A stretch of 64,000 bases of DNA, from the NCBI RefSeq assembly GCF_009650215.1, contig NZ_CP045851.1, forward strand, positions 496,001-560,000, read 5' to 3'. The notes under the pieces are model-generated. The model searched no databases and was not told the DNA's origin. It saw only the letters and a list, made by a program, of their open reading frames with translations. Within the stretch, counting starts at the first letter, position 1; each line of letters opens with the position of its first letter. The translations under genes and the position numbers were made by a program. Below are positions 1 through 64,000 of the stretch, piece by piece. Source of the DNA: Actinomarinicola tropica (lineage in GTDB: Bacteria > Actinomycetota > Acidimicrobiia > Acidimicrobiales > SKKL01).

Positions 1-1506
1 CGCCTCGGCGTGCGCGCCTGGCTCGAGTCGGCCTTCGAGCACGGCTTGTTCCACGGCGACGTGCACGCGGACAACCTGTTCCTCACCCCCGATGGCAAGG
101 TCGCACTCCTGGACTTCGGTATTGTGGGCCACCTGGAGCCGGCGATCCGGGGGGCGCTGCGCGACGCCCTCCCCGGTCTGCTGCTCGCCGACGACCCGCG
201 GAGCGTGGTGGAGGCGTTCTTCGCCCTCGGTGCCGTCACCGGGCTGATCGACATCGAACGTGCGGCCGAGGACGTGCGCCGGCTGGTCGCGCCGCTGTCG
301 GAGAAGCCGCTCTCGGAGATCAGCTACGGCGAGCTGCTGTCCGACGTGTTGCAGGTGGCCGGTCGCCACCGGGTCCGTCTCCCCCGGGAGCTGGTGCTCG
401 TGATCAAGCAGAACCTCTACTTCGAGCGCTACGCCAAGCTCCCGGCCCCCGGCTACCAGATCCTGTCCGATCCTCGCCTGCTCACGTTCCTCCTGCCCCA
501 GTACGAGGTGCCGGTGCCGCGGCCGGTGCTCACCACCCGACCCCGCACCCGCCCGCTGGACGGCGATCCCGGTGCCGGCCTCCTCGTCGAGGCGGTCCGC
601 GACGACCGCTTCGGCTGGGAGTACGATCCGAAGCGTCCCGAGCTGCGCAAGCTCTACGCGAAGGCCAAGCACAAGCAGTGGAACGCCAGTGTCGACATCG
701 ACTGGTCCATCGAGGTCGATCGCGAGGACCCCGGCGGGCTGTCGGAGTACCTGCCGGTGATGGCGGCCGACGCCTTCGACTCCTTCACCGATGCCCAGAA
801 GCGCGAGGCCGGTCACGTGTTCAACACCTGGCTGACGTCGCAGTTCCTGCACGGTGAGCAGGGCGCGCTGCTCGCCACCTCCAAGCTGGTCGCCCAGGTC
901 CCTGACGTCGACGCCAAGTTCTACGGTGCCACCCAGGTAATGGACGAGGCCCGCCACGTCGAGGCCTACGGGCGGTACCTGAACGAGAAGCTGGGCGAGA
1001 TCCACCCGATCAACCCGAACCTCCAGCAGCTCCTCGAGATCATCGTGGCCGACCCGCGTTGGGACGTCACCTACCTCGGCATGCAGATCATCGTCGAGGG
1101 TCTGGCCCTGGCTGCGTTCGGGCTGATCCACCAGTTCTCGACCGAGCCGCTCATCAAGCAGATCACGCGCTACGTGATGGCCGATGAAGCCCGCCACGTC
1201 GCCTTCGGTGCCCTGGCCCTGTCCGGCTACTACGACGAGCTCACCTCGGCGGAGCGGAGGGAGCGCCAGGCCTTCGTCCTCGAGGCGTCGTGGCTGATGC
1301 GCGACCGGTTCCTGGCCACCGAGGTGTGGGAGCGTCTCGGCATCGCGCCGTCCGATGGCCTGCTCGATGCCAGCCGCTCGCCGATGATGCAGATGTTCCA
1401 GCACCTCCTCTTCGCCAAGATCACCCCGAACCTCACGAAGGTCGGGTTGATGGACGAGAAGCTGCGCGATCGCCTCGTGGCGATCGGGGCCATCCCGTCG
1501 TCGTGA
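1..1506 (+). CDS. UbiB/ABC1-like kinase C-lobe fused to ferritin-like diiron domain (5' partial)
   Basis: The reading frame is open from base 1, so the start lies before the window. The first ~170 residues are the C-lobe of an ABC1/UbiB/Coq8 atypical kinase: catalytic loop HGDVHADN and metal-binding LLDFG are both present. From about residue 220 the protein becomes a helical ferritin-like domain with two DEARHV motifs (near residues 313 and 394, counted from the GTG at base 10) that supply the ExxH ligands of a diiron centre. UbiB kinases support quinone biosynthesis, and Coq7-type hydroxylases are ferritin-like diiron enzymes, so the fusion joins two activities that act together in ubiquinone pathways. 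A role in quinone or lipid oxidation is inference. Confidence is high for both domains, low for the substrate. Confidence 0.85.
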   Translation, partial: RLGVRAWLESAFEHGLFHGDVHADNLFLTPDGKVALLDFGIVGHLEPAIRGALRDALPGLLLADDPRSVVEAFFALGAVTGLIDIERAAEDVRRLVAPLSEKPLSEISYGELLSDVLQVAGRHRVRLPRELVLVIKQNLYFERYAKLPAPGYQILSDPRLLTFLLPQYEVPVPRPVLTTRPRTRPLDGDPGAGLLVEAVRDDRFGWEYDPKRPELRKLYAKAKHKQWNASVDIDWSIEVDREDPGGLSEYLPVMAADAFDSFTDAQKREAGHVFNTWLTSQFLHGEQGALLATSKLVAQVPDVDAKFYGATQVMDEARHVEAYGRYLNEKLGEIHPINPNLQQLLEIIVADPRWDVTYLGMQIIVEGLALAAFGLIHQFSTEPLIKQITRYVMADEARHVAFGALALSGYYDELTSAERRERQAFVLEASWLMRDRFLATEVWERLGIAPSDGLLDASRSPMMQMFQHLLFAKITPNLTKVGLMDEKLRDRLVAIGAIPSS

Positions 1507-1558
1507 CCTCTCACGACGAGAGCCCGTCCGCGCTCGGGCGCGCGCGAAACTGGTGCCC

Positions 1559-2164
1559 ATGACCGAAACCTCGTGCCTCACGGCGCTCGGTCTCCCGCCC
1601 GTCCCCTCGAAGGTCCTCGACCCGTACCTCGACGCGGCGGCCACCTGCTTCGCCCGCCACGGGTTGCGCCGCACGCGCGTGACCGACATCGCCGAAGAGG
1701 TCGGCGTCTCCCGGGTGACCGTCTACCGCCAGGTCGGCACGACGGAGGACGCCGCCCGCCTGCTGCTGGCCCGTGAGCTCGACCGGCTGGTGAACTCGGT
1801 TCTCCCGACGCTCGTCGCGGTTGAGGACGCCGACGGGATCGTCACCGTCATCGCGTCGGCGGTCGACTTCGCCGTGAACCACCCGGTGATGCGCAAGGTG
1901 CTGCAGGACGAGACCGATCTCGTCGGTGCGTTCGTCATGAGCGAGTTCAGCACCGTCCTCGACCGGCTGCTCCTCCTCGCCGAGCCCGTCGTCCGGCGCC
2001 TGGAGGTGGTCGCGGGCGCCCGGGACCTCGACGTGCCGGTGCTGGCCGAGTGGGTGGCTCGGGTGGTGCTGACCATGGTGGTCGCCCCTCCGGCGGTGCC
2101 CCCCGAGGAGTTCCTCCGCTCCGTCCTGCGCCCGCTGCTGGCGGCCGGCCGCCGTCAGGGCTGA
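1559..2164 (+). CDS. TetR/AcrR family transcriptional regulator
   Basis: A 201-residue protein with an N-terminal TetR helix-turn-helix: a helix around CFARHGLRRTRV, then TDIAEEVGVSRVTVYRQ, the usual recognition region. The C-terminal ~140 residues form the variable ligand-binding half. A GTG two codons upstream (1553) is in frame, but the ATG at 1559 is the better choice. It lies 52 bases after the diiron fusion gene on the same strand and overlaps by a few bases the stop of the decayed hydrolase on the other strand. Its regulatory target is not evident; the adjacent fusion gene is the simplest candidate. Confidence 0.85.
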   Translation: MTETSCLTALGLPPVPSKVLDPYLDAAATCFARHGLRRTRVTDIAEEVGVSRVTVYRQVGTTEDAARLLLARELDRLVNSVLPTLVAVEDADGIVTVIASAVDFAVNHPVMRKVLQDETDLVGAFVMSEFSTVLDRLLLLAEPVVRRLEVVAGARDLDVPVLAEWVARVVLTMVVAPPAVPPEEFLRSVLRPLLAAGRRQG

Positions 2165-2963
2165 GCCACCGGCCCGCCTTCGGCGACCTCCACGGTCCAG
2201 CGATGGTGGGGCTGCAGCCGGTAGGGCCGGGAGCGGGGCCGGTCCAGCACCCGAGCGAGGGCATCCGGGGCGAGCATGTCGTCGATGCCGCCGCGGGCTC
2301 GGGCGTCGACGGCGTCGCCCAGGGGGCCGTCGAGCAGTTCGGCGAGCATCGCCGGGAGGCTGTCGGGGTCCTCGATCATCCATGAGTGCCCGGCGCCGTC
2401 CACGGTGACGAGGGTGGCCCCCGCTGCGGCGGCGGCGCCACGGGCGAACGGGTACCAGATGGCCAGGTCCCGGTTGCTGTGCCCCACGATGACCGGGACG
2501 CCGGCCTCTCGCAGCGCCCGCAGCCGCTGGTCGGATCCCTGGTCGCCGATGGTGGCGACGAAGGCGGCGGGCAACGACGGCAGCGAGCGGAGTCGGTCGC
2601 CGAGGGAGGGCGGCGGCCAGGCGGGCGAAGGCGCCGGCGTCACGACGCGTCCGCACCAGGGTGGAGGCGATGTCCACGCCGAGCAGGCCGATGCCGAGCG
2701 GGAGCAGCCGGGGCACGGAGCGCCCGAGCCGGGTGAAGCGGTCGAACCCGCCCCCGATGGCGGCGTTGGCCGGGATCACCGCCAGCACCCGGTCGGGTTC
2801 GGCGGCAGCCACGTCGGTGACGATGCGGCTCCCGACCCGATGGCCGTCCGGGAGCACGATCTCGCGTCGGCTGCAGGCGTGGCGGCTTGTTCGTGATCGC
2901 CTCGGCGATCGAGGCCATCTCGTCCCGGGGTGCCGTGCGCTGCTCGGCCGCGATGATCGTCAT
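2155..2963 (-). pseudogene. alpha/beta-hydrolase remnant, at least two frameshifts
   Basis: Three reading frames must be joined to follow this gene. The first ~35 residues read from the ATG at 2963. The second piece (about 2857-2640) contains VTDVAAAEPDRV and PANAAIGG, typical of the strand after the nucleophile elbow. The third (about 2600-2155) contains PVIVGHSNRDL and GAGHSWMIE, typical of the acid and histidine regions. The nucleophile elbow expected as GHSxG reads GHRVG, so the serine is lost, and the usual ~80 residues before it are missing. Losing both frame and nucleophile favours a pseudogene over a sequencing slip. Its end overlaps the TetR gene convergently. Confidence 0.7.
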
Positions 2964-3043
2964 GCATGCATGATACGCAACCGTCTCATCGTCTCGCGGC
3001 CGCGGCTGTTCGCTTCTCGGCGTCGGGTAGGCGGGTACCGCGA

Positions 3044-3754
3044 TCAGCTCCGGCCAGGAGCGGGAGCGAACGCAGGATCGTCGATCGGACCGGAACCGAG
3101 CGCCGTCCCGCCGTAGAGGTGATCGAAGTCGGCGAAGATCGTGTCGAGGGGCAGGTCGGCGTACACGCCCCGGTCGAGCGTGTACTCCATGTACCGGCGA
3201 CCGTCTCCGGCGAACGCGTGCAGCAGCGCGTCGCTCTGGCCGTCGAACTCGAGCGGTTCGGTCCCGAAGCGTGCGCACAGCTCGGCGTTGAACGCCGGCG
3301 ACGCCTTGCGCCACCGTCCGTCGATCCAGAGGACCCCGTACCCGTGCCAGTGGAAGACGTCGGTGCCCATGCGCTCGGCCAGCACCCTCGACTGGAGGTG
3401 GTTGCGGACGTCGGCGAAGCCGAGCCGGGACGGGATGCCCGCGGCGCGGGCCCCAGCCACGAGGAGGACGGCCTTGGGTACGCACCACCGCTGGCTCCCG
3501 GCCAGGACCGCGGAGGCCCGGTAGTCGCTCCGGTCCCGGGTGATGTGGTGGGGGTCGTACCAGATGCGGTCGCGAACCGCAGCGAAGATCGCGGCCGCCC
3601 GCCCGGCATCGGAGTCGGTGCCGGCGGTCACCTCCTCGACGAACTGGCGAACGGCGGCGTCGCCGTGGTCGAGGAAGTCGGTGGCGGCGAGGTCGCGCGG
3701 CTCTGGTGGGGAGGCGGGATCGACCGCCCCAGCCTCCAGCGGGTCCTGTGGCAT
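3044..3754 (-). CDS. transglutaminase-like domain protein
   Basis: A protein of 236 residues with a transglutaminase/protease-like (TGc) core. The cysteine motif RWCVPKAVLL, the histidine motif FHWHGYG and the aspartate motif LWIDGRWRK occur in the order of the Cys-His-Asp triad. The ATG at 3754 begins MPQDPLEAG; the frame continues further upstream, but only with composition typical of antisense reading. No signal peptide or membrane segment is seen, so it is probably cytoplasmic. Bacterial proteins of this type are cysteine hydrolases or cross-linkers of unknown substrate. It is divergent from the enoyl-CoA hydratase operon; the shared intergenic region (3755-3910) probably holds both promoters. 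Confidence 0.8.
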   Translation of the reverse strand: MPQDPLEAGAVDPASPPEPRDLAATDFLDHGDAAVRQFVEEVTAGTDSDAGRAAAIFAAVRDRIWYDPHHITRDRSDYRASAVLAGSQRWCVPKAVLLVAGARAAGIPSRLGFADVRNHLQSRVLAERMGTDVFHWHGYGVLWIDGRWRKASPAFNAELCARFGTEPLEFDGQSDALLHAFAGDGRRYMEYTLDRGVYADLPLDTIFADFDHLYGGTALGSGPIDDPAFAPAPGRS

Positions 3755-3910
3755 CCACGGTCCTGTCTCGTGTGGGAGAGTGCGGACCGCACAGTACTCC
3801 CGGCTCCTCGCCCGTGACGCCCTGGCCACGACATGCAACGCGGATCGTCCGCTGTGCCGGGGGAGGTCGGAACCCGTTAGGATCGCCGCCGTGCGCACGG
3901 GGGATACGGG

Positions 3911-4705
3911 ATGACAGGCGTACAGGTCGAGCGTGAGGGAGCCGTGGCGCTGGTCGAGCTGCGTCGACCACCGCACAACTTCTTCGATGCGACGTTGATC
4001 TCCGAGCTCGCCACCGCCGCCGAGGAGCTGGACGCAGACCCGCACTGCCGGGCGATCGTGCTCGCCGCCGAAGGCCGCTCGTTCTGTGCCGGGGCCGACT
4101 TCTCCGGCCAGGCGCCTGCGGCAGGGTCGTTCGCATCCGGCGGCAGCGGTGCTGGTTCCGTCGGTGCGGGCTCGCTGTACCACGAGGCGCTGCGCCTCTT
4201 CGCCATCGCCACCCCGATCGTGGCCGCGGTCCACGGTCCCGCCATCGGCGGCGGGCTGGGCCTCGCATTGGTCGCCGACTTCCGCATCACCTGTCCCGAG
4301 GCCAGGTGGTCGGCGAACTTCGCCAGGCTCGGGTTCCATCCCGGGTTCGCCCTCACCGTGACGTTGCCGGAGCTGGTCGGCGGGCAGCACGCCCGCCGCC
4401 TCTTCTTCACCGGCGCCCGGATCGACGGTCGGGAGGCCGCCGCCATCGGGCTCGCCAACGAGTGCGTCGACTCCGTCGACGCCGTCCGTCCGCGGGCCGT
4501 CGAGCTGGCCACCGAGATCGCCGGCTCGGCGCCGCTGGTGGTGCAGGCGGTGAAGCGCACCCTCGCCGGCGATCGGATCGACCGGCTGCGGGCCGCCACC
4601 GACCACGAGCTGGCCGAGCAGGTCCGGCTGCTCGCCACCGACGACGCCCGCGAGGGCATCGCCGCCTACGCCGAGCGGCGCCCGCCGCAGTTCCAGGGCC
4701 GGTAG
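3911..4705 (+). CDS. enoyl-CoA hydratase/isomerase family protein
   Basis: Crotonase-fold protein of 264 residues, first gene of the plus-strand catabolic operon. The oxyanion-hole segments are visible: GRSFCAGADFSG near residue 57 and GPAIGGGLGLAL near residue 110. The family hydrates or isomerises enoyl-CoA esters in the cytoplasm. In Atu/Liu-type pathways a crotonase hydrates the carboxylated intermediate after the carboxylase step, which would fit the downstream genes. A glycine/serine-rich insertion (about residues 75-92) lies between the two motifs. The exact substrate cannot be deduced. Confidence 0.88.
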   Translation: MTGVQVEREGAVALVELRRPPHNFFDATLISELATAAEELDADPHCRAIVLAAEGRSFCAGADFSGQAPAAGSFASGGSGAGSVGAGSLYHEALRLFAIATPIVAAVHGPAIGGGLGLALVADFRITCPEARWSANFARLGFHPGFALTVTLPELVGGQHARRLFFTGARIDGREAAAIGLANECVDSVDAVRPRAVELATEIAGSAPLVVQAVKRTLAGDRIDRLRAATDHELAEQVRLLATDDAREGIAAYAERRPPQFQGR

Positions 4706-4743
4706 GGCACCGGTCACGACCAGGCAGTGCCAGGGGGAAGAGG

Positions 4744-5610
4744 ATGGACCAGCTCGAGGGGAAGGTCGCCGTCGTCACCGGCGGGGGCAGCGGCATCGGC
4801 CGTGCCGTGGCCACGCAGCTCGCCGACGCGGGCATGCACGTCGTGGTCGCCGACGTGCAGGAGGACGCGCTCGACGCCACGGTCGCCGCGCTCGTCGGGG
4901 CAGGGCACCGGGCCATCGGCGTGCGCACCGACGTCTCCGACGGCGAGTCGGTGCAGGCCCTGGCCGACGCGGCGATCGCCGAGTTCGGTGCCGTGCACGT
5001 GGTCCACAACAACGCCGGCGTCGGCGTGGGCGGGCCGATCTGGACCCACACCGAGCGCGACTGGGAGTGGGTGCTCGGCGTCAACCTCTGGGGGGTCATC
5101 CACGGCATCCGCGTGTTCGTGCCGATCATGCTCGAGCAGGGCGGCCCGGCCCACGTGGTCAACACGGCGTCGATGGCCGGGCTGATCTCGGTGCCCTACC
5201 TCGGCGCCTACAACGTCTCCAAGCACGGTGTCGTCACGCTCAGCGAGACCCTCCACCGCGACCTGCGGCTGGCCGGCAGCGAGATCGGCGTGTCGGTCCT
5301 GTGCCCGGGCCTCGTGGCCACCAACATCTTCGAGTCCCAGCGCAACCGGCCGGCCGACCTCACCGACGACGGCCGGGCCACCGGCCTGTCGGCCCTGCTG
5401 GAGGGCGCCGGCGAGAGCCGGGCCACCGAGGACGCCATCGGGTCCTTCGGCCAGGTGCTCTCGCCCGACGAGGTCGGGGCCGTCGTCGTCGACGCCGTGC
5501 GCACCGACCGCTTCTACGTCCTCACCCACCCCGACACCACCCGCACGCTCGTGCGCACCCGCCTCGACGACGTCGTCGAGGCCCGCCACCCGAGCCCGCT
5601 GCGGGCCTGA
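4744..5610 (+). CDS. short-chain dehydrogenase/reductase (SDR)
   Basis: A classical SDR of 288 residues. The nucleotide-binding TGGGSGIG motif is near residue 13, NNAG near 90, the catalytic serine in NTASMAG, and the YxxxK pair in YNVSKHG. The family oxidises or reduces alcohols and ketones with NAD(P). It starts 38 bases after the first crotonase gene; an AGGGGGAAGAGG-like purine stretch precedes the ATG. In an isoprenoid-acid pathway it could oxidise an alcohol or a hydroxyacyl-CoA, but this is inference from position. Confidence 0.88.
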   Translation: MDQLEGKVAVVTGGGSGIGRAVATQLADAGMHVVVADVQEDALDATVAALVGAGHRAIGVRTDVSDGESVQALADAAIAEFGAVHVVHNNAGVGVGGPIWTHTERDWEWVLGVNLWGVIHGIRVFVPIMLEQGGPAHVVNTASMAGLISVPYLGAYNVSKHGVVTLSETLHRDLRLAGSEIGVSVLCPGLVATNIFESQRNRPADLTDDGRATGLSALLEGAGESRATEDAIGSFGQVLSPDEVGAVVVDAVRTDRFYVLTHPDTTRTLVRTRLDDVVEARHPSPLRA

Positions 5611-5649
5611 CCGAACCACCCCCGAACCCGCCCCCGAGGTGCACCGAAC

Positions 5650-7289
5650 ATGAGATCACCGTTGCTGGCGCCGCCGCTGCCGTCCGGCGTCGACACCACC
5701 AGCGAGCAGTTCGCCAAGAACCGAGCCGACGTCCTCGAGCAGCTCGAGGTCATCGATCAGCTCCTGGCCGAGGCCGAGGCCGGCGGCGGCGAGGCGTCGA
5801 TCGCCCGGATGCGCTCGCGCGGCAAGATGCCGATCCGCGAGCGAATCGCCAACGTGCTCGACCCCGACACGCCCTTTCTCGAGATCTCGGCGCTCGCCGG
5901 CTACGGCTCGGACTACACCGTCGGCGGCGGCATGGTCGTCGGCATCGGCGTCATCGCCGGCGTCGAGTGCGTGATCATGGGCAACGACCCCTCCGTGCTC
6001 GGCGGGGCCCTGACCCCCTACGCGGGCAAGAAGTGGTCGCGGGCCATCGAGATCGCCCGCGACAACCACATGCCCTACATCAGCTTCGTGGAGTCGGCCG
6101 GCGCCGACCTGCGCATGGGCGGGGCGGGCAGCAGCGGGCCGAAGACCCAGACCACCCACTTCGCCGAGTCCGGCCGGCCGTTCTACGAGATGATCGAGCT
6201 GTCGAAGCTCGGCATCCCGTCGGTATGCGTCGTGTTCGGCTCCTCGACGGCCGGCGGCGCCTACCAGCCCGGCCTCTCCGACTACGTCATCGTCATCAAG
6301 GAGCAGTCGAAGGTCTTCCTCGCCGGCCCGCCGCTGGTGAAGATGGCCACGGGCGAGGAGTCCGACGACGAAACCCTGGGCGGTGCCGCGCTGCACGCCG
6401 AGGTGTCCGGCCTCGGCGACTACTTCGCCGAGGACGAGATGGACGCCCTGCGCCTGTGCCGCGAGGTCGTGTCCCATCTCGATGTCGCCAAGCCCGGACC
6501 CGAGTCGACCGGTCCCGGCGACCCGCCGATCCACGACCCCGAGGAGCTGCTCGGGCTGGTCAGCCGGGACCTGCGCCAGCCGGTGGACGTGCGTGACGTG
6601 ATCGCCCGCAGCGTGGACGGCTCCCGGTTCGAGGAGTTCAAGCCCCGGTGGGGGCCGTCGATGATCTGCGGCTGGGCCGAGATCCACGGCTACCCGGTGG
6701 GCATCCTCGGGAACAACGGCGTGATCTACCCGGACTCCGCCCAGAAGGCCGCGCACTTCATCCAGCTGTGCAACCAGATCGACACGCCGCTGGTGTTCCT
6801 CCAGAACATCACCGGCTTCATGGTCGGCAAGGACTTCGAGGCCGCGGGCATCGTGAAGAAGGGCTCGCAGATGATCAACGCGGTCACCAACTCCACGGTG
6901 CCGCACCTCACGGTCATCATCGGCTCGAGCTACGGGGCCGGCACGTACGGGATGTCGGGCCGCGCCTTCGGCAACCGGTTCACGTTCCTGTGGCCCACGG
7001 CCAAGATCGCCGTCATGGGCCCGAAGCAGATCGCCGGCGTCATGTCGATCGTCCGCCGGGGCCAGGCCGCTCGCAAGGGGGAGCCCTTCGACGAGGAGCA
7101 GGACGCCGCCATCGTGGCCATGGTCGAGGACGCCCAGGAGAAGGGATCGCTCGCCCTGGTCGCCACCGGGGCCATCAGCGACGACGGGATCATCGATCCG
7201 CGCGACACCCGCACGGTGCTTGGCCTCACCCTGTCCGCCGTCCGCAACCGCCCCATCGAGGGCGCCGCCAGCTACGGGGTGTTCCGCCT

Positions 7290-7293
<4 letters not shown>
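5650..7293 (+). CDS. acyl-CoA carboxylase, carboxyltransferase (beta) subunit
   Basis: A carboxyltransferase of 547 residues with both crotonase-like halves. The N-terminal half contains RMRSRGKMPIRER and the acyl-CoA pocket around ESAGADLRMGG; the C-terminal half has GNNGVIYPDSAQKAAHFIQ and GSSYGAGTYGMSGRAF. Residue pattern and length resemble methylcrotonyl-CoA and geranyl-CoA carboxylase beta subunits more than propionyl-CoA carboxylase. It transfers CO2 from carboxybiotin to an acyl-CoA and partners the alpha subunit, whose GTG overlaps its TGA. Methylcrotonyl, geranyl or another branched enoyl substrate cannot be separated from sequence alone. Confidence 0.9.
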
Positions 7294-9238
<1,945 letters not shown>

Positions 9239-9239
<1 letters not shown>

Positions 9240-11008
9240 TGGCCGACCCGATCCGCATCGCCAACTGCTCCGGCTTCTACGGCGACCGCCTGTCGGCGGC
9301 CCGCGAGATGGTCGAGGGCGGCCCGATCGACGTGCTCACCGGCGACTGGCTGGCCGAGCTCACCATGCTGATCCTCCAGCGCACCCGGGCCAAGCGCCCG
9401 AACGGCGGCTACGCCCGCAGCTTCGTCGCCCAGATGGAGCAGGTCATGGGCACCTGCCTCGACCAGGGCATCAAGGTGGTCTCCAACGCCGGTGGCCTCG
9501 ATCCCGACGGCTGCGCCGACGCGGTGGCCGAGGTGGCCGACAAGCTCGGCCTGTCGCCCACCATCGCCTACGTGAGCGGCGACGACATCCTCGGCCGCCT
9601 CGACGAGCTGGTGGCCGCGGGCATCGACCTCGCCCACTTCGACACCGGCGAGCCCATCGGCGACATCTCGCGGTTCATCACCGCCAACGCCTACCTGGGG
9701 TGCTGGGGTATCGTCGAGGCGCTGAACGCCGGAGCCGACATCGTCGTCACCGGCCGCACCACCGACGCCGCGGTCGTGTGCGGGCCGGCGGCGTGGCACC
9801 ACGGCTGGGCCCGCGACGACTGGGACGCCCTCGCCGGCGCCGTGGTCGCCGGCCACGTCATCGAGTGCGGCACCCAGGCCACGGGCGGCAACTACTCGTT
9901 CTTCACCGAGGTGCAGGGGCTGACCCGCACCGGGTTCCCGTGGGCGGAGATCGCGGCCGACGGCTCGACGGTGATCGGCAAGCACGACGGCACCGGCGGC
10001 GAGGTCTCGGTGGGCACCGTGACGTCGCAGCTGCTGTACGAGATCGCGTCGCCGGCCTACCTCGGCCCCGACGTCACCGCCCGCTTCGACACCATCGAGC
10101 TGGAGCAGACCGGCCCCGACCGGGTGCGCATCAGCGGGACCAAGGGCGAGCCCCCGCCCCCCACGCTCAAGGTGGCGATGAACGAGCTCGGCGGCTTCCG
10201 CAACGAGGTCGGCGTCGCCCTGGTCGGCCTCGACATCGAGGCGAAGGCGGCGCTGATCGAGGCCGCGTTCTGGGAGGTTCTGCCGTACTCGCCCGAGGAC
10301 TACGCGTCGGTGAGCACCCGCCTGGTGCGCACCGACAAGGAGGACCCGGAGACCAACGAGGAGGCGATGGCCCAGTGGCGGCTGTCGCTCAAGGACCCCG
10401 ACGAGCGCAAGGTCGGCCGGGCCGTCTTCGACGCCACGGTCGAGCTCGGGCTGTCCACCATCCCCGGCTTCACCGGCCTCGGCGGCGGCGATCAGCACGC
10501 CCGCCCCTACGGGGTGTACCGCCCCGCCGTGGTGCCCGCCGACCTCGTGCCCCAGCACGTCGTCGTGCTCGGCGGCGGGAGCCGCACCGTGGTCGAGTCC
10601 ACCGCACCCGCTGGCGACGTCACGGTCGAGGCCCGCCCCGGCCCGTCGGCCGAGGCGCCGAGCGGCGACACCGTCCGGGCCCCGATCGGGACGATCCTCG
10701 GCGCCCGCTCCGGCGACAAGGGCGGCAACGCCAACCTCGGCGTGTTCGCCCGCACCGACGAGGCGTGGGCGTGGCTCGATCAGTTCCTCACCGCCGAGAA
10801 GCTGGCCGAGCTGCTGCCCGAGGCGGCCCCACTGCGCATCGACCGGCACCGGCTGGCGTCGTTCCGCTCCCTCAACTTCGTGATCCACGGCCTGCTCGAG
10901 GAGGGCGTGGCCGCGTCGACCCGCAAGGACCCGCAGGCCAAGAGCCTAGGCGAATGGCTGCGCGCCCGCCACGTCGACATTCCCACCGCACTCCTGGAAG
11001 GACGCTGA
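9239..11008 (+). CDS. AtuA-like (DUF1446) acyclic-terpene-utilization type protein
   Basis: A 589-residue protein beginning IRIANCSGFYGDR, characteristic of the DUF1446/AtuA family, followed by GDWLAELTM and VSNAGGLDPDGCA. From about residue 470 a second domain follows with LGARSGDKGGNANLGV, the small domain often found at AtuA C termini or as a separate protein. AtuA is encoded in the acyclic terpene (citronellol/geraniol) utilization cluster of Pseudomonas; its biochemical role is unsettled. Its presence between the carboxylase and the acyl-CoA dehydrogenase is the main reason to suspect an isoprenoid or branched-acid substrate. Confidence 0.88.
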
Positions 11009-11010
11009 CC

Positions 11011-12198
11011 ATGGACTTCGACCTGCCCCCCGACGACGACCCCCGCCGCATCGAGGTCCGGCGCTGGCTGGACGAGCACCCGAACGCGTCCGGCGCCGAG
11101 CTGGCCGAGGCCGGCTACGTGGTGCCGCACTGGCCGGCGCCGTGGGGCTTCGAGGCCGACCCCATGCACCAGCTCATCATCGACGAGGAGCTGCACCGGG
11201 CCGGCGTCCGGCGGCCGGCCGGCATCGGCATCGGCTGGGCCGCGCCCACCATCCTGCTGGCCGGCACCGAGGAGCAGAAGCAGACCTACCTGCCCCGCAT
11301 CCTCAGCGGCGAGGACCAGTGGTGCCAGCTGTTCTCCGAGCCCGACGCCGGCTCCGACCTGGCGTCGCTGCGCACCCGGGCGGTGCGCGACGGCGACAGC
11401 TACATCGTCAACGGCTCCAAGATCTGGACCAGCGGCGGCCACCACAGCCGCTACGGGATCCTCATCGCCCGCACCGACACCGAGGCCCCCACGCACCGCG
11501 GCATCAGCTACTTCATCTGCCCCATGGACCTGCCGGGCATGACGCTCGAGCCGATCATCGACATGACGACGGCCCATTCGTTCAACCAGGTGTTCTTCGA
11601 GGACGTGCGCCTGCCCGCCGAGAACCTGGTCGGCCAGGAGAACGACGGGTGGCGCCTCACCAAGGTCACCCTCTCCAACGAGCGGGTGATGCTGTCCTCG
11701 GCCGGCTCGCTGTGGGGTGCCGGCCCGTCGGCCGCCGACCTCATCGACCTGGTCCGGGCCCAGGGCGGCGTCGACGACCCGCTGCTGCGCCAGCGCCTCG
11801 CCGCCCTGCACTGCGAGGCCGAGGTGCTGCGCCTCAACCGGCTCCGCACCCTGTCGGCCCGGCTGAAGGGCCAGACCCCGGGGCCGGAGGCGTCCATCCA
11901 GAAGGCCATGGCCGACGAGCACGGCCAGCACGTCATGGAGCTGGCCAAGGACCTGGCCGGCACCGCCGGCGTGCTCGAGGGCTCCGGGCCGCCCGGGCCG
12001 GTGCCCGAGGACGCCCGCACCGGCGCCACCGAGATCAACCTCGACAGTAAGCAGTTCCCCGACGTGCACCCGGTGTGGCACTACGGGTTCCTGTTCTCGC
12101 CGGCGCTCACCATCGGCGGCGGCACGTTCGCCATCCAGCGGAACATCATCGGCGAGCTCGTGCTCGGCCTGCCCCGCGAGCCGCGGGTCGACCGATGA
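11011..12198 (+). CDS. acyl-CoA dehydrogenase
   Basis: FAD-dependent acyl-CoA dehydrogenase of 395 residues. Diagnostic segments are QLFSEPDAGSDLASL (FAD/acyl binding), NGSKIWTSGGHHSRY and FFEDVRLPAENLVG. It introduces the alpha-beta double bond in an acyl-CoA and passes electrons to ETF. It starts two bases after the AtuA-like stop with a GGAAGGACG purine run as ribosome binding site. In the Atu scheme such an enzyme prepares the enoyl-CoA for carboxylation. The N-terminal ~35 residues are unusually short for the alpha-helical domain, as in some actinobacterial members. Confidence 0.88.
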   Translation: MDFDLPPDDDPRRIEVRRWLDEHPNASGAELAEAGYVVPHWPAPWGFEADPMHQLIIDEELHRAGVRRPAGIGIGWAAPTILLAGTEEQKQTYLPRILSGEDQWCQLFSEPDAGSDLASLRTRAVRDGDSYIVNGSKIWTSGGHHSRYGILIARTDTEAPTHRGISYFICPMDLPGMTLEPIIDMTTAHSFNQVFFEDVRLPAENLVGQENDGWRLTKVTLSNERVMLSSAGSLWGAGPSAADLIDLVRAQGGVDDPLLRQRLAALHCEAEVLRLNRLRTLSARLKGQTPGPEASIQKAMADEHGQHVMELAKDLAGTAGVLEGSGPPGPVPEDARTGATEINLDSKQFPDVHPVWHYGFLFSPALTIGGGTFAIQRNIIGELVLGLPREPRVDR

Positions 12199-12226
12199 GC
12201 GCCGCCCCCGATCGGGAGGAGACCCG

Positions 12227-13015
12227 ATGACCGACCTCGCCTCCATCACCGCCGACCTGCGCGCCGAGCAGGACTCGCTCGACGCCGTGGTCGCCGACCT
12301 GCCGCCCGAGCGATGGGACACGCCCACCGCCAGCCCCGGCTGGTCGGTGCGCGACCAGATCGGCCACCTCACCTACTTCGACGGCACGGCCAAGCTGGCC
12401 ATCACCGACGCCGACGCCTTCCAGGCCGCGCTGGAGGAGCTCATGGCCTCGGGCGGCGACATGGAGCGGCTCACCCTGTTCCGCGACCTGACGCCCGCGG
12501 AGCTGCTCGAGCGGTGGCGCGCCGGACGGGCTGAGCTGCTCGAGGCGGCCACCACCCTGCAGGACGGCCAGCGGGTGCCGTGGTACGGGCCGTCGATGAG
12601 CGCCAAGTCGTTCCTCACCGCCCGGCTCATGGAGTGCTGGGCCCACGGCACCGACGTGGTCGACGCGGTGGGCGGCGACCGCCCGCCCACCGACCGTCTC
12701 CGCCACGTGGCCCAGATCGGGTTCATCACCCGTGGCTGGACCTACGCCAACCGGGGCGAGGAGGTGCCACCCGGCGACGTCCGGGTCGAGCTCGACCCGC
12801 CCGGCGGCGGCGAGCCGTGGACGTTCGGCCCCGAGGGTGCCGAGGCCACGGTGCGCGGCCCGGCCGAGCACTTCTGCCAGGTGGTGACCCAGCGCCGCCA
12901 CCTCGACGACACCGACCTCGTCGTCGAGGGCGACATCGCCCTCGACTGGCTGCGCAAGGCCCAGGCCTACGCCGGCCCGCCCACCGAGGGCCCGGCCCCG
13001 AGGAGGGCCCGCTGA
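12227..13015 (+). CDS. TIGR03084-type DinB/mycothiol-dependent-like metal-binding protein
   Basis: A 262-residue protein with an N-terminal four-helix DinB-like domain: PGWSVRDQIGHLTYFD gives the first metal histidine and ECWAHGTDVVDA the second helix pair, as in mycothiol-dependent maleylpyruvate isomerase relatives. The C-terminal ~90 residues (around GPAEHFCQVVTQRR) are the matching SCP-like domain. Members known as TIGR03084 occur in actinobacterial acyl-CoA catabolic clusters, but a reaction has not been assigned. A GGAGGAGACCCG ribosome binding site precedes the ATG. Its TGA overlaps the next ATG. Confidence 0.8.
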   Translation: MTDLASITADLRAEQDSLDAVVADLPPERWDTPTASPGWSVRDQIGHLTYFDGTAKLAITDADAFQAALEELMASGGDMERLTLFRDLTPAELLERWRAGRAELLEAATTLQDGQRVPWYGPSMSAKSFLTARLMECWAHGTDVVDAVGGDRPPTDRLRHVAQIGFITRGWTYANRGEEVPPGDVRVELDPPGGGEPWTFGPEGAEATVRGPAEHFCQVVTQRRHLDDTDLVVEGDIALDWLRKAQAYAGPPTEGPAPRRAR

Positions 13016-13806
13016 TGGCCGTCGTCCGATCCGAGACCCGCGACGGCGTCTGCACCGTCACCCTCTGCGACGAGCAGCACCGCAACGCCCTCGGCCGCCA
13101 GCTCATCACCGAGATGATCCAGGCCTTCGAGGCGGCCGAGGCCGACGACGACGTCCGCGTCATCGTCCTCACCAACGAGGGGTCGGCGTTCTGCGCCGGC
13201 GCCAACCTGTCGGAGCGCTCCTCCGGGTCCGGCTCCGACGAGCCCGCCCCGGCCGCGGTGTCCAGCCCCACGCACCTGTTCGGGCGCTTCGCCCGCTCGC
13301 CCAAGCCCTACGTGGGTCGCATCGCCGGCCACTGCGTGGCGGGAGGCATGGGGCTGGCGGCGGCCATGGACATCTCCATCGCCCATGAGGAGGCCAAGTT
13401 CGGCTTCACCGAGGTGCGCATCGGCGTCGCTCCGGCGGTGATCTCCGTGGTGTGCCTGCCCAAACTGCGCACCGCGGACGCCCGGGCCACGTTCCTGCGC
13501 GGCAACCGCTTCAGCGGCAAGGAGGCGGCGGAGATGGGCCTGATCAACGCCGCCGTGCCTCCGGAGCGCCTCGACGCCGAGGTCGACGCGGTGGTCGACG
13601 ACCTGCTGGCCGCGTCCCCGGCCGGCCTGGCCGCGGCCAAGGAGCTGCTGGCTCGGGTCCCGCAGCTGCCCACCGACGAGGCGTTCGCCTGGACGTCGGA
13701 GATGTCGGCCCGGCTGTTCACCACCGACGAGGCGCGTGAGGGGATGACCGCCTTCCTCGAGAAGCGGACCCCCTCGTTCTCACGTCGACGGGGGAGCGGG
13801 TCGTGA
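13015..13806 (+). CDS. enoyl-CoA hydratase/isomerase family protein
   Basis: Second crotonase of the operon, 263 residues, coupled to the TIGR03084 gene by an ATGA-type overlap. Oxyanion-hole segments are EGSAFCAGANLSE near residue 58 and IAGHCVAGGMGLA near 101. It ends with KRTPSFSRRRG, the usual KRxPxF tail of crotonases. It probably completes the pathway by hydrating an enoyl-CoA after the dehydrogenase step. Substrate is not determined. The stop is followed by a 59-base gap before the ferredoxin gene. Confidence 0.88.
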   Translation: MAVVRSETRDGVCTVTLCDEQHRNALGRQLITEMIQAFEAAEADDDVRVIVLTNEGSAFCAGANLSERSSGSGSDEPAPAAVSSPTHLFGRFARSPKPYVGRIAGHCVAGGMGLAAAMDISIAHEEAKFGFTEVRIGVAPAVISVVCLPKLRTADARATFLRGNRFSGKEAAEMGLINAAVPPERLDAEVDAVVDDLLAASPAGLAAAKELLARVPQLPTDEAFAWTSEMSARLFTTDEAREGMTAFLEKRTPSFSRRRGSGS

Positions 13807-13865
13807 CCAACGCGACATTGGGCAGGATTCGCACCATGTACCACGAGGAGGGCTAGGGTCCGGAC

Positions 13866-14063
13866 ATGCGCGTTCACGTTGACCAGGAGAAGTGCCAGGG
13901 ACACAACCGGTGCGTCGTCCTCGCCCCCGACCTGTTCGAGGTCGACAAGTACGGCACCGCGTGGACCAAGAACGACGGCGTCGTGCCGCCCGGGCAGGAG
14001 GAGGCCGCGCAGCTCGCGGTCGACAACTGCCCCGAGTACGCCATCACCTTCACCGACGACTGA
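13866..14063 (+). CDS. P450-type small ferredoxin (3Fe-4S)
   Basis: A 65-residue ferredoxin of the actinobacterial P450-partner type. The cluster motif is CQGHNRC (Cys-x2-His-x2-Cys, with His where a 4Fe ferredoxin has its second Cys) and the distal cysteine is in DNCPEYAI. This pattern normally binds a [3Fe-4S] cluster, and some mycobacterial P450 ferredoxins carry histidine at this position. It transfers single electrons to a cytochrome P450. The P450 gene that follows is broken, so this ferredoxin may be orphaned or serve a P450 elsewhere. Confidence 0.9.
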   Translation: MRVHVDQEKCQGHNRCVVLAPDLFEVDKYGTAWTKNDGVVPPGQEEAAQLAVDNCPEYAITFTDD

Positions 14064-14100
14064 TCCGAGCGGCCCTCGGCCGCCTGTCGGAAGACCTCGA

Positions 14101-14127
14101 GCAGCCTGGGCTCCGTGCCCAGGCTGC
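14101..14127 (+). terminator. hairpin terminator after ferredoxin
   Basis: A perfect 11-bp stem, GCAGCCTGGGC paired with GCCCAGGCTGC around a TCCGT loop, lies 37 bases after the ferredoxin stop. No T-run follows, as is common for actinobacterial terminators, so termination is inferred from position and stem strength. Confidence 0.55.
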
Positions 14128-14242
14128 GTCGCGCTCGGTCCGGGTTCCGTGCCCTCATATCGCGACACGCGACATGGCTTGTCTCATGCCTGTCGCCTGT
14201 CTACTATGTCCCTTTGATGCACCTGCAAGGGGGACGCCTGAC

Positions 14243-14690
14243 ATGACCGACGCCGCCGACACCGACCTGCACCTGCGCGAGAGCGTCGAGGACTCCCTCG
14301 GCCCGGTCACCGACTGGGCGACGGACTTCGACATCTTCGAGCCCGGCTACGTGGTCGACCCCGCGTCCCGCTGGCCGAGCAGCGCGAGCGCTGCCCCATC
14401 GCGTTCACCGAGCGGCGCCAGCGCACGTGGCTGCCGGTCCGGTACGAGGACCTGGCCGCCATCGCCCACGACGTCGAGCGGTTCGCCTCCCGGGACATCG
14501 CCGTGGTCTCGCCCTTTCGACGTGCCCATGAACGACGTCATCCCCGTGCCGCCGATCAGCTCGGACCCGCCCTTCCACACCTGGCCCGGCGGCTCCTGCT
14601 GCCGGCGTTCGGCCCGTCGGCCATCGACAAGATGACGCCCATCACCCGGGCCCTGGCCCACTCGCTCATCGACGAGCACTTCAGCGTCTC
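14243..14690 (+). pseudogene. cytochrome P450, N-terminal fragment with frameshifts
   Basis: The ATG at 14243 (MTDAADTDLHLR) opens an actinobacterial P450 N terminus that is legible only by switching frame several times: FDIFEPGYVVDPASRWP, then RTWLPVRYEDLAAIAHD with FASRDIA, then PVPPISSDPPFHTW, then RRLLLPAFGPSAIDKM. At least three indels are needed. The sequence stops resembling a P450 after LAHSLIDE (~14680). The I-helix, ExxR and heme-cysteine region are all absent; instead the next gene begins. It is therefore a dead fragment. The intact ferredoxin just upstream suggests a former ferredoxin-P450 operon. Confidence 0.8.
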
Positions 14691-14791
14691 TCCGATCCCG
14701 ATGCGGTCACCTGGACGGGCGGTCAAGTGCGCGGCCCGCGCTGCGTGCCGATTACCTTCTGAGCGACATCGCCAACCGGGAGGACGAGCCC

Positions 14792-15934
14792 ATGAAGACC
14801 GCAGTCGCCGACATGCTCGGCATCGAGTACCCGATCCTCGCGTTCAGTCACTGCCGCGACGTGGTCGCGGCGGTGACCAACGCCGGGGGCTTCGGAGTGC
14901 TGGGCGCCGTCGCCCACACACCCGAGCAGCTCGAGATCGACCTCACCTGGATCGACGAGCACGTCGGCGGCAAGCCCTACGGGGTCGACCTGCTGCTGCC
15001 CCAGAAGTACGAGGGCGCGGACCAGGGAGGCCTCGACCGGGACGCCTTGCGACAGCTGCTCCCCGCCGAGCAGCAGGCCTTCGTCGACGACATCATGGCC
15101 CGGTACCAGGTGCCCCAGCTCGACGACGAGCAGCGGGAGGCGGTGTCGCGGCTCGGCGGCATGAACGTGTCCCCGAAGGGCTACGAGCCCCTCCTCGACG
15201 TCGCCTTCGATCATCCCATCAAGCTGATCGCCAGTGCCCTCGGGCCCCCTCCCGCCGCCCTGATCGAGCGCGCTCACGCCGCCGGCGTCGTCGTGGCCGC
15301 CCTGGCCGGCACCAAGGAGCACGCCCTACGGCACCAGGAGATCGGCGTCGACATCATCGTCGCCCAGGGCACCGAGGGCGGCGGTCACACCGGTGAGGTC
15401 GCGACCATGGTGCTGGTGCCCGAGGTCGTCGACGCCGTGGCTCCCACCCCGGTGCTCGCTGCCGGCGGGATCGGCAACGGACGCCAGGTGGCCGCCGCCA
15501 TGGCCCTCGGGGCCCAGGGGATCTGGTGCGGCTCGGTGTGGCTCACCACCGAGGAGGCCGAGACGCAACCGGTCATCAAGGAGAAGTACCTGGCCGCCCG
15601 GTCCAAGGACACGGTGCGTTCACGCTCCATCACCGGCAAGCCGGCGCGCATGCTCAAGACCAAGTGGACCGAGGAGTGGGAGCGTCCCGATGGGCCGGGC
15701 CCGCTCGGCATGCCCCTGCAGCCGCTGCTCGTCTCGGAGGCGCAGGCGCGGATCAACCGGGCGGCCAACACGCCCGGTTCTGGTGCACAGGAGCTGGCCA
15801 CCTACTTCGTCGGTCAGGTCGTGGGCCAGATGAACGTCTCCAAGAAGGCCGGTCAGGTCGTCCTCGACATGGTCGAGGAGTACGCCGACGTCGTACTCCG
15901 CTTCGCCGAGGAGGCAGCGGAAACCAGCGCCTGA
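14792..15934 (+). CDS. nitronate monooxygenase / NAD(P)H-dependent flavin oxidoreductase
   Basis: FMN-binding TIM-barrel protein of 380 residues. Family signs are GIEYPILAFSH near the N terminus, TNAGGFGVLGAVAHTPE, the GTEGGGHTGEV phosphate loop near residue 192 and PVLAAGGIGNGRQVAAAMALGAQG near 218. The family oxidises nitronates or reduces enoyl substrates; many actinobacterial paralogues lack a known substrate. The ATG at 14792 is preceded by GGGAGGACGAG. The gene directly abuts the P450 remnant, so its native upstream region has been replaced. Confidence 0.85.
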   Translation: MKTAVADMLGIEYPILAFSHCRDVVAAVTNAGGFGVLGAVAHTPEQLEIDLTWIDEHVGGKPYGVDLLLPQKYEGADQGGLDRDALRQLLPAEQQAFVDDIMARYQVPQLDDEQREAVSRLGGMNVSPKGYEPLLDVAFDHPIKLIASALGPPPAALIERAHAAGVVVAALAGTKEHALRHQEIGVDIIVAQGTEGGGHTGEVATMVLVPEVVDAVAPTPVLAAGGIGNGRQVAAAMALGAQGIWCGSVWLTTEEAETQPVIKEKYLAARSKDTVRSRSITGKPARMLKTKWTEEWERPDGPGPLGMPLQPLLVSEAQARINRAANTPGSGAQELATYFVGQVVGQMNVSKKAGQVVLDMVEEYADVVLRFAEEAAETSA

Positions 15935-15946
15935 GCTCCTCGGAGT

Positions 15947-16198
15947 TCACTGCGCCCGGAACCGCTCCAGGTCGACGGCGATGAAGACCGCGGCCGAGCG
16001 AACGAACACCTCCCCTTGCGCGGTGCCGGTGCAACGCAGATGGAGCTTGCGTCCCTCTCGTCGATCGAGCCAGGCGCGGAACTGGAGGGGGACGCCCATG
16101 GGGCACGGCCCTTCGTAACGCAGGGACAGCTCACCGGTGAACGCCATCTCGCCGATCAACGCCAACAGCCCGCCGTAATAACCCGAGCAGTCACGAAG
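15947..16198 (-). pseudogene. hot-dog (PaaI-like) thioesterase, C-terminal fragment cut by IS256
   Basis: About 80 residues of a hot-dog thioesterase C-terminal half: GYYGGLLALIGEMAFTGEL, then RKLHLRCTGTAQGE and FIAVDLERF. It aligns by eye with the C-terminal half of the intact thioesterase at 18085 (GELAYTANLNIDY, FLAVDLTKF). The open frame continues into the transposon end, where MPVTPLSGQSL is translated from the inverted repeat. The N-terminal half, including the HGG catalytic helix, is missing and is not found on the other side of the IS. Confidence 0.8.
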
Positions 16199-16228
16199 GG
16201 ACTGTCCGGATAATGGTGTAACTGGCAC
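16198..16228 (+). repeat. left terminal inverted repeat of IS256-family element
   Basis: GGGACTGTCCGGATAATGG followed by TGTAACTGGC. It matches the complement of the right end at roughly three quarters of positions with one-base gaps. Confidence 0.75.
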
Positions 16229-16237
16229 TGGCGGTTG

Positions 16238-17584
16238 TCATTGATCGGTAGGGAAGAGCCGGCCTTCGAAGGTGATGGCGAAGGCGTTGAGTGCGGGCTT
16301 CCATCGGTTCATCCAGCGGTGGGCGCCTTTGCCGGTCGGGTCGAGGGATCGGACGACAAGGTAGAGGCACTTCATCGCGGCCTGCTCGTTCGGGAAGTGC
16401 CCGCGGGCCCGGGTCGCTCGTCGCATGCGGGCGTGCAGGCTCTCGATGGCGTTCGTGGAGTAGATCACCCGGCGGATCTCGGTCTCGTAGTCGAGGAACG
16501 GCACGAACTCGGGCCACGCCGACTCCCACATCGTGCGGATCGCCGGATACTTCCCCCACTTGTCGCAGCACTCCTCGAGCCGGCCCCGCGCCTCGTCCTC
16601 GTTGACCGCGGTGTAGATCGGCCGGAGGTCCTTGGCGAGGCGGTCCCAGTCGGCCCGCGACGTGAGCCGGAACGTGTTGCGCAGCAGGTGCAGCACACAG
16701 GTCTGCACGACCGCTCGGGGCCAGGTCGTGGTGATCGCGTCGGGCAGACCCTTCAGGCCGTCGCACACCACGATGCACACGTCGCCGACGCCGCGGTTCT
16801 TGATCTCGGTCAAGACACCGAGCCAGAACTTCGCGCCCTCGGCGCCGTTGGAGGGCCGGATGCCGAGGATGTCGCGCTTGCCGTCGACGGTCACGCCGAT
16901 CGCCACGTCGAAGGCCCGGTTGGCGACCTGGCCATCGCGGACCTTCACGTGGATCGCGTCGATGAAGATCACCGGATACACCGCCTCGAGCGGCCGCAGC
17001 AGCCAGTCGCTCATCTCCTCGATCACCGCGTCGGTGATCTTCGAGATCGTCTTGGACACCTGCGTCCCGTAGACCTCGGCCAGATGCGCGGAGATCTCTC
17101 CGGTCGTGAGGCCCTTCGCCCACAACGACAACACCATCGCGTCGACCCCTTCGAGTCGGCGCTGGCGCTTGCGGACCGTCGCAGGCTCGAACGTGCCGTC
17201 ACGATCGCGAGGCACGTCGATCGTCACCGGGCCGATGTCGGTGATCACCGTCTTGGACCGGGTCCCGTTCCGAGAGTTGCCGCCATTGCGCCCGGCCGGG
17301 TCGTGCTTGTCATAGCCGAGATGCTCCGACAGCTCGACCTCCACCCCGGTCTCGAGCACCAGCTTGGTGATCTCGGCGAGCACACCGTCGGGGCCAACGA
17401 GCTGCTGGCCCTTCGCCTTGGCCTCCTCGACCAGCTGTTCCGCGAACGCTCGACGAGCGTCACCGACGACGTCGACCGGTTCGGGCAACACGAACCCGTC
17501 CCGGCCTTCGGCAGGCTCCGCGCCGGCCGCTTCGTCGATGTCGTCGGCGACCGCAGGTACGGTCACCTCATCGGCATCGGTCAT
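16238..17584 (-). CDS. IS256-family transposase
   Basis: A transposase of 448 residues. Mutator/IS256 hallmarks are present: ELSEHLGYDKHDPAGRNGGNSRNG in the N-terminal region, PVIFIDAIHVKVRD with the first catalytic Asp, VVCDGLKGLPDAI with the second Asp, and STNAIESLHARMRR near the C terminus with the catalytic Glu. The ATG at 17584 is favoured by AGGAAG eight bases upstream; an in-frame ATG at 17611 is possible. All motifs and length look intact, so the protein may be active even though the element lacks a target duplication. Confidence 0.93.
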   Translation of the reverse strand: MTDADEVTVPAVADDIDEAAGAEPAEGRDGFVLPEPVDVVGDARRAFAEQLVEEAKAKGQQLVGPDGVLAEITKLVLETGVEVELSEHLGYDKHDPAGRNGGNSRNGTRSKTVITDIGPVTIDVPRDRDGTFEPATVRKRQRRLEGVDAMVLSLWAKGLTTGEISAHLAEVYGTQVSKTISKITDAVIEEMSDWLLRPLEAVYPVIFIDAIHVKVRDGQVANRAFDVAIGVTVDGKRDILGIRPSNGAEGAKFWLGVLTEIKNRGVGDVCIVVCDGLKGLPDAITTTWPRAVVQTCVLHLLRNTFRLTSRADWDRLAKDLRPIYTAVNEDEARGRLEECCDKWGKYPAIRTMWESAWPEFVPFLDYETEIRRVIYSTNAIESLHARMRRATRARGHFPNEQAAMKCLYLVVRSLDPTGKGAHRWMNRWKPALNAFAITFEGRLFPTDQ

Positions 17585-17633
17585 GGTCTGTCCTTCCTGG
17601 CCAGACTCCACCCGGAGCCCAGCATGTCAGGCC

Positions 17634-17664
17634 AGGACAGTTGCACCGTTGATCCGACACTCCC
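17634..17664 (-). repeat. right terminal inverted repeat of IS256-family element
   Basis: On the minus strand it reads GGGAGTGTCGGATCAACGG then TGCAACTGTCC. Outside it the MMPL fragment begins at once. Confidence 0.75.
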
Positions 17665-18088
17665 GCTGTGGATGGACTACGAGGTGTTCATCCTCTCCCG
17701 CGTCCGCGAGGACTGGGTCGCCACCGGCGACGCCACCGGCAGCGTCGTCCACGGCATCGCCGTGTCCGCCCGGGTCATCACCGCCGCCGCGCTCATCATG
17801 ATCAGCGTCTTCGCGTCCTTCGTCCTCGGCGACACGCCCGAGATCAAGATGTTCGGCTTCGGGCTCGCCATCGCCGTCGCCCTCGATGCCACGATCATCC
17901 GCATGGTCGTCGTCCCCGCCACCATGACCCTGCTCGGGTCCCGCAACTGGTGGCTCCCCGGGTGGCTCGACCGCGCCCTACCCCACTTCGACATCGAAGG
18001 CGATACCGCCCTGCCACCAACCGCTCCACCCCACCGGCTGCCCGGCGACGACACCGACCAGCTCCTCCACAAGGAACCCATCCCATGA
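17665..18088 (+). pseudogene. MMPL/RND-type transporter, C-terminal fragment cut by IS256
   Basis: About 140 residues of the end of an MMPL-family membrane transporter. It begins LPLWMDYEVF then LSRVREDW, the conserved cytoplasmic-loop segment, and has two membrane helices (ITAAALIMISVFASFVLG and a second with ALDATIIRMVVVP), ending in a soluble tail. The N-terminal ~80 % of the protein is absent because the IS right end sits directly before it. Its stop overlaps the next ATG (ATGA), showing that it once shared an operon with the thioesterase. Confidence 0.85.
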
Positions 18089-18759
18089 ACCTCGACGAGA
18101 CCACCGAAGAGCTCGACGCCCGCACCCGCATGGCCACCGCCCTCCAACGCCTCGGCCACAGACTCCTCGGCCACCGCATCGACATCGACCTCGCCAACCG
18201 CGTCGCAGCGACCGCCGACTCGCTCGCCGCCGAGGCCGAAGCCCGGCCCGCCCGCGACCGCACCGCGGAGATGGCCGCCAACCCCCGATTCGCCGCCCTG
18301 CTCAACGGCGGCCGGCTCGAACCGATCGGCGCTGACGGCAACCCCATGGACATGTTCCGCGACTCGATCGTGTCCGGGCGCACCAACCCGATGGGCATCG
18401 GCCTCGAGGTCCGCCGCCACGGCGACGCCGTCACCGCCACCACCACCCTCGGCCCGGCGTTCGAAGGCGCCCCCGGCCGAGCCCATGGCGGCGTCGTCGC
18501 CGCCATCCTCGACGAGACCATGGGCTACGTGCTCCCGATCATCGGTGAGCTGGCCTACACCGCCAACCTCAACATCGACTACGTCGCCCCCGCGCCCCTC
18601 CACCAAGAGCTGCGGGTCACCGCCTCGCTGCGCGACCGAGCCGACCGCAAGCTCTGGATCGAAGCCCACGGCGAATCCGACCAAGGCACGTTCGTCCGAG
18701 CGGAAGCCCTCTTCCTCGCCGTCGACCTCACCAAGTTCGCCAACGACCCCGCCGACTGA
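18085..18759 (+). CDS. PaaI/hot-dog thioesterase family protein
   Basis: A 224-residue protein whose C-terminal 140 residues form a hot-dog thioesterase domain: GAPGRAHGGVVAAILDETMGY carries the HGG-plus-acid catalytic helix and FLAVDLTKF ends the domain. The N-terminal ~85 residues are helical (RHRI-like basic stretch, ADSLAAEAEARP) and family-specific. It hydrolyses acyl-CoA thioesters, substrate unknown. Coupled by ATGA to the truncated MMPL gene and followed 11 bases later by another thioesterase; lipid export or acyl turnover is a reasonable context. Confidence 0.82.
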   Translation: MNLDETTEELDARTRMATALQRLGHRLLGHRIDIDLANRVAATADSLAAEAEARPARDRTAEMAANPRFAALLNGGRLEPIGADGNPMDMFRDSIVSGRTNPMGIGLEVRRHGDAVTATTTLGPAFEGAPGRAHGGVVAAILDETMGYVLPIIGELAYTANLNIDYVAPAPLHQELRVTASLRDRADRKLWIEAHGESDQGTFVRAEALFLAVDLTKFANDPAD

Positions 18760-18770
18760 ACGAGCCCACC

Positions 18771-19229
18771 ATGCCCGAGCCCGTCACCCCCGACCGCTAC
18801 GACACCGAGACCGCGGCCGCGATGACCGCCATGGCCGGTCAGCTGGACGGCCTGCCGACCTACCTCGGCATCCGCACCACCCACGTCGGTCCGGCCGTCA
18901 TGACCGCCGAGCTGGACGTCCGCCCCGACCTCCTCAACCCCTTCGGGACCCTCCACGGCGGCGTCCTCTCCGCCCTCGTCGACCACGTCCTCGGCGCCGT
19001 GCTGTACCCCGTCATCGAACGCGGCCGATGGGCCGCCACCACCGAGTTCAAGCTCAACCTCCTCGCCGCGGTCCGCGACGGCACCCTTACCGCCCGCTCC
19101 ACCATCGTGTCGCTCACCCGCCGCACCGCCGTCGTCCAGGTCGAAGTCGACAACGACGGCCGACTCTGCGGCCTCGCCCAAGGCACCGTGCTGATCGCCC
19201 AACCCCGTCAGCCCGACGGGGACCGCTAG
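18771..19229 (+). CDS. PaaI-type thioesterase
   Basis: A compact hot-dog thioesterase of 152 residues. NPFGTLHGGVLSALVDHVLG near residue 60 is the catalytic helix (HGG and Asp). The C-terminal strand reads AQGTVLIAQPR, as in PaaI/YdiI-like enzymes. It follows the longer thioesterase and converges on the TetR gene, with overlapping stop codons (19226-19229). Likely an acyl-CoA hydrolase; substrate unknown. Confidence 0.85.
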   Translation: MPEPVTPDRYDTETAAAMTAMAGQLDGLPTYLGIRTTHVGPAVMTAELDVRPDLLNPFGTLHGGVLSALVDHVLGAVLYPVIERGRWAATTEFKLNLLAAVRDGTLTARSTIVSLTRRTAVVQVEVDNDGRLCGLAQGTVLIAQPRQPDGDR

Positions 19230-19825
19230 TGGCGGGGCTGGCCCGCTGGCGCGGCAGCGGCGAGGAGAAACCAGTCGACCACCGACTCCACGAACCGCCG
19301 GTCCAGCCCGGCGTCGCCCTCGAAGAGGTACCCGAACAGCACCGGCCCCACCAGCCGCGCGACCGCCACGCCGGATTCCACCCGCCCGCCGAGCTCGCCC
19401 CGCTCGACCCCTGCCGCCACGATCTCCTCGAGCACACCGGCCCCGTCGGCCCTCATCGCCCGGTTCAGGTCCGCGAGCTCGGCGTCGTCGCGGGCCTGCT
19501 GACCGATCGCGATCATCACCCGGCCCAGCCCCGATGACGTCACCGCAACCCGGAACGCCTCCAGCTCCGCGATCAGATCGGACCGCAGATCGCCCGCAGG
19601 TGTCGTGTGCACCAGCCGCGCCTCCTCACCGATCAGGTCCCGCAGCAGGTCCAGCCGCTGAGGCCAATGCCGGTAGAGCGTCGTGCGCGCGTACCCACTG
19701 CGGTCTGCGACCCGGCTGACGGTCACCCGCTCCCACCCTTCCTCGAGCAACACCTCGCGGGCGGCGGCGAGCACATCGCGCCGTGTGCGCACCACCCGGG
19801 GATCCACATCGACATCGGGCACCAT
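19226..19825 (-). CDS. TetR family transcriptional regulator
   Basis: A 199-residue TetR protein with HTH VTVSRVADRSGYARTTLYRHWPQ near residue 40. It is divergent from the MFS exporter gene; the 106-base gap holds a perfect inverted repeat that is a good operator candidate. By the usual logic of TetR/exporter pairs it would repress both itself and the exporter until a transported compound binds. The C-terminal region resembles the tetracyclin_C-like domain 33 group only loosely. Confidence 0.88.
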   Translation of the reverse strand: MVPDVDVDPRVVRTRRDVLAAAREVLLEEGWERVTVSRVADRSGYARTTLYRHWPQRLDLLRDLIGEEARLVHTTPAGDLRSDLIAELEAFRVAVTSSGLGRVMIAIGQQARDDAELADLNRAMRADGAGVLEEIVAAGVERGELGGRVESGVAVARLVGPVLFGYLFEGDAGLDRRFVESVVDWFLLAAAAPAGQPRH

Positions 19826-19851
19826 GCCGAGAACCTACCGCCGACGCTCGG

Positions 19852-19893
19852 TACAGGACGAGTTGTCCTGTAAGGAACAGGGTGTCGTAGATT
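19852..19893 (+). promoter_or_regulatory. TetR operator and MFS promoter region
   Basis: TACAGGAC-GAGTT-GTCCTGTA (19852-19872) is a perfect 8-bp inverted repeat with a 5-base spacer, typical of TetR-family sites. It overlaps a possible -35 element (TTGTCC, 19863-19868); TAGATT at 19888-19893 could be the -10, at a somewhat long 19-base spacing. Binding there would block the MFS promoter. Operator is well supported by symmetry and position; promoter elements are weaker. Confidence 0.65.
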
Positions 19894-19931
19894 GGGCCGG
19901 ACAGGATCCGCCCTGCGACGAGGAGAGCCCG

Positions 19932-21551
19932 TTGACGATCGCCAAGCCGGATCCGACCGAGGACGTCGGCCATGTCTCCGACCTCGACATCGTCGAGCAC
20001 GAGATCATCGTGGAGAGCAGCGGGCGACGGCGGCTCATCCTCGCTGCGATGTGTGTCGCCCTCGTCGCCGTCGTCGCCTCGGTGTCGGGGCTCAACGTCG
20101 CCCAGCAGGCCCTCGCCGAGGACCTCGGCGGCACCCAGAGCCAGCTGCTGTGGATCATCAACGGCTACACCCTTGCGCTCGCCGCGCTCCTCCTGCCCGT
20201 CGGGGCCATCGGTGATCGGTGGGGACGCAAACCGATCCTCATGATCGGACTCGTCGCGTTCTGCGCCACGAACCTCGCGTCTGCGTTCGCGACCGATCCC
20301 GGGATGCTCATCGGGCTCCGAGTCCTCGCCGGCGTCGCCGCAGCCATGGTCATGCCGGTCACCCTGTCGGTCATCACGACCAGCTTCCCCCGCGAAGAGC
20401 AGGCCAAGGCCATCGGTACCTGGGCCGGGTTCGCAGGCGCCGGCGGCATCATCGGCCTGTTCGTGTCCGCCGCCATCATCGACAACGCGACCTGGCCGTG
20501 GGTGTTCGCCCTCCCCATCGCCCTCGCTGCGATCTCCTTCGCCCTCACCGCCGCGTTCGTGCCGCACTCCGTCGAGCACACCGAGGCCGGCTTCGATGTC
20601 GTCGGCTCGCTGCTCTCGGTCGTCGCTGTCGGCGGGCTGGTGCTCGCCTTCCACGAGGGCCCCGAACAGGGCTGGACCGCGCCCGTCACCATCGCCGCGA
20701 TCACCGCCGGCATCGCCGCGTCGATCGCGTTCGTCGTCGTCGAACTGCGCCGCGACCACCCGCTCCTCGACGTTCGCATCTTCGCGCTCCGCGGCCTTGC
20801 GTCCGGATCCGTCAACCTGTTCGTCGTCTTCGCCGTGATGTTCTCCCTGTTCCTCGTGCTCGTGCAGTACCTCCAAGCCATCCTCGGCTACAGCGCCCTC
20901 AAAGCCGCATCGGGGCTCCTGCCCATGGCGGTCATGATGATGCCGTTGTCCACGATCGCCCCCACCATCGCGGACCGCTTCGGGTTCCGGCGCACCCTCG
21001 TCACCGGCATGCTCGCCATGGCCACCGGTCTCGTCGTCTTCGCCCTCCAAGCCGACCCCGACGGCGGCTACCTCACCGTCCTTCCGGGCGCGATCATCCT
21101 CGGTGCCGGCGTCGGCCTCGCGATGAGCCCCTCCACCGCTGCCATCACCTCCTCGCTCCCCGAGGAGAAGCAAGGCGTCGCCTCCTCGCTCAACGACACC
21201 GTCCGCGAGATGGGCGGCGCCGTCGGCATCGCCCTCATCGGCTCAGTCCTCAACTCCGCCTACAGGGCCAACATCGAACCCGCCACCGCAGCCCTTCCCC
21301 CCGACGTCGCACATCCCGTCAGCGAAGGCATCGGCGGCGCGCTCGCGGTCGCCGGACAGATGGGAGACGGTGGCGGAGTACTCGTCGAGTCGGCCCGGCA
21401 GGCGTTCGTCGACGGCATGACCCCCGCCCTGCTCCTCGCCGCCGGGATCAGCGTCGCCGCCGCGATCTTCACGGCGGTACGCGGACCCAAGACCGCCGCC
21501 GAAGCCGAACCGCGGCTGCACACACCCGAACCAGCCGACACCAGCGGGTAA
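19932..21551 (+). CDS. MFS drug exporter, DHA2 (EmrB/QacA-like, 14 TM) family
   Basis: A 539-residue transporter. Motif A GDRWGRKP follows the second membrane helix; the antiporter helix carries GVAAAMVMPVTLSVI, and about 14 hydrophobic segments can be counted. A ~45-residue soluble N terminus precedes the first helix. The TTG at 19932 is chosen because GAGGAG lies seven bases upstream and no ATG or GTG precedes the first helix convincingly. DHA2 members export drugs or lipids with proton antiport. Regulation by the divergent TetR gene is likely. Confidence 0.87.
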   Translation: MTIAKPDPTEDVGHVSDLDIVEHEIIVESSGRRRLILAAMCVALVAVVASVSGLNVAQQALAEDLGGTQSQLLWIINGYTLALAALLLPVGAIGDRWGRKPILMIGLVAFCATNLASAFATDPGMLIGLRVLAGVAAAMVMPVTLSVITTSFPREEQAKAIGTWAGFAGAGGIIGLFVSAAIIDNATWPWVFALPIALAAISFALTAAFVPHSVEHTEAGFDVVGSLLSVVAVGGLVLAFHEGPEQGWTAPVTIAAITAGIAASIAFVVVELRRDHPLLDVRIFALRGLASGSVNLFVVFAVMFSLFLVLVQYLQAILGYSALKAASGLLPMAVMMMPLSTIAPTIADRFGFRRTLVTGMLAMATGLVVFALQADPDGGYLTVLPGAIILGAGVGLAMSPSTAAITSSLPEEKQGVASSLNDTVREMGGAVGIALIGSVLNSAYRANIEPATAALPPDVAHPVSEGIGGALAVAGQMGDGGGVLVESARQAFVDGMTPALLLAAGISVAAAIFTAVRGPKTAAEAEPRLHTPEPADTSG

Positions 21552-21553
21552 CC

Positions 21554-22039
21554 ATGACGTCCGGGCGCTTCGACTGGCCATGGGCCCATTACAAGGTCGA
21601 AGGCACCGGGCCGACCATCGACGAAGCCGTCATCATCCCGAACACGCCCCTCGTCGAGATCAGCGCCCACCTCGACGATCCCCACAAGCTCGCCGGCTGG
21701 TTCGGCGCCACCCTCGACACCGAACACCACACACTCACGATCTCGAGAGCACCCAACGACCTCGTGATCGCCGCGGTCAACACCGAGCTCATCGACCAAG
21801 CCCGGTGCCACACCCTCACCGGGGTCACCGCGACCGGCCAGCTGCGTGGCTACGTATCGCTACGGACGATCGCCTGCCAAGTGACTGCTTCCGGATCGAT
21901 GCGAGCTCGGATCGGACACGGCACCGAAGTATGGACCCACGTCGACTTGCCCAGACGGACACCTCAAGCTGTCGTCGGCTTCCTGCTCCACGTCGTTCGC
22001 ATCGGCCACCACAACCTTCGCAGCGAGCTCGGAACCTGA
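21554..22039 (+). CDS. hypothetical protein, 161 residues
   Basis: Starts two bases after the exporter stop, so it is almost certainly cotranscribed. No family was recognised. The protein is soluble with no signal peptide or membrane helix. The middle part (VEISAHLDDPHKLAGWF, LTISRAPNDLVIAAVN) looks like alternating strands and helices; the C terminus is basic (RRTPQAVVGFLLHVVRIGHH). Codon use looks normal for the region in the first two thirds. Whether it is a regulator or an accessory of the exporter cannot be told. Confidence 0.6.
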   Translation: MTSGRFDWPWAHYKVEGTGPTIDEAVIIPNTPLVEISAHLDDPHKLAGWFGATLDTEHHTLTISRAPNDLVIAAVNTELIDQARCHTLTGVTATGQLRGYVSLRTIACQVTASGSMRARIGHGTEVWTHVDLPRRTPQAVVGFLLHVVRIGHHNLRSELGT

Positions 22040-22063
22040 CGCGATCCTGATCTGCGGTTGCGA

Positions 22064-22434
22064 CATGCAGGGCACACCGTTGCCGGGACAGACCACGACC
22101 TTCGAGCCCGCGCCGAGCGCCGGTCCCGCCGCCAAGCTTCGCAGTCCTGCGATACACGAGACCTCGAACTGCTCGTGTCCGCGGTCGCCTCGAACGCCGT
22201 CCTCCACGCTCGCCCCTGTGTTCACCATCAGCGTCGTCCTGGCCGACGACACCCGCATCGAGATCGACGACCATGAGCCGACTGCCCCAACCGCTCGCCC
22301 TCGATCCGAGCCGAGCGAACGGTCGCGGACTGCTCACCCTCGAGGCGCTCGCCCGCAGCTTGGGTTCCCGCGCCACCAGCACCGGGAAGGTCGTCTGGTT
22401 CGAACTCGGGTCGACTCCAGGAGCGGTCCCGTGA
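22064..22434 (+). pseudogene. RsbW/HATPase_c-like ATP-binding protein, frameshifted
   Basis: Joining several frames gives a recognisable small GHKL ATPase of the anti-sigma (RsbW/SpoIIAB) type. Segments in order are GQTTTFEPAPSAGPAA, then RDLELLVSAVASNAVLHAR (the N-box with conserved Glu and Asn), then FTISVVLADDTRIEIDD, then SRANGRGLLTLEALA (the GxGL lid) and GKVVWFEL at the end, stopping at 22434. At least three frame changes are required in 370 bases. The domain order is right and the total length is near the family norm, so this is a recently dead gene or a stretch of low-quality sequence. Confidence 0.65.
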
Positions 22435-22631
22435 CGCTTCACCTCGTCACGGCCAGTCCAAGGTCACCAACCGCCCCGCGACGTGCGGTGAATCGCAGCC
22501 GTCGCTTCTACACCTTCTTCTACACCGCGGGCTGGTACCCGGTGGTACAACAGGGGACGGACCGGTACTGCCGATGCGCGAAATCCCAGCTCAGAGCTAC
22601 TGGAAGGCACAGGAAGGTACGGGAGAGGGGC

Positions 22632-22688
22632 CTGACCATCTGGCTCATAACCCGAAGGTCGCGGGTTCAAATCCCGCCCCCGCCACCA
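22632..22688 (+). other. tRNA-Met 3' half: attachment-site remnant
   Basis: The run CTGGCTCATAAC holds an anticodon loop with CAT. A variable loop, a T-arm (GCGGG, TTCAAAT, CCCGC), a 3' acceptor strand CCCCGCC, the discriminator A and an encoded CCA (22686-22688) follow. The matching 5' acceptor strand (GGCGGGG expected near 22612) and a D-arm are absent, so this is not a working tRNA gene. A tRNA 3' end without its 5' half is the classic scar left by tyrosine-integrase elements that recombine into tRNA genes. The intact copy should lie outside the window. Confidence 0.7.
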
Positions 22689-22703
22689 ACGAAAGTCCAG
22701 CTC

Positions 22704-22737
22704 AGAGGCCCTTTCCGGGAGACCGGGGAGGGCCTCT
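22704..22737 (+). terminator. terminator-like hairpin after the tRNA remnant
   Basis: AGAGGCCCT and AGGGCCTCT form a perfect 9-bp stem 15 bases after the CCA end, followed by CTCGTTG. This is what normally terminates a tRNA transcript, so this side may preserve the original downstream flank of a tRNA-Met gene. Confidence 0.55.
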
Positions 22738-22759
22738 CTCGTTGTCGAGGCGCCTGAGC

Positions 22760-22827
22760 GCGAACAGAACGCGAACAAGCAAATGCGAACAAGCAAAAAC
22801 GCGAACAAGCCCTCTGTGCGAACGAAC
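22760..22827 (+). repeat. five direct GCGAAC repeats (iterons or integrase arm sites)
   Basis: GCGAAC occurs at 22760, 22771, 22785, 22801 and 22818; the three central copies extend to GCGAACAAGC. Spacing grows from 11 to 17 bases, so this is not a simple tandem repeat. Adjacent to an att-like tRNA fragment, arm-type integrase/excisionase sites are the best guess; replication iterons are the alternative. Confidence 0.6.
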
Positions 22828-23099
22828 ACGGCGTTGCCAGGCGCGCTTGCGAGCCGCGCGGAATCCTGGTCAGGCGTCGGCTTCGCCGGCGTGTCCTGAG
22901 TCGAGCGGGACGTGTCGGCAGCAGCATCCGGGGAAGAGCCTGCAAGGCCGGACGACGTGACCACGGTTGACGACACACCGGCATTCCGCGCAACTGATCT
23001 CCACGCCCCCCATTGTGCGCACTTGATGTGCACGTGGGTAGCGGACCAGGTGGTCTCACGCCTGGTCGGCCATTCCCACCCTGCACCGGGAGCATTCCC
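22828..23099. other. gene-free region before the cargo operon
   Basis: No coding sequence was supported on either strand. A long minus-strand open frame here only translates the antisense of the tRNA remnant. The segment ends in the promoter of the operon at 23.1 kb. Confidence 0.6.
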
Positions 23100-23133
23100 T
23101 TGACAGGGATGTCGGAATATCCGACACTAGATG
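23100..23133 (+). promoter_or_regulatory. promoter with palindromic operator for the cargo operon
   Basis: A consensus -35 TTGACA stands at 23100-23105. Directly after it, TGTCGGA-ATA-TCCGACA (23110-23126) is a 7-bp inverted repeat. A weak -10 lies near 23123-23133 (ACACTAGAT). A repressor on the palindrome would occlude the promoter; the XRE protein encoded in the operon is the natural candidate. The palindrome covers the first possible ATG of the first gene, which argues for the downstream GTG start. Confidence 0.6.
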
Positions 23134-23135
23134 TC

Positions 23136-23504
23136 GTGAAGAGTGACATCGCTGCGCCGGGTGCGATCGCACCGCCGAAGCCGGCCGGTGCTGCGGCGCC
23201 GGCCGTCGATCCGCTCGCTGCGGTGCGCAGCCACTCGGTATCTGAGCTCGAGGCCGACCTAGGCAGCCTGCTGCGATCGGCGCAGCCATCCTGCCCCCTT
23301 CAGGAGAAGGCCCCGGACGGGAGCCCACGCGTGCCGAGTCTGATCTCGGTCTGGTTGATCAGCCAGGTGGGCAAGGCGGTCGGCCGACCGAAGCTCGTCA
23401 ACCTGTCCAAGGTGCGGCGCGACGATCTGCGGAGCCTCGGTGGTGTCGCTCGCGTCGTTCACCGGGCGTTGCACCCGGTGCCATCGGAGGCGAAGGCCTC
23501 GTGA
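23136..23504 (+). CDS. putative acyl-carrier-protein-like small protein
   Basis: First gene of the coupled cargo operon, 122 residues from the GTG at 23136; an ATG at 23109 would add nine residues but lies in the putative operator. After a proline/alanine-rich leader (~30 residues) come SVSELEADLGSLL (helix 1), a loop, SLISVWLISQVGKAVG (helix 2) and LRSLGGVARVVHRAL (last helix). That spacing recalls an acyl carrier protein, with the serine of PSLISV where ACPs have DSL. The canonical aspartate is replaced by proline. The phosphopantetheinyl transferase two genes on strengthens the idea. Its GTGA overlaps the next start. Confidence 0.45.
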   Translation: MKSDIAAPGAIAPPKPAGAAAPAVDPLAAVRSHSVSELEADLGSLLRSAQPSCPLQEKAPDGSPRVPSLISVWLISQVGKAVGRPKLVNLSKVRRDDLRSLGGVARVVHRALHPVPSEAKAS

Positions 23505-24376
23505 TCGCGTTGCCTACCGTCGCGTCGCTCAGCGAGGCCTGGGTGCTGGCCCTCGAACGAGTCGTCGGCGAACCCGGCGGTCGGCTCGTGCATCTCGCGG
23601 CCACGGTCACCGACGCGGGCGCCGAGATTCCCGCGATTCGGCATGTGCTCGACGACGCGCTCGAAGCGGCGGGCTCACAGAGCGTCGACACGGTCGCGGA
23701 GACCATCTTCCCCACGTCGCTGTACCCCGACCCCGGCTACGACTGGTTGCCGGGGATCTCCGAGGACAAGGAGGCCGAGCTCAACGCGGCCGCCGACACG
23801 CTCTACGCCAGCTACATCGACATGCTGCCCGTGCTGCTCACCGCCTCAGGGAACAGCCGCGGCACCTACTTCGCCCGCATGGTCACCTGGCCGGGCAAGA
23901 CCGCCGGCGGCGTCAACCAGCTCGCCTCGCGGGTCGTTGCGCTGCGCAGCGAGCACAACGCCGGCCGGCGGCGCAACAACACCATCGACATCGATGTCGC
24001 CGCCGACGCGGTCTCCGACGACGATGCCGAACCGCGTGGTCTGCAGGTCTATGCAGCCACCGACAACCGCCGACGCGGCTTCCCCTGCCTCACCCACGTC
24101 GACCTCACCCTGCACGACGGCCAGCTCAACCTGCTCGCCGTCTACCGCCACCAGTACCTGATCGACAAGGCGTACGGGAACATGGTGGGCCTGTCCCGGC
24201 TGCTCGGCTTCTTGTGTCAACAGACCGGCTACGCACCCGGCGAGCTGGTGGTGCACGCCACCATGGCCGACGCCCAACGCCGCGACTTCCCGGCCGGTGG
24301 GCAGCTCGCCGAGGCCGCCCGTTCCGCCCTCGACAACTCGTCTGCACCTCACGACCCGCACGCGAAATCGACATGA
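23501..24376 (+). CDS. thymidylate-synthase-like protein
   Basis: A 291-residue protein whose C-terminal half resembles the thymidylate synthase fold. RGFPCLTHVDLTLHDGQLN (Cys196) matches the catalytic PCH loop and the following strand; YRHQYLIDKAYGNMVG matches the QRSxDxxLGxPFN segment, with Asn227 at the position that selects dUMP over dCMP; QQTGYAPGELVVHA matches the next helix and strand. The His/Tyr pair usually found just after (GDxHxY) reads MADAQR, so the active site is modified. Related enzymes make dTMP or hydroxymethyl-dUMP. With MazG and the HMUDK-like gene nearby, pyrimidine nucleotide modification is inferred. GTG start overlaps the previous stop. Confidence 0.7.
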   Translation: MIALPTVASLSEAWVLALERVVGEPGGRLVHLAATVTDAGAEIPAIRHVLDDALEAAGSQSVDTVAETIFPTSLYPDPGYDWLPGISEDKEAELNAAADTLYASYIDMLPVLLTASGNSRGTYFARMVTWPGKTAGGVNQLASRVVALRSEHNAGRRRNNTIDIDVAADAVSDDDAEPRGLQVYAATDNRRRGFPCLTHVDLTLHDGQLNLLAVYRHQYLIDKAYGNMVGLSRLLGFLCQQTGYAPGELVVHATMADAQRRDFPAGGQLAEAARSALDNSSAPHDPHAKST

Positions 24377-24846
24377 CCAGTTCGCCGCTGGCCGCCATCC
24401 GGTCCGCCTGGAGCGCCGTCGCCGGCGACGACGGGATGACCGGCGGCGTCGGCATCGATCTCGTCGAGACCAAGACGCTCGAGGAACTGATCGCGGCCGG
24501 CGGCCAGGCGTTCGTCGACTCGGCGTGGTCCACAACTGAACAGCACGACGCCGAGGGAAGCATCGAACGGCTCGCCACCCGGTGGGCAGCCAAGGAAGCG
24601 GTCATGAAGGCACTGCGATGCGGACTCGGCGACCTCGAACCACTCGACATCGAGATCCACACCGGCACCGACGGTGCACCCGACATCGTCCTCCACGGCA
24701 ACGCCCGACACGCAGCATCAACACGCGGACTGCACAGCTGGCACATCTCCATGTGCCACGAACAGGGCTGGGCCGTCGCCATCGCCATCGCCGGGCGCAC
24801 CCTCCCCGAACCCGGACAGAGACCCGAAGGGACCGACCATGACTGA
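24373..24846 (+). CDS. 4'-phosphopantetheinyl transferase (AcpS-type)
   Basis: A 157-residue protein with both AcpS/PPTase signatures: GVGIDLVETKTLEE near residue 25 (Mg-binding Asp) and RWAAKEAVMKALR near residue 72 (Glu and Lys). HISMCHEQGWAVAIAIA near the end matches the last conserved strand. It transfers phosphopantetheine from CoA to the serine of a carrier protein. A dedicated PPTase implies a carrier in the system, and the small first gene of the operon is the only candidate nearby. ATGA overlap with the TS-like gene and overlap with the XRE gene show tight translational coupling. Confidence 0.82.
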   Translation: MTSSPLAAIRSAWSAVAGDDGMTGGVGIDLVETKTLEELIAAGGQAFVDSAWSTTEQHDAEGSIERLATRWAAKEAVMKALRCGLGDLEPLDIEIHTGTDGAPDIVLHGNARHAASTRGLHSWHISMCHEQGWAVAIAIAGRTLPEPGQRPEGTDHD

Positions 24847-25273
24847 CCAGGCCCAAGCCGGCGACAGCCGCGACCCGACCCGAGAACGCGACACCGACGA
24901 CGCCGAGCAGGAACAGCTCGGCGCACGACTCAAGGAGGCACGGGAGTACGTCGGGCTCCTCCAGGAGGACGTCGCCGGCGCGCTCGGCATCCCCCGCACC
25001 AGCGTGCACGCCATCGAGGCAGGCAAGCGCAAGGTCACCGGCCTCGAGCTCCGCCGCCTGGCGCGCCTCTACCGGCGACCAGTCGGATGGCTGCTCGGCG
25101 AGGAGGAGATCGAGCTCAACGACGCCGAACCACTGTTCCGAGCGACCGCCGCGCTGTCGGAGGAGGACAAGGAGCAGGTGCTGCGCTTCGCCGAGTTCCT
25201 CGCTGCCGCCGGTAAGCCCGGCACCGCGGGGCGACAGGCCCGCCGCGGAGCCGCCGCAACGGAAGCGACCTAG
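24839..25273 (+). CDS. XRE-family helix-turn-helix regulator
   Basis: A 144-residue protein. After a charged ~30-residue leader comes a Cro/C1-type HTH: LGARLKEAREYVGLLQEDVAGALGIPRTSVHAIEAGKRKVTG split over helices 1-4, followed by LRRLARLYRRPVGWLLG. XRE genes directly before an ImmA gene are a recurrent pair in mobile elements, where the protease cleaves the repressor on induction. Its probable target is the inverted repeat at 23110-23126. The start overlaps the PPTase stop; the ImmA gene follows after five bases. Confidence 0.88.
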   Translation: MTDQAQAGDSRDPTRERDTDDAEQEQLGARLKEAREYVGLLQEDVAGALGIPRTSVHAIEAGKRKVTGLELRRLARLYRRPVGWLLGEEEIELNDAEPLFRATAALSEEDKEQVLRFAEFLAAAGKPGTAGRQARRGAAATEAT

Positions 25274-25278
25274 ATCCC

Positions 25279-26640
25279 ATGGCAACCGGCGGAGGACGGT
25301 GGAACCGTCGTATCCAGGCCGCAGAGTCGGCCGGGCGGCTCCTCGCGGAGCTCGACGTGAACCCGGCAACCCAGGTCGACGTGTTCGGGATGTGCGAGGA
25401 CCTCGGGCTGTGGCTGGCGTTCCTGCCGATGGACAAGCTCCTCGGGGCCTTCATCCCCGAGGGCGCCGGCGGCGTCCTTGTCACCACCCAGCGGCCCATC
25501 CCGATCCAGCGCTACACCGCCGCCCACGAGATCGGCCACTGGCGCCTCGACCACGGCCACGGGATCGCCCTTGACGGCGAGGAACACGTGCTCGGCGCCA
25601 CCGCGGTGGAGCGCGAGCAACTCGCCCAAATCTTCGCCGGCAGCCTCCTCATGCCACCGCCGCTGGTGTTCGGGGTGCTCGACCGACTCGACGCCACCGG
25701 CACCAGCCTCGATCCCCACCACGCCTATGCCGTGGCACGGGAGGCGGGTGTCAGCTACGAGGCTGCCGTGCGCCAGCTCACCCACCTCGAGGTGATCACC
25801 GCCGACCACGCCGTCGAGCTCCGCCGGCACCGCCCCTTGCAGATCAAGGCCGACCTCGCCCTGGGCCGGCGACCCGTCAACGGCTACGCCGACGTGTGGC
25901 CGGTGAACGAGCTCTGGGACGACATGCTCCTCTCCGTTCGAGTCGAGGACGAGGTCGTGATCTCGCTACCCGAGAACCGCAGCACCGGCTATCGCTGGAT
26001 GTTCCCTAGCGAGCACTCGCCGCCAGAAGTCACCACGCCGCCCCCGAACCTGCGCACGCACCAGATCCAGCCGCCCGACGCCACTCAGATCGCGGCCCTG
26101 CGCGACCAGTTCGCCCTCGCGTCACCACCGGACCGTCCGGCCCGCGCTCCCGGAGTGGTGCTCGACCGGCTCCGTACCGTCGCCGGCCCCGCCCCCCGCC
26201 CGCTCCCATCAGCGGCCGGCGCTGATGTCGTCGGCGACGGGTACGTCCCGGCCCGCACCGGATGGCTGCCCGCCCGACGGGCGCGCCGGCAGCGACTCGC
26301 CCGGCACGCCCCGACCCCACCGGACGAGATCACCAGCGCGCCGGTCGTGGCGGGCACCGGTCGGCGGGTCCTCAGCGTGCGGTTCCCCCGGCCCGGACCG
26401 GCAACGCTGCGGCTGCAATACCGGAGCCCGTACAGCGACACCGAACCCGCCAGCGACTATGTCCTGCACGCCCTGGTCGAACCCCGACACGTCGGGTTCT
26501 CCATCGACCAACTGGCCGAGGACGTCGACGAACCCTGGATCGCACGGGCCCGCCAGCGTCAGCTCGAACGACCATCGGACCCCATCGACGACGTCCCCGA
26601 CGAGGGGGAGACCCCCGGCGACGAGGACAGCTCGGTCTGA
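25279..26640 (+). CDS. ImmA/IrrE-like metalloprotease fused to a chagasin-type (I42) inhibitor domain
   Basis: A 453-residue protein. Residues 1-180 are an ImmA/IrrE domain: AAHEIGHWRLDHG gives the HExxH zinc site at 83-87 and EREQLAQIFAGSLLMP the third ligand. The C-terminal part looks like a chagasin (I42) cysteine-protease inhibitor: ISLPENRSTGYRW (229-240) fits the NPTTGYxW loop, and VVAGTGRRVLSVRF then LRLQYRSPYSD (356-386) fits the second half with the Y-x-RPW loop. About 100 proline-rich residues are inserted between the halves. The next gene is a papain-like protease, the kind of enzyme chagasins inhibit. ImmA calls are firm; the inhibitor domain is motif-based. Confidence 0.8.
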   Translation: MATGGGRWNRRIQAAESAGRLLAELDVNPATQVDVFGMCEDLGLWLAFLPMDKLLGAFIPEGAGGVLVTTQRPIPIQRYTAAHEIGHWRLDHGHGIALDGEEHVLGATAVEREQLAQIFAGSLLMPPPLVFGVLDRLDATGTSLDPHHAYAVAREAGVSYEAAVRQLTHLEVITADHAVELRRHRPLQIKADLALGRRPVNGYADVWPVNELWDDMLLSVRVEDEVVISLPENRSTGYRWMFPSEHSPPEVTTPPPNLRTHQIQPPDATQIAALRDQFALASPPDRPARAPGVVLDRLRTVAGPAPRPLPSAAGADVVGDGYVPARTGWLPARRARRQRLARHAPTPPDEITSAPVVAGTGRRVLSVRFPRPGPATLRLQYRSPYSDTEPASDYVLHALVEPRHVGFSIDQLAEDVDEPWIARARQRQLERPSDPIDDVPDEGETPGDEDSSV

Positions 26641-26659
26641 GCACCGAGGCAAACCCGCG

Positions 26660-27385
26660 ATGACCCCCCATTCGACGCGCCGCGCGACCAGCCTCGCCCT
26701 CGGCCCCATCGACCTGCGCCACCTGCTGCCACCCGGGGTGCGCGACCAGGGCCCGCGACCGCTGTGCCTGCCGTTCACGGTCTCGGCCGTCCACGAAGCC
26801 GCCCGCGCCCAGCTCGCCGCAGGCGCTGAGATGCTGGCCGTCGAGCCGCTCTGGCAGCACTGCGTGCAGGCCGGCGTGGCCGGCCACAGCGGCACCACCC
26901 TGCACGCCGTCACCGACGCCGTCTCCTCGACCGGCCAGCCCACCGACGCCGTCTGGCCGTACAACAACACGCTCGGCGCCGGCACCGAACCGACCCCCGT
27001 CACCGCCGCCACCGCGAACTTCATGACCGTCGACGGGATCGAGGTCCCCCTCGTCCACGACGGCATCGAAGCCCCCATCGAAGCAGCCCTCGCCATCGGA
27101 CTCCCAGTGGTCCTCGTCGTCGAGCTCACCGACCAGTTCGACCAACCCGCCGCCGACGGCGAGATCGATCTCCCACCGCTCACCGCGCCGGTCAGCGACT
27201 ACCACGCAGTGCTCGCTGTCGGCGCCGCCACCAACCCTGCCGGCACGACCCGACGGCTGCTCATCCGCAACTCGTGGGGACCGGGCTGGGGAGCCGGCGG
27301 CTACGGCTGGCTGCCCTACGACTACCTCGTCGCCTTCGCCGTCCAGGCTGGCGTCGCCGACCCCAGCACCCTCGCAACCCGATGA
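26660..27385 (+). CDS. papain-like (C1) cysteine protease
   Basis: A small papain-fold protease of 241 residues. GVRDQGPRPLCLPFT supplies the oxyanion Gln30 and nucleophile Cys36, SDYHAVLAVG the His182, and IRNSWGPGWGAGGYGWLPYDY the Asn204 with the typical C-terminal GxxGY region. All four catalytic positions are present. There is no signal peptide or obvious propeptide, so it should act in the cytoplasm, which is unusual for the family. A cytoplasmic protease would need control, and the chagasin-like domain encoded just upstream is a plausible inhibitor. Coupled by ATGA to the MazG gene. Confidence 0.83.
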   Translation: MTPHSTRRATSLALGPIDLRHLLPPGVRDQGPRPLCLPFTVSAVHEAARAQLAAGAEMLAVEPLWQHCVQAGVAGHSGTTLHAVTDAVSSTGQPTDAVWPYNNTLGAGTEPTPVTAATANFMTVDGIEVPLVHDGIEAPIEAALAIGLPVVLVVELTDQFDQPAADGEIDLPPLTAPVSDYHAVLAVGAATNPAGTTRRLLIRNSWGPGWGAGGYGWLPYDYLVAFAVQAGVADPSTLATR

Positions 27386-28317
27386 CCACGCTCGAACCGC
27401 AATCCGAGGACGAACCCATGGACCTGACCAGCTACCAGGAGCTGTCCGCCCGCACCGACATCCTCACCGCCGATGACCCGCTGATGCCGCTGCTCGGCCT
27501 CGCCGGCGAGGTCGGCCAGCTCATCGCCGAGTACAAGAAACGCCAACGCGACCGGCAGGGCTACCGGGCCTTCGAGGACGAGGTCAGCGAAGAGCTCGGC
27601 GACATCCTCTGGTACGCCGCAGCCTTGGCTCGCCACAACGGCCTCGACCTCGGCGAGATCGCCCGCGCCAACCTGGCCAAGACTCACGACCTGTTCCGCT
27701 CCGGCACCGAGCTCCCGGGCCAGGACCCCTTCGATGCGGGCCTACCCGATGGGCAGCGATTCCCCGACCAGCTCACGGTCACCCTCGTCGAGACGGAGGA
27801 GACCTCCAAGCACGGCGAACGCCTCCAACGGGTGCGGATGTACGCGGGCGACTCGCCCGTCGGCGACCCCCTCGACGACAACAGCGAACACGACGACGAC
27901 TACCGCTACCACGACGTGTTCCACCTCGCGCACATGGCCGTGCTCGGCTGGTCGCCGGTCATGCGACGCCTGCTGGACCGCAAGCGATCGAACCAACCGT
28001 CGGTCGACCGGATCCAAGACGGCGGCCGCGCCGCCGCCATCGAAGAAGGCTTGACCGCGTACGTGTTCACGATGGCCGACGCCCACTCCTACTTCGCCAA
28101 CCTGCAACACGTCCCGCCCAGCATCATCAAGACCTGCGCCAAGATGACCGCCCACCTCGAGGTCTCCGCTCGCTCTCTGGCCGACTGGCACCAGGCCGTG
28201 ATCGCCGGCTACGACGCCTTCCGCAACGTGGTCGCTCACCGGGGCGGCACTCTCACGGCTGACCTGAACCGCCGCACCCTCACCTACGACGCACCGCCCC
28301 GCGGATCGGATCGCTAG
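27382..28317 (+). CDS. MazG-like nucleotide pyrophosphohydrolase with C-terminal extension
   Basis: A 311-residue protein. Residues ~30-105 form a MazG-type all-alpha NTP pyrophosphohydrolase: LLGLAGEVGQLIAEYKK has the first acidic helix and EELGDILWYAAALARHNG the second (ExxD). The remaining ~200 residues form a helical extension with YRYHDVFHLAHMAVLGWSP and AYVFTMADAHSYF, similar to the MazG C-terminal domain reported with DNA base hypermodification genes. MazG enzymes remove pyrophosphate from (d)NTPs, which in phage pathways clears or supplies nucleotides for modified DNA. The stop overlaps the opposite-strand gene by four bases. Confidence 0.8.
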   Translation: MTTLEPQSEDEPMDLTSYQELSARTDILTADDPLMPLLGLAGEVGQLIAEYKKRQRDRQGYRAFEDEVSEELGDILWYAAALARHNGLDLGEIARANLAKTHDLFRSGTELPGQDPFDAGLPDGQRFPDQLTVTLVETEETSKHGERLQRVRMYAGDSPVGDPLDDNSEHDDDYRYHDVFHLAHMAVLGWSPVMRRLLDRKRSNQPSVDRIQDGGRAAAIEEGLTAYVFTMADAHSYFANLQHVPPSIIKTCAKMTAHLEVSARSLADWHQAVIAGYDAFRNVVAHRGGTLTADLNRRTLTYDAPPRGSDR

Positions 28318-29297
28318 ACAGCCTCGAGCGCCGGGGCAATGGTGTTCGTCGGCAGACCCCACTTCGGCGGGAAGAACGGCTCGGGCAGCGCACCGAGGGG
28401 CCGAAAGGTCTGCTTGATGCGGGTGCGGCCGGCCACGCCCGCCACCTCGGGGTGGGCGACCCGGGCGTACTTGCTGATCTCGCAGAACAGGTTCTGCACA
28501 TCGATCAGGTGCAGACGTCGCCCGAACAGCCCCGAGAACGCCAGCCCGAAGTGCTCGAACCAGCGGTCCTGGTCCTCGGTGAGCGCCCGGATCACCTCGG
28601 CCGCCCGGCGCAGGTTCATGCCCGGGAACACCTTCGACAACCCGTCGAGCGCACCGGGACCGGCGACGACGAACTCGTCCTCGTCGTGATCCACCACGGG
28701 GCTGTAGCAGAGGTCGATGGCCAGCTGATACGCGAGGAAGTCACCTAGTCCCGGCACGCAGTGCAACACCCCGAAGAGGTCCCGGAGATCGGCGGTCGAC
28801 TCGATCCGCTCGGTGAGGCCGTCTTCGACGAGGTCGACGGCGAGCTGGAGGTGGCCGGCGTGCTTGGGGGCCGGCCAGCCGGGTCGCGGCGGGATGATGT
28901 AGGCGCTGGAGTAGATGCGGCGCCCCTCGGACCGGGCGCGCGCCAACACTCGGTCGGCGGCGACGGGATCGAACGATCCCAGCGACGGTGGCCCCACCTC
29001 ACCGGCGAGCAGCTCCCAGGTGTCGATCTTGTTGAACAGCCGGAACAACACGACCCGGAAGACGACCTCGGCGACATCGTCGTCGGCGTCGCCGGCGTAG
29101 ATCACGTCGCGGATGAGGTACTGGCTGACGCGGTCCGAGGCACGGAACGCGTTCGTGAACCGGTACTCGCCGAGGACCGGATCGTCGGTCCATGGTGCGG
29201 GCAGGCCGGCCAAGCGCCGTTGGTACATCGCGTGCCGCTCGGCCGCGAACCGCCAGAACGACTCGAACACCGGACTTGGGTCGGGAAGGCGGCTCAT
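28314..29297 (-). CDS. 5-hmdU kinase helical-domain / thymine-pyrophosphorylase-like protein
   Basis: A 327-residue protein of the family often named 'nucleotide kinase domain' or alpha-glutamyl/putrescinyl thymine pyrophosphorylase. Diagnostic segments are FWRFAAERHAMYQRR, PWTDDPVLGEYRFTNAFR and DRVSQYLIRDVIY at the N terminus, GLGDFLAYQLAIDLCYS in the middle, and DVQNLFCEISKYAR at the end. These proteins are associated with thymidine hypermodification in phages. The ATG at 29297 (MSRLPDPSP) is chosen over an in-frame upstream start. It converges on the MazG gene (stops share CTAG) but is co-directional with the integrase, 75 bases downstream of it. Confidence 0.78.
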   Translation of the reverse strand: MSRLPDPSPVFESFWRFAAERHAMYQRRLAGLPAPWTDDPVLGEYRFTNAFRASDRVSQYLIRDVIYAGDADDDVAEVVFRVVLFRLFNKIDTWELLAGEVGPPSLGSFDPVAADRVLARARSEGRRIYSSAYIIPPRPGWPAPKHAGHLQLAVDLVEDGLTERIESTADLRDLFGVLHCVPGLGDFLAYQLAIDLCYSPVVDHDEDEFVVAGPGALDGLSKVFPGMNLRRAAEVIRALTEDQDRWFEHFGLAFSGLFGRRLHLIDVQNLFCEISKYARVAHPEVAGVAGRTRIKQTFRPLGALPEPFFPPKWGLPTNTIAPALEAV

Positions 29298-29372
29298 CTC
29301 ACCGCAGTCTGGCGCCGGGCCCGACCCGCGACGCGGACCCGCGCGCAACCCGCCGACGCGGCGCTCGTGGCG

Positions 29373-30566
29373 TCACGCGTCACCTCCCTGGCCAACGGGT
29401 CCCTCGTCGGCATCCGAGCTGTCCGACTCTGCCTCGTCGTCGCGGCCGAACATGAGGTCGGCGATCTGGTCGGCGGCGTCGTCCTCGGCGGCGGGGATGG
29501 CGTGCATGTAGACGTCCATGGTGAACGAGGTCGTGGCGTGACCGAGCCGGTCCGAGATGATCTTGACCGGCACCCCGGCGCTGAGACCCAGCGTGGCGTG
29601 GGTGTGGCGAAGATCGTGCAGGCGGATCTTGGGCAGCTCGAGGCGCTTCACGGTGCGGTCGAAGGTCTGGGAGAAGTAGTCGGGATGGATCGGGCTGCCG
29701 TCGGGGCGGGCGAACACGAGGTCCTGGTCCCGGTAGCCGTCGCCGAGCAGGTGCCGCTCGCGTCGCTGCGCGGCCCGGTGGGCGCGCAGCACCTCGAGGG
29801 TGCCGACGTCGAGGGAGATCTTGCGTTCCCCGCGGCGGGTCTTGGGTTGGCCGACGGTCACCTGGTAGTTCACCGACAGGATCGTCTGGCGGACGTGCAG
29901 CCGGCGGGCCGGGAAGTTGATGTCGCTCCAGCGCACGCCGAGCACCTCCCCGCGGCGCATCCCGGTGGTGGCCGCCAGCAGGTAGGCGGGGGCCAGGCGG
30001 TGCCCGGCGATGCCATCGAAGAACACCCGCAGCTGGGCCGGGGTCCAGGTCTTCATCTCCTCGCCGTTGGCCCGGGCCAGCTTGGGCGGGTCGGCCGCGT
30101 CGGCGGCGTTGCGGGGCACGAGGTTCTTGCGCACGGCGTCGCGCAGCGCCTTGTGGAGCAGGGCGTGGATGTTGCGGACCGTCTTGGCCGACAGGCCCGA
30201 GGCGACGAGATCGGCGTAGAAGCGGTCGAGGCGGTCGGGGGAGAGCTGCTGGATCTGGATGTGGCCGAGCTCGGGTAGGACGTGGCAGTTGATCGCGGTC
30301 TGGTAGCTGGCGTAGGTGCTGGGCCGCAGCGACAGCTGGCGGGCGGGCAGCCACCGTTCGGTGAGGAAGTCGCCGACGGTGACTTTGGTCGGCTCGGCGA
30401 ACACGCCGCCTCGGAGGGCGGCCATGACATCGGTGAGGAAGTCCTGGGCTTCCTTCTTGGTGCGGAACCCGCCCTTGGAGTGGTGCTTGCGGCCCTCGGC
30501 GGTGTCGGTCCGCCACCGGACCGTCCATGTGTCGCCTCGCCGGTGAATGGATCCTCGTTGGCTCAT
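29373..30566 (-). CDS. tyrosine recombinase (site-specific integrase)
   Basis: A 397-residue phage-type integrase. It has an N-terminal arm-binding domain (RGSIHRRGDTWTVRWR), the SAM-like core-binding domain (~60-160), and the catalytic domain with Arg in TTGMRRGEVLGVRW, HxxR in LHDLRHTHATLGL, and the second His plus nucleophile Tyr in LGHATTSFTMDVYMHA. All catalytic residues are present, so it should be active. It overlaps the upstream excisionase gene by four bases. It is the likely agent of insertion at the tRNA-Met site 6.7 kb away, with cargo sitting between. Confidence 0.93.
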   Translation of the reverse strand: MSQRGSIHRRGDTWTVRWRTDTAEGRKHHSKGGFRTKKEAQDFLTDVMAALRGGVFAEPTKVTVGDFLTERWLPARQLSLRPSTYASYQTAINCHVLPELGHIQIQQLSPDRLDRFYADLVASGLSAKTVRNIHALLHKALRDAVRKNLVPRNAADAADPPKLARANGEEMKTWTPAQLRVFFDGIAGHRLAPAYLLAATTGMRRGEVLGVRWSDINFPARRLHVRQTILSVNYQVTVGQPKTRRGERKISLDVGTLEVLRAHRAAQRRERHLLGDGYRDQDLVFARPDGSPIHPDYFSQTFDRTVKRLELPKIRLHDLRHTHATLGLSAGVPVKIISDRLGHATTSFTMDVYMHAIPAAEDDAADQIADLMFGRDDEAESDSSDADEGPVGQGGDA

Positions 30567-30967
30567 GATCGGCCCCCGGTGCGGTTCGGCCGCGACGCGG
30601 CCTGCCTGCTGTCGTGGGCCAACTCGGGCCGAGCCACCAGCCGAAGCGTCGGGCTCTCGTCGGTGCCGTCGGCGGTGGGGTCATCACCGTAGAGGTCGTC
30701 GAGTCCAGAATCTTGCGCGCCGGGGTCGAGGAGTCGCCGCAGCGCGGCGGTCGGGACACGGATGAGTCGACCGACGCGGATGACCGGCACCGGAAAAGTC
30801 CCTTCCTTGATGGCCCGGTAGCCGGTGGTGCGGTCGATGCCGAGCTCGGCGAAGGCCTCATCGGCGGTCACGCAGGCCCGGGCCGACGGGTCCGGGATCA
30901 CGAGCCCGGCTCCGGGCGGGTCGGCGGCGGGCCGGCGGTCGGTCGCGCTGCTTGCATGCCGACTCAC
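30563..30967 (-). CDS. excisionase-like MerR-type HTH protein
   Basis: A 134-residue protein with a winged-helix excisionase core: TADEAFAELGIDRTTGYRAIKEGTFPVPVIRVGRLIRVPTAALRRLL divided over the HTH and wing. The remaining C terminus is acidic and probably disordered. Excisionases bend attachment-site DNA and set the direction of integrase action. The gene overlaps the integrase start, the standard xis-int order of actinobacterial ICEs. It may bind the GCGAAC repeats near the att site. Confidence 0.82.
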   Translation of the reverse strand: MSRHASSATDRRPAADPPGAGLVIPDPSARACVTADEAFAELGIDRTTGYRAIKEGTFPVPVIRVGRLIRVPTAALRRLLDPGAQDSGLDDLYGDDPTADGTDESPTLRLVARPELAHDSRQAASRPNRTGGRS

Positions 30968-31028
30968 TCACCGGCGACGACCGCCCGCCGCCACAACCCA
31001 CGCATCCACGGCGCGGCCGGTTGGCCGT

Positions 31029-31682
31029 CTACTGGCGGGTGTACACGGTGACCGGTTGGGCGCCGTCGGGCAGCGGGAGGCTGATCGTCTCGTCCAGCTG
31101 GAGGTCGATCTTGCGGGAGCCGCCGGTCAGACAGCGGTGCAGCTCGCGGGTGGCGGCGTTGAGCGCGTCGATGGCGTTGCCCGGCCAGCGCCGAGCGAGC
31201 TCATCGAGGAGCGCATCGCCCGCGTAGCGGTGCGCGATGAGCACGCGCAGATCGACATCGCCGACCCTCGTGGTGTCGGGCCGGCTGAGACTGCCGAACA
31301 GCTCGATCGACTCGACCCAGAACAGCTGGCCCGGATCGCCGTTCACCTCCCCGGCTCGTTCGATGACACCGGCGAGCAGCGCTTCCGCTCTTGCACGTGG
31401 CATGGGCGTGCCGATCCGGGCCTTGGCCAGGGCGCTTCCGGCGATCGTGTTCTGCCACAGCACGGCTTCGTCGACGAGCTCGCCGTCGCCGTGGACCAGC
31501 GGCGCGGTGTGCCGCTCGGCGCCGGACTCGACCAGCCCGTGGTGCGCCAGCATCCCCAACACCTCGGCCGGGTCGCGATCGGTGCCGTCGAGCAGCGCGG
31601 CGAACCCCTCAGCGGTGAACAACTTGCCGGCCAAGCGGCGCAGCAGGTCGCGCACCTCGACGGCCTCGAGGTCGCCGATCAT
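31029..31682 (-). CDS. nucleotidyltransferase-domain protein
   Basis: A 217-residue protein. The N-terminal half looks like a small winged helix (AVEVRDLLRRLAGKLFTAEGF, EVLGMLAHHGLVESG). The C-terminal half has the pol-beta-type minimal nucleotidyltransferase signature ELFGSLSRPDT followed by DVDLRVLIAHR (GS and DxD). HTH-nucleotidyltransferase proteins are common in mobile elements; some are antitoxin or defence partners, others are orphan regulators. No HEPN partner is seen next to it. The ATG at 31682 is chosen; an in-frame GTG about 30 bases upstream is possible. It is transcribed toward the excisionase. Confidence 0.7.
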   Translation of the reverse strand: MIGDLEAVEVRDLLRRLAGKLFTAEGFAALLDGTDRDPAEVLGMLAHHGLVESGAERHTAPLVHGDGELVDEAVLWQNTIAGSALAKARIGTPMPRARAEALLAGVIERAGEVNGDPGQLFWVESIELFGSLSRPDTTRVGDVDLRVLIAHRYAGDALLDELARRWPGNAIDALNAATRELHRCLTGGSRKIDLQLDETISLPLPDGAQPVTVYTRQ

Positions 31683-31757
31683 CTGGCCCCGGGCGATCAA
31701 CACGGCGTCATTGTCGCCGGCCGCGCCCGGCCACCGCACCGGAGGCGCTCGCTGGCC

Positions 31758-31930
31758 GTGCCGTGGCCGCCCCGCGGGCGGGTGCCGTGTCCCGCCTGCG
31801 GCGGGGTGCCGTGTGGGCCGCCGCCGTCGCCGTGTCAAGCCCCTCCGCAAGCTCCGGGGCCGAGCCCTTCGGGTTGACACGGCGCCGGGCCGGCGGCCCA
31901 GCCCGCCCGTAGGGCGGAGTCCCGGCCGAC
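31758..31930 (+). repeat. structured intergenic repeat module, copy 1
   Basis: It begins with GTGCCGTGG-type units and ends with a fold shared by copies 2 and 3. An outer stem pairs GGCCGCCG (31816-31823) with CGGCGGCC (31891-31898). An inner stem pairs GTGTCAA (31832) with TTGACAC (31874-31880) around AGCCCTTCGGG. A 3' hairpin CCGCCC-GTA-GGGCGG lies at 31903-31917. It stands about 110 bases before the 102-residue gene and ParB. Confidence 0.7.
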
Positions 31931-32028
31931 GGGCAGGGACTACATCACCGAGGTGTTCGAGGCCGGCGACGAGGTGCCGGCCAACGTGGCCACCGCACCC
32001 GGCATCCGAACGAGAGGCCCATCTGTTG

Positions 32029-32337
32029 GTGAACCGACCTGAACCTGTGGCGACGTGCGTGGCGCCGGGCACCCAGCCCGTTCTGTTCCATCTGCCCTCC
32101 GGGCGTGTCCCCACCTACGTGGTGATCGACCGGCGCGGCCAGGAGCAGGTGCGCACGTCGTCGCTCGGGGTGGCGGTCACGGCCGCGCGTCGGGTGCTGG
32201 CCGAACAGGGCGAGGTGTGGATCCGTGCGTCGGACGCCACCTGTGCCCACATCGACCCGCACCGGGTCGCCACGGACACGCCGTCGTGCCCGTGGATCCA
32301 GACCATTGCTGCGACCTTGGAGGTAGCACCGTCATGA
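32029..32337 (+). CDS. small hypothetical protein upstream of parB-like gene
   Basis: A 102-residue protein read from GTG 32029 (VNRPEPVATC); a TTG one codon upstream is an alternative, and GAGAGG 12 bases upstream could be the ribosome binding site. It contains PVLFHLPSGRVPTYVVIDRRG and SLGVAVTAARRVLAEQGEVW, suggestive of a small alpha/beta fold. No family was recognised. Its stop overlaps the ParB-like start (ATGA), so the two are translated together and probably share a role in maintenance of the element. Confidence 0.6.
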   Translation: MNRPEPVATCVAPGTQPVLFHLPSGRVPTYVVIDRRGQEQVRTSSLGVAVTAARRVLAEQGEVWIRASDATCAHIDPHRVATDTPSCPWIQTIAATLEVAPS

Positions 32338-33782
32338 CCACCACCGACCCCACCCACAACATCGACACGGGCGACGACATGATGTCGGGCGAACCGGAGC
32401 TGTGTTGGCTCAACCTCGCCGACCTCGCCGCCCACCCCGACAACCCGCGCACCTCGCTGGGCGACCTGACCGAACTGGTCCGCTCGATCCGCGCCCACGG
32501 CATCCTCGAACCGCTCGTCGTGCTCCCCGCAGACACCGACGGCGTCTACCGGATCATCGCCGGGCACCGCCGCCACGCGGCGGGCCTCAAGGCCGGGGTC
32601 AGCGACGTGCCCGCCGTGGTCCGACCCATGAGCCCGGCCGAGGTGATCGAGGCCATGCTCAGCGAGAACGTCAACCGCTCCGACCTCACCGTCGCCGAGG
32701 AGGTCCGGGCCATCGAGCGGCTCATGTCCCTCGACGACGGCCTCACCCCGGCCAAGCTGTGCAAGCGCATCGGCCGCTCCCAAGCCTGGGTGCGGTCCCG
32801 CATGGCCGTCACCATCCTCCCGGCCCGCTGGCGCACCGCGCTCGACACCGGCGACCTCACCCTCGCCGCCGGCGAAGCCGCCGCCACCGTCGCCGACCTC
32901 GGCCCCGACCACCTCGACGCCGTCTGCGACCAACTCGCACAGAGCCGCTGGGGCGACCCCGTCCGAGTGGTGGCCAACTACCGCGACGACCTGCGCCGCG
33001 CCGAGGCCTACCAGCGTGCCCTCGACAAGGCCCAGGCGAGCGGCGATCGGGTCTTCACTAGCGAGGACCCCGCCCCCGACAAGGCCAAGCGCCTCGGCGA
33101 GCTCTTCGACCCCGACGGCTGCACCGCCCATCGCGGCGAGCCGTGCCACGCCGTCGTCGTGCGCCGCACCGGCTGGGGCGACGGCTACGAACGCGCCGAG
33201 GTGTGCACCGACCCCCGCCGCCACGCCCCCAACCGGGTCGGCACCGCCACCGGCAGCGACCTGGCCACCGACCGCATCCCCACCCGGCACCGGTCCGGCA
33301 GCGGCGACGACTCCCACGCCAAGCGCGCCGGTCGCCTCGCCCGTCTCGCCCACGCCGCTGACACCTTCGCCAAGGCCAGAGGCGGGTTCGGTCAGACCGA
33401 CCTCACCCGGGTCGCGCTGCGAGGACTGATCCTCGAGGCCGGACGCGACGCCGTCGTGTTCGCGGCCACGATGCTCGGCCACGACGAACCCCGCGACGTG
33501 ACCGCCACCGCGCTGCTCGACGGCGTCGACAGTCCGGCCGGGCTTGCCAGGGTGGCGGGGGCTGTCGCCCTCGGTCAGGCGGAGTCCCGCATGTACTGGT
33601 CCCCCGCCAGCGAGCAGTGCCGCGACTACCTCGGGCTGCTCACCGGATCGGGCTGGACGCCCGACGACTGGACCGCCGCTGCCCTCGCCGCTGCACCCGC
33701 CGACCACGGACCTGACGACGAGGACGGTCCCCTCGGCGACGGCGACGACGCGGTCGACGAGGACGCCGACCTCGCCGGCTGA
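32334..33782 (+). CDS. ParB/RepB-like DNA-binding nuclease-fold protein
   Basis: A 482-residue protein with an N-terminal ParB domain: LNLADLAAHPDNPR, SIRAHGILEPLVVLP and YRIIAGHRRHAAGLKAG, where GHRRHAAG replaces the usual GERRxRA CTP-binding box. A following HTH region includes ENVNRSDLTVAEEVRAIERL and KLCKRIGRSQAWVRSRM. The C-terminal 250 residues are less conserved, contain several cysteines (CTAHRGEPCHA, VCTDPRRH) and end acidic. ParB-like proteins on ICEs serve partition or gene regulation; no ParA is next to it, which favours regulation or an accessory role. Confidence 0.83.
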   Translation: MTTTDPTHNIDTGDDMMSGEPELCWLNLADLAAHPDNPRTSLGDLTELVRSIRAHGILEPLVVLPADTDGVYRIIAGHRRHAAGLKAGVSDVPAVVRPMSPAEVIEAMLSENVNRSDLTVAEEVRAIERLMSLDDGLTPAKLCKRIGRSQAWVRSRMAVTILPARWRTALDTGDLTLAAGEAAATVADLGPDHLDAVCDQLAQSRWGDPVRVVANYRDDLRRAEAYQRALDKAQASGDRVFTSEDPAPDKAKRLGELFDPDGCTAHRGEPCHAVVVRRTGWGDGYERAEVCTDPRRHAPNRVGTATGSDLATDRIPTRHRSGSGDDSHAKRAGRLARLAHAADTFAKARGGFGQTDLTRVALRGLILEAGRDAVVFAATMLGHDEPRDVTATALLDGVDSPAGLARVAGAVALGQAESRMYWSPASEQCRDYLGLLTGSGWTPDDWTAAALAAAPADHGPDDEDGPLGDGDDAVDEDADLAG

Positions 33783-33793
33783 CTCTCGTAGTC

Positions 33794-33831
33794 GACGGCC
33801 CGGGCATCCCCGACGGGACGGCCGGGCCGTC
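33794..33831 (+). terminator. hairpin terminator after parB-like gene
   Basis: GACGGCCCGG and CCGGGCCGTC form a perfect 10-bp stem with an 18-base loop, starting 12 bases after the stop. No U-run follows, as is usual in this GC-rich background. Confidence 0.55.
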
Positions 33832-33928
33832 CGCGTTCTGCCTTGAGAACGACTTTCAGCGGTCGGGAGTGATCTCGGGACGAACTCCGGGACCGGGTTG
33901 TGCTGGGGCGGACCATTCGGCGCGTCTG

Positions 33929-34095
33929 GTGCCGTGGCCGCCTTGCGGGCGGGTGCCGTGACCCGCCTGCGGCGGGGGTGCCGTGTGGGCCGTCACCGCC
34001 GCTCGTGTCAAGCCCCTCGCGAGCTCGGGGCCAAGCCCTTCGGGTTGACACGGCGTCGCCGCCGGCCCGGCGCCCGTAGGGCGAAGCCCGGCCAC
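33929..34095 (+). repeat. structured intergenic repeat module, copy 2
   Basis: Same layout as copy 1: GTGCCGTG units, an outer stem GGGCCG (33987-33992) with CGGCCC (34063-34068), the inner stem GTGTCAA (34005) with TTGACAC (34045-34051), and a 3' hairpin CGCCC-GTA-GGGCG (34071-34083) followed by AAGCCCGGCC. The next start codon is ~108 bases after this hairpin. Confidence 0.72.
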
Positions 34096-34190
34096 CCGGT
34101 CGGGCACGACATCCAGCCCTCGGGGGCGAGGTCGGTCGGGGAAGCCGCCGGACCCCTGGGGCTGGGTCACCCGACCCCCAAGGAGCCCCG

Positions 34191-34646
34191 ATGACCACCA
34201 CCCCCACCACCGAGCACACCGCCACCGAGCCCACGGACGACCGCGACGGGCGCGAGCCGCTGCGCAGCGCGGCCGACACCGTGACCGTGATCGCCTGGCA
34301 CGACCCCATCGTCGACACCGCAACCGGCGCCATCGCAACCGACAGCGACGACGCCCTCGTCTGGTACACGCCCTCGATCGGCACCATCGGCATGGCCATG
34401 GCCCACCGCTTCGCCCGCCACGCCGCCGACGGCCCTTCCACCTGGACCATCGAGGACATCGCCCGCACCTTCGGCCTCGGCCCCTCCGCCCCCCGGGTGC
34501 TGCGCAGCCTCGAGCGCCTGGAGCGCTTCGGGATCATCCGCCGCCACGGCACCACCATCGCCGTGCGCCTCTGGCTGGCACCGCTCACCTACCGGCAGCG
34601 CTGCGGGCTCCCGGCCTACCTGGCCGCCGCCTACGACGCCCGCTGA
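34191..34646 (+). CDS. winged-helix-like hypothetical ICE protein
   Basis: A 151-residue protein. After an acidic disordered leader (~35 residues) it has VWYTPSIGTIGMAMAHRFARHA and then TWTIEDIARTFGLGPSAPRVLRSLERLERFGIIRRHGTT, separated here as a probable winged-helix DNA-binding domain (helices plus a basic wing). This type of protein is often found beside WhiB in actinobacterial ICEs; a replication-initiation or regulatory role is possible. It is preceded by structured repeat copy 2, and AGGAG stands just before the ATG. The WhiB gene follows after six bases. Confidence 0.65.
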   Translation: MTTTPTTEHTATEPTDDRDGREPLRSAADTVTVIAWHDPIVDTATGAIATDSDDALVWYTPSIGTIGMAMAHRFARHAADGPSTWTIEDIARTFGLGPSAPRVLRSLERLERFGIIRRHGTTIAVRLWLAPLTYRQRCGLPAYLAAAYDAR

Positions 34647-34652
34647 TCCGCC

Positions 34653-35084
34653 ATGACCGCCGGCCCGGCGGCCTGGCGCGCCCAGGCCGCCTGCCGCGGC
34701 ACCGACCCGGCCCTGTTCTATGACCCCCACCCGGCCGCGGTCGCCGCGGCCAAGACCGTATGCGCCAGCTGCCCGGTCCGGGACGCCTGCGCCGCCCACG
34801 CCATCGCGGCCGGGGAGGAGTACGGCGTCTGGGGCGGACTCGCCGCTGACGAACGCCCCGCCCCTCAACCTCAACGCGAGCCGGCACCGGGACCGGCGCC
34901 GCGCATCAGCGACGACGAGCTCTACGACCTGCTCATCGATGCCGACCCCGACCGGGCCGCCCTCGATCAGCTCCTCGACCACCGCTGGCTCCCCACCGCT
35001 ACCGCCTACAAGGCCCTCGAACGTGCCGTGCGCCTCGGCGTCGTCGAGCGTCGCGGCCGCGCCCTGTTCCCCACCCGCCACTGA
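34653..35084 (+). CDS. WhiB-family iron-sulfur transcription factor
   Basis: A 143-residue WhiB-like protein. Four cysteines at 14, 37, 40 and 46 (ACRGTDP, CASCPVRDAC) form the [4Fe-4S] site; GVWGG at 58-62 is the invariant turn. The usual basic C-terminal arm is replaced by a longer tail with a second helical region (DDELYDLLIDAD, ALERAVRLGVVERRG) that looks like a winged helix. WhiB proteins are restricted to Actinobacteria and their phages and respond to redox or NO, so the element may sense host stress. Confidence 0.9.
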   Translation: MTAGPAAWRAQAACRGTDPALFYDPHPAAVAAAKTVCASCPVRDACAAHAIAAGEEYGVWGGLAADERPAPQPQREPAPGPAPRISDDELYDLLIDADPDRAALDQLLDHRWLPTATAYKALERAVRLGVVERRGRALFPTRH

Positions 35085-35115
35085 CCCGACCAGCTCGCCT
35101 TGTGCGGGGCGGGGT

Positions 35116-35272
35116 GTGCCGTGGCACCGGCCCGGTGGGCCGGTGGTGCCGTGTCGCCCGCCGCCGCACCGCTGTCAAGCCCCTCCGCAAGCTCCGGGGC
35201 CGAGCCCTTCGGGTTGACAGCGGCGCTCAGGGCGGCGGGCCAGAGCGCCCCGTAGGGGCGAAGCCCGCCCAA
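35116..35272 (+). repeat. structured intergenic repeat module, copy 3
   Basis: Outer stem GCCCGCCGCC (35156-35165) with GGCGGCGGGC (35231-35240), ten pairs. The inner stem is CTGTCAA (35172) with TTGACAG (35214-35220): the first pair is C-G where copies 1 and 2 have G-C, a compensatory change. 3' hairpin CGCCCC-GTA-GGGGCG at 35246-35260. The ArdC-like gene begins 33 bases later. Confidence 0.75.
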
Positions 35273-35292
35273 CCAGACCGAAGGGAACCGCC

Positions 35293-36225
35293 ATGCACGC
35301 CGAGGACCTGTTCGCCCAGATCACCGACCAACTCATCGCCGACATCGAGACCGGCGCCGCCGGCCAGTGGCGCATGCCCTGGCACACCCTCGCCGATGCC
35401 GGCACCCCCACCAGCGTCGACGGCCGCCCCTACCGCGGCGCCAACGCCCTGTGGCTCGCCATGGTCGCCACCGCCCGCAACTGGACCTCGGGCACCTGGG
35501 CCACCTACCGGGCCTGGCAGCGCCACGGCGCCCAGGTCCGCCGCGGCGAGAAGGCCACCCAGGTCATCCTCTGGAAGCCCGTCACCCCCAAGCCCACCGA
35601 CACCAACGACGACGACACCGCCAGCGACCGGACACCCCGGCCCCAGCTGCTCGCCCGCGCCTACGCCGTGTTCGCCGCCGAGCAATGCGACGGCGCGGAG
35701 GAGATCATCGCCCGCCGCACCCACGACCTCGCCCGGCGCGACACCCCCGAGCGGATCGCCGACGCGGAGGACTACTTCGCGGCCATCGCCGCCACCGTCA
35801 TCGAGGGCGGCAACCGGGCCTGCTACCAGCCCGCCACCGACACCATCCACCTGCCCGCCCTCGAAGCCTTCGATACCGCCGCCCACTACTACGGCACCCG
35901 CGCCCACGAGACCGTCCACTGGACCGGCCACCACAGCCGGCTCGCCCGCGACCTCACCGGCCGCTTCGGCACCGACAGCTACGCCGCCGAGGAGCTCGTC
36001 GCCGAGCTCGGCGCCGCCATGTGGTGCGCCCAGGCCGGCCTGTCCGCCGTCACCCGCACCGACCACGCCGCCTACCTCGCCGGCTGGCTGCGCATCCTCC
36101 GCACCGACGCCCGAGCCCTGATCACCGTAGCCAGCCGGGCCCAAGCCGCCGTCGACCACCTCAACACCCTCGCCGGTCACCACACCAGCGACACCAACGC
36201 CGACGACGACGAGGCCGCCGCCTGA
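35293..36225 (+). CDS. ArdC-like antirestriction / zincin protein
   Basis: A 310-residue protein with the ArdC layout. The N-terminal ssDNA-binding domain shows GQWRMPWHTL, GRPYRGANALWLAM and YRAWQRHGAQVRRGEKAT, and the C-terminal zincin domain has RAHETVHWTGH (HExxH at 205-209) followed by ELVAELGAAMWC, which supplies the third ligand. ArdC proteins protect incoming plasmid ssDNA and inhibit restriction enzymes, fitting an element that enters cells as single-stranded DNA. It directly follows structured repeat copy 3. Confidence 0.87.
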   Translation: MHAEDLFAQITDQLIADIETGAAGQWRMPWHTLADAGTPTSVDGRPYRGANALWLAMVATARNWTSGTWATYRAWQRHGAQVRRGEKATQVILWKPVTPKPTDTNDDDTASDRTPRPQLLARAYAVFAAEQCDGAEEIIARRTHDLARRDTPERIADAEDYFAAIAATVIEGGNRACYQPATDTIHLPALEAFDTAAHYYGTRAHETVHWTGHHSRLARDLTGRFGTDSYAAEELVAELGAAMWCAQAGLSAVTRTDHAAYLAGWLRILRTDARALITVASRAQAAVDHLNTLAGHHTSDTNADDDEAAA

Positions 36226-36312
36226 ACCGCCAGACCCGGAAACGCCAGCGTGCGCCGCACGCAACGCCACCGGCCACCGGGCGGCCTCCGCCATCCCGGT
36301 CGGCCGGCGGGT

Positions 36313-36345
36313 GTGCCGTGGCCGCCCTGCGGGCGGGTGCCGTCG
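36313..36345 (+). repeat. partial structured repeat module, copy 4 (head only)
   Basis: Only the head unit is kept: GTGCCGTGGCCGCC then TGCGGGCGGGTGCCGT. It matches the beginning of copies 1 and 2 nearly base for base; the stem-loop body is missing. It lies 64 bases before the gene at 36409. Confidence 0.6.
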
Positions 36346-36408
36346 GCCAGACAACCCGAGACAACCCGCTTCGTACCGTCGCGAGCCATCCGACCAGGAG
36401 GCTCACCC

Positions 36409-36942
36409 ATGCGCAGACGACGCCACCATCCCGACGCCACGCCCCCAACCGCCCGCCAACCCGACGGACCCGGCGAGCCGGTCTACGACTGGAACCGGTA
36501 CGGACGGCACCGCCTCCGCGCCCCCGACGGCGCCATCATCGAGCTCCCCATCCCCGTCGACGCCGCCCACACCGTGTGGGTCGCCACCACCTGGCCCGAC
36601 CCCACCGTCACCGGAGGATGGGCTCGCCAACTGTGGGCGGCCGACCCCACCGCCGGTCGAGGCTGGCAGCTCCCGCACCAGCTCGCCGCCGGCGACATCG
36701 TCGAGTTCGGCGCCGACGGCCCCACCGGTCCCCGCCGCTGGTACGGGATCATGGACAGCTACGAGGTCGACCGGTGGGCCACCCTCCAAGGCCCCTACCC
36801 CCATCCCGCCGCCGCCCACGACGCCGCCCAGCAGCTCCTCGCCGTAGAGCGCTACGTCCCGCCCCTCGAACCCGACCCAAGTCCCAACCCCTGCCGACGC
36901 ACGCCGCGGCAGCGCCGACCCCGCCACCACCGGCCCCGCTGA
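36409..36942 (+). CDS. hypothetical ICE protein, 177 residues
   Basis: Basic at both ends (MRRRRHHPD; RRTPRQRRPRHHRPR) with a central region of about 120 residues: VYDWNRYGRHRLRAPDGA, ELPIPVDAAHTVWV and LAAGDIVEFGADGPTGPRRWYG. No family was recognised. The sequence could be a small beta-rich domain. AGGAGG 11 bases before the ATG supports the start. Its place between ArdC-like and a HTH gene of the element suggests an accessory function in mobility or replication. Confidence 0.6.
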   Translation: MRRRRHHPDATPPTARQPDGPGEPVYDWNRYGRHRLRAPDGAIIELPIPVDAAHTVWVATTWPDPTVTGGWARQLWAADPTAGRGWQLPHQLAAGDIVEFGADGPTGPRRWYGIMDSYEVDRWATLQGPYPHPAAAHDAAQQLLAVERYVPPLEPDPSPNPCRRTPRQRRPRHHRPR

Positions 36943-36973
36943 CCCGTAAGACGTCACACAGCCCGCAACTGCC

Positions 36974-37159
36974 GTGACCGCCATGGCCACGGCCACTGAC
37001 CAGCCCCTCATGCCCGCCGCCGAGGCCGCCGAACGGCTCGAGCTCACCCTCGCCCAGCTCTGCCGGCTCATCGACCGAGGCGAGCTCCACGCCTACCGCG
37101 ACGACCGCTCCTACCTCCACGTCCCCGTCGCCGAGGTCGAAGCCCTCGCCACCGGGTAG
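36974..37159 (+). CDS. small excisionase-like HTH protein
   Basis: A 61-residue MerR/excisionase-type DNA-binding protein: AAEAAERLELTLAQLCRLIDRGELHAYRD gives the HTH and turn, SYLHVPVAEVEAL the wing and last helix. Similar proteins are encoded as a second Xis or as a regulator of ICE transfer genes. The gene is 31 bases after the previous one on the same strand. An ATG three codons in (MATATDQ) is an equally good start. Confidence 0.72.
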   Translation: MTAMATATDQPLMPAAEAAERLELTLAQLCRLIDRGELHAYRDDRSYLHVPVAEVEALATG

Positions 37160-37244
37160 CCCCCCCAGCCTGGACGCCCCAGGCCGCCGCAACCCCAGCC
37201 GGCTTGGCCCGCCCCCCGCAGACCGTGGATCCGGACCCCGCCGT

Positions 37245-37709
37245 CTACGGCGCGATGCGCTCCGCTGCCCGCCGGAGATGCTCCGCAACGCCCGAGCGAA
37301 CCGCGGCCACCGTGCCACGACGCTTGGCGGTCGGGACCCGCCCGCCGGGCGGGACAGCGGCCGGGTCCTCGACGACCCTCAGCCTGGCACCAACTGCGGG
37401 CGGGGCCAGCGTCGCCAGCCGAGACACCAGGAAGCCCACCAGGTCGCTGATCTCGCCGGGCGTGAGGTGGAACGTCTCGACGCACTGATCGCCCCGCCAC
37501 AGGCTGAGGTTCACGAACCCGCGTTCGGGACGCCACGTCGCCCGCAACCCGACGCCCTGCTCGTCCACCGCGAGGAACCGACCGTCCACCCCGCCCGCAT
37601 CGAGCGCTGTCCCCGACTCCACCCCCGCAGTGTCGCGCCCGCAAGCCCGCCCGGGTAGGGCCTCGCCGTCGATCTGGACCGAGCCGGGACTGAACCGGAT
37701 CGCGCACAC
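37245..37709 (-). CDS. hypothetical protein, 154 residues
   Basis: A minus-strand gene divergent from the relaxase. No family was recognised. It contains DGRFLAVDEQGVGLRATWRP and GFVNLSLWRGDQCVETFHL, which read as antiparallel strands, then LTPGEISDLVGFLVSRLATL, an amphipathic helix, and a basic tail (PTAKRRGTVAAVR). This organisation is coherent enough to be a real protein, and the third-codon-position GC bias fits this frame. Probably soluble. Confidence 0.55.
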   Translation of the reverse strand: MCAIRFSPGSVQIDGEALPGRACGRDTAGVESGTALDAGGVDGRFLAVDEQGVGLRATWRPERGFVNLSLWRGDQCVETFHLTPGEISDLVGFLVSRLATLAPPAVGARLRVVEDPAAVPPGGRVPTAKRRGTVAAVRSGVAEHLRRAAERIAP

Positions 37710-37802
37710 AGATAATCACCGGCGGTGCTGCACGCGATTTTCGCGGGCACCGGGAGCGGGGCCGGGACCAACTCCGGGACCCCGGTCCCGTTCGCTGTCC
37801 GG

Positions 37803-40187
37803 GTGCTGTCGATCGCCAAGCTCCGCGTCGGCCAGGAGGCCTACCAGCTCTCCGGCGTCGCCCAGTCCCTCGACGACTACTACACCGGCGCCGGCGAGGC
37901 CGCCGGCCTGTGGATCGGGGCGGGAGCCGAACGCCTCGGCCTGGCCGGCGAGGTCGACCCCGACGACCTGCGCGCGGTGCTCGCCGGCCTTGCGCCCGGA
38001 TCGGGCGGCCTGACCCCGGACGGCTCCACCGTCCGCACCCATGCCCGTCGGGTCCCCGGCTTCGACCTCACCTTCAAGGCCCCGAAATCAGTCAGCGTCC
38101 TCTACGCCGTCTCCGATGACCCCCGGGTCCAGGGCGCCATCATCGAAGCCGGCGAGACCGCCGTACGTGAGGTCGTAGCGTGGCTGGAGCGCGAAGCGAT
38201 CCGGGTCCGGCGAGGCTCCGGCGACGTCGCCTACCTCAACGACCTCGCCGCCCGCGACCCCGCCGCCGCTGACGCCGCCCGCATCCGGGTCCTGCCCGGC
38301 CGCGGCGTCGTTGCTGCGACGTTCCGGCACCGCACCTCCCGCGCCGGTGACCCGCTGCTGCACTGGCACACCCTGGTCGCCAACCTGGTCGAAGGCCCCG
38401 ACGGCCGATGGGGGGCGTTCGTGCACCCCGAGCTGTACCGGGCTGTGCGCGCCGCCGGCGAGCTGTTCCAGACCGTGGTGCGGGGCGAGCTCACCGAAAG
38501 CCTCGGCCTCGAATGGCGACCCGGACGCCACGTCCCCGAGATCGCCGGTGTTCCCCAGGCCCTGTGCGACCAGTTCTCCAAGCGCGCCGCCGAGGTCGAC
38601 GCCTGGCTGGCCGCCACCGGGACCCCTGATGATCCCGCCGGCCGCCAAGCCGCCGTGCTCGCCACCCGCCGCGGCAAGCCCGAAGCCGAACACGAGCGCT
38701 TCGACGCCGCCTGGAAGGCCGAGGCTTGCGCCGCCGGCTGGGGACCCGAGCACGCCGATGCCCTCATCGCCTCCACCACCGAGCGCCACACGCCCGGCAT
38801 CGACGAGGTGTGGCGGCTCCCCACCCGCAACCCCCACACCGGCGCCGTCGCCGATCGGGCCGTGGAACCCGAGGAGTGGATCGCCGCGGTCGCTCGAACC
38901 CTGACCGAGCACGACTCGACCTTCACCCGAACCGACATCGTCCAAGCTGTCGCCGCACGGATCGGGGACGGTGCCACCGCCCACACGGTCGACCGCATGA
39001 CCGCCCGCGTGCTCGCCTCCACCCACCTGGTTCCCGTCGCCGGGGACGGACCCTCAAGATGGACCACGACCGAGCTGCTCGAGGTCGAGCGCCGGTTCCT
39101 CGACCGTGCCGCATCGACTCGACACACCCGCACCGCCATCGACCCCCATCACATCGCGGGCATGCTCGAGAGGCTCCCGACCCTGGGCACCGACCAAGAG
39201 GCCGCTGTCCGGCGGTTGGCCACATCCGGCGACGCCATCAGCGTCATGGTGGGCCCCGCCGGCACCGGAAAGACCTTCACCCTCGACGCCGTCCGACAGG
39301 TCTACGCCGCCGCCGGCTACCAGATCATCGGCGCCGCACCCTCAGCCAAGGCCGCCCACGAGCTCCAAGCCGACGCCCACATCGCCTCCGCCACCATTCA
39401 CCGCCGGCTGGGCGCCTGGACCCGCGGCTACGACCGCCCCGACGCCCACACCCTGCTCGTGGTCGACGAAGCCGCCATGGCCGGACTCCGTGACCTCGAC
39501 CGCCTGACCGCCACTGTGGTCGAAGCCGGCGGCCGCGTGCTCCTCGTCGGCGACCACCACCAGCTTCCCGAGGTCACCGCCGGCGGCGGCTTCGCCGCCC
39601 TCGCCACCGACCCCACCGCCACCGTCGCCGAACTGTCTGTCAACCGCCGCCAGCACCACAGCTGGGAACGCCAGGCGCTGGCCGAGCTGCGCGACGATCA
39701 CGTTGCCCGCGCCGTCGCCGCCTACCAGAGCCATGGCCGGGTCATCGTCGCCAGCGATCGCCCGGCCATGATCGACCAGGCCGTCGACCGGTGGGTCGCC
39801 GCCCACCACGCCGGTACCGTCCCGGTGCTCCTCGCGGGCACGAACCAGACCGTCGACGCCCTCAACGCTGCCGTCCGGCGCGCACTCATCGACCGAGGAG
39901 TCCTCGGGCGGGCTATCGACGGCTCGAACGGCTCCCTCGCGCTCGGTGAGCGGCTTATGATCCGCGGCAACGATTACCGCGCCACCACTCCGGCGGGCGA
40001 GCAGACATCGGTACTCAACGGCCAGACCGGAACCCTGACCGGCACCTGCAGCGACGGGCTGGTCCTACGGATGGACCACGACGACCTCGAAGTGGTCCTC
40101 ACCCCAGATCAGTTCGCCACCGGCGCCGTCGGCGCAGAACCTGTGGCCCGCGGTGACGCCCGCCCCGAGCAGCCGGGTGAACGGTGA
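37803..40187 (+). CDS. TrwC/TraI-type (MobF) conjugative relaxase-helicase, C-terminally truncated
   Basis: Read from the GTG at 37803 (VLSIAKLRVGQEAYQLSG, the usual start); GTG 37725 in frame would add 26 residues. The relaxase domain has tandem tyrosines at 26-27 (SLDDYYTG) and the histidine pair in LLHWHTLVANL (187, 189). The RecD-like helicase has Walker A GPAGTGKTFTL near 483 and Walker B LLVVDEAAM near 548. It nicks and unwinds transferred DNA. At 794 residues it ends after the motif GERLMIRGNDYRA region; relatives usually continue several hundred residues with further helicase motifs and a tail. The last ~15 residues (ARGDARPEQPGER) look out of family. Confidence 0.85.
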   Translation: MLSIAKLRVGQEAYQLSGVAQSLDDYYTGAGEAAGLWIGAGAERLGLAGEVDPDDLRAVLAGLAPGSGGLTPDGSTVRTHARRVPGFDLTFKAPKSVSVLYAVSDDPRVQGAIIEAGETAVREVVAWLEREAIRVRRGSGDVAYLNDLAARDPAAADAARIRVLPGRGVVAATFRHRTSRAGDPLLHWHTLVANLVEGPDGRWGAFVHPELYRAVRAAGELFQTVVRGELTESLGLEWRPGRHVPEIAGVPQALCDQFSKRAAEVDAWLAATGTPDDPAGRQAAVLATRRGKPEAEHERFDAAWKAEACAAGWGPEHADALIASTTERHTPGIDEVWRLPTRNPHTGAVADRAVEPEEWIAAVARTLTEHDSTFTRTDIVQAVAARIGDGATAHTVDRMTARVLASTHLVPVAGDGPSRWTTTELLEVERRFLDRAASTRHTRTAIDPHHIAGMLERLPTLGTDQEAAVRRLATSGDAISVMVGPAGTGKTFTLDAVRQVYAAAGYQIIGAAPSAKAAHELQADAHIASATIHRRLGAWTRGYDRPDAHTLLVVDEAAMAGLRDLDRLTATVVEAGGRVLLVGDHHQLPEVTAGGGFAALATDPTATVAELSVNRRQHHSWERQALAELRDDHVARAVAAYQSHGRVIVASDRPAMIDQAVDRWVAAHHAGTVPVLLAGTNQTVDALNAAVRRALIDRGVLGRAIDGSNGSLALGERLMIRGNDYRATTPAGEQTSVLNGQTGTLTGTCSDGLVLRMDHDDLEVVLTPDQFATGAVGAEPVARGDARPEQPGER

Positions 40188-41548
40188 GCACGCAACCCTC
40201 GGCGCTGTTGGCTGGCGACGGTGTGCCCGTCGAGTCCCTCGACGCCTATCTCGCCCTGGGCGGCGGCGAAGCATTCGAGCGCGCCCGCGCCGGTGACCCC
40301 GACGCAATCGTGGAGGAGCTGCGCCGCGCTGGGCTGCGCGGCCGCGGTGGCGCCGGTTTCCCCACCGCCATCAAGTGGGGCGGTGTCCGCGCCGATCCGG
40401 CACCGACGAAGTTCGTCTGCGCCAACGGCGCCGAGGGGGAGCCGGGCACCTTCAAGGACCGCTATCTGCTGCGGATGAACCCCTACCAGGTCATCGAGGG
40501 GCTTGCCATCGCCCGGCACGTGATCGGGGCCAAGCGCGCGTACCTCTGCGTGAAGCGCCTCTTCGCGTCCGAGGTCGCCAGGGTGCGCAGCGCGCTGGAC
40601 GAGCTCGCGGCACGGTCAGACATGGCGGAGGCGATGGAGCTGGTGCTCGGGCCGGACGAGTACCTCTTCGGCGAGGAGAAGGCCCTGCTGTCGGTGGTCG
40701 AGGGCGGCCTGCCGTTGCCGCGTCTGTTTCCCCCGCATGTCCACGGCCTCTTCGGCCCGCCCTACGGCGATCCCAGCGGAGGGCAGCACAACCCGACGGT
40801 GGTGAACAACCTGGAGACGCTCGCCCACGTCCCCCAGATCGTCCGCCGCGGGGCCGACTGGTTTCGCGGCTTGGGCACGTCGGACACGCCGGGGACCATG
40901 CTCTTCACGGTCTCCGGCGACGTTCAGCGGCCCCTGGTGATCGAGCAGCCGCTGGGATTGACGCTGCGGGAGCTCGTCGACGACGTTGCCGGCGGGCCAC
41001 CGCCTGGGCGGCGCGTGAAGGCCGTCTTCGCCGGGCTCGCCAGCGCCGTCGTGACCGGGAACGGCCTGGACACGCCGCTGAGCTTCGACACCATGCGCCG
41101 AGCCGGCTCCGCGCTCGGCTCGGGGGGCTTCATCGTCTATGACGACACCGCCTGCATGGTGCAGGTGGCCTGGCTGTTTTCGCGCTTCCTGCACGTCGAG
41201 TCCTGCGGTCAGTGCCCCCCGTGCAAGCTCGGCTCGCAGCGGATCACCGAACGCCTGGATCGGCTGCTCGACGGCTCCGGGAAGCGCCGCGACCTCGATG
41301 ACATCGCCGCCACCGTGCCGTGGGTGCCCAACGGGCAGCGGTGCGCGCTGGCGACCTCGGAGTCCGTGGTCATCGGCAGCATCCTCGCCGCCTTCCCCGA
41401 AGATTTCGAGGCCCACCTCCGCAGCAGCTGCGAGCTGGGCCACGACCGGATACTGCCGAAGATGACCGATTACGTGCCCGGGGAGGGTTTCACCTACGAC
41501 CGAACCTACTGGCGCAAGCAACCGGACTGGACCTACCAGGACCCGTGA
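40184..41548 (+). CDS. NuoF/HoxF-like NADH:acceptor oxidoreductase subunit
   Basis: A 454-residue flavoprotein of the complex I 51-kDa type. GLRGRGGAGFPTAIKW (NADH/FMN glycine-rich loop) is near residue 50, ANGAEGEPGTFKDR near 88, and CGQCPPCKLG near 344 with a later Cys in NGQRCALA makes the N3-type [4Fe-4S] site. It transfers electrons from NADH through FMN to a partner. No NuoE or NuoG is adjacent, so it may be a stand-alone diaphorase or subunit of a bifurcating complex. A C-terminal tail (PKMTDYVPGEGFTYDR) is additional. GTG start overlaps the relaxase stop. Confidence 0.87.
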   Translation: MSTQPSALLAGDGVPVESLDAYLALGGGEAFERARAGDPDAIVEELRRAGLRGRGGAGFPTAIKWGGVRADPAPTKFVCANGAEGEPGTFKDRYLLRMNPYQVIEGLAIARHVIGAKRAYLCVKRLFASEVARVRSALDELAARSDMAEAMELVLGPDEYLFGEEKALLSVVEGGLPLPRLFPPHVHGLFGPPYGDPSGGQHNPTVVNNLETLAHVPQIVRRGADWFRGLGTSDTPGTMLFTVSGDVQRPLVIEQPLGLTLRELVDDVAGGPPPGRRVKAVFAGLASAVVTGNGLDTPLSFDTMRRAGSALGSGGFIVYDDTACMVQVAWLFSRFLHVESCGQCPPCKLGSQRITERLDRLLDGSGKRRDLDDIAATVPWVPNGQRCALATSESVVIGSILAAFPEDFEAHLRSSCELGHDRILPKMTDYVPGEGFTYDRTYWRKQPDWTYQDP

Positions 41549-41595
41549 CGCTCACGGCGGCCGGCCTGGGTTGGGAGAGCAGTCGCGGGTGGGAA

Positions 41596-41700
41596 TGCCG
41601 AAGATGACCGATCACGTCCCGGGTGCGGGCCTCCCCTGCGGCCAGGCGTACCTGCCGGGAACCCAGGACTGGACCCGTCGAGGACCCGCGATGGCTCACT
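41596..41700 (+). pseudogene. duplicated remnant of the NuoF-like C-terminal tail
   Basis: The frame reads PKMTDHVPGAGLPCGQAYL then PGTQDWTRRGP, a degenerate copy of the tail just upstream (PKMTDYVPGEGFTYDR, QPDWTYQDP). At DNA level ATGCCGAAGATGACCGAT occurs here and, nearly identically, at 41455. It is what remains of a second copy of the gene's 3' end. Confidence 0.6.
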
Positions 41701-42625
41701 GCGGCCGGCCCGGGGGGGCGGCCGCGACGGGGTTCGGGTGCCGCAGCACCACCCACAAGGCGGCCAGGACCAGGACGAGTCCGGCGGCGGTCCAGCCGGC
41801 GGGTGTGTCAGCACCGGCTACGAACGCGAAGGCGACGCCGAACAGCGGGGTGAGGAACGTCCACGCCGCCAGGGGCGCGAGGGGTGAACGGAGCGTCTCG
41901 GTGAACCACGCCCAGAAGGCGAGTGCCGTCCCCACGAGGGCGAGGAACGCCAGGACCAACACGAACCGTGGCGTCCAGGTGATGCGCGGGAGGCCTTCGA
42001 CCGCAGCGGCGACCGCGGCGAGGCCGGCACCACCGATGATGAAGTGCCAGCCGGCGGCCTGGACGACGTCGGTGCCGGCGAGGCGGCGGGCGAGCAGCGT
42101 CCCAACGGTGATGGCGGCGGCGGCGAGGATCGACAGCCACGCCCCTTTGCCGCCGCCGGCGGGCACGGCCACGACCAAGAGCCCGGCGAACCCGACGGCC
42201 AGGGCCGCGCCGGTGCGGACGGTGACCTGCTCACCGTAGAGCCACCATGCGGGCAGCACGATCAGCAGGGGTTGCGCGTTGGCCAACACGGCTGCCGTTC
42301 CGGTCGCCAACCCCGCCACACCCCCGAACATCGCCGCGAACGCGACGCCGGCGTTGGTGAGCGCCAGCAGCGCGATCAGCCACCATGAGCGAACACCGGT
42401 CGGCAGGGGACGCTGCTGGATCGCGGCGAACACAGCCAGGGCCGCGCCGGCGATCAGGGACCGCAGCGCGGCGAACCAGAGCACGGGCGCATCGCGCAAG
42501 CCCCAGTCGATGGCCACGAAGCACGCGCCCCATGAGGCCGTGACCCACAGCATGCGCCCCGGCCGGGGACCCGTGCCGTTGGGCTGGATGTGCGTCCGCG
42601 CCGCTGGCCTGTCCGACCGCTGCAC
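41696..42625 (-). CDS. EamA/DMT-family transporter
   Basis: A membrane protein of 309 residues with about ten hydrophobic helices in two similar halves, as in EamA (drug/metabolite) transporters. Typical segments are SWGACFVAIDWGLRDAP at the start of the first half, FGGVAGLATGTAAVLANAQPLL, and PLAAWTFLTPLFGVAFAF in the second half. Substrate is unknown; relatives export amino acids or other metabolites. The start may be the ATG at 42625 or a later one at MLWVTASWG. The gene is convergent with the NuoF-like gene and follows the P-type ATPase on the same strand by eight bases. Confidence 0.83.
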   Translation of the reverse strand: MQRSDRPAARTHIQPNGTGPRPGRMLWVTASWGACFVAIDWGLRDAPVLWFAALRSLIAGAALAVFAAIQQRPLPTGVRSWWLIALLALTNAGVAFAAMFGGVAGLATGTAAVLANAQPLLIVLPAWWLYGEQVTVRTGAALAVGFAGLLVVAVPAGGGKGAWLSILAAAAITVGTLLARRLAGTDVVQAAGWHFIIGGAGLAAVAAAVEGLPRITWTPRFVLVLAFLALVGTALAFWAWFTETLRSPLAPLAAWTFLTPLFGVAFAFVAGADTPAGWTAAGLVLVLAALWVVLRHPNPVAAAPPGRPQ

Positions 42626-42633
42626 CGTTGCGG

Positions 42634-45135
42634 TCAGGGGGCCGTGCCGACGGGTGCCGGCGCCGCGGCTGTTCGGGGGGCCGCGCCGTCGTCGGGGGAC
42701 GCGAGCCGGAGGCGCTTCAGCATCACGGCGTTCACGGCCACGATGAAGCTCGATCCCGACATCGACAGCGCCGCGATCTCGGGGCGGAGAACCAGGCCGA
42801 AGGCGGGCTCGAACACCCCGGCGGCGATGGGCAGGGCGATGACGTTGTAGCCGACGGCCCAGCCGAGGTTCTGGCGCATCTTGCGCAGGGTCCCGCGGCC
42901 GATCTGGATCGCGGCGGGCACGTCCAGCGGGTCGCTGCGCATCAACACGACATCCGCGGTCTCGATGGCCACATCGGTGCCGGCCCCGATCGCCACGCCG
43001 ACGTCAGCTTGTGCCAGTGCCGGGGCGTCGTTCACGCCGTCGCCCACCATGGCTACCCTGCGGCCCTCGGCCTGCAGCTCGGCCACCTTGGTGGACTTGT
43101 CGCCCGGGAGCACGTCGGCGATGACGGTGGTGACCCCTAGCAGGGAGGCGATGCGGCGGGCGGTGGCCTCGTTGTCGCCGGTCAACATCACCACCTCCGC
43201 TCCGAGGCGCCGCAGCCCCGCCACCGCGGCCGCGGCGGTCTCGCGGGGGGCGTCGGCCATCGCGACCAGACCCGAGGCGCGGCCGTCGACCGCGACGATC
43301 ACCGCAGTGCGACCCCCGTTGGCGAGTTCCTCGCGGCGGGCGGCGAGACCGTCGAGCTGGATGTTCTCGCGCGCCATGAGCCGTCGGTTGCCGACCAGCA
43401 CCCGGTGGCCGTCGACCGTGGCCACGGCGCCGTGTCCGGGCACGCTGTCGAAGCCGTCGGCTCGCAACGTGCTGACGCCCCGACGGTCGGCCTCGGCCAC
43501 GATGGCCTGGGCGAGCGGGTGCTCGGACTCGCGTTCGACCGCCGCGGTGAGGGCGAGCAGGCGTGCCTCGTCGATGCCGTCGGCGATCACGTCGGTCACC
43601 TCGGGCTCGCCCTTGGTGAGGGTCCCGGTCTTGTCCATCACCACGGTGTCGAGGCGAGCGGCGGTCTCGAGGGCCATGGCGTTCTTGAACAGCACGCCCC
43701 GCTTGGCGCCGAGGCCGGTGCCGACCATGATCGCCGTGGGGGTGGCGAGGCCGAGGGCGTCGGGGCAGGTGATGACCACCACGGTGATGGCGAACAGGAT
43801 CGCCTCGCTCACCGGCCGGTCGACGAGGACGCTCCAGACGAAGAAGGTGCCGGTGCCGCCGATGAGGGCGACGAACACGAGCCAGAACGCCGCCTTGTCG
43901 GCGAGGCGCTGGCCGGGCGCCTTGGAGTTCTGGGCCTCCTGGACGAGCTTGACGATCTGGGCGAGCGCTGTGTCGGCGCCGATCTTGGTGGCCCGCACCC
44001 GCAGCGTGCCGGTGGTGTTGAGCGTGGCGCCGATCACCGCGTCGCCGGGCGCCTTGTGCACGGGAAGGCTCTCGCCGGTGACCATCGACTCGTCGAGCTC
44101 GCTCTCGCCGTCCTCGACGATCCCGTCGACGGCGACCTTGGCGCCTGGCCGCACCAGCAGCAGGTCGCCGACCTGCACCTCGGCGGTGGGCACCTCGACG
44201 GTCTCGCCGCCGCGGATGACCGTGGCCATCGGCGGCGCCAGATCCAGCAGGGCCCGGATGGCGTCGTTGGCGCCGCCCCGGGCGCGCATCTCGAACCAGT
44301 GCCCCAGCAGCACGAACGCGGCCAGGACGGTGGCCGCCTCGTAGAACACCTCGCCCCCGCCGGTGAGGGTCACCCACAGCGAGTACAGCCACCCGGCGCC
44401 GACCGCCACGGCGACGAGCACCATCATGTCCAGTGTCCGGGCCCGCAGCGCCCGCCACGCGCCGTCGAAGAAGATCCACCCTGACCAGAAGATGACCGGC
44501 AGGCTGAGCAGCAGCGCGAAGACGTCGTCGCGGAGGCCGAACGGCGCGGCCACGTCGAAGTCGAGGACGTCGCGGCCGATCGGTGACCACAGCAGGATCG
44601 GCACCGAGAACACGGCCGCCACTACGAACCGCCGGCGCATGTCGGCCACCATCTCGGCCATCGACGCGCCGCCGTGGCCGCCGTGGCCCATGACCTCGTG
44701 CGGTGAGCGCGCCGCCGCCTCTGCACTAGCCGCCGGCCCGTGGCCCTCGTGTCCCGCGTGGCCCTCGTGGCCCTCGTGGCCCTCGTGGCTGGCCGGATGG
44801 CGCGCTTGGGGTTCGGGCGTCGGCTCCTCCATCGGGTTGCACAGGTGGTCGGGCACGGACTGGCCCTCGCAGTGGTAGCCGCACGCCTCGACCCACCGCT
44901 GCAGCTCGGCGACGTTGGTCACCGCCGGGTCGTAGGTGACCGTCGCCGTCTGGGCGACGGGGTTCGCCTCCACCCGCTCGACGCCGGTCAGCCGCCCCAG
45001 GGCAGCTTCGACGATCGCCTTCTCGCTGGCCCAGTTCAGCCCTCCGACCTCGAGGACGGCCGTGGCGCGCGTGTCGGCCTCTGCAGCGCCGTGGCCGCCG
45101 TGGTGGGCGTGGTCGTGGCCGGCTGGTGTGCTCAT
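42634..45135 (-). CDS. CopB-like heavy-metal P1B-type ATPase with CPD motif
   Basis: An 833-residue metal-exporting ATPase. The N terminus has a His-rich stretch ([10 protein letters not shown]), an HMA-like fold lacking its CxxC ([15 protein letters not shown]), then tandem GHEGHEG repeats. Catalytic motifs are intact: [13 protein letters not shown] (phosphorylated Asp), SEHPLAQAI and [10 protein letters not shown]. The metal-site helix reads [11 protein letters not shown] where copper ATPases have CPC or CPH. His-rich head and [17 protein letters not shown] resemble P1B-3 (CopB). Copper is the likeliest substrate, but the CPD change makes it uncertain. The ATG at 45135 is divergent from the GAPDH gene. 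Confidence 0.87.
44738..44796 (-). repeat. 9-base tandem repeat coding for GHEGHEG
   Basis: Repeats of GCCCTCGTG (plus strand) encode alternating His-Glu-Gly in the N-terminal region of the P-type ATPase. Copy number is prone to change by slippage. Confidence 0.7.
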
Positions 45136-45255
45136 GGCTGGACGCCTTCCTGTCGGCGGGTGGTAGACCAAACTCCTACAGTCTGTCGCGGACAACGGGT
45201 CGAGTCCCATGCGCGGCCGGATCCGTTGCCGTCCGAGCCACAAGGAGGATGACTG

Positions 45256-46434
45256 GTGCCGGACAGCACAGTTCGAGTGGCGGTGAACGGCTTCGGGGTC
45301 ATCGGCAAACGGGTCGCCGACGCGATCTCGCTCCAGCACGACATGGAGCTCGTCGGCGTCGCCGATGTGGCGTCGGACTATCGCGTGCGGGTGGCGGTCG
45401 AGCGTGGCCATCGGGTGTTCGCCGCCACGGGCGAGGCGGGCGAAGAGATGGACGCCGCCGGGATCCCGGTGGCGGGCACCATGGACGACTTGTTGTCCCA
45501 GGTCGATGTGGTCGCCGACTGCGGCCCCAAGCGGCTCGCCGCCGCCAACAAGCAGCGTTACCAGGCGGCGGGGGTCAAGGCCATCTGGCAGGGCGGCGAG
45601 AAGCACGAGCTGACCGGCTACTCGTTCTGCGCCCAGGTCAACTACGCAGGCGCGGTCAACCGCGACTTCGCCCGGGTCGTGTCGTGCAACACCACCGCGC
45701 TGAGCCGCACGATGCACGCCCTGCACCGCCGGGGCTGGGTCAAGCGCGCCCGCGCGGTGCTGCTGCGCCGGGGTACCGATCCGGTCGACTCGCACGCTGC
45801 CGGGATGATCAACACGGTCGTGCCCGAGACCAAGGTGCCCAGCCACCAGGGCCCCGACGCCCAGACCGTGATCCCCGACCTGGACATCACCACCCTCGCC
45901 GGGGCGGGACCGTTCAACCTCGCTCACATCCATTTCGCCATGGTCGAGACCACCCGCCCGGTGAGCGTCGACGAGCTGCGCGACGCACTGTGGGACGAGC
46001 CCCGCATCGCATTCGTCCGGGCCGGCGACGGCGTCGTTGCCATGAACGCGGTGGTCGAGCTGATGCGGGACCTGGACCGCCCGCGGGGCGACATGTGGGA
46101 GGTGGCGGTGTGGGAGGACGCCTTGGCCGCCGACGACCGCGAGGTCTACCTCACCTTCCAGGTGCACAACGAGGCGATCGTGGTGCCCGAGACCGTCGAC
46201 TGCGTCCGGGCGCTGACCGGCATCGAGGTCGACGGCGCGGCGTCGATCGCCAAGACGGACCAGTCGCTGGGGGTCACCAAGACGTTCCTGCCTGCGACGA
46301 CCCAGCCGATCGCGCACGTCACCGACGCCGACGTCGCCCATCCCGGCATCGCGGCGGTGCGGGCCGCGCACGCCCGGTTCGCCGAGGTCGGGTTCAAGGG
46401 TTCGGAGGAGCCCACCGACGACGCCAGCACATGA
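45256..46434 (+). CDS. gap: type II (archaeal-type) glyceraldehyde-3-phosphate dehydrogenase
   Basis: A 392-residue enzyme of the archaeal GAPDH class. [19 protein letters not shown] is the Rossmann start, [16 protein letters not shown] holds the catalytic Cys (archaeal SCNTT signature), and [11 protein letters not shown] the later conserved block. A C-terminal extension of about 45 residues follows the usual end. GTG 45256 has an excellent AAGGAGG site seven bases upstream. The enzyme oxidises glyceraldehyde 3-phosphate with NAD(P). Next to phosphoketolase, whose product it is, it feeds the lower glycolytic branch. Its stop overlaps the phosphoketolase start. Confidence 0.88.
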
Positions 46435-48896
46435 GGGAGAGCGAGACGGTGACCGACACGCAGCAGCCGACTGCGGGCACGCCCGAGGGTCGTCCGCTCG
46501 CCGACGACGAGGTGGCCCGCATCGATGCCTGGTGGCGGGCGGCGAACTACCTGTCGGTCGGCCAGATCTACCTGATGGACAACCCGCTGCTGCGGGAACC
46601 GCTGCGACCCGAGCACGTCAAGCCGCGGCTGCTCGGCCACTGGGGCACCACCCCGGGGCTGAACTTCATCTACGCCCACCTCAACCGCGCCACCATGGCC
46701 AGAGACCTCGACGTGATGTACGTGATGGGGCCCGGCCACGGCGGGCCCGGCCCGGTGGCGGCGGCGTGGCTGGAGGGCACTTACAGCGAGGTCTACCCGC
46801 AGGTGTCCCAGGACGAGACGGGGATGCGCCGGTTGTTCACCCAGTTCTCGTTCCCGGGCGGCATCCCCAGCCACGTGGCGCCGGAGACACCGGGTTCGAT
46901 CCACGAGGGCGGTGAGCTGGGCTACTCGCTCGCCCACGCGTACGGCGCCGCGTTCGACAACCCTGACCTGCTCGTCGCCGCGGTGGTGGGCGACGGGGAG
47001 GCCGAGACCGGCCCGCTGGCGACGAGCTGGCATTCCACCAAGTTCGTGGACCCGCGGCGCGACGGGGCGGTGCTTCCGATCCTGCACCTCAACGGCTACA
47101 AGATCGCCAGCCCCACGGTCCTGTCCCGCATCGACGCCGACGAGCTCGACGGGCTGCTGCGCGGCTTCGGGCACACGCCGTACGTCGTGGAGGGTGAGGG
47201 CCACGCCGAGATGCACCAGGCGTTCGCCGCCGCCCTCGACCGTTGTCTGGACGAGATCGCCGCCATCCAGCACCGAGCTCGCAGCGAGGGCATCAGCGAG
47301 CGTCCTCGGTGGCCGATGCTGGTGCTGCGATCCCCGAAGGGCTGGACCGGCCCGGCCGAGGTCGACGGCCACCCCGTCGAGGGGTCGTGGCGCTCACACC
47401 AGGTGCCCTTCGCCGACGCCCGCGACGACGACGCCCACCGAGCGGTGCTGGAGGCGTGGCTGCGCAGCTACCGCCCGGAGGAGCTCTTCGCTGACGCCGG
47501 CGCACCGGTGCCCGAGATCCGTGACCTGCACCCGGGCGGCGAGCGGCGCATGAGCGCCAACCCGCACGCCAACGGCGGCCGGATGCCACGCGACCTGCGC
47601 CTGCCCGACTTCCGCGACTACGCCGTGCCGGTCGAGGCTCCCGGCACCGGTGCGGTGGAGTCGACGCGGGTGCTGGGCACGTTCCTGCGCGACGTGATGG
47701 CCGCCAACATGACCAGTTTCCGGATGTTCGCCCCGGACGAGCACAACTCCAACCGGCTTGGTGCGGTGCTGGAGGTCACCGACCGCGCCTGGAACGCCCG
47801 CACCGTTCCCGGCGACGACCACCTGGCCGCCGACGGCCGGGTGATGGAGGTTCTATCCGAGCACCTGTGCCAGGGATGGCTGGAGGGCTACCTGCTCACC
47901 GGCCGCCACGGGCTGTTCTCGTGTTACGAGGCGTTCATCCACATCGTCGACTCGATGTTCAACCAGCACGCCAAGTGGCTGAAGGTCACGAACGACATCG
48001 AGTGGCGCCACCCGATCCCGTCGCTGAACTACCTGCTGACCTCGCATGTGTGGCGCCAGGACCACAACGGGTTCTCTCACCAGGACCCCGGCTTCATCGA
48101 CCACGTCGTGAACAAGAAGGCCGAGGTCATTCGCGTCTACCTGCCGCCCGACGCCAACACGCTGCTGTCGGTGACCGACCACTGCCTGCGCAGCCGCCAG
48201 TACGTGAACGTGATCGTCGCCGGCAAGCAGCCCCAGCTGCAGTACCTGAGCGTCGACGACGCCATCGTGCACTGCACCAAGGGGATCGGCATCTGGGAGT
48301 GGGCCAGCACCGACGCCGGCGCCGAGCCCGACATCGTGTTGGGCTGCGCCGGTGACGTGCCCACCATGGAGACCCTCGCCGCGGTCGAGCTGCTGCGCGG
48401 CTGGTTCGCCGACCTGCGCATCCGGGTGGTCAACGTGGTCGATCTCATGCGACTGCAGGACGACCGGGAGCACCCGCACGGCCTGTCCGACCGGGAGTTC
48501 GACGCGCTGTTCACCACCGACAAACCCGTGCTGTTCGCCTACCACGGCTACCCGTGGCTGATCCACCGCCTCACCTACCGGCGCGCCAACCACCCCAACC
48601 TCCATGTGCGCGGCTACGTCGAGGAAGGAACCACCACCACCCCGTTCGACATGTGCGTGCTCAACCGCGTCGACCGGTACAACCTGGCGATCGCGGTGCT
48701 CGACGCGGTCCCCCGCCTGCGGGATGTCTCCGCGCACGTCCGCGAGGCGCTCAAGAACAAGCTGATCGAGCACCGCCAGCACATCCGCACCCACGGCCAG
48801 GACCTCCCCGAGATTCGCGACTGGCAATGGTCGGCGGAACCGGGCCCGGACGTGCGCGGCGACAACGAGCCGCTCACCGAACCGAGCCCGTCGTGA
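46431..48896 (+). CDS. xfp: xylulose-5-phosphate/fructose-6-phosphate phosphoketolase
   Basis: A full-length 821-residue ThDP enzyme. Characteristic blocks are [38 protein letters not shown], the ThDP/Mg motif [19 protein letters not shown] and [14 protein letters not shown] in the C-terminal half. It splits xylulose 5-phosphate (and often fructose 6-phosphate) with phosphate into acetyl phosphate and glyceraldehyde 3-phosphate (or erythrose 4-phosphate). The neighbours use both products: acetate kinase converts acetyl phosphate to ATP, and GAPDH takes the triose. ATG 46431 overlaps the GAPDH stop; an internal GTG at 46449 is a second option. Confidence 0.95.
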
Positions 48897-48921
48897 GCAC
48901 TCCCGTCACACCGCCGGGCTG

Positions 48922-50040
48922 ATGGCCGTTCTCGTCGTCAACGCCGGCTCCTCCACGCTCAAGCTGCGCCTCGTCGACGATGCCGACACGGCCGAGGGGG
49001 CCGACGTCGACCCGTGGGACGGCGGCGACCCGACCGCGGCGCTGGAAGCCCTGTGCCGCGACGTTGGCTCCATCGACGCCTGCGGCCACCGGTTCGTGCA
49101 CGGCGGGGCCGATCTCACCGCCCCGACGGTCGTCGACAACGCCGTCCGCGACCGCATCGCCGCGCTCGCGCCACGGGCGCCGCTGCACCAGGCGAGATCG
49201 CTCGCCGCGCTCGACGCGGCGCGGCGAGCCCTACCCGACGTCGACCACGTCGCCTGCTTCGACACTGCGTTCCCCAGCACGCTCACGCCCGCGGCCCGCA
49301 CCTACGCCCTTCCCGAGCCATGGCGGCGCCGGTGGGATCTGCGCCGCTTCGGCTTCCACGGCATCTCCCACCGCTGGGCGGCGCGCCGAGCGGGTGACCT
49401 CGCCGCCGCCGGCGGCGACAAGCGGCGTGTGGTGACGTGCCACCTCGGTGCGGGAGCGTCGCTCTGCGCGGTGCTCAACGGCCGATCCGTCGACACCACC
49501 ATGGGCTTCACGCTCCTCGAGGGCCTCGTGATGGCGACCCGGTCCGGCTCGGTCGATCCCGGTCTCGTCCTCTGGCTGCTCACCGACGCGCACCTCGACG
49601 CCGCGAAGATCCTCGAGGGGCTCGAGCACCACAGCGGCCTCGCCGGCCTGGCGGGCGGGATCGGCGACATGCGCGACGTGCTCGCGGCGCGGGCAGCGCG
49701 CGACCCGGCCGCGGCGCTCGCCTTCGACGTGTACGTCCACCGCCTCGCAGCCGGCGTCGCGGCCATGGCCGCCGCGCTCGGCGGGCTCGACGTGCTGGCC
49801 TTCACCGGCGGCGTCGGCGAGCACGCCCCCGAAGTCCGCGCCGCCGCCGCTGCTCGCCTCGGCTTCCTCGGCGTCGCCGTCGACCCCGACGCCAACGCAG
49901 CGACCAGCGCCGACGGCGACATCACCGGTCGCGACGCCCGGACGAGGACGGTCGTGGTGAGCGCACGCGAGGACCTCGAGGTCGCCGGCGAGACCCGCGA
50001 GCTGCTCGCCGCCATCAAGGCGAGCGAGGCACGGCCGTGA
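48922..50040 (+). CDS. ackA: acetate kinase
   Basis: A 372-residue sugar-kinase/Hsp70-fold enzyme. NAGSSTLKLRL is the phosphate-1 motif, FGFHGISHRWA and HLGAGASLCAV the central ones, and FTGGVGEHAPEVR the late adenosine motif. It is slightly shorter than typical (~400) in the N-terminal insertion region. It makes ATP and acetate from acetyl phosphate, the phosphoketolase product, giving substrate-level phosphorylation without oxygen. The gene starts 25 bases after phosphoketolase and its TGA overlaps the next GTG. Confidence 0.92.
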   Translation: MAVLVVNAGSSTLKLRLVDDADTAEGADVDPWDGGDPTAALEALCRDVGSIDACGHRFVHGGADLTAPTVVDNAVRDRIAALAPRAPLHQARSLAALDAARRALPDVDHVACFDTAFPSTLTPAARTYALPEPWRRRWDLRRFGFHGISHRWAARRAGDLAAAGGDKRRVVTCHLGAGASLCAVLNGRSVDTTMGFTLLEGLVMATRSGSVDPGLVLWLLTDAHLDAAKILEGLEHHSGLAGLAGGIGDMRDVLAARAARDPAAALAFDVYVHRLAAGVAAMAAALGGLDVLAFTGGVGEHAPEVRAAAAARLGFLGVAVDPDANAATSADGDITGRDARTRTVVVSAREDLEVAGETRELLAAIKASEARP

Positions 50041-53000
50041 CCGGCCAGCGCCGCTCGGGGGTGGACCTGCCCCGCCCTGACGGTACGGTCACGCCGACGG
50101 GGGCAGTGGTGCCCTATGACGCGGTCATCTTCGACATGGACGGCATCGTGACCGACACCGCCGCCGTGCACGCGGCCGCGTGGGCGGAGCTGTTCGACGC
50201 GGTCCTGCACGACCCGCGGGCAGGCCTCACCGCACCGGTCGAGCCGTTCGACACCGACGCCGACTACCGGCGCTACGTCGACGGACGTTCCCGCGAGGAC
50301 GGGGTGACCGCCTTCCTCGCCGCCCGCGGCGTCTCGGTCCCCGTCGGCGAGCCCGGGGACCCGCCCGACGCGTGGACGGTGCACGGCCTGGCCGCCCGCA
50401 AGAACGACCTGTACCTGCAGCGGCTCGACGAGCGGGGGGTGCGGGTGTTCGCCGGCACCGTCGACCTGGTGCGCCGGCTCCGGGCCGGCAGGATCCCCGT
50501 CGGGCTGGTCACGGCGAGCCGCAACGCCGATGCCTTGCTGGCCTCCGCCGGGCTGGGCGACCGGTTCGACGTCGTCGTGGACGGCACCGTCGCCGCCGAG
50601 GAGGGCCTGGCCGGCAAGCCCGATCCGGCCACGTTCGTGGAGGCTGCCCGCCGTCTCAATGTCGACCCGTCGCGGACCGTGGTGGTGGAGGACGCCACCT
50701 CAGGGGTGAGCGCAGCACGCCATGGCGGGTTCGGGCTGGTGGTGGGCGTCGACCGGGGCGGTCATCGCGCCGCGCTCGAGGCGGCCGGCGCCCACGTGGT
50801 GCTCGATGACGTTTCGCTGCTGGATCTGGGCGCCCTGCGCTCGGACCCGTGGGTGCTCGCCTACGCGGGGCTCGACCCCGCCCACGAGGGCCACCGGGAG
50901 GCGCTCACCACCCTCGGCAACGGCTACGTCGGCACCCGGGGCGCCGCCCCCGAGTCGCGTGCTGACGGTGTCCACTACCCGGGCACGTACCTGGCCGGTG
51001 TCTACAACCGGCTCACCAGCGTCGTCGCCGGCCGCGAAGTGGAAGACGAGCACCTCGTCAACGTCCCCAACTGGCTGCTGGTCGACGTACGCGTCGCTGA
51101 CGGGCCTTGGTGGTCGGCCGGCGGGCTTGTCGTCACCGACGAGCGCCGCGAGCTCGACCTGCGCCGAGGGATGCTCACCCGCACCGCCGTGCTCACCGAC
51201 GGCGTCGGGCGGCGCCTGCGGCTGACCCAGCGGCGGCTGGTGTCGATGGAACGCCCGCACCTCGCGGCCCTGGAGACGACGCTGGTCGCCGAGGGCTGGG
51301 CAGGAACGGTCACGGTGCGCTCCGGGATCGACGCCGGCGTCGTCAACGCCAACGTTGCCGAGTACGCGGCGCTGGCCAAACGGCACCTTGCCCAGGTCGA
51401 GGGGTGGGAGGCGGCGCCCGACGTCCTGGTGGTCGTGGCCGAGACCTCCCAGAGTCGCGTCCGCATCGCCACCGCGGCGCGGACCACCATCACGGGCGCC
51501 CCCGCCGAGCGTCGCGGCGGCATCGACGTCGGCGGCGGCCGGTTCGTGCACGACTTCGAGCTGGAGCTCACCGACGGCCGGGCGGTCGTCGTCGACAAGA
51601 CCGTCGCCATCACGACCTCCCGCGACCCGGCGATGGCAGCTCCAGCATTGGGCGCGCTCGACCAGCTCGCCGACGACCCCGGCGGGTTCGCCGGTCTGGT
51701 CGCCGGGCACGAGGCAGCATGGCGGCGGCTGTGGGATCGGTTCGGCATCTGCCTGGACGTCGAGCGCCGCGATGTCCAGCTCGTCCTGAACCTGCACGTC
51801 TTCCACCTGCTGCAGGCGGTCTCGCCCCACACCGCCGAGCTCGACGCCGGGGTCATGGCCCGAGGCCTGCACGGTGAGGGTTACCGGGGCCATGTGTTTT
51901 GGGACGAGCTGTTCGTCCTCCCCGTGATCGGCGCGCACGTGCCGGCGGTGACCCGGGCCCTGCTCGACTACCGGTGGCGGCGGCTCGGCGCCGCCCGCCG
52001 CGCCGCCCGCCAGGCCGGGCTGACCGGTGCGCTGTTTCCGTGGCAGAGCGGCAGCGACGGCCGCGAGGAGACACCCGAGCAGCTGTTCAACCTGCGCTCG
52101 GGCCGGTGGATGCCGGACAACTCCCGCCGCCAACGCCATGTCGCACTCGCGGTCGCCTACAACGCCTGGCGGCACTACCAGGCCACCGGCGACACCGCGT
52201 GGCTGGCCGAGCGGGGCGCCGACCTGCTCGTCGAGGTCGCCCGCCTGGTCGCGTCGCTCGCCACCTATGACGGGGACGACGACCGGTTCCACATCGACGG
52301 CGTGATGGGCCCCGACGAGTACCACGACGGCTACCCCGGCACGCCCGGCTCGGGCCTGCGCGACAACGCCTACACCAACGTCCTCGGCGCCTGGGTGTGC
52401 CAGCGTGCCGTCGCCGCGCTGGGCGTGCTGCGCGGCCACGAGGGCGACGAGCTGGCCGACCGGCTCGGCGTCGGGCCCGAGGAACCCGAGGCTTGGGACC
52501 GGCTCAGCCGGCGGCTCGCCGTGTGCTTCCACGACGAGGGCATCATCAGCCAGTTCGACGGCTACGACCGCCTCAGGGAGCTCGACTGGGAACACTACCG
52601 CACCACGTACGGCAACATCGGCCGCCTCGACCTCATCCTGGAGGCCGAGGGCGACAGCCCCAACCGCTACAAGCTGGCCAAGCAGGCCGACGTCCTCATG
52701 CTCCTCTACCTGCTCGACCCCGACCCGCTCCTCGCCCAACTCGACCGCCTCGGCTACACCGTCACCCCGCAATCCCTGCGGCGCACTGTCGACTACTACC
52801 TGGCCCGCACCGCCCACGGCTCCACCCTCAGCCGCGTCGTGCACGCATCGGTGCTGTCGCGCCTCGACCGGGCCCGGGCGTGGGACCTGTTCCGCGACGC
52901 GCTGGTCGCCGACCTCGACGACACCCAGGGCGGCACCACCGCCGAAGGCGTCCACCTCGGCGCCATGGCGGGCACCATCGACATCGTCACCCGGGCGTTC

Positions 53001-53246
53001 GCCGGCATGGAGACCCACACCGACCGGATCGCCTTCACCCCCAACTTGCCCGACGGGCTCCGCCACGCCGCCTTCAGCGTCCACCATCGCGGGCAGCGCA
53101 TCGACGTGTCCCTGGACCACGCCCGGCTCCGGCTGACCGCCGCAGCCGGTGTCACGGGGTCCGACATCCGCGTCGACGTCGGCGGCGAGTCGACCACCCT
53201 CGGGCCCGGTGAGGAGGTCGAGTTCCCGCTGGCCGACCGAAGCTGA
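50037..53246 (+). CDS. beta-phosphoglucomutase-like HAD fused to GH65 phosphorylase
   Basis: A 1069-residue fusion. Residues ~25-275 are a HAD phosphatase/mutase (FDMDGIVTDTAAVH with the nucleophile Asp, LVTASRN, then EDATSGVSAARHGGFGLVVG). Residues ~285-1065 are glycoside hydrolase family 65 (GNGYVGTRGAAPES, WDELFVLPVI, and GVMGPDEYHDGYPG with the catalytic Glu near 760). GH65 enzymes phosphorolyse trehalose, maltose or kojibiose to beta-glucose 1-phosphate; a beta-phosphoglucomutase turns this into glucose 6-phosphate. One polypeptide thus carries both steps and feeds the adjacent phosphoketolase branch. Disaccharide specificity cannot be read off. Confidence 0.9.
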   Translation: MTGQRRSGVDLPRPDGTVTPTGAVVPYDAVIFDMDGIVTDTAAVHAAAWAELFDAVLHDPRAGLTAPVEPFDTDADYRRYVDGRSREDGVTAFLAARGVSVPVGEPGDPPDAWTVHGLAARKNDLYLQRLDERGVRVFAGTVDLVRRLRAGRIPVGLVTASRNADALLASAGLGDRFDVVVDGTVAAEEGLAGKPDPATFVEAARRLNVDPSRTVVVEDATSGVSAARHGGFGLVVGVDRGGHRAALEAAGAHVVLDDVSLLDLGALRSDPWVLAYAGLDPAHEGHREALTTLGNGYVGTRGAAPESRADGVHYPGTYLAGVYNRLTSVVAGREVEDEHLVNVPNWLLVDVRVADGPWWSAGGLVVTDERRELDLRRGMLTRTAVLTDGVGRRLRLTQRRLVSMERPHLAALETTLVAEGWAGTVTVRSGIDAGVVNANVAEYAALAKRHLAQVEGWEAAPDVLVVVAETSQSRVRIATAARTTITGAPAERRGGIDVGGGRFVHDFELELTDGRAVVVDKTVAITTSRDPAMAAPALGALDQLADDPGGFAGLVAGHEAAWRRLWDRFGICLDVERRDVQLVLNLHVFHLLQAVSPHTAELDAGVMARGLHGEGYRGHVFWDELFVLPVIGAHVPAVTRALLDYRWRRLGAARRAARQAGLTGALFPWQSGSDGREETPEQLFNLRSGRWMPDNSRRQRHVALAVAYNAWRHYQATGDTAWLAERGADLLVEVARLVASLATYDGDDDRFHIDGVMGPDEYHDGYPGTPGSGLRDNAYTNVLGAWVCQRAVAALGVLRGHEGDELADRLGVGPEEPEAWDRLSRRLAVCFHDEGIISQFDGYDRLRELDWEHYRTTYGNIGRLDLILEAEGDSPNRYKLAKQADVLMLLYLLDPDPLLAQLDRLGYTVTPQSLRRTVDYYLARTAHGSTLSRVVHASVLSRLDRARAWDLFRDALVADLDDTQGGTTAEGVHLGAMAGTIDIVTRAFAGMETHTDRIAFTPNLPDGLRHAAFSVHHRGQRIDVSLDHARLRLTAAAGVTGSDIRVDVGGESTTLGPGEEVEFPLADRS

Positions 53247-53391
53247 GGGGTCGCTCGCCGGTGAGGCCGAGCTGCTCGCCGGAGAACGGGCCGATCCGTA
53301 CATCACCCACCCGACGATCGGTAGCCCACCCCGATGTGCGCGTACGCCTGGGCGCTCAGGATGATGGGCAGGACGAACCAAGGAGCACACC

Positions 53392-53642
53392 ATGCGCTGG
53401 TTGAGCGCCAACTGGATCTGGCTGGTCGTGATCGGCGGGATGCTGTGGATGCATCTCGGCATGCACCGAGGCCACGGCGGCCACGGCGGCCATGGCGGCC
53501 ATGGGGGCCATGGGGGCCACGCTGAGAGCAGGGCGCCGCAGGAACAGCGCGCCTCCGAAGGCCACGGCAACCACGATCACCACGGCTCGCAGCCGGCGAC
53601 GGAGCAGGCGAGCAGCGGCGGGACGCACCGCCACCGAGGCTG

Positions 53643-53646
<4 letters not shown>
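53392..53646 (+). CDS. small His/Gly-rich membrane protein (DUF2933-like)
   Basis: An 84-residue protein with one N-terminal helix (WIWLVVIGGMLWMHLGM), then a tandem GHGGHGG run and a tail with NHDHHGS. AAGGAG nine bases before the ATG supports it. Similar short proteins accompany copper or heavy-metal genes, so metal binding by the histidines is plausible. The TGA overlaps the TTG of the following UbiB gene. Confidence 0.7.
53470..53521 (+). repeat. 9-base tandem repeat coding for GHG
   Basis: About five and a half imperfect copies of GGCCAYGGC/GGCCATGGG encode the Gly-His-Gly stretch of the small membrane protein. Confidence 0.75.
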
Positions 53647-55010
<1,364 letters not shown>

Positions 55011-55141
55011 CGGCGAGGCGCGAAGCGGACGGCCCCCCGCCGGCTTCTGAGGGTGAGGCGACCGCCCCGGCACCACGGCCTGGCAACGCCACACGGCGGG
55101 CCGCCATCTTCGGAGTTACGCAGGCGAATCGAGGCGAGGCC

Positions 55142-55214
55142 ATGGCCGGCGAGTGGGTGTGTGTCGACGGCAACGAGGCGGCGGCCCGGGTGGTGTACGC
55201 GTTGTCCGCGGCAC
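55142..55214 (+). pseudogene. nifJ: pyruvate:ferredoxin (flavodoxin) oxidoreductase, N-terminal scrap
   Basis: From the ATG at 55142 the frame reads WVCVDGNEAAARVVYALS, matching the invariant N terminus of PFOR/NifJ (VDGNEAAARVAY, then IYPITPSS). The match stops there; the expected EVIAIYPITPSS is replaced by unrelated sequence. Only ~23 of some 1180 residues remain. GAGGCGAGG precedes the ATG, so the start and ribosome binding site survived. Confidence 0.6.
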
Positions 55215-55429
55215 CGAGGAGCCCCACGATGCCCGCAAGCAGGGTCACCGGGCGGACGTGACCGAAGCCCTCGCTGTTGCTCCGCTGGTGGGTCGCATCC
55301 TCCCGTGACGAGATGGTGCGAGGAGCCACAGCCCACTTCTACCCGAACAGGTCGTCATACGGCGTCGTCTGTCGTGCCACCACGCCGGCGGGTAGGGTGG
55401 ATGGCAGCGCAGACTGCGAGGAGGACGGC

Positions 55430-56152
55430 ATGGCACATGCAGCCGCCTCGCCTCCGGGGCGAGGCCGGACCGTCTACATCGAGGAGCCGCGGGCCGCCCG
55501 CTGGTTGTTCGGCTCGAGCCAGGCAGCGTGGATCTGGCTGGTCGCGCGGCTGTGGTTGGGCTGGGAGTGGCTCCAGGCGGGGTGGGGGAAGGTGTTCGGC
55601 GGCAACATCACCTGGCGGGTCTGGGACTGGGGTGACAAGGCCTACAGCCTGACCGGCGACGCCAACATCGGCTGGGTGCGCAGCTCCGGCGACACGGGCG
55701 TGGGCGACTCGGTGGCCGGGTTCGCCACAGGGGCGATTGAGAGCGCCGAAGGCCCCCATCCGGATGTGGCGTACTCGTGGTACGTGAACTTCCTGGAGTG
55801 GATCCGCGACACCGCCCATCCGATCCTCGGTCCGCTCGTGGCGATCGGCGAGTTCACCATCGGCCTGCTGCTGATCCTCGGGCTGTTCACCGGGATCGCG
55901 GCGTTGCTGGGGTCGCTGTTGAACTTCTCGTTCGTGTTCGCCGGCTCGGCGGGCGTGAACCCGGCGATGATCCTGGTGTCGGGCCTGCTGATCCTGGCGT
56001 GGCGGAACGCCGGCTGGTATGGGCTCGACCGGTGGGCGCTCCCGAAGCTCGGTACGCCGTGGCATCGCGGCGAGCTGCTCGAGGAGGACGAGGCGGTGGA
56101 CCTGCGCTCGAGGTCCGCTGGCGAGCGAAACCACGAGCACGCGGGCCCGTGA
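55430..56152 (+). CDS. DoxX-family membrane protein
   Basis: A 240-residue protein with four hydrophobic helices: WIWLVARLWLGWEWLQAGWGK, PLVAIGEFTIGLLLILGLFTG, AALLGSLLNFSFVFAG and MILVSGLLILAWRNAGW. This is the DoxX/TQO-small-subunit layout; the RLWLGWEWLQAGWGK signature is typical. A soluble loop of about 70 residues lies between helix 1 and 2. DoxX proteins are linked to thiosulfate:quinone oxidoreductase or redox-stress membrane complexes. GAGGAGG six bases before ATG 55430 fixes the start. Followed after 67 bases by the alcohol dehydrogenase. Confidence 0.85.
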   Translation: MAHAAASPPGRGRTVYIEEPRAARWLFGSSQAAWIWLVARLWLGWEWLQAGWGKVFGGNITWRVWDWGDKAYSLTGDANIGWVRSSGDTGVGDSVAGFATGAIESAEGPHPDVAYSWYVNFLEWIRDTAHPILGPLVAIGEFTIGLLLILGLFTGIAALLGSLLNFSFVFAGSAGVNPAMILVSGLLILAWRNAGWYGLDRWALPKLGTPWHRGELLEEDEAVDLRSRSAGERNHEHAGP

Positions 56153-56219
56153 TGGCTCGCGGCATCCCTTCTCCGGAGGACGGCGAACTGATCAACGACT
56201 GATCGAAAGGGGACACGCC

Positions 56220-57269
56220 ATGCGCGCAGTCGTGTACCACGGGCCGGACAACAAGGCCTGGGAGGAAGTTCCGGACCCGCAGCTGGTGGATGCCACCGAC
56301 GCCATCGTGCGGGTCGACACGACCACGATCTGCGGCACCGACCTGCACATCCTCAAAGGGGACGTGCCCGCGGTGACCGACGGCCGCATCCTGGGCCATG
56401 AGGCGGTCGGCACCGTCGAGGAGGTCGGTGCGGCGGTCACGACCGTGAAGCCCGGTGATCGGGTGCTGGTGTCGTGCATCTCGGCGTGCGGCCGCTGCCG
56501 GTACTGCCGCGAGGCGCAGTACGGGCAGTGCATCGGGGGTGGCGGCTGGATCCTCGGCCACCTGATCGACGGCACCCAGGCCGAGAAGGTGCGGGTGCCG
56601 TTCGCCGACACCTCCACGTACCTGGTGCCCGAGGGCGTGTCCGACGAGCAGGTGCTGATGCTCGCCGACATCCTGCCCACCGGCTACGAGGTCGGGATCC
56701 TCAACGGCCAGGTCCAGCCGGGCGACGTCGTGGCGGTGGTGGGCGCCGGACCGATCGGCCTGTCGGCCATCGTCGGCGCCCAGCTGTTCTCACCGTCGGC
56801 CATCGTGGCGATCGACCTGGCCGACAGCCGGCTGGAGGCAGCCAAGCAGTTCGGCGCGACGGTGACGGTGAACAACAGCCGCGAGGATCCACTGACCGCG
56901 GTGAGGGGCCTCACCGACGACCTCGGCGCCGACGTCGCCATCGAGGCGGTCGGCGTGCCCGACACCTTCGAGCTGTGCACCCGCCTGATCCGAGCGGGCG
57001 GTCGGGTCGCCAACATCGGTGTCCACGGCAAGCCCGCCACCCTGCACCTCGAGGAGCTGTGGATCCGCAACGTGGCCATCACCACCGGACTGGTCGACAC
57101 CTACTCCACACCGACGCTGCTGCGGCTGGTGGCCAGCCACCGGGTCGACGCCGGCCGCTTCGTCACCCACCACTTCGGCCTCGAGGAGTTCATGGACGCC
57201 TACGACGTGTTCGCCCGGGCCGGGGAGACCGGGGCGCTCAAGGTCGTCCTGTCCCGCAACCGCGGATGA
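56220..57269 (+). CDS. zinc-dependent alcohol dehydrogenase
   Basis: A 349-residue medium-chain dehydrogenase. Catalytic zinc ligands are in TICGTDLHIL and LGHEAVGTVEEVG; the four structural-zinc cysteines lie in CGRCRYCREAQYGQC; VVGAGPIGLSA is the NAD-binding loop. It resembles the class that reduces short aldehydes in fermentative bacteria (AdhA/Tdh-like). GAAAGGGG seven bases upstream supports the ATG. With phosphoketolase and acetate kinase nearby, re-oxidation of NADH to ethanol or another alcohol is a reasonable inference. Confidence 0.9.
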   Translation: MRAVVYHGPDNKAWEEVPDPQLVDATDAIVRVDTTTICGTDLHILKGDVPAVTDGRILGHEAVGTVEEVGAAVTTVKPGDRVLVSCISACGRCRYCREAQYGQCIGGGGWILGHLIDGTQAEKVRVPFADTSTYLVPEGVSDEQVLMLADILPTGYEVGILNGQVQPGDVVAVVGAGPIGLSAIVGAQLFSPSAIVAIDLADSRLEAAKQFGATVTVNNSREDPLTAVRGLTDDLGADVAIEAVGVPDTFELCTRLIRAGGRVANIGVHGKPATLHLEELWIRNVAITTGLVDTYSTPTLLRLVASHRVDAGRFVTHHFGLEEFMDAYDVFARAGETGALKVVLSRNRG

Positions 57270-57279
57270 CCTGCCTCGC

Positions 57280-57445
57280 CGCGGCGGGCCCGACCACATC
57301 GCCGTGACCATCGCCGGGTTGCGGGCGTGGCTCGCCGACCACGGCTACGACTCCGTCGACCAGCTACGGGGCAGCATGAGCACGCCACCACCCCCAACCC
57401 CGCGGCGTGACTGGGCCAACTACCTGCAGGTGCTCGACTCCTCTG
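57280..57445 (+). pseudogene. dihydroorotate-dehydrogenase-like protein, C-terminal remnant
   Basis: The frame GGPDHIAVTIAGLRAWL, then HGYDSVDQLRGSMS and WANYLQVLDS matches the tail of DHODH-like flavoproteins (WLxEHGYESVxQLRGSMSQ, RANYxxxL). No start or barrel domain remains. In several fermentative actinobacteria this gene stands next to PFOR, whose N-terminal scrap lies 2 kb upstream here. Confidence 0.6.
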
Positions 57446-57514
57446 GACCACGCCGCACCGGCTCACCCCGTCGTCGCCGTCGGGCTGGAGCGCCCGGGTT
57501 GAATGGTCGCGGGG

Positions 57515-57661
57515 TCAGCCGGCGTACGCAGCCGGGTCGGCTTCGAAGGTTTCCGTGCACGCCTGGCTGCAGAAGTAGAACACGCGGCTCTCGAACTCTG
57601 CGGTCGCGGCCGCGGCTGCCTCGTCGACGTTCATGCCGCACACCGGGTCCTTGGCTGCCAT
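57515..57661 (-). CDS. YHS-domain small protein
   Basis: A 48-residue YHS domain: DPVCGMNVDEAAA and RVFYFCSQACTETFEADPAAY, with three cysteines arranged as in TRASH/YHS metal-binding domains. AAGGAGG five bases before ATG 57661 supports it. YHS domains occur in or beside copper ATPases and are proposed metallochaperones. It follows the Lon-like remnant by 32 bases on the same strand. Confidence 0.8.
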   Translation of the reverse strand: MAAKDPVCGMNVDEAAAAATAEFESRVFYFCSQACTETFEADPAAYAG

Positions 57662-57693
57662 GAGGTCCTCCTTTGGTTCGTCGTTCGTGACGG

Positions 57694-58205
57694 TCACGCC
57701 GCCTCCAGGACGCGAACGGCCGCGTCCAGGTCGCTGACGGGTCCGCACGTCGAGGCCGGGTCGGTCGACCGCGGTCGGCTGCGGGCAGGAGAAACACGTC
57801 GGCACCGGCCTGGTCGGCGGCGATGGCCTTCTCCTGCACGCCACCGACGGGTCCCACTTGGCCGTCGAGCGCGACCGTGCCGGTCGCGGCGATGGCGCGT
57901 GAGCGGGCGAGGTCGGCGGGGTCGAGCATGTCGGCGATGGCGAGCGCGTAGGCGAGTCCCGCTGAGGGTCCTCCCACGTCGGGTCGTGCCCGGAAGCGAA
58001 CTTCGAACGGCAAGTCCACGCGCAGTCACGGGTCTGCACGAAGACGCCGATGCCAGTGCCGCCGTCGACCGCAGGGAGACGCTCGGTCTGGATCTCGATC
58101 TGTAGCCGACGTCGCTTGCGTTCGACGGTGAGGGCGAGGCGGCTGCCGGTGGGCCGGGTCGAGAGCAGGCCCTGGAGGTCCGTGGCGGTGACAACCGGAC
58201 CACGA
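57694..58205 (-). pseudogene. PDZ/Lon-like (S16) protease, frameshifted C-terminal fragment
   Basis: Pieces in three frames rebuild the end of a YlbL/Lon-like protease. First comes VVTATDLQGLLSTRP with LALTVERKRRRL (end of a PDZ domain), then DVGGPSAGLAYALAIADML with the catalytic Ser and GPVGGVQEKAIAADQAGADVFLLP with the Lys, then DLDAAVRVLEAA at the stop. At least two indels (near 58020 and 57780) break it, and the N-terminal membrane and PDZ parts are missing. It abuts the decayed M50 protease. Confidence 0.7.
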
Positions 58206-58209
58206 CGGC

Positions 58210-59064
58210 GCGCCGCTGCGGTCTGGTATGTCGGCGGCGGCGCGGGCGGACAGCAGCCCGGCGAGGTGCCCGCCGTCGATCACCGGGTAGGTGCTGTGGC
58301 GGGCGGCGGGAAGCCGCGGTCGACGAAGTCGGCCACGACCAGGTCGGCCGGCACGGTCACTGGGGTCCAGGCCATGGCCTCGCTCACCCGGTGGCCGCCG
58401 AGCACGTGGCGGGTGGTCGCGCCGCCGGCCTCGCTCTGGGCGGCCTGCAGCAGGAACCACCCGATGAACGCGATCCAGATGCTGCCGGCGCCGTCGCCGG
58501 TGAACAGGCCCAAGAGCCCGATGCCGATGAGCACGAACGCAAAGGCGCGCCCCGCCGCTGCCGCCGACAGGGTGGCGGCATGCTGGTTGCCTTGGCGGCG
58601 CCACAGCCAGGCGTGCAGGGCCCCTCCACCGTCGAGGGGCAGGGCCGGGACGAGGTTGAACGCCAGGAGCAGGAAGTTGATGCGGGCGAGGTAGTCGGCC
58701 ACGCCGTGCACGGCAGGCGCAGCGCCGGCCGCGTCCATCGCCTGGGACGCCAACCAGAAGCCACCCGCGAGCGCGGCCGAGACCCCGGGGCCGGCGAGCG
58801 CGATGCGGAACTCGGCGGCGGGGTGGGAAGCTCCCGCAGCGCCTCCACCGTGTGCCCGAGCTCGTGCAGCAGGATCGAGGCGAAGAACAGCAGCCCGGCC
58901 ACGATCGCCATGAGCAGGTAGCTGGACGCTGCGAGCCCCGGATAGGTGGCGGGGCTCATTGCGGTGGCCAGCGACAACACAACCAGCGCGGCGACGAACA
59001 CCCAGCTCCAGTGCACGCCCACGGGCACACCGCGGATGCGCAGCAGGCTCAGGTTCGACTCCAT
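58210..59064 (-). pseudogene. site-2 protease (M50) with CBS remnant, internally deleted
   Basis: From ATG 59064 the sequence has VHWSWVFVAALVVLSL and FFASILLHELGHTVEA (zinc site HELGH). It then jumps frame to AEFRIALAGPGVSAALAG, with about 50 family residues lacking, and continues to LLAFNLVPALPLDGGG (third ligand Asp) and further helices. A second frame change near 58300 precedes STYPVIDGGHLAGLLS, the end of a CBS domain. Indels plus the internal deletion make it non-functional. Confidence 0.75.
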
Positions 59065-59071
59065 GGTGGCC

Positions 59072-59296
59072 TCAGCCGCTCCCACCGGAACGCTCACGAC
59101 CGGTGCCCCGGCGCCCGACGACCACCAGGATCCGCAGCGCCAAGGACGCAGACGCGGCGAGGAGCACGGCGGATCCGGCGACGGCGAGGCCGGTGGCCGG
59201 CCCGGGTCGGGCTGCGAGCGCCCGGGACAGCGCTCCGGTGGCCGCGACGGCGACGACCACGAGGCTCCAGAACGTGCGCCGGACCCGCGGGGTCAC
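59072..59296 (-). CDS. small membrane protein, 74 residues
   Basis: Two hydrophobic helices (TFWSLVVVAVAATGALS and GLAVAGSAVLLAASASLAL) followed by a basic, glycine-rich tail (GRRGTGRERSGGSG), suggesting both termini inside. No family recognised. Its GTG overlaps the cytochrome b stop, so it is translated with it and may be an accessory subunit. Confidence 0.6.
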   Translation of the reverse strand: MTPRVRRTFWSLVVVAVAATGALSRALAARPGPATGLAVAGSAVLLAASASLALRILVVVGRRGTGRERSGGSG

Positions 59297-60366
59297 AGGT
59301 GCTCGACCGCGCTGGTGGTGGCCGTCACGTAGGTGAGCACGATGATCACCAGCAGCACGGCGGTGGCGGCGCCGATGGCGACCGGCCGCTTACGCCAGCG
59401 GCGTTCGCCGCCGCGGTCGACGAACGGGACGGCGAACAGCAGCACGAACAGGGCGACGGAGCCCCACAGGATGGCCTTGAGGCCCCACCAGTTCTCCAGC
59501 GTGAAGAGCCACCAGAACATCCACAGCGGCCGGGTGATCTCGATGCCTTCGACCGGCGTCGGCCCGAGGCCGGGCGGGAACAGCGCGGCGAGCACGAGCA
59601 ACCCGCCGACCAGCGCCAGGCCGAACGCGCCCAACCGGCGCAGGTGGTGGGTGAACGGCTCCCGAGGCTCGGCCGCGATGTCGGCGATGACGGGGTGGGG
59701 CGAGATGCCGTGGCGCTTCACCAGCAGGAAGTGGACGGCGAGCAGTCCCAGGATGAGCCCGGGGATGATCGCCACGTGGGCGACGTAGAGCCGCACGATG
59801 AGGGGCAGGTCGGCGGAGAACTCGGCGGTGAACCAGAACCCGGCGCCACCGAGCAGTTCGCCGATCTCGAGGTTGTGGGCGAGCGCCTCGAAGCCCTCCT
59901 GGTCCCACTTGATCACCGTCCCGGTGAAGATGGCGCCGAGCACCAGGGCGAACATGCCCACGCCGATCAGCCAGTTCGCCTCGCGGGGCCGCTTGTAGGA
60001 GGCGGTAAGGAACACCCGCAGCAGGTGCAGGCCGGCCAGGACGTACATGGCCTGGGCCGCCCAGAAGTGCACGCCCCGAACCAGCTGGCCGGCCCACACG
60101 TCGGTGGCGATGCGCCGCACCGACGCGTTGGCCTCCTCGGGCATCGGGTTGAAGAACTGGGTGAGGACCACGCCGGTGGCGATCAGCACCACCAGCGACA
60201 CCGCGGTCAGCCCGCCCAGGCTCCAGCCCAGGTTGTTGGCGTGCTCGGGCACCGGGTACTGCAGCGCCTTGACACCCAGGCGGTCGTCGATGGCGTCAAG
60301 GGCCCGGCGGAGCACGCCGGCACCGTCGCCACCGACGTCGTTCGGGGCTTGCACAGACGCGGCCAT
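59293..60366 (-). CDS. cytochrome b (bc-type complex subunit)
   Basis: A 357-residue membrane protein with about eight helices. The two heme-ligating helices are visible: VRGVHFWAAQAMYVLAGLHLLRV (two His) and YVAHVAIIPGLILGLLAVHFLLVKRHG (two His). LNNLGWSLGG-like ANNLGWSLGGL and TVIKWDQEGFEAL are family segments. It would bind two b hemes and shuttle electrons from quinol. No Rieske or cytochrome c gene is adjacent, so it may belong to a reduced or alternative complex. ATG 60366 is chosen with AAGGAGG upstream; ATG 60369 is equally close. Confidence 0.85.
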   Translation of the reverse strand: MAASVQAPNDVGGDGAGVLRRALDAIDDRLGVKALQYPVPEHANNLGWSLGGLTAVSLVVLIATGVVLTQFFNPMPEEANASVRRIATDVWAGQLVRGVHFWAAQAMYVLAGLHLLRVFLTASYKRPREANWLIGVGMFALVLGAIFTGTVIKWDQEGFEALAHNLEIGELLGGAGFWFTAEFSADLPLIVRLYVAHVAIIPGLILGLLAVHFLLVKRHGISPHPVIADIAAEPREPFTHHLRRLGAFGLALVGGLLVLAALFPPGLGPTPVEGIEITRPLWMFWWLFTLENWWGLKAILWGSVALFVLLFAVPFVDRGGERRWRKRPVAIGAATAVLLVIIVLTYVTATTSAVEHL

Positions 60367-60914
60367 CATGCCTCCTTCGTGCGGGCCGGCCGCCACCGCA
60401 GCCCGAGGAAGATGCCGGCCAGGGCCAGCGCTCCGCCGATGACGATGGCGAGCAGGTCTCCACCGTCGACGCCGCTGGTGTCGAGCGGGTCGAGGATCGG
60501 CGCCTCGCCCGGTTCCGCACCGCGGGCACCGCCGTCCTCGCTCACCTCACCGATGGGCGCCACATCGGTGGCACCCAGGTGGGGCCGAGCCCCGATGGAG
60601 CGCTCCAGCAGCGACCGCGCCTCGTGCAGGTCCTCGGCGTCGAGTGCCTCGGCTGCCCGGCGCACCAGGGCGATGTCGACGCCCTCTTGGTCTTCGACCT
60701 CCAAGGCGTCGCCGACCTTGTCGTCGATGGCCTCCATGTTCCCGGGGGTGCTCACGATGAGAGCGATCGCCTGGCGGACCAGCTCGCGGGCCACCGTGCT
60801 CTCCCCGGGCTCATCGGCCGCTGCTGGCCGCGCCCCGACCAGGCCCGTGAGCAGCACGGCCGTCACCAGCCCGATTGCCGCCGTCCGGGTGCGGGGTCGC
60901 AGGTGTCCGGCCAC
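60366..60914 (-). CDS. secreted/membrane-anchored hypothetical protein
   Basis: A 182-residue protein with an N-terminal signal peptide (IGLVTAVLLTGLVGARPAAA), an extracytoplasmic helical part (ELVRQAIALIVSTPG, ALVRRAAEALDAEDLHEA), an acidic linker and a C-terminal helix (LLAIVIGGALALAGIFLGLRW) with a basic end. It therefore looks anchored with its body outside. No family recognised. Its stop overlaps the cytochrome b start, so it is probably an accessory of that complex. Confidence 0.65.
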   Translation of the reverse strand: MAGHLRPRTRTAAIGLVTAVLLTGLVGARPAAADEPGESTVARELVRQAIALIVSTPGNMEAIDDKVGDALEVEDQEGVDIALVRRAAEALDAEDLHEARSLLERSIGARPHLGATDVAPIGEVSEDGGARGAEPGEAPILDPLDTSGVDGGDLLAIVIGGALALAGIFLGLRWRPARTKEA

Positions 60915-61012
60915 GATCCTGACCTCCTCCGGGGGCGCAAGATCGCCGATGAGATCGTTGCCCTGCTCGTTGTCCTCGCACGCGCGGCAAGCGCGAGCAT
61001 TCTCTGGCGGGA

Positions 61013-61035
61013 GCCTACGACGTCTCGTCGTAGGC
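61013..61035. terminator. perfect hairpin between two minus-strand genes
   Basis: GCCTACGACG-TCT-CGTCGTAGGC is a perfect 10-bp stem with a 3-base loop, located 29 bases after the DUF302 stop. Probably its terminator. Confidence 0.55.
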
Positions 61036-61063
61036 CGTGCGGATCGCCATCACGGTGCGGCGC

Positions 61064-61453
61064 TCAGCCGCCGGGCGGTGCCGCGAGCGAGCTGATTGCG
61101 CGTTCGAGACGCGCCGCCGCGTCGCCGGCCAGCTCAACCAAGCCGTCGGCGGTGAGCAGATCGCGGGGATCAGCAGCGGCCACCCGAGTGCCGTTGGCGA
61201 CGGGCTCGAGAACGACGTTGCAGGGCAGCACGAGACTGACCGACGGGTCGACCGCGAGGGCCTGGTCGGCGAGGGCCGGGTTGCAGGCGCCGAGGATCTT
61301 CAACGGCCGGCGCTCGACCCCGAGCTTTGCTTTCAGCGTCGCCGCGACGTCGATCTCGGTGAGGACGCCGAACCCCTCCTCGCTGAGCGCGGCGCGGACG
61401 GCCGTCTCGGCGTCGGACAAGGACAGCGCGGTTGTCGCCTCGATTGCTCGCAT
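61064..61453 (-). CDS. DUF302 family protein
   Basis: A 129-residue DUF302 domain: AETAVRAALSEEGFGVLTEIDVAATLKAKLG split over the first helix and strand, then YKILGACNP-like LKILGACNPALADQAL and VLPCNVVLEPVANGT. This matches the well-conserved family pattern. Function is unproven; members appear near sulfur, copper and redox genes and may bind heme or metals. AGGAGG seven bases before the ATG. Confidence 0.87.
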   Translation of the reverse strand: MRAIEATTALSLSDAETAVRAALSEEGFGVLTEIDVAATLKAKLGVERRPLKILGACNPALADQALAVDPSVSLVLPCNVVLEPVANGTRVAAADPRDLLTADGLVELAGDAAARLERAISSLAAPPGG

Positions 61454-61563
61454 GGTGTCCTCCTGGTGTCGTGCACGGTTGTGAACGTCGAACCCCGCCG
61501 GGTTCGGCCCGGCGGGGTTCTCGCTGCGGATCGCTCAGCGCTGGGAACTCGTCCCCGCGCCCA

Positions 61564-61817
61564 TCATCCCGCCCCCATCGTCGAGCCGTTCATCGACGTG
61601 CCCGCCATGCCACCCTGGGCGTGCATCATGTCGCACTGCGCCTGCATGTCTTCGGGCATCTGCGCGTGCATGGCGCCCATGTCGCCGTCGTGCATGGCTC
61701 CGGCCCCGGGCGGCCGGGTCAGCGTGGTCGGGTCGGTCTGTGCCGCAGCGATGCCGGCGCCGACCCCAGGCTGAGGGCCACAGCTGCGCCTGCCGCCAGG
61801 ATCCGCTTCTTGGTCAT
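61564..61817 (-). pseudogene. Met/His-rich secreted protein with a frameshifted signal peptide
   Basis: ATG 61817 starts a signal peptide TKKRILAAGAAVALSLG; a one-base shift near a GGGG run (about 61768) is needed to continue into AGIAAAQTDPTTL and the Met/His-rich body (MHDGDMGAMHAQM, CDMMHAQGGM). Methionine/histidine-rich periplasmic proteins bind copper. A single slip in a G-run could be a sequencing error, so the gene might be intact in reality. Confidence 0.5.
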
Positions 61818-61920
61818 CGTCTTCATCTCCTCGGTCGGGATCTTCCTGCATGGTCGACCCGGGGCGTGGAGCCAGGATGGAGAACAGACGGAGGTGTCGT
61901 GGTTTGGATCTCCACCGCGA

Positions 61921-62815
61921 TCATCGCTTGTCTCCTTGTCGAGGGCCGGGCTGGCCGCGGTCGCGGGTGGGCTCGGTGGCGGCCTGGAGGATCACGACGG
62001 TGCGGGCGGACACGGTAATCGTGGCGTGCTGGTGGTGGCCGCGGCTGTCGGGCGGCTCGTCGGGCCGGGCCGTGTCGAGCAGGACGTCCCACACGACGGC
62101 GCCGTCGCCGATGTCGGGCAGGGCGAAGTCGACGTCGCAGACGTCGGTGTTGAACACGAGCAGAGTTCGTCAGACCTCGCGCCGCGAGGTGGCGTTCGGT
62201 GACGAATGCATGCACGGGCAGCAGTTCGATGGCGGTGACGTGCAGCGACCGCAGGTGGTCGAGGATCACGGGGCTGGCCAGGCCGGCGTAGGTGCCGCGC
62301 TGCTCAACGGGTACGTCAGGGTGGCGCGCGGTGAGCCCGCGGACGTGGGTTTCGTAGATGAGCGTGTCGTGCCAGGGCGTGTCGGGCGAGTGATCGTCGC
62401 CCCAGTCGAATCGGCCGTCGACGACGACGCTCTTGGGGACGAACGGCGCGCTGTCGACGTCGTTGGTGTCGGCGAGCGCGTCGTCCCAGATCAGCTCGCC
62501 GTCGAGGGCGCGGGTGTAGGGGTCGACGAGCAGCTTGGCCGGGTTGTGCCGTTCGCCGCGACCCGGGTCATGCGGGCCCCACGCCCGCAACCCGTAGCGC
62601 TGGCCGTGCCCGACACCGGGAAGGTAGGTGTGCCACCACGGACCGGTGCGCTCGGCGAGCTCGACACGCTCCTCCCGGTCGTGGTCATCGAACAGGCATA
62701 GGCTCACGCGCGTCGCGGCCGACGCGAACACCGACACGTTGGTGCCGGCGCCGTCGAAGGTGGCGCCCAGCGGGAACGGGGAGCCCGGTGGAAGCGGGCG
62801 CGGGCGCCGGCTCAC
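61921..62815 (-). pseudogene. glgX: glycogen debranching enzyme GlgX, internal deletion
   Basis: From GTG 62815 the N-terminal CBM48 and first catalytic segments read normally (GSPFPLGATFDGAGTNVSVF, LIYETHVRGLTARHPDV, IELLPVHAFVTERHL). After about residue 216 (near 62165) the frame breaks and continues directly with the C-terminal end (VFNTDVCDVDFALPD, ATITVSARTVVIL). The TIM-barrel catalytic core, some 400 residues, is gone. Its GTG overlaps the stop of the upstream CBM48 gene. Confidence 0.82.
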
Positions 62816-63102
62816 ACCTCGACGACCGAGTCGTCGCCTCCGTAGTCGTTGGGGGCGTAGCCGTCGGCGGCCCAGTCGTTCTCCCAGCGGCCGTCGTCCA
62901 GGAGGTACCGGAACCGGTATCGGCGTCCGGTCTCCAACGTGACCGTGGCGGTGAGGGTGCCGTCCTTGCGCCGCTTCATCGGCGTCGCGGAGGGCGACCA
63001 GTCGTTGAAGTCGCCGCACACGTGGGCGCCCGTCGCGCCGATCTCCGAGGCGAGCTCGAAGGTCACCTTGCACTGGCCGTCTCGGCCGGGTTGCTTCTTC
63101 AC
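62812..63102 (-). CDS. small CBM48 (glycogen-binding, AMPK-type) protein
   Basis: A 96-residue protein consisting of one carbohydrate-binding module family 48 domain: KVTFELASEIGATGAHVCGDFNDWSP, RRKDGTLTATVTL and YRFRYLLDDGRWENDW, each part of the AMPK-beta/isoamylase N-domain pattern. GTG 63102 has GAGGAG eight bases upstream. It likely binds glycogen or alpha-glucan and was coupled to GlgX, now broken. An open frame extends upstream but lacks family resemblance. Confidence 0.83.
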   Translation of the reverse strand: MKKQPGRDGQCKVTFELASEIGATGAHVCGDFNDWSPSATPMKRRKDGTLTATVTLETGRRYRFRYLLDDGRWENDWAADGYAPNDYGGDDSVVEV

Positions 63103-63133
63103 GATCGCTCCTCTTCCCGGTGAGCCGCGTACT

Positions 63134-64000
63134 CTACGACAGCCTGTCGTTGGTTCTCGTGGCGGGGCCATCGCCGCGTGCTGGTGCGGCGTTGGTTCCC
63201 GCGGTGTGGGCGAGCGTGACGAGCCGGTCGCGGGTGATCACGGGAGCCGCGTGGGTGTGGCGGCGAGCGGCGCGGGCGACGCGGCGGAGGAACCCGTCCT
63301 CGCTGAACACCTCGGTGCCGGTGGCGACGAGACCAGCGATGCGGAACCAGCCCCGCAGCAGCTCGGGGTCGAGATGGGCGGTGTCTTCGAGCATGCGGTA
63401 GGCGCGCCAGGCAACGTCGGCATCGTCGTAGGGGCGACCGTCGATGGCGGCGTCGATCTCTCCGATGCGGTGCCGGTCGGCGGTGACCACGGCGTCGTAA
63501 TGAGGGCGCATGTCGCGTTCGGTGATGTCGTGCCAGGCGACGGCGAAGGCCGCGGGGTCGTGGAGACCGACGGCGCGGATGGTGTCGCGCAGGGCGAGGG
63601 CGTGCAGGAGGGCGAGCGTGGTGCCCCGCCCCAGCGTCGGGTTGGTCGACGCCCACGAGTCGGCCACCGGCGCGAACCCGGTGACGAGCGGGCGGCGATC
63701 GGGGCACAGCGTGCGGTGGCGGTCCTCGAGGCGGGTCATCACGTCGACCCCCGTGATGGGGTCGCCGTCGACCCAGTGGGCGATCGGCGTCAGGGCCCGG
63801 GCGACCGCAGTCCACGCGTCGACCCGGTGGAGGGCGCGGAGCTGGTCATCCCGGGAGCTGGTGATGAGCCCCACCCCCCACGTGCCCCCCTCGGCTGGCA
63901 GGGTGAGCGCCGACAGCGACCCGAAGTGCTGGAGCAGCGGGCCGCGCAGCGCTGGCACCCTCCCATCGGGGCCGCGGAAGTGGCGGCTGTGGTAGACGAA
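63134..64000 (-). CDS. FAD-dependent oxidoreductase/monooxygenase (5' end outside window)
   Basis: The frame is open to the right edge (FVYHSRHFR there is a typical family segment), so the N-terminal FAD-binding GxGxxG part lies outside. Within the window, RPLVTGFAPVADSWASTNPTLGRGTTLALLHALALRD is the second FAD motif (the GD-x-P-x-x-G pattern, here with ADSW), split over the ribityl-binding turn. A helical C-terminal region of ~150 residues follows. Flavoprotein monooxygenases and geranylgeranyl-reductase-like proteins share this arrangement. Substrate unknown. Confidence 0.7.
   Translation of the reverse strand, partial: FVYHSRHFRGPDGRVPALRGPLLQHFGSLSALTLPAEGGTWGVGLITSSRDDQLRALHRVDAWTAVARALTPIAHWVDGDPITGVDVMTRLEDRHRTLCPDRRPLVTGFAPVADSWASTNPTLGRGTTLALLHALALRDTIRAVGLHDPAAFAVAWHDITERDMRPHYDAVVTADRHRIGEIDAAIDGRPYDDADVAWRAYRMLEDTAHLDPELLRGWFRIAGLVATGTEVFSEDGFLRRVARAARRHTHAAPVITRDRLVTLAHTAGTNAAPARGDGPATRTNDRLS

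What the first reader, a model, noticed from the sequence alone, without database searches (positions are those of the whole stretch)
23100..29297. Candidate nucleotide/DNA modification or conflict system as cargo of an integrative element
Seen: seven plus-strand genes with overlapping or near-abutting ends (ACP-like, TS-like, AcpS-type PPTase, XRE, ImmA-inhibitor fusion, papain-like protease, MazG) converge on a gene of the 5-hmdU kinase helical/thymine-pyrophosphorylase type, between an att-like tRNA fragment and the integrase. Known: TS homologues make hydroxymethyl-dUMP in phages, MazG enzymes prune dNTP pools, and the HMUDK/aGPT-PPlase family acts in thymidine hypermodification. Inferred: the set makes or polices a modified thymidine, perhaps with a group carried on a phosphopantetheine arm, and is guarded by a protease switch. 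I know of no described system with this exact gene set.
Basis: partly seen in the sequence, partly recalled or inferred. Interest (0 to 1): 0.92.

Follow-up and report, generated by a model that had tools for sequence, protein, structure and literature searches.

The report
Inducible carrier-protein/thymidylate-synthase-like conflict operon
A mobile DNA element in this bacterium carries a tightly packed operon, found again in dozens of unrelated bacteria, that joins a carrier protein, a thymidylate-synthase-like enzyme and a base-recognising protein known from phages under a protease-controlled switch; it looks like an unexplained way of making or attacking unusual DNA building blocks to fight viruses.

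Summary
Seven coupled plus-strand genes plus a convergent HMUDK_hel gene (23136-29297) lie between a tRNA-Met-like fragment and an integrase on an integrative element. The set is not chance: a TS-like profile search of ~85,000 species gave 80 loci in many phyla, nearly all with ACP, XRE, ImmA-type protease, TS-like, MazG and HMUDK_hel in tight synteny. The TS-like protein has the thymidylate-synthase fold with invariant catalytic Cys and Asn but lacks folate-contact residues; the only invariant ACP residue is the phosphopantetheine Ser. New here: a conserved promoter operator (62/79 loci versus 3/239 control windows); a dedicated PPTase where the ACP D-S-L motif diverged; exact replacement of HMUDK_hel by a uracil-DNA glycosylase (71 versus 6 loci, never both); MazG swapped for canonical TS, thymidylate kinase or dCTP deaminase; defence-rich neighbourhoods. 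Best reading: an inducible anti-phage-type nucleotide system in which the ACP arm replaces folate on a TS-fold enzyme and a base-acting protein works on the product. The defence context is supported; the chemistry is inferred. A 2026 study validated TS and 5-hmdU-kinase domains in E. coli defence, so this is a new variant of a known kind.

The parts
22622..22691 (+). Degenerate tRNA-Met 3' fragment, att-like left edge of the integrative element
   Evidence: Rfam tRNA 29.9 bits, barely over gathering; 53-bp match, 94%, to the intact tRNA-Met at C1:404326; ARAGORN finds no whole tRNA here
23100..23128 (+). Promoter: -35 TTGACA 23100-23105, 17-nt spacer, -10-like GACACT 23123-23128; leaderless start follows at 23136
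   Evidence: Sequence; aligned in L016-L021 and L023
23110..23126 (.). Operator palindrome TGTCGGAATATCCGACA between -35 and -10, predicted XRE site
   Evidence: Same or related palindrome in 62 of 79 loci near XRE, 0.3 expected by shuffling, 3 of 239 control windows; W, L016, L020, L021, L023, L024 have it upstream of ACP
23136..23504 (+). Acyl carrier protein-like; phosphopantetheine Ser codon 23337-23339 (P-S-L)
   Evidence: Ser is the only invariant column of 47 aligned members; PF00550 in 26/47; PDB ACP profile hit 1.6e-10
23501..24376 (+). TS-fold enzyme; catalytic Cys196 codon 24086-24088, Asn227 codon 24179-24181
   Evidence: TIGR03283 1.6e-11; Cys and Asn 68/68; AlphaFold model pLDDT 89 matches MilA and thymidylate synthases
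24373..24846 (+). AcpS-type phosphopantetheinyl transferase
   Evidence: PF01648 1.7e-14; present in 13/14 loci with a diverged ACP motif, 6/55 with D-S-L
24839..25273 (+). XRE repressor, CapH-like
   Evidence: PF13560 2.1e-11; PADLOC capH 9e-14
25279..26640 (+). ImmA/IrrE (M78) protease with C-terminal I42 chagasin-type inhibitor domain, CapP-like
   Evidence: PF06114 7.9e-7, PF09394 3.3e-8; capP 1.1e-15; HExxH intact, I42 motif only in loci that also have the C1 gene
26660..27385 (+). Papain-like C1 cysteine protease, accessory (18 loci)
   Evidence: PF00112 1.7e-6; Gln/Cys/His/Asn motifs visible in the sequence
27382..28317 (+). MazG pyrophosphohydrolase with MazG_C domain
   Evidence: PF18722 1.3e-67, PF03819 2.7e-5; 68 of 86 loci
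28314..29297 (-). HMUDK_hel protein, standalone, convergent and overlapping MazG by 4 nt
   Evidence: PF18723 1.9e-97; model pLDDT 92 matches phage 5-hmdU DNA kinase helical domains
29373..30566 (-). Tyrosine integrase of the element
   Evidence: PF00589 2e-20
30563..30967 (-). Excisionase-like HTH protein
   Evidence: TIGR01764 3.6e-4
32334..40187 (+). Element backbone: ParB 32334-33782, WhiB 34653-35084, ArdC/polyvalent peptidase 35293-36225, TrwC relaxase-helicase 37725-40187
   Evidence: Pfam

Best explanation
It is an inducible, mobile, defence-type nucleotide operon. In the resting cell the XRE protein sits on the operator inside the operon promoter. A signal of infection or DNA damage activates the ImmA-type metalloprotease, which cuts XRE and opens the operon. 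The PPTase (its own or the host's) puts a phosphopantetheine arm on the ACP. The TS-fold enzyme attacks C6 of a uracil nucleotide through its conserved Cys and lets C5 react with the ACP arm, which takes the place that folate has in ordinary thymidylate synthase, as nucleophile or as donor of a carried group, giving a C5-substituted deoxyuridine. MazG/MazG_C, or in other genomes a canonical TS with a thymidylate-type kinase and dCTP deaminase, sets the precursor pool. The HMUDK_hel protein, or a uracil-DNA glycosylase in other genomes, then acts on that uracil-type base in DNA, so that DNA copied during infection is spoiled. Shown by sequence: gene set, folds, conserved active-site residues, operator, swaps of parts, defence-gene neighbourhood. 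Inferred: XRE cleavage, ACP-for-folate chemistry, action on DNA and the anti-phage outcome.
For: Conserved set in many phyla and on conjugative plasmids. Distances between partners correlate, so they travel as a unit. Invariant TS Cys and Asn and ACP Ser. In the profile alignment to solved TS the folate Asp (QRSAD), the GVP loop and the ribose HLY motif are replaced, whereas the second, canonical TS of some loci keeps all three. PPTase/ACP-motif covariation, p = 9e-9 before correcting for relatedness. HMUDK_hel and UDG replace each other exactly. dUMP-directed extras: dCTP deaminase, TS, thymidylate kinase, the kinase fused to HMUDK_hel in six loci. Operator. Neighbours match 72 PADLOC families (SoFic, type I REase, DrmD and others) against 2 for control genes. 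HMUDK_hel+MazG also sits beside TIR/Nmad2 and a CBASS phospholipase. TS and 5-hmdU-kinase domains validated in E. coli defence (PMC13092281).
Against: No measured product or phage phenotype for this operon. No conserved enzyme loads the ACP. The loss of folate contacts rests on a profile alignment, not on a structure with ligand. HMUDK_hel shows no significant profile similarity to HhH glycosylases and only a weak fold hit, so glycosylase-like action is inferred from the swap alone. In phages HMUDK_hel goes with protective modification, not destruction. The PADLOC control came from only four genomes.
Confidence: 0.4

Rival explanations
1. Protective hypermodification: the operon puts a bulky group on thymidine of the element or host DNA (as ViI or PhiW-14 phages do on their own), and HMUDK_hel presents the base for the transfer; any defence effect is self/non-self marking.
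For: HMUDK_hel relatives lie in phage hypermodification clusters with TS, ADDT and the P-loop HMUDK kinase, or with TS and glycosyltransferases; its model matches PhiW-14 and SP10 proteins; some loci fuse a thymidylate-type kinase to HMUDK_hel.
Against: A repressed, protease-inducible promoter suits a weapon better than constant self-marking; no restriction partner is part of the core; a glycosylase can take the HMUDK_hel slot; ADDT and the P-loop HMUDK are absent from the window; the TS-like family is not found in 50,697 phage records.
Confidence: 0.2
2. Policing of modified phage DNA: the operon detects or destroys unusual uracil bases made by phages (hmdU, U). HMUDK_hel/UDG excises or binds them, MazG removes their triphosphates, and the TS-like/ACP pair senses or traps the monophosphate.
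For: HMUDK_hel/UDG exchange; MazG and dCTP deaminase are pool-limiting enzymes; HMUDK_hel relatives occur in 480 phage records, so phage bases are a plausible target.
Against: Canonical TS plus thymidylate kinase in some loci looks like synthesis, not surveillance; it does not explain why a carrier arm is needed.
Confidence: 0.2
3. The product is a free nucleotide or nucleoside, a signal or antimetabolite, not a DNA base; HMUDK_hel/UDG acts on nucleotides as MilB-type hydrolases do after MilA.
For: Closest solved fold of the TS-like protein is MilA, the CMP hydroxymethylase of mildiomycin biosynthesis; HMUDK_hel+MazG sits beside TIR/Nmad2 genes and a CBASS effector.
Against: UDG-superfamily and phage HMUDK proteins are known to act on DNA (established knowledge); no conserved effector or sensor gene for a signal is in the core.
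Confidence: 0.15
4. Ordinary regulatory and metabolic cargo of an integrative element: XRE/ImmA control element excision, and the rest is nucleotide housekeeping without a joint function.
For: XRE/ImmA pairs regulate ICEs (own knowledge: ICEBs1; an ImmR-like regulator of TnSmu1, PMC10233336, abstract); the operon lies next to an integrase.
Against: The set recurs in synteny across phyla, on plasmids and in places with unrelated neighbours; XRE/ImmA sit inside the operon and the operator is in its own promoter.
Confidence: 0.05

Closest known systems
DefensePredictor systems of E. coli and beyond (Science 2026, PMC13092281)
   Same: Validated defence units contain a thymidylate synthase and a 5-hmdU DNA kinase (figure legend also names dNMP kinase and NMAD); predicted ones contain MazG, MazG-C, aGPT-Pplase, NMAD, UDG, HTH
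   Different: No acyl carrier protein or ImmA is mentioned in the main text; supplements could not be read, so sequence relationship is untested; DNA of two relatives had no match in E. coli genomes
Phage thymidine hypermodification clusters (ViI, M6, PhiW-14, SP10, Sonora)
   Same: TS-family enzyme plus HMUDK_hel
   Different: Phage Sonora has the P-loop HMUDK (PF18748) and ADDT (PF18724), no ACP, no XRE/ImmA next to them; the TS-like family here is absent from phage records
CapH/CapP switch of CBASS and other defence loci
   Same: Adjacent XRE repressor and ImmA-type protease with intact HExxH, operator in the operon promoter
   Different: No CD-NTase or Cap effector; the protease has a long C-terminal extension, here an I42 inhibitor domain next to a C1 protease gene
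CMP hydroxymethylase MilA and thymidylate synthase ThyA
   Same: Fold, catalytic Cys and base-reading Asn
   Different: Folate Asp, GVP loop and ribose HLY motif not kept; constant ACP partner in the operon
RosmerTA (XRE + ImmA toxin-antitoxin)
   Same: XRE+ImmA pair with weak RmrA hits
   Different: Here the pair is embedded in a biosynthetic operon

Membership tests
Thymidylate synthase superfamily | TS fold | tested here: met
   Foldseek MilA 9.5e-10, probability 1.00, then dozens of TS entries
Thymidylate synthase superfamily | Catalytic Cys and base-reading Asn | tested here: met
   C196 68/68, N227 68/68, aligned to TS PPC and VPFN
Thymidylate synthase (dTMP-forming, folate-dependent) | Folate Asp, GVP loop, ribose HLY motif, Pfam PF00303 | tested here: not met
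   Profile alignment to solved TS lacks these; no Pfam hit; the second TS of relatives keeps them
HMUDK_hel (PF18723) | Family profile | tested here: met
   1.9e-97, 326 bits against a cut-off of 25
5-hmdU DNA kinase | P-loop kinase domain beside or fused to HMUDK_hel | tested here: not met
   None in the window; a thymidylate-type kinase is fused in six relatives
Acyl carrier protein | Ppant Ser in an ACP-like helical protein | tested here: met
   Ser invariant 47/47; PF00550 26/47; PDB 1.6e-10; the window copy alone has no Pfam hit
Acyl carrier protein | Is phosphopantetheinylated and carries a group | not testable with these tools
   Only indirect: PPTase co-occurs with diverged ACP motifs
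CapH/CapP switch | XRE next to M78 protease with HExxH | tested here: met
   capH 9e-14, capP 1.1e-15; HExxH in all intact loci
CapH/CapP switch | ssDNA-activated cleavage of XRE | not testable with these tools
   No biochemistry possible
CBASS | CD-NTase and Cap effector in the operon | tested here: not met
   None among the eight genes
Phage thymidine hypermodification pathway | ADDT and P-loop HMUDK | tested here: not met
   Absent from the window, present in phage Sonora
DefensePredictor TS/5hmdUk defence system | Homology of components and architecture | not tested
   Its sequences are in supplements that could not be opened
Integrative mobilisable/conjugative element | Integrase, att in tRNA, relaxase | tested here: met
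   PF00589, tRNA-Met fragment, TrwC relaxase 1.5e-67; the far att is not inside the window

The most novel reading that the evidence does not exclude
A dedicated acyl carrier protein has replaced folate as co-substrate of a thymidylate-synthase-fold enzyme: its phosphopantetheine arm, or a group on it, is joined to C5 of a uracil nucleotide, making a protein-carried or carrier-donated modified deoxyuridine that serves as an anti-phage weapon and is removed or processed in DNA by HMUDK_hel or a uracil-DNA glycosylase.
Probability: 0.3. Interest if true: 0.93.

Novelty: new variant of a known kind. Interest (0 to 1): 0.78.

Why it matters
If the reading holds, carrier-protein chemistry (fatty-acid and polyketide style) is coupled to nucleotide chemistry in a way not known to me, and used against viruses. 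It also gives a bacterial, defence-side role to HMUDK_hel, a family known chiefly from phage DNA hypermodification, and the exchange with a uracil-DNA glycosylase makes the question of what HMUDK_hel does on its own directly testable. The conserved Cys, Asn, Ser and operator give clean knock-out points.

Tried and rejected
Rejected: the operon as a chance neighbourhood; the operon as a phage pathway (TS-like absent from phage records; close relatives absent from viral contigs); HMUDK_hel as a proven HhH glycosylase (profile comparison not significant; solved-structure fold search only 3knt at probability 0.35). Led nowhere: sequence search of solved structures with the single TS-like protein and with HMUDK_hel; E. 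coli DNA searches for relatives. Two older comparative-genomic papers on base-modification and nucleotide-centric systems are not held, so I cannot say whether they list this set. The home-made gene caller is crude in low-GC loci, so neighbour counts are approximate.
Full report
What is there. Seven plus-strand genes overlap or nearly abut, from an ACP-like gene to MazG, and a convergent minus-strand gene of the HMUDK_hel family overlaps the end of MazG by four bases. Family searches gave AcpS-type PPTase, XRE, M78 protease with an I42 inhibitor domain, papain-like C1 protease, MazG with MazG_C and HMUDK_hel; the second gene hits only the methanogen thymidylate synthase profile, at 1.6e-11. 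XRE and protease match the CapH/CapP pair of PADLOC.

The carrier element. The genes lie between a 53-base tRNA-Met-like fragment (an intact tRNA-Met is elsewhere in the genome) and a tyrosine integrase. ParB, WhiB, ArdC and a TrwC relaxase follow. A relative in an Acidimicrobiia bin (L021) shares 23094-34448 at about 92-94% identity, and the likeness stops just upstream of the promoter.

Recurrence. In a spread of phylum genomes the TS-like gene is in 4 of 297 and HMUDK_hel in 6 of 397; the four are a subset of the six and the genes are neighbours. A scan of about 85,000 species with a four-sequence profile returned 80 loci from Actinomycetota, Cyanobacteriota, Proteobacteria, Planctomycetota, Verrucomicrobiota, Chloroflexota, Armatimonadota and Bacillus. 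Profile searches of the window, five further loci and these 80 found ACP in 73, XRE in 80, the protease in 80, HMUDK_hel in 78, MazG in 68, the PPTase in 21 and C1 in 18. TS is the bait, the others are not; most of the missing ACPs are a divergent subfamily or lie in cut-off contigs. On conjugative plasmids NCBI names the same row acyl carrier protein, HTH, ImmA, thymidylate synthase, nucleotide kinase domain, pyrophosphohydrolase, holo-ACP synthase. Protein distances of partners correlate with those of TS in all five comparisons.

The TS-like enzyme. Its model (pLDDT 89) matches CMP hydroxymethylase MilA and then thymidylate synthases. Cys196 and Asn227 are invariant in 68 sequences and align with the catalytic Cys and the base-reading Asn of solved TS. 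In the same alignment the folate-binding Asp, the GVP loop and the ribose-binding HLY motif are replaced (roles of these residues from established knowledge of ThyA). The second TS present in some loci keeps these (sequence; PF00303 3.8e-21).

The carrier. In 47 divergent ACPs the only invariant column is the phosphopantetheine Ser. Where the residue before it is not Asp (window: P-S-L) a PPTase is in the operon in 13 of 14 loci, against 6 of 55 otherwise (Fisher p = 9e-9, but relatedness inflates this).

The switch. A 15-17 base palindrome (TGTCGGAnnnTCCGACA or GTAAGAnnnTCTTAC) lies upstream of the operon: in the window at 23110-23126, between TTGACA and the -10. It is found within 800 bases of XRE in 62 of 79 loci, against 0.3 by shuffling and 3 of 239 control windows; in the window's own group it lies further up, before the ACP gene. 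HExxH is kept in all intact proteases, and the I42 motif occurs only in loci that also have the C1 protease (8 of 8).

Swaps. In 77 intact loci HMUDK_hel is present in 71 and a UDG-superfamily protein in the other 6, never both, never neither. The UDG (PF03167 4e-5, a hair below its curated cut-off) keeps an Asp, an Asn and a His at motif positions in six aligned sequences, and NCBI names a plasmid copy uracil-DNA glycosylase. MazG is missing mostly where a canonical TS or a dCTP deaminase is present (61 MazG only, 8 TS/deaminase only, four with both, four with neither); a thymidylate-type kinase accompanies the canonical TS, and in six loci the kinase is fused to HMUDK_hel, as in the larger phage SP10 5-hmdU DNA kinase.

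Context. 109 neighbours of the operons match 72 PADLOC families at 1e-10 (SoFic, type I REase, DrmD, MTases) against 2 families for 109 control genes from four genomes. HMUDK_hel with MazG also occurs beside TIR and Nmad2 genes and a CBASS phospholipase. HMUDK_hel relatives are in 480 phage records, with TS and glycosyltransferases or with ADDT and the P-loop HMUDK; the TS-like family is in none.

Literature. DefensePredictor (PMC13092281) validated E. coli defence units holding a thymidylate synthase and a 5-hydroxymethyluracil kinase, and predicted MazG, MazG-C, aGPT-Pplase, NMAD and UDG defence domains. No held paper found by the searches joins these with an acyl carrier protein.

Conclusion. 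That this is a conserved, switch-controlled, mobile operon of uracil-nucleotide chemistry in defence surroundings I hold at about 0.8. That the ACP arm replaces folate and that HMUDK_hel/UDG acts on the product in DNA is inference, together about 0.3-0.4.

Noticed in passing
window 31805-31879, 33977-34051, 35145-35219: Three dispersed copies of a roughly 75-170 bp non-coding repeat inside the element backbone, also present in the relative L021; no Rfam match.
   Followed up: partly
G000 C1:404326, 518646 (window 22646), 639708: One intact tRNA-Met and two 3' fragments, all on the + strand about 115-120 kb apart, as if two elements were integrated in tandem at one tRNA.
   Followed up: partly
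L014, L015, L107, L108, L084, L025, L081: A second type of locus joins HMUDK_hel (and often MazG) with a ThsB-like TIR gene and Nmad2, once next to a CBASS phospholipase: possibly a separate defence system.
   Followed up: partly
L007 11616-12578, L043 15034-15993, L062 12555-13520, L084 12608-13615: A TylF-like methyltransferase gene next to HMUDK_hel in four actinobacterial loci.
   Followed up: no
L026 12164-12469 and 27 further actinobacterial loci: A small conserved protein of about 100 aa, no Pfam hit in the one tested, directly beside HMUDK_hel.
   Followed up: no
window 31029-31739: Minus-strand gene beside the excisionase with a nucleotidyltransferase-like motif (FGSLSRPDTTRVGDVDL); no Pfam match at 0.001.
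   Followed up: no
L105 3681-4515: In a Rhizobium plasmid the TS-like gene is split in two reading frames, so that copy looks broken while its neighbours are intact.
   Followed up: no

Follow-up and report, generated by a model that had tools for sequence, protein, structure and literature searches.

What is known of chagasin-type inhibitors comes mostly from parasite or free-standing proteins, and what they do in bacteria is obscure. Relatives of the metalloprotease ImmA, namely PprI and CapP, are triggered by ssDNA or damage, and to our knowledge activation by ssDNA is known for these relatives only. The loops of chagasin (L2, L4, and L6) are defined by the motifs NPTTG, GXGG, and RPW/F, respectively (PMC2607524). 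Among systems that modify DNA building blocks, the main text of the DefensePredictor study presents the TS, dNMP kinase, 5-hmdU kinase, and NMAD systems as validated against phage in E. coli and the aGPT-Pplase, MazG, and MazG-C systems as predictions of the program (PMC13092281). No paper in the literature searched joins chagasin with ImmA or with the operon described below.

The window, i.e., the whole stretch of 64,000 nucleotides of Actinomarinicola tropica that was analyzed (contig NZ_CP045851.1, positions 496,001 to 560,000), contains a fusion of ImmA to a chagasin (I42) domain, followed by a papain-like protease gene. The gene order is carrier-like protein, thymidylate synthase (TS)-like enzyme, PPTase, XRE repressor, ImmA-I42, papain, and MazG plus MazG_C, with a convergent HMUDK_hel gene at the end:

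23109..23504, + strand: carrier-protein-like small protein with an invariant Ser in VPSLISVW (17 homologues; hhalign)
23501..24376, + strand: TS-like enzyme with invariant Cys196 and Asn227 (TIGR03283; 28-sequence alignment)
24373..24846, + strand: AcpS-type 4'-phosphopantetheinyl transferase (PPTase) (PF01648, 1.7e-14)
24839..25273, + strand: XRE repressor, CapH-like (PADLOC capH, 9e-14)
25279..26640, + strand: ImmA (M78 metalloprotease) with a C-terminal chagasin (I42) domain, 453 aa (Pfam, alignment, and AlphaFold2)
26660..27385, + strand: papain-like C1 protease without a propeptide, 241 aa (Pfam C1; profile against 3ois)
27382..28317, + strand: MazG plus MazG_C (PF18722, 1.3e-67; PF03819, 2.7e-05)
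28314..29348, - strand: HMUDK_hel (5-hmdU DNA kinase helical domain) protein (PF18723, 2.3e-97)

With chagasin/ICP (MEROPS I42), the I42 domains of the module share the Ig-like fold and loops L2, L4, and L6, and NPSTG and RPW persist in distant members of the module. Unlike chagasin/ICP, they are fused C-terminally to an M78 protease, are cytoplasmic, and have their presumptive cognate enzyme encoded by the next gene, and the window copy has in addition a 100-aa insertion and RSPYSD as its L6. As in CapH/CapP, ImmR/ImmA, and IrrE/PprI, an XRE gene is followed by an M78 protease with HExxH...E intact (PADLOC capP, 1.1e-15), but in the module this protease bears I42 and lies in a nucleotide-modification/papain operon. 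PADLOC matched only the CapH/CapP regulators and no CBASS core among the seven proteins of the window operon that were scanned. The systems in the main text of DefensePredictor (PMC13092281) share TS-like, thymidylate kinase plus HMUDK_hel, and MazG/MazG_C domains with the module, which differs from them, as they are described there, in having XRE-ImmA/I42, papain, carrier protein, and PPTase. The HMUDK_hel fold is shared, as a moderate likeness, with phage thymidine hypermodification enzymes (PaMx11 gp46 PUGT and 5-hmdU DNA kinase), but the module, known here from genes and models, is an operon that lies on a chromosome or mobile element and includes a regulatory switch. Work by Iyer (2013) and Burroughs (2015) reportedly may describe parts of the TS/MazG/HMUDK neighborhood, and the novelty of the wider operon is therefore uncertain. 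The parts are known in kind, and what appears to be new is an ImmA-chagasin fusion that would cage an adjacent papain. The diDNase islands (PMC11706625) were considered for comparison and rejected, as they carry cargo different from that of this operon.

The M78 half of the 453-aa protein is N terminal and the I42 half is C terminal, and both are above the Pfam gathering cutoffs (Peptidase_M78, 7.9e-07; Inhibitor_I42, 3.3e-08, with 34.2 bits against a curated cutoff of 27.2). Both domains were also matched in all 46 complete fusion homologues scanned, and the HExxH site (H83/E84/H87) and E113 are invariant in the alignment of 46 homologues. A profile of the fusion family matches solved chagasin/ICP structures (2wgn, 1.3e-11; 2cio, 5.6e-10; 2nqd, 4.9e-09) and also those of IrrE/PprI/CapP. 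The AlphaFold2 model, made from the 46-sequence alignment, has a mean pLDDT of 83.5, with I42 strands mostly at 90 or above. Its best match in the PDB is chagasin 2h7w (TM score of 0.84 over the length of chagasin, spanning an insertion of ∼100 residues), and the other half of the model matches CapP, IrrE, and PprI. Membership in the chagasin family was judged by the Pfam cutoff and by an Ig-like fold with L2, L4, and L6 at one end; the window protein passes the former and is predicted to have the latter. Chance likeness of the loops to chagasin is ruled out by the 46/46 Pfam matches, the family profile, and chagasin as the top fold.

These results agree with a first-pass annotation of the same DNA, whose two open reading frames, 25279-26640 and 26660-27385, are present at those positions. 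Its reading of the RSTGYRW and RSPYSD segments as chagasin loops L2 and L6 holds under the published loop definitions (PMC2607524), with L6 diverged in the window. The fold of the fusion C terminus had been set beforehand as the refuting test, and the AlphaFold2 prediction is I42, with chagasin 2h7w at the top. The complete Gln-Cys-His-Asn papain site without a signal peptide that was read next door is borne out by the conservation of its residues and by the 35 residues before Cys, and the same fusion, for which a search elsewhere had been proposed, was found in several phyla.

The 241-aa neighbor matches Peptidase_C1 (PF00112, 1.7e-06) above the gathering cutoff. Its catalytic set is complete, with Gln30 (position 26747), Cys36 (26765), His182 (27203), and Asn204 (27269). 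Conservation extends across phyla: among 44 homologues, Cys, His, and Asn never vary, and a single sequence departs from Gln. The closest solved relative of the family is cysteine protease 3ois (profile match of 3e-27), with mite allergens and cathepsins next; unlike 3ois, module papains lack a propeptide and are encoded behind an inhibitor gene. Only 35 residues lie ahead of the catalytic Cys in the window papain and 19 to 47 in module papains generally, which is too few for a propeptide or signal peptide. In 10 other papains of the same phylum, the domain begins 40 to 111 residues into the open reading frame (start codons as called), and none of these has an I42 or ImmA neighbor within the 2 to 4 kb examined. 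A papain without a propeptide would be active on translation, and an external inhibitor is therefore plausible.

The fusion alignment, run against 84,980 species genomes, gave 56 loci. The ImmA-I42 fusion was identified in approximately 50 loci from Actinomycetota, Bacillota, Pseudomonadota, and Chloroflexota, plus one in a Verrucomicrobiota bin that falls within an actinobacterial clade of the tree and may be misbinned. Among the organisms that carry it are Acidimicrobiia, Streptomyces, Kribbella, Brevibacterium, Arthrobacter, Mycobacterium, Halobacillus, Neobacillus, Pleionea, Kangiellaceae, alphaproteobacteria, and Chloroflexota. Isolates from several phyla rule out a lone fusion or a metagenome assembly artifact. 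The same scan returned ImmA proteins of ∼455 aa with another C-terminal part (L061 to L065), from Lachnospiraceae, Adlercreutzia, and others. The module is rare in sampled genomes, being present in 6 of 296 from the class of the window organism, 4 of 386 from its phylum (TS-like seed), 2 of 299 from the Halobacillus class, and 1 of 274 from the Kangiellaceae class (the last two being samples with their centers counted).

All 56 module loci contain XRE, ImmA, and the TS-like enzyme; 51 of them have I42, 49 have papain, 47 have HMUDK_hel, 40 have an AcpS-type PPTase, and 36 have MazG. Papain is present in 49 of the 51 I42-bearing module loci, and papain without I42 was never seen among module loci. 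The spacing between ImmA and papain was measured in 45 loci and is −14 to +24 bp in 44 of these. To guard against seed bias, the search was repeated with I42-independent seeds (TS-like, later HMUDK_hel) and a scan of viral contigs. These scans gave five modules without papain (L126; L128, module at 7145-11091; L141; L142; and L147, module at 6240-9960), and none of their five ImmA proteins has a Pfam I42 match or L2/L6 loops. The exception is a single lineage of Pseudonocardiales (L045/L047, 8989-10110), in which papain is gone but I42 stays, with SSGYVW/SNGYVW and RPW. Loss of the inhibitor loops accompanies absence of papain in two of three papain-less lineages. The association of the L2 loop with papain has a Fisher P value of 1.2e-4 when loci are treated as independent. 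The M78 tree has about three changes for papain and two for I42; with so few independent events, significance is out of reach, and we therefore take the co-loss as directional support rather than proof. The ImmA C termini of L128, L142, and L147 carry a short segment starting with AVDVEVGDLI that resembles the first I42 strands without loops.

Joint loss and synteny support a dedicated inhibitor-protease pair. The first-pass annotation had proposed an enzyme-inhibitor pair of toxin-antitoxin type, and adjacency and the partial co-loss of papain and loops favor the pairing itself; the two-component picture is too narrow, because the pair sits in a larger conserved operon that this annotation missed. 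We consider it probable that the adjacent papain is the dedicated target of the I42 domain of ImmA, which would bind and inhibit it, within an XRE-ImmA-switched, nucleotide-modifying, and probably antiphage operon.

The same loci bear on a reversed arrangement, in which papain would do the sensing or regulating and ImmA would provide the output: papain docked on I42, which would serve for docking and not as an antidote, would keep ImmA inactive (or active), and a phage protein or ligand that displaces or inhibits papain would flip XRE. This would explain why a single chain always holds both inhibitor and metalloprotease, something that simple inhibition does not need, and it suits the retention of both active sites and the persistence of XRE-ImmA in papain-less modules whose loops are lost. 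Nevertheless, the strict catalytic conservation of papain exceeds what a mere ligand would need, and L045/L047 run without papain, so that we regard this arrangement as unlikely.

In the window, the module is carried by a mobile element:

23094..40187, no strand assigned: mobile element carrying the module (∼90 to 94% DNA identity to another genome; Pfam)
29373-30566, - strand: integrase (Pfam)
30563-30967, - strand: HTH_17, excisionase-like (Pfam)
32334-33782: ParB (Pfam)
34653-35084: WhiB (Pfam)
35293-36225: ArdC, anti-restriction (Pfam)
37725-40187: TrwC relaxase (Pfam)

The stretch 23094-40132 is ∼94% identical in DNA (90 to 92% further right) to an element in an Acidimicrobiia genome of another family; the left flanks of the two are unlike, with a sharp boundary at 23094, and a simple search found no att repeat at 23094-40187. 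An Acuticoccus plasmid (NZ_CP133481.1; L103, 5167-10843) carries dCTP deaminase, carrier-like protein, XRE, ImmA-I42, C1 peptidase, TS-like enzyme, uracil-DNA glycosylase, and MazG; L060 likewise has a protein of the uracil-DNA glycosylase family in the module. Phage origin was considered and rejected, as a search of 50,697 phage records found nothing at the threshold applied. The ImmA seed brought up two IMG/VR contigs with an XRE-ImmA-TS module; the I42/papain pair is present on one (L125) and absent from the other. A papain search of IMG/VR returned generic papains only (23 to 33% identity).

Carriage by an integrase/TrwC element and by a plasmid would suit an operon that keeps the mobile element in place through a nucleotide-pool or addiction function rather than one that defends the host. 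However, the surroundings of the module differ between hosts, with type I or type IV restriction genes adjoining three loci (L010, L012, and L049), and related nucleotide-modification operons protect E. coli from phage according to the main text of the DefensePredictor study (PMC13092281). Element maintenance therefore seems to us quite unlikely, and because distant bacteria have the same arrangement, again next to enzymes for modifying DNA building blocks, the module is probably part of an unstudied phage defense system.

The remaining genes of the operon point to nucleotide chemistry. In the carrier-like protein, S70 of the aligned segment is invariant in 17 homologues and is a candidate for the phosphopantetheine Ser that carrier proteins have at the start of helix II; hhalign relates it to the carrier-type small proteins of distant modules (probability of 78; E value of 1.9e-05), two of which, as relatives of the window protein, pass the PF00550 (PP-binding) cutoff in the Pfam scan. 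The carrier-like protein of L128 has a GFDSLS motif. The TS-like protein matches TIGR03283 at 1.6e-11, which is under the curated cutoff of that model, and a profile match to TS in the PDB is at 4e-04. In some distant modules (L048), another PPTase replaces AcpS. The HMUDK_hel and MazG genes are convergent, and their ends overlap by 4 bp. The AlphaFold2 model of HMUDK_hel (pLDDT of 89) is matched best in VIA-align by the phage 5-PmdU glycinyltransferase PUGT (8z2n; Z score of 10.7 over 220 residues), a Z score near 10 being moderate evidence for helical folds, and then by a queuosine salvage enzyme and DNA glycosylases; Foldseek found nothing significant for this model, so that the likeness to PUGT and glycosylases comes from VIA-align only.

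Variation among modules involves similar enzymes. L039 to L044, L048, and L049 have a second family, related to canonical thymidylate synthase, beside the TS-like protein; canonical TS (PF00303) is added in L040 and thymidylate kinase in L048. L128 encodes a single protein made up of thymidylate kinase and HMUDK_hel, and the HMUDK protein of L147 is similarly long (564 aa).

In most loci, a carrier protein and PPTase accompany papain near TS-like and transferase-fold proteins, and the papain-fold enzyme could on these grounds be an acyl or aminoacyl transferase or a carrier-protein hydrolase of the modification pathway, tethered or limited by I42. Against this, papain-less modules retain the carrier protein, TS-like enzyme, and HMUDK_hel, from which it follows that papain is not essential to the modification pathway, and the nearest solved relatives of papain are proteases. 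A biosynthetic role for papain is, in our judgment, very unlikely.

How potent an inhibitor the window copy would be depends on its loops and its insertion:

25921..26481, + strand: I42 (chagasin) domain, aa 215-401, split by an insertion (AlphaFold2 strands; match to 2h7w)
25972..25998, + strand: L2 loop ENRSTGYRW, NPTTG type (alignment; motif roles per PMC2607524)
26005-26328, + strand: insertion of ∼100 aa within I42, aa 243-350 (AlphaFold2 model; homologue alignment)
26422..26439, + strand: L6 loop RSPYSD, diverged from RPW (homologue alignment)

The I42 strands of the model are residues 216-232, 239-241, 315-323, 361-368, 373-382, and 392-401, and distant homologues are without the insertion. 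L2 (N233-R-S-T-G237) lies inside ENRSTGYRW, which is close to invariant throughout the window clade; L4 is V356-V-A-G-T-G361 (hydrophobic residues plus GXG); and L6 is R382-S-P-Y-S-D387, a noncanonical loop. Distant members have canonical NPSTG/NPTTG and RPW loops, e.g., ENPSTGYKW...RRPW in Halobacillus. In chagasin, T31S, which gives an STG loop, retains a Ki of 11 pM, and W93A has a Ki of 31 pM against cruzipain (PMC2607524). Since both stay picomolar, an STG loop is able to inhibit and such changes need not end inhibition; the potency of the window domain is nonetheless uncertain and less sure than that of its canonical relatives, because RPW is gone and 100 aa are inserted. The least probable of the alternatives is that the window I42 is a relic scaffold that has lost inhibition, as the clade without L6 RPW and with the 100-aa insertion might suggest, given its near-invariant L2, its high-confidence predicted fold, and the papain still next door.

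Domains, catalytic residues, a predicted I42 fold, conserved gene order, partial co-loss, and mobility are direct observations on these sequences; we infer that I42 would bind and inhibit the papain, that ImmA would drive the switching and the release of papain, that papain would have a substrate, and that the operon would serve phage defense. Papain would be translated right after ImmA-I42, often by translational coupling, and would be active at once; the I42 domain would hold it as a preinhibited complex tethered to ImmA. By analogy with PprI/CapP, ImmA and XRE may form a CapP/CapH-like switch, in which infection or DNA damage (ssDNA) would activate ImmA, XRE would be cleaved, and the operon would be derepressed. 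Upon switching, papain might be freed or delivered as an effector or processing protease. The carrier protein with its PPTase, the TS-like enzyme, MazG, and the HMUDK_hel/glycosylase-fold protein may make or recognize a modified pyrimidine deoxynucleotide or base, and this branch most likely serves phage defense. It is possible, although doubtful, that the whole is a new prokaryotic immune switch, in which a repressor-cleaving metalloprotease carries an inhibitor that cages a constitutively active papain, so that one sensing event would both derepress the operon and release the effector, coupled to carrier-dependent synthesis or detection of hypermodified pyrimidines.

In the module, bacteria of several phyla pass on a chagasin-type inhibitor together with its likely target and a regulatory protease as a single unit. 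If the proposed pairing is correct, it would give bacterial I42 domains a defined function and add a new means by which a protease effector is caged, and the module would be a tractable multigene candidate for phage defense via nucleotide or base modification.
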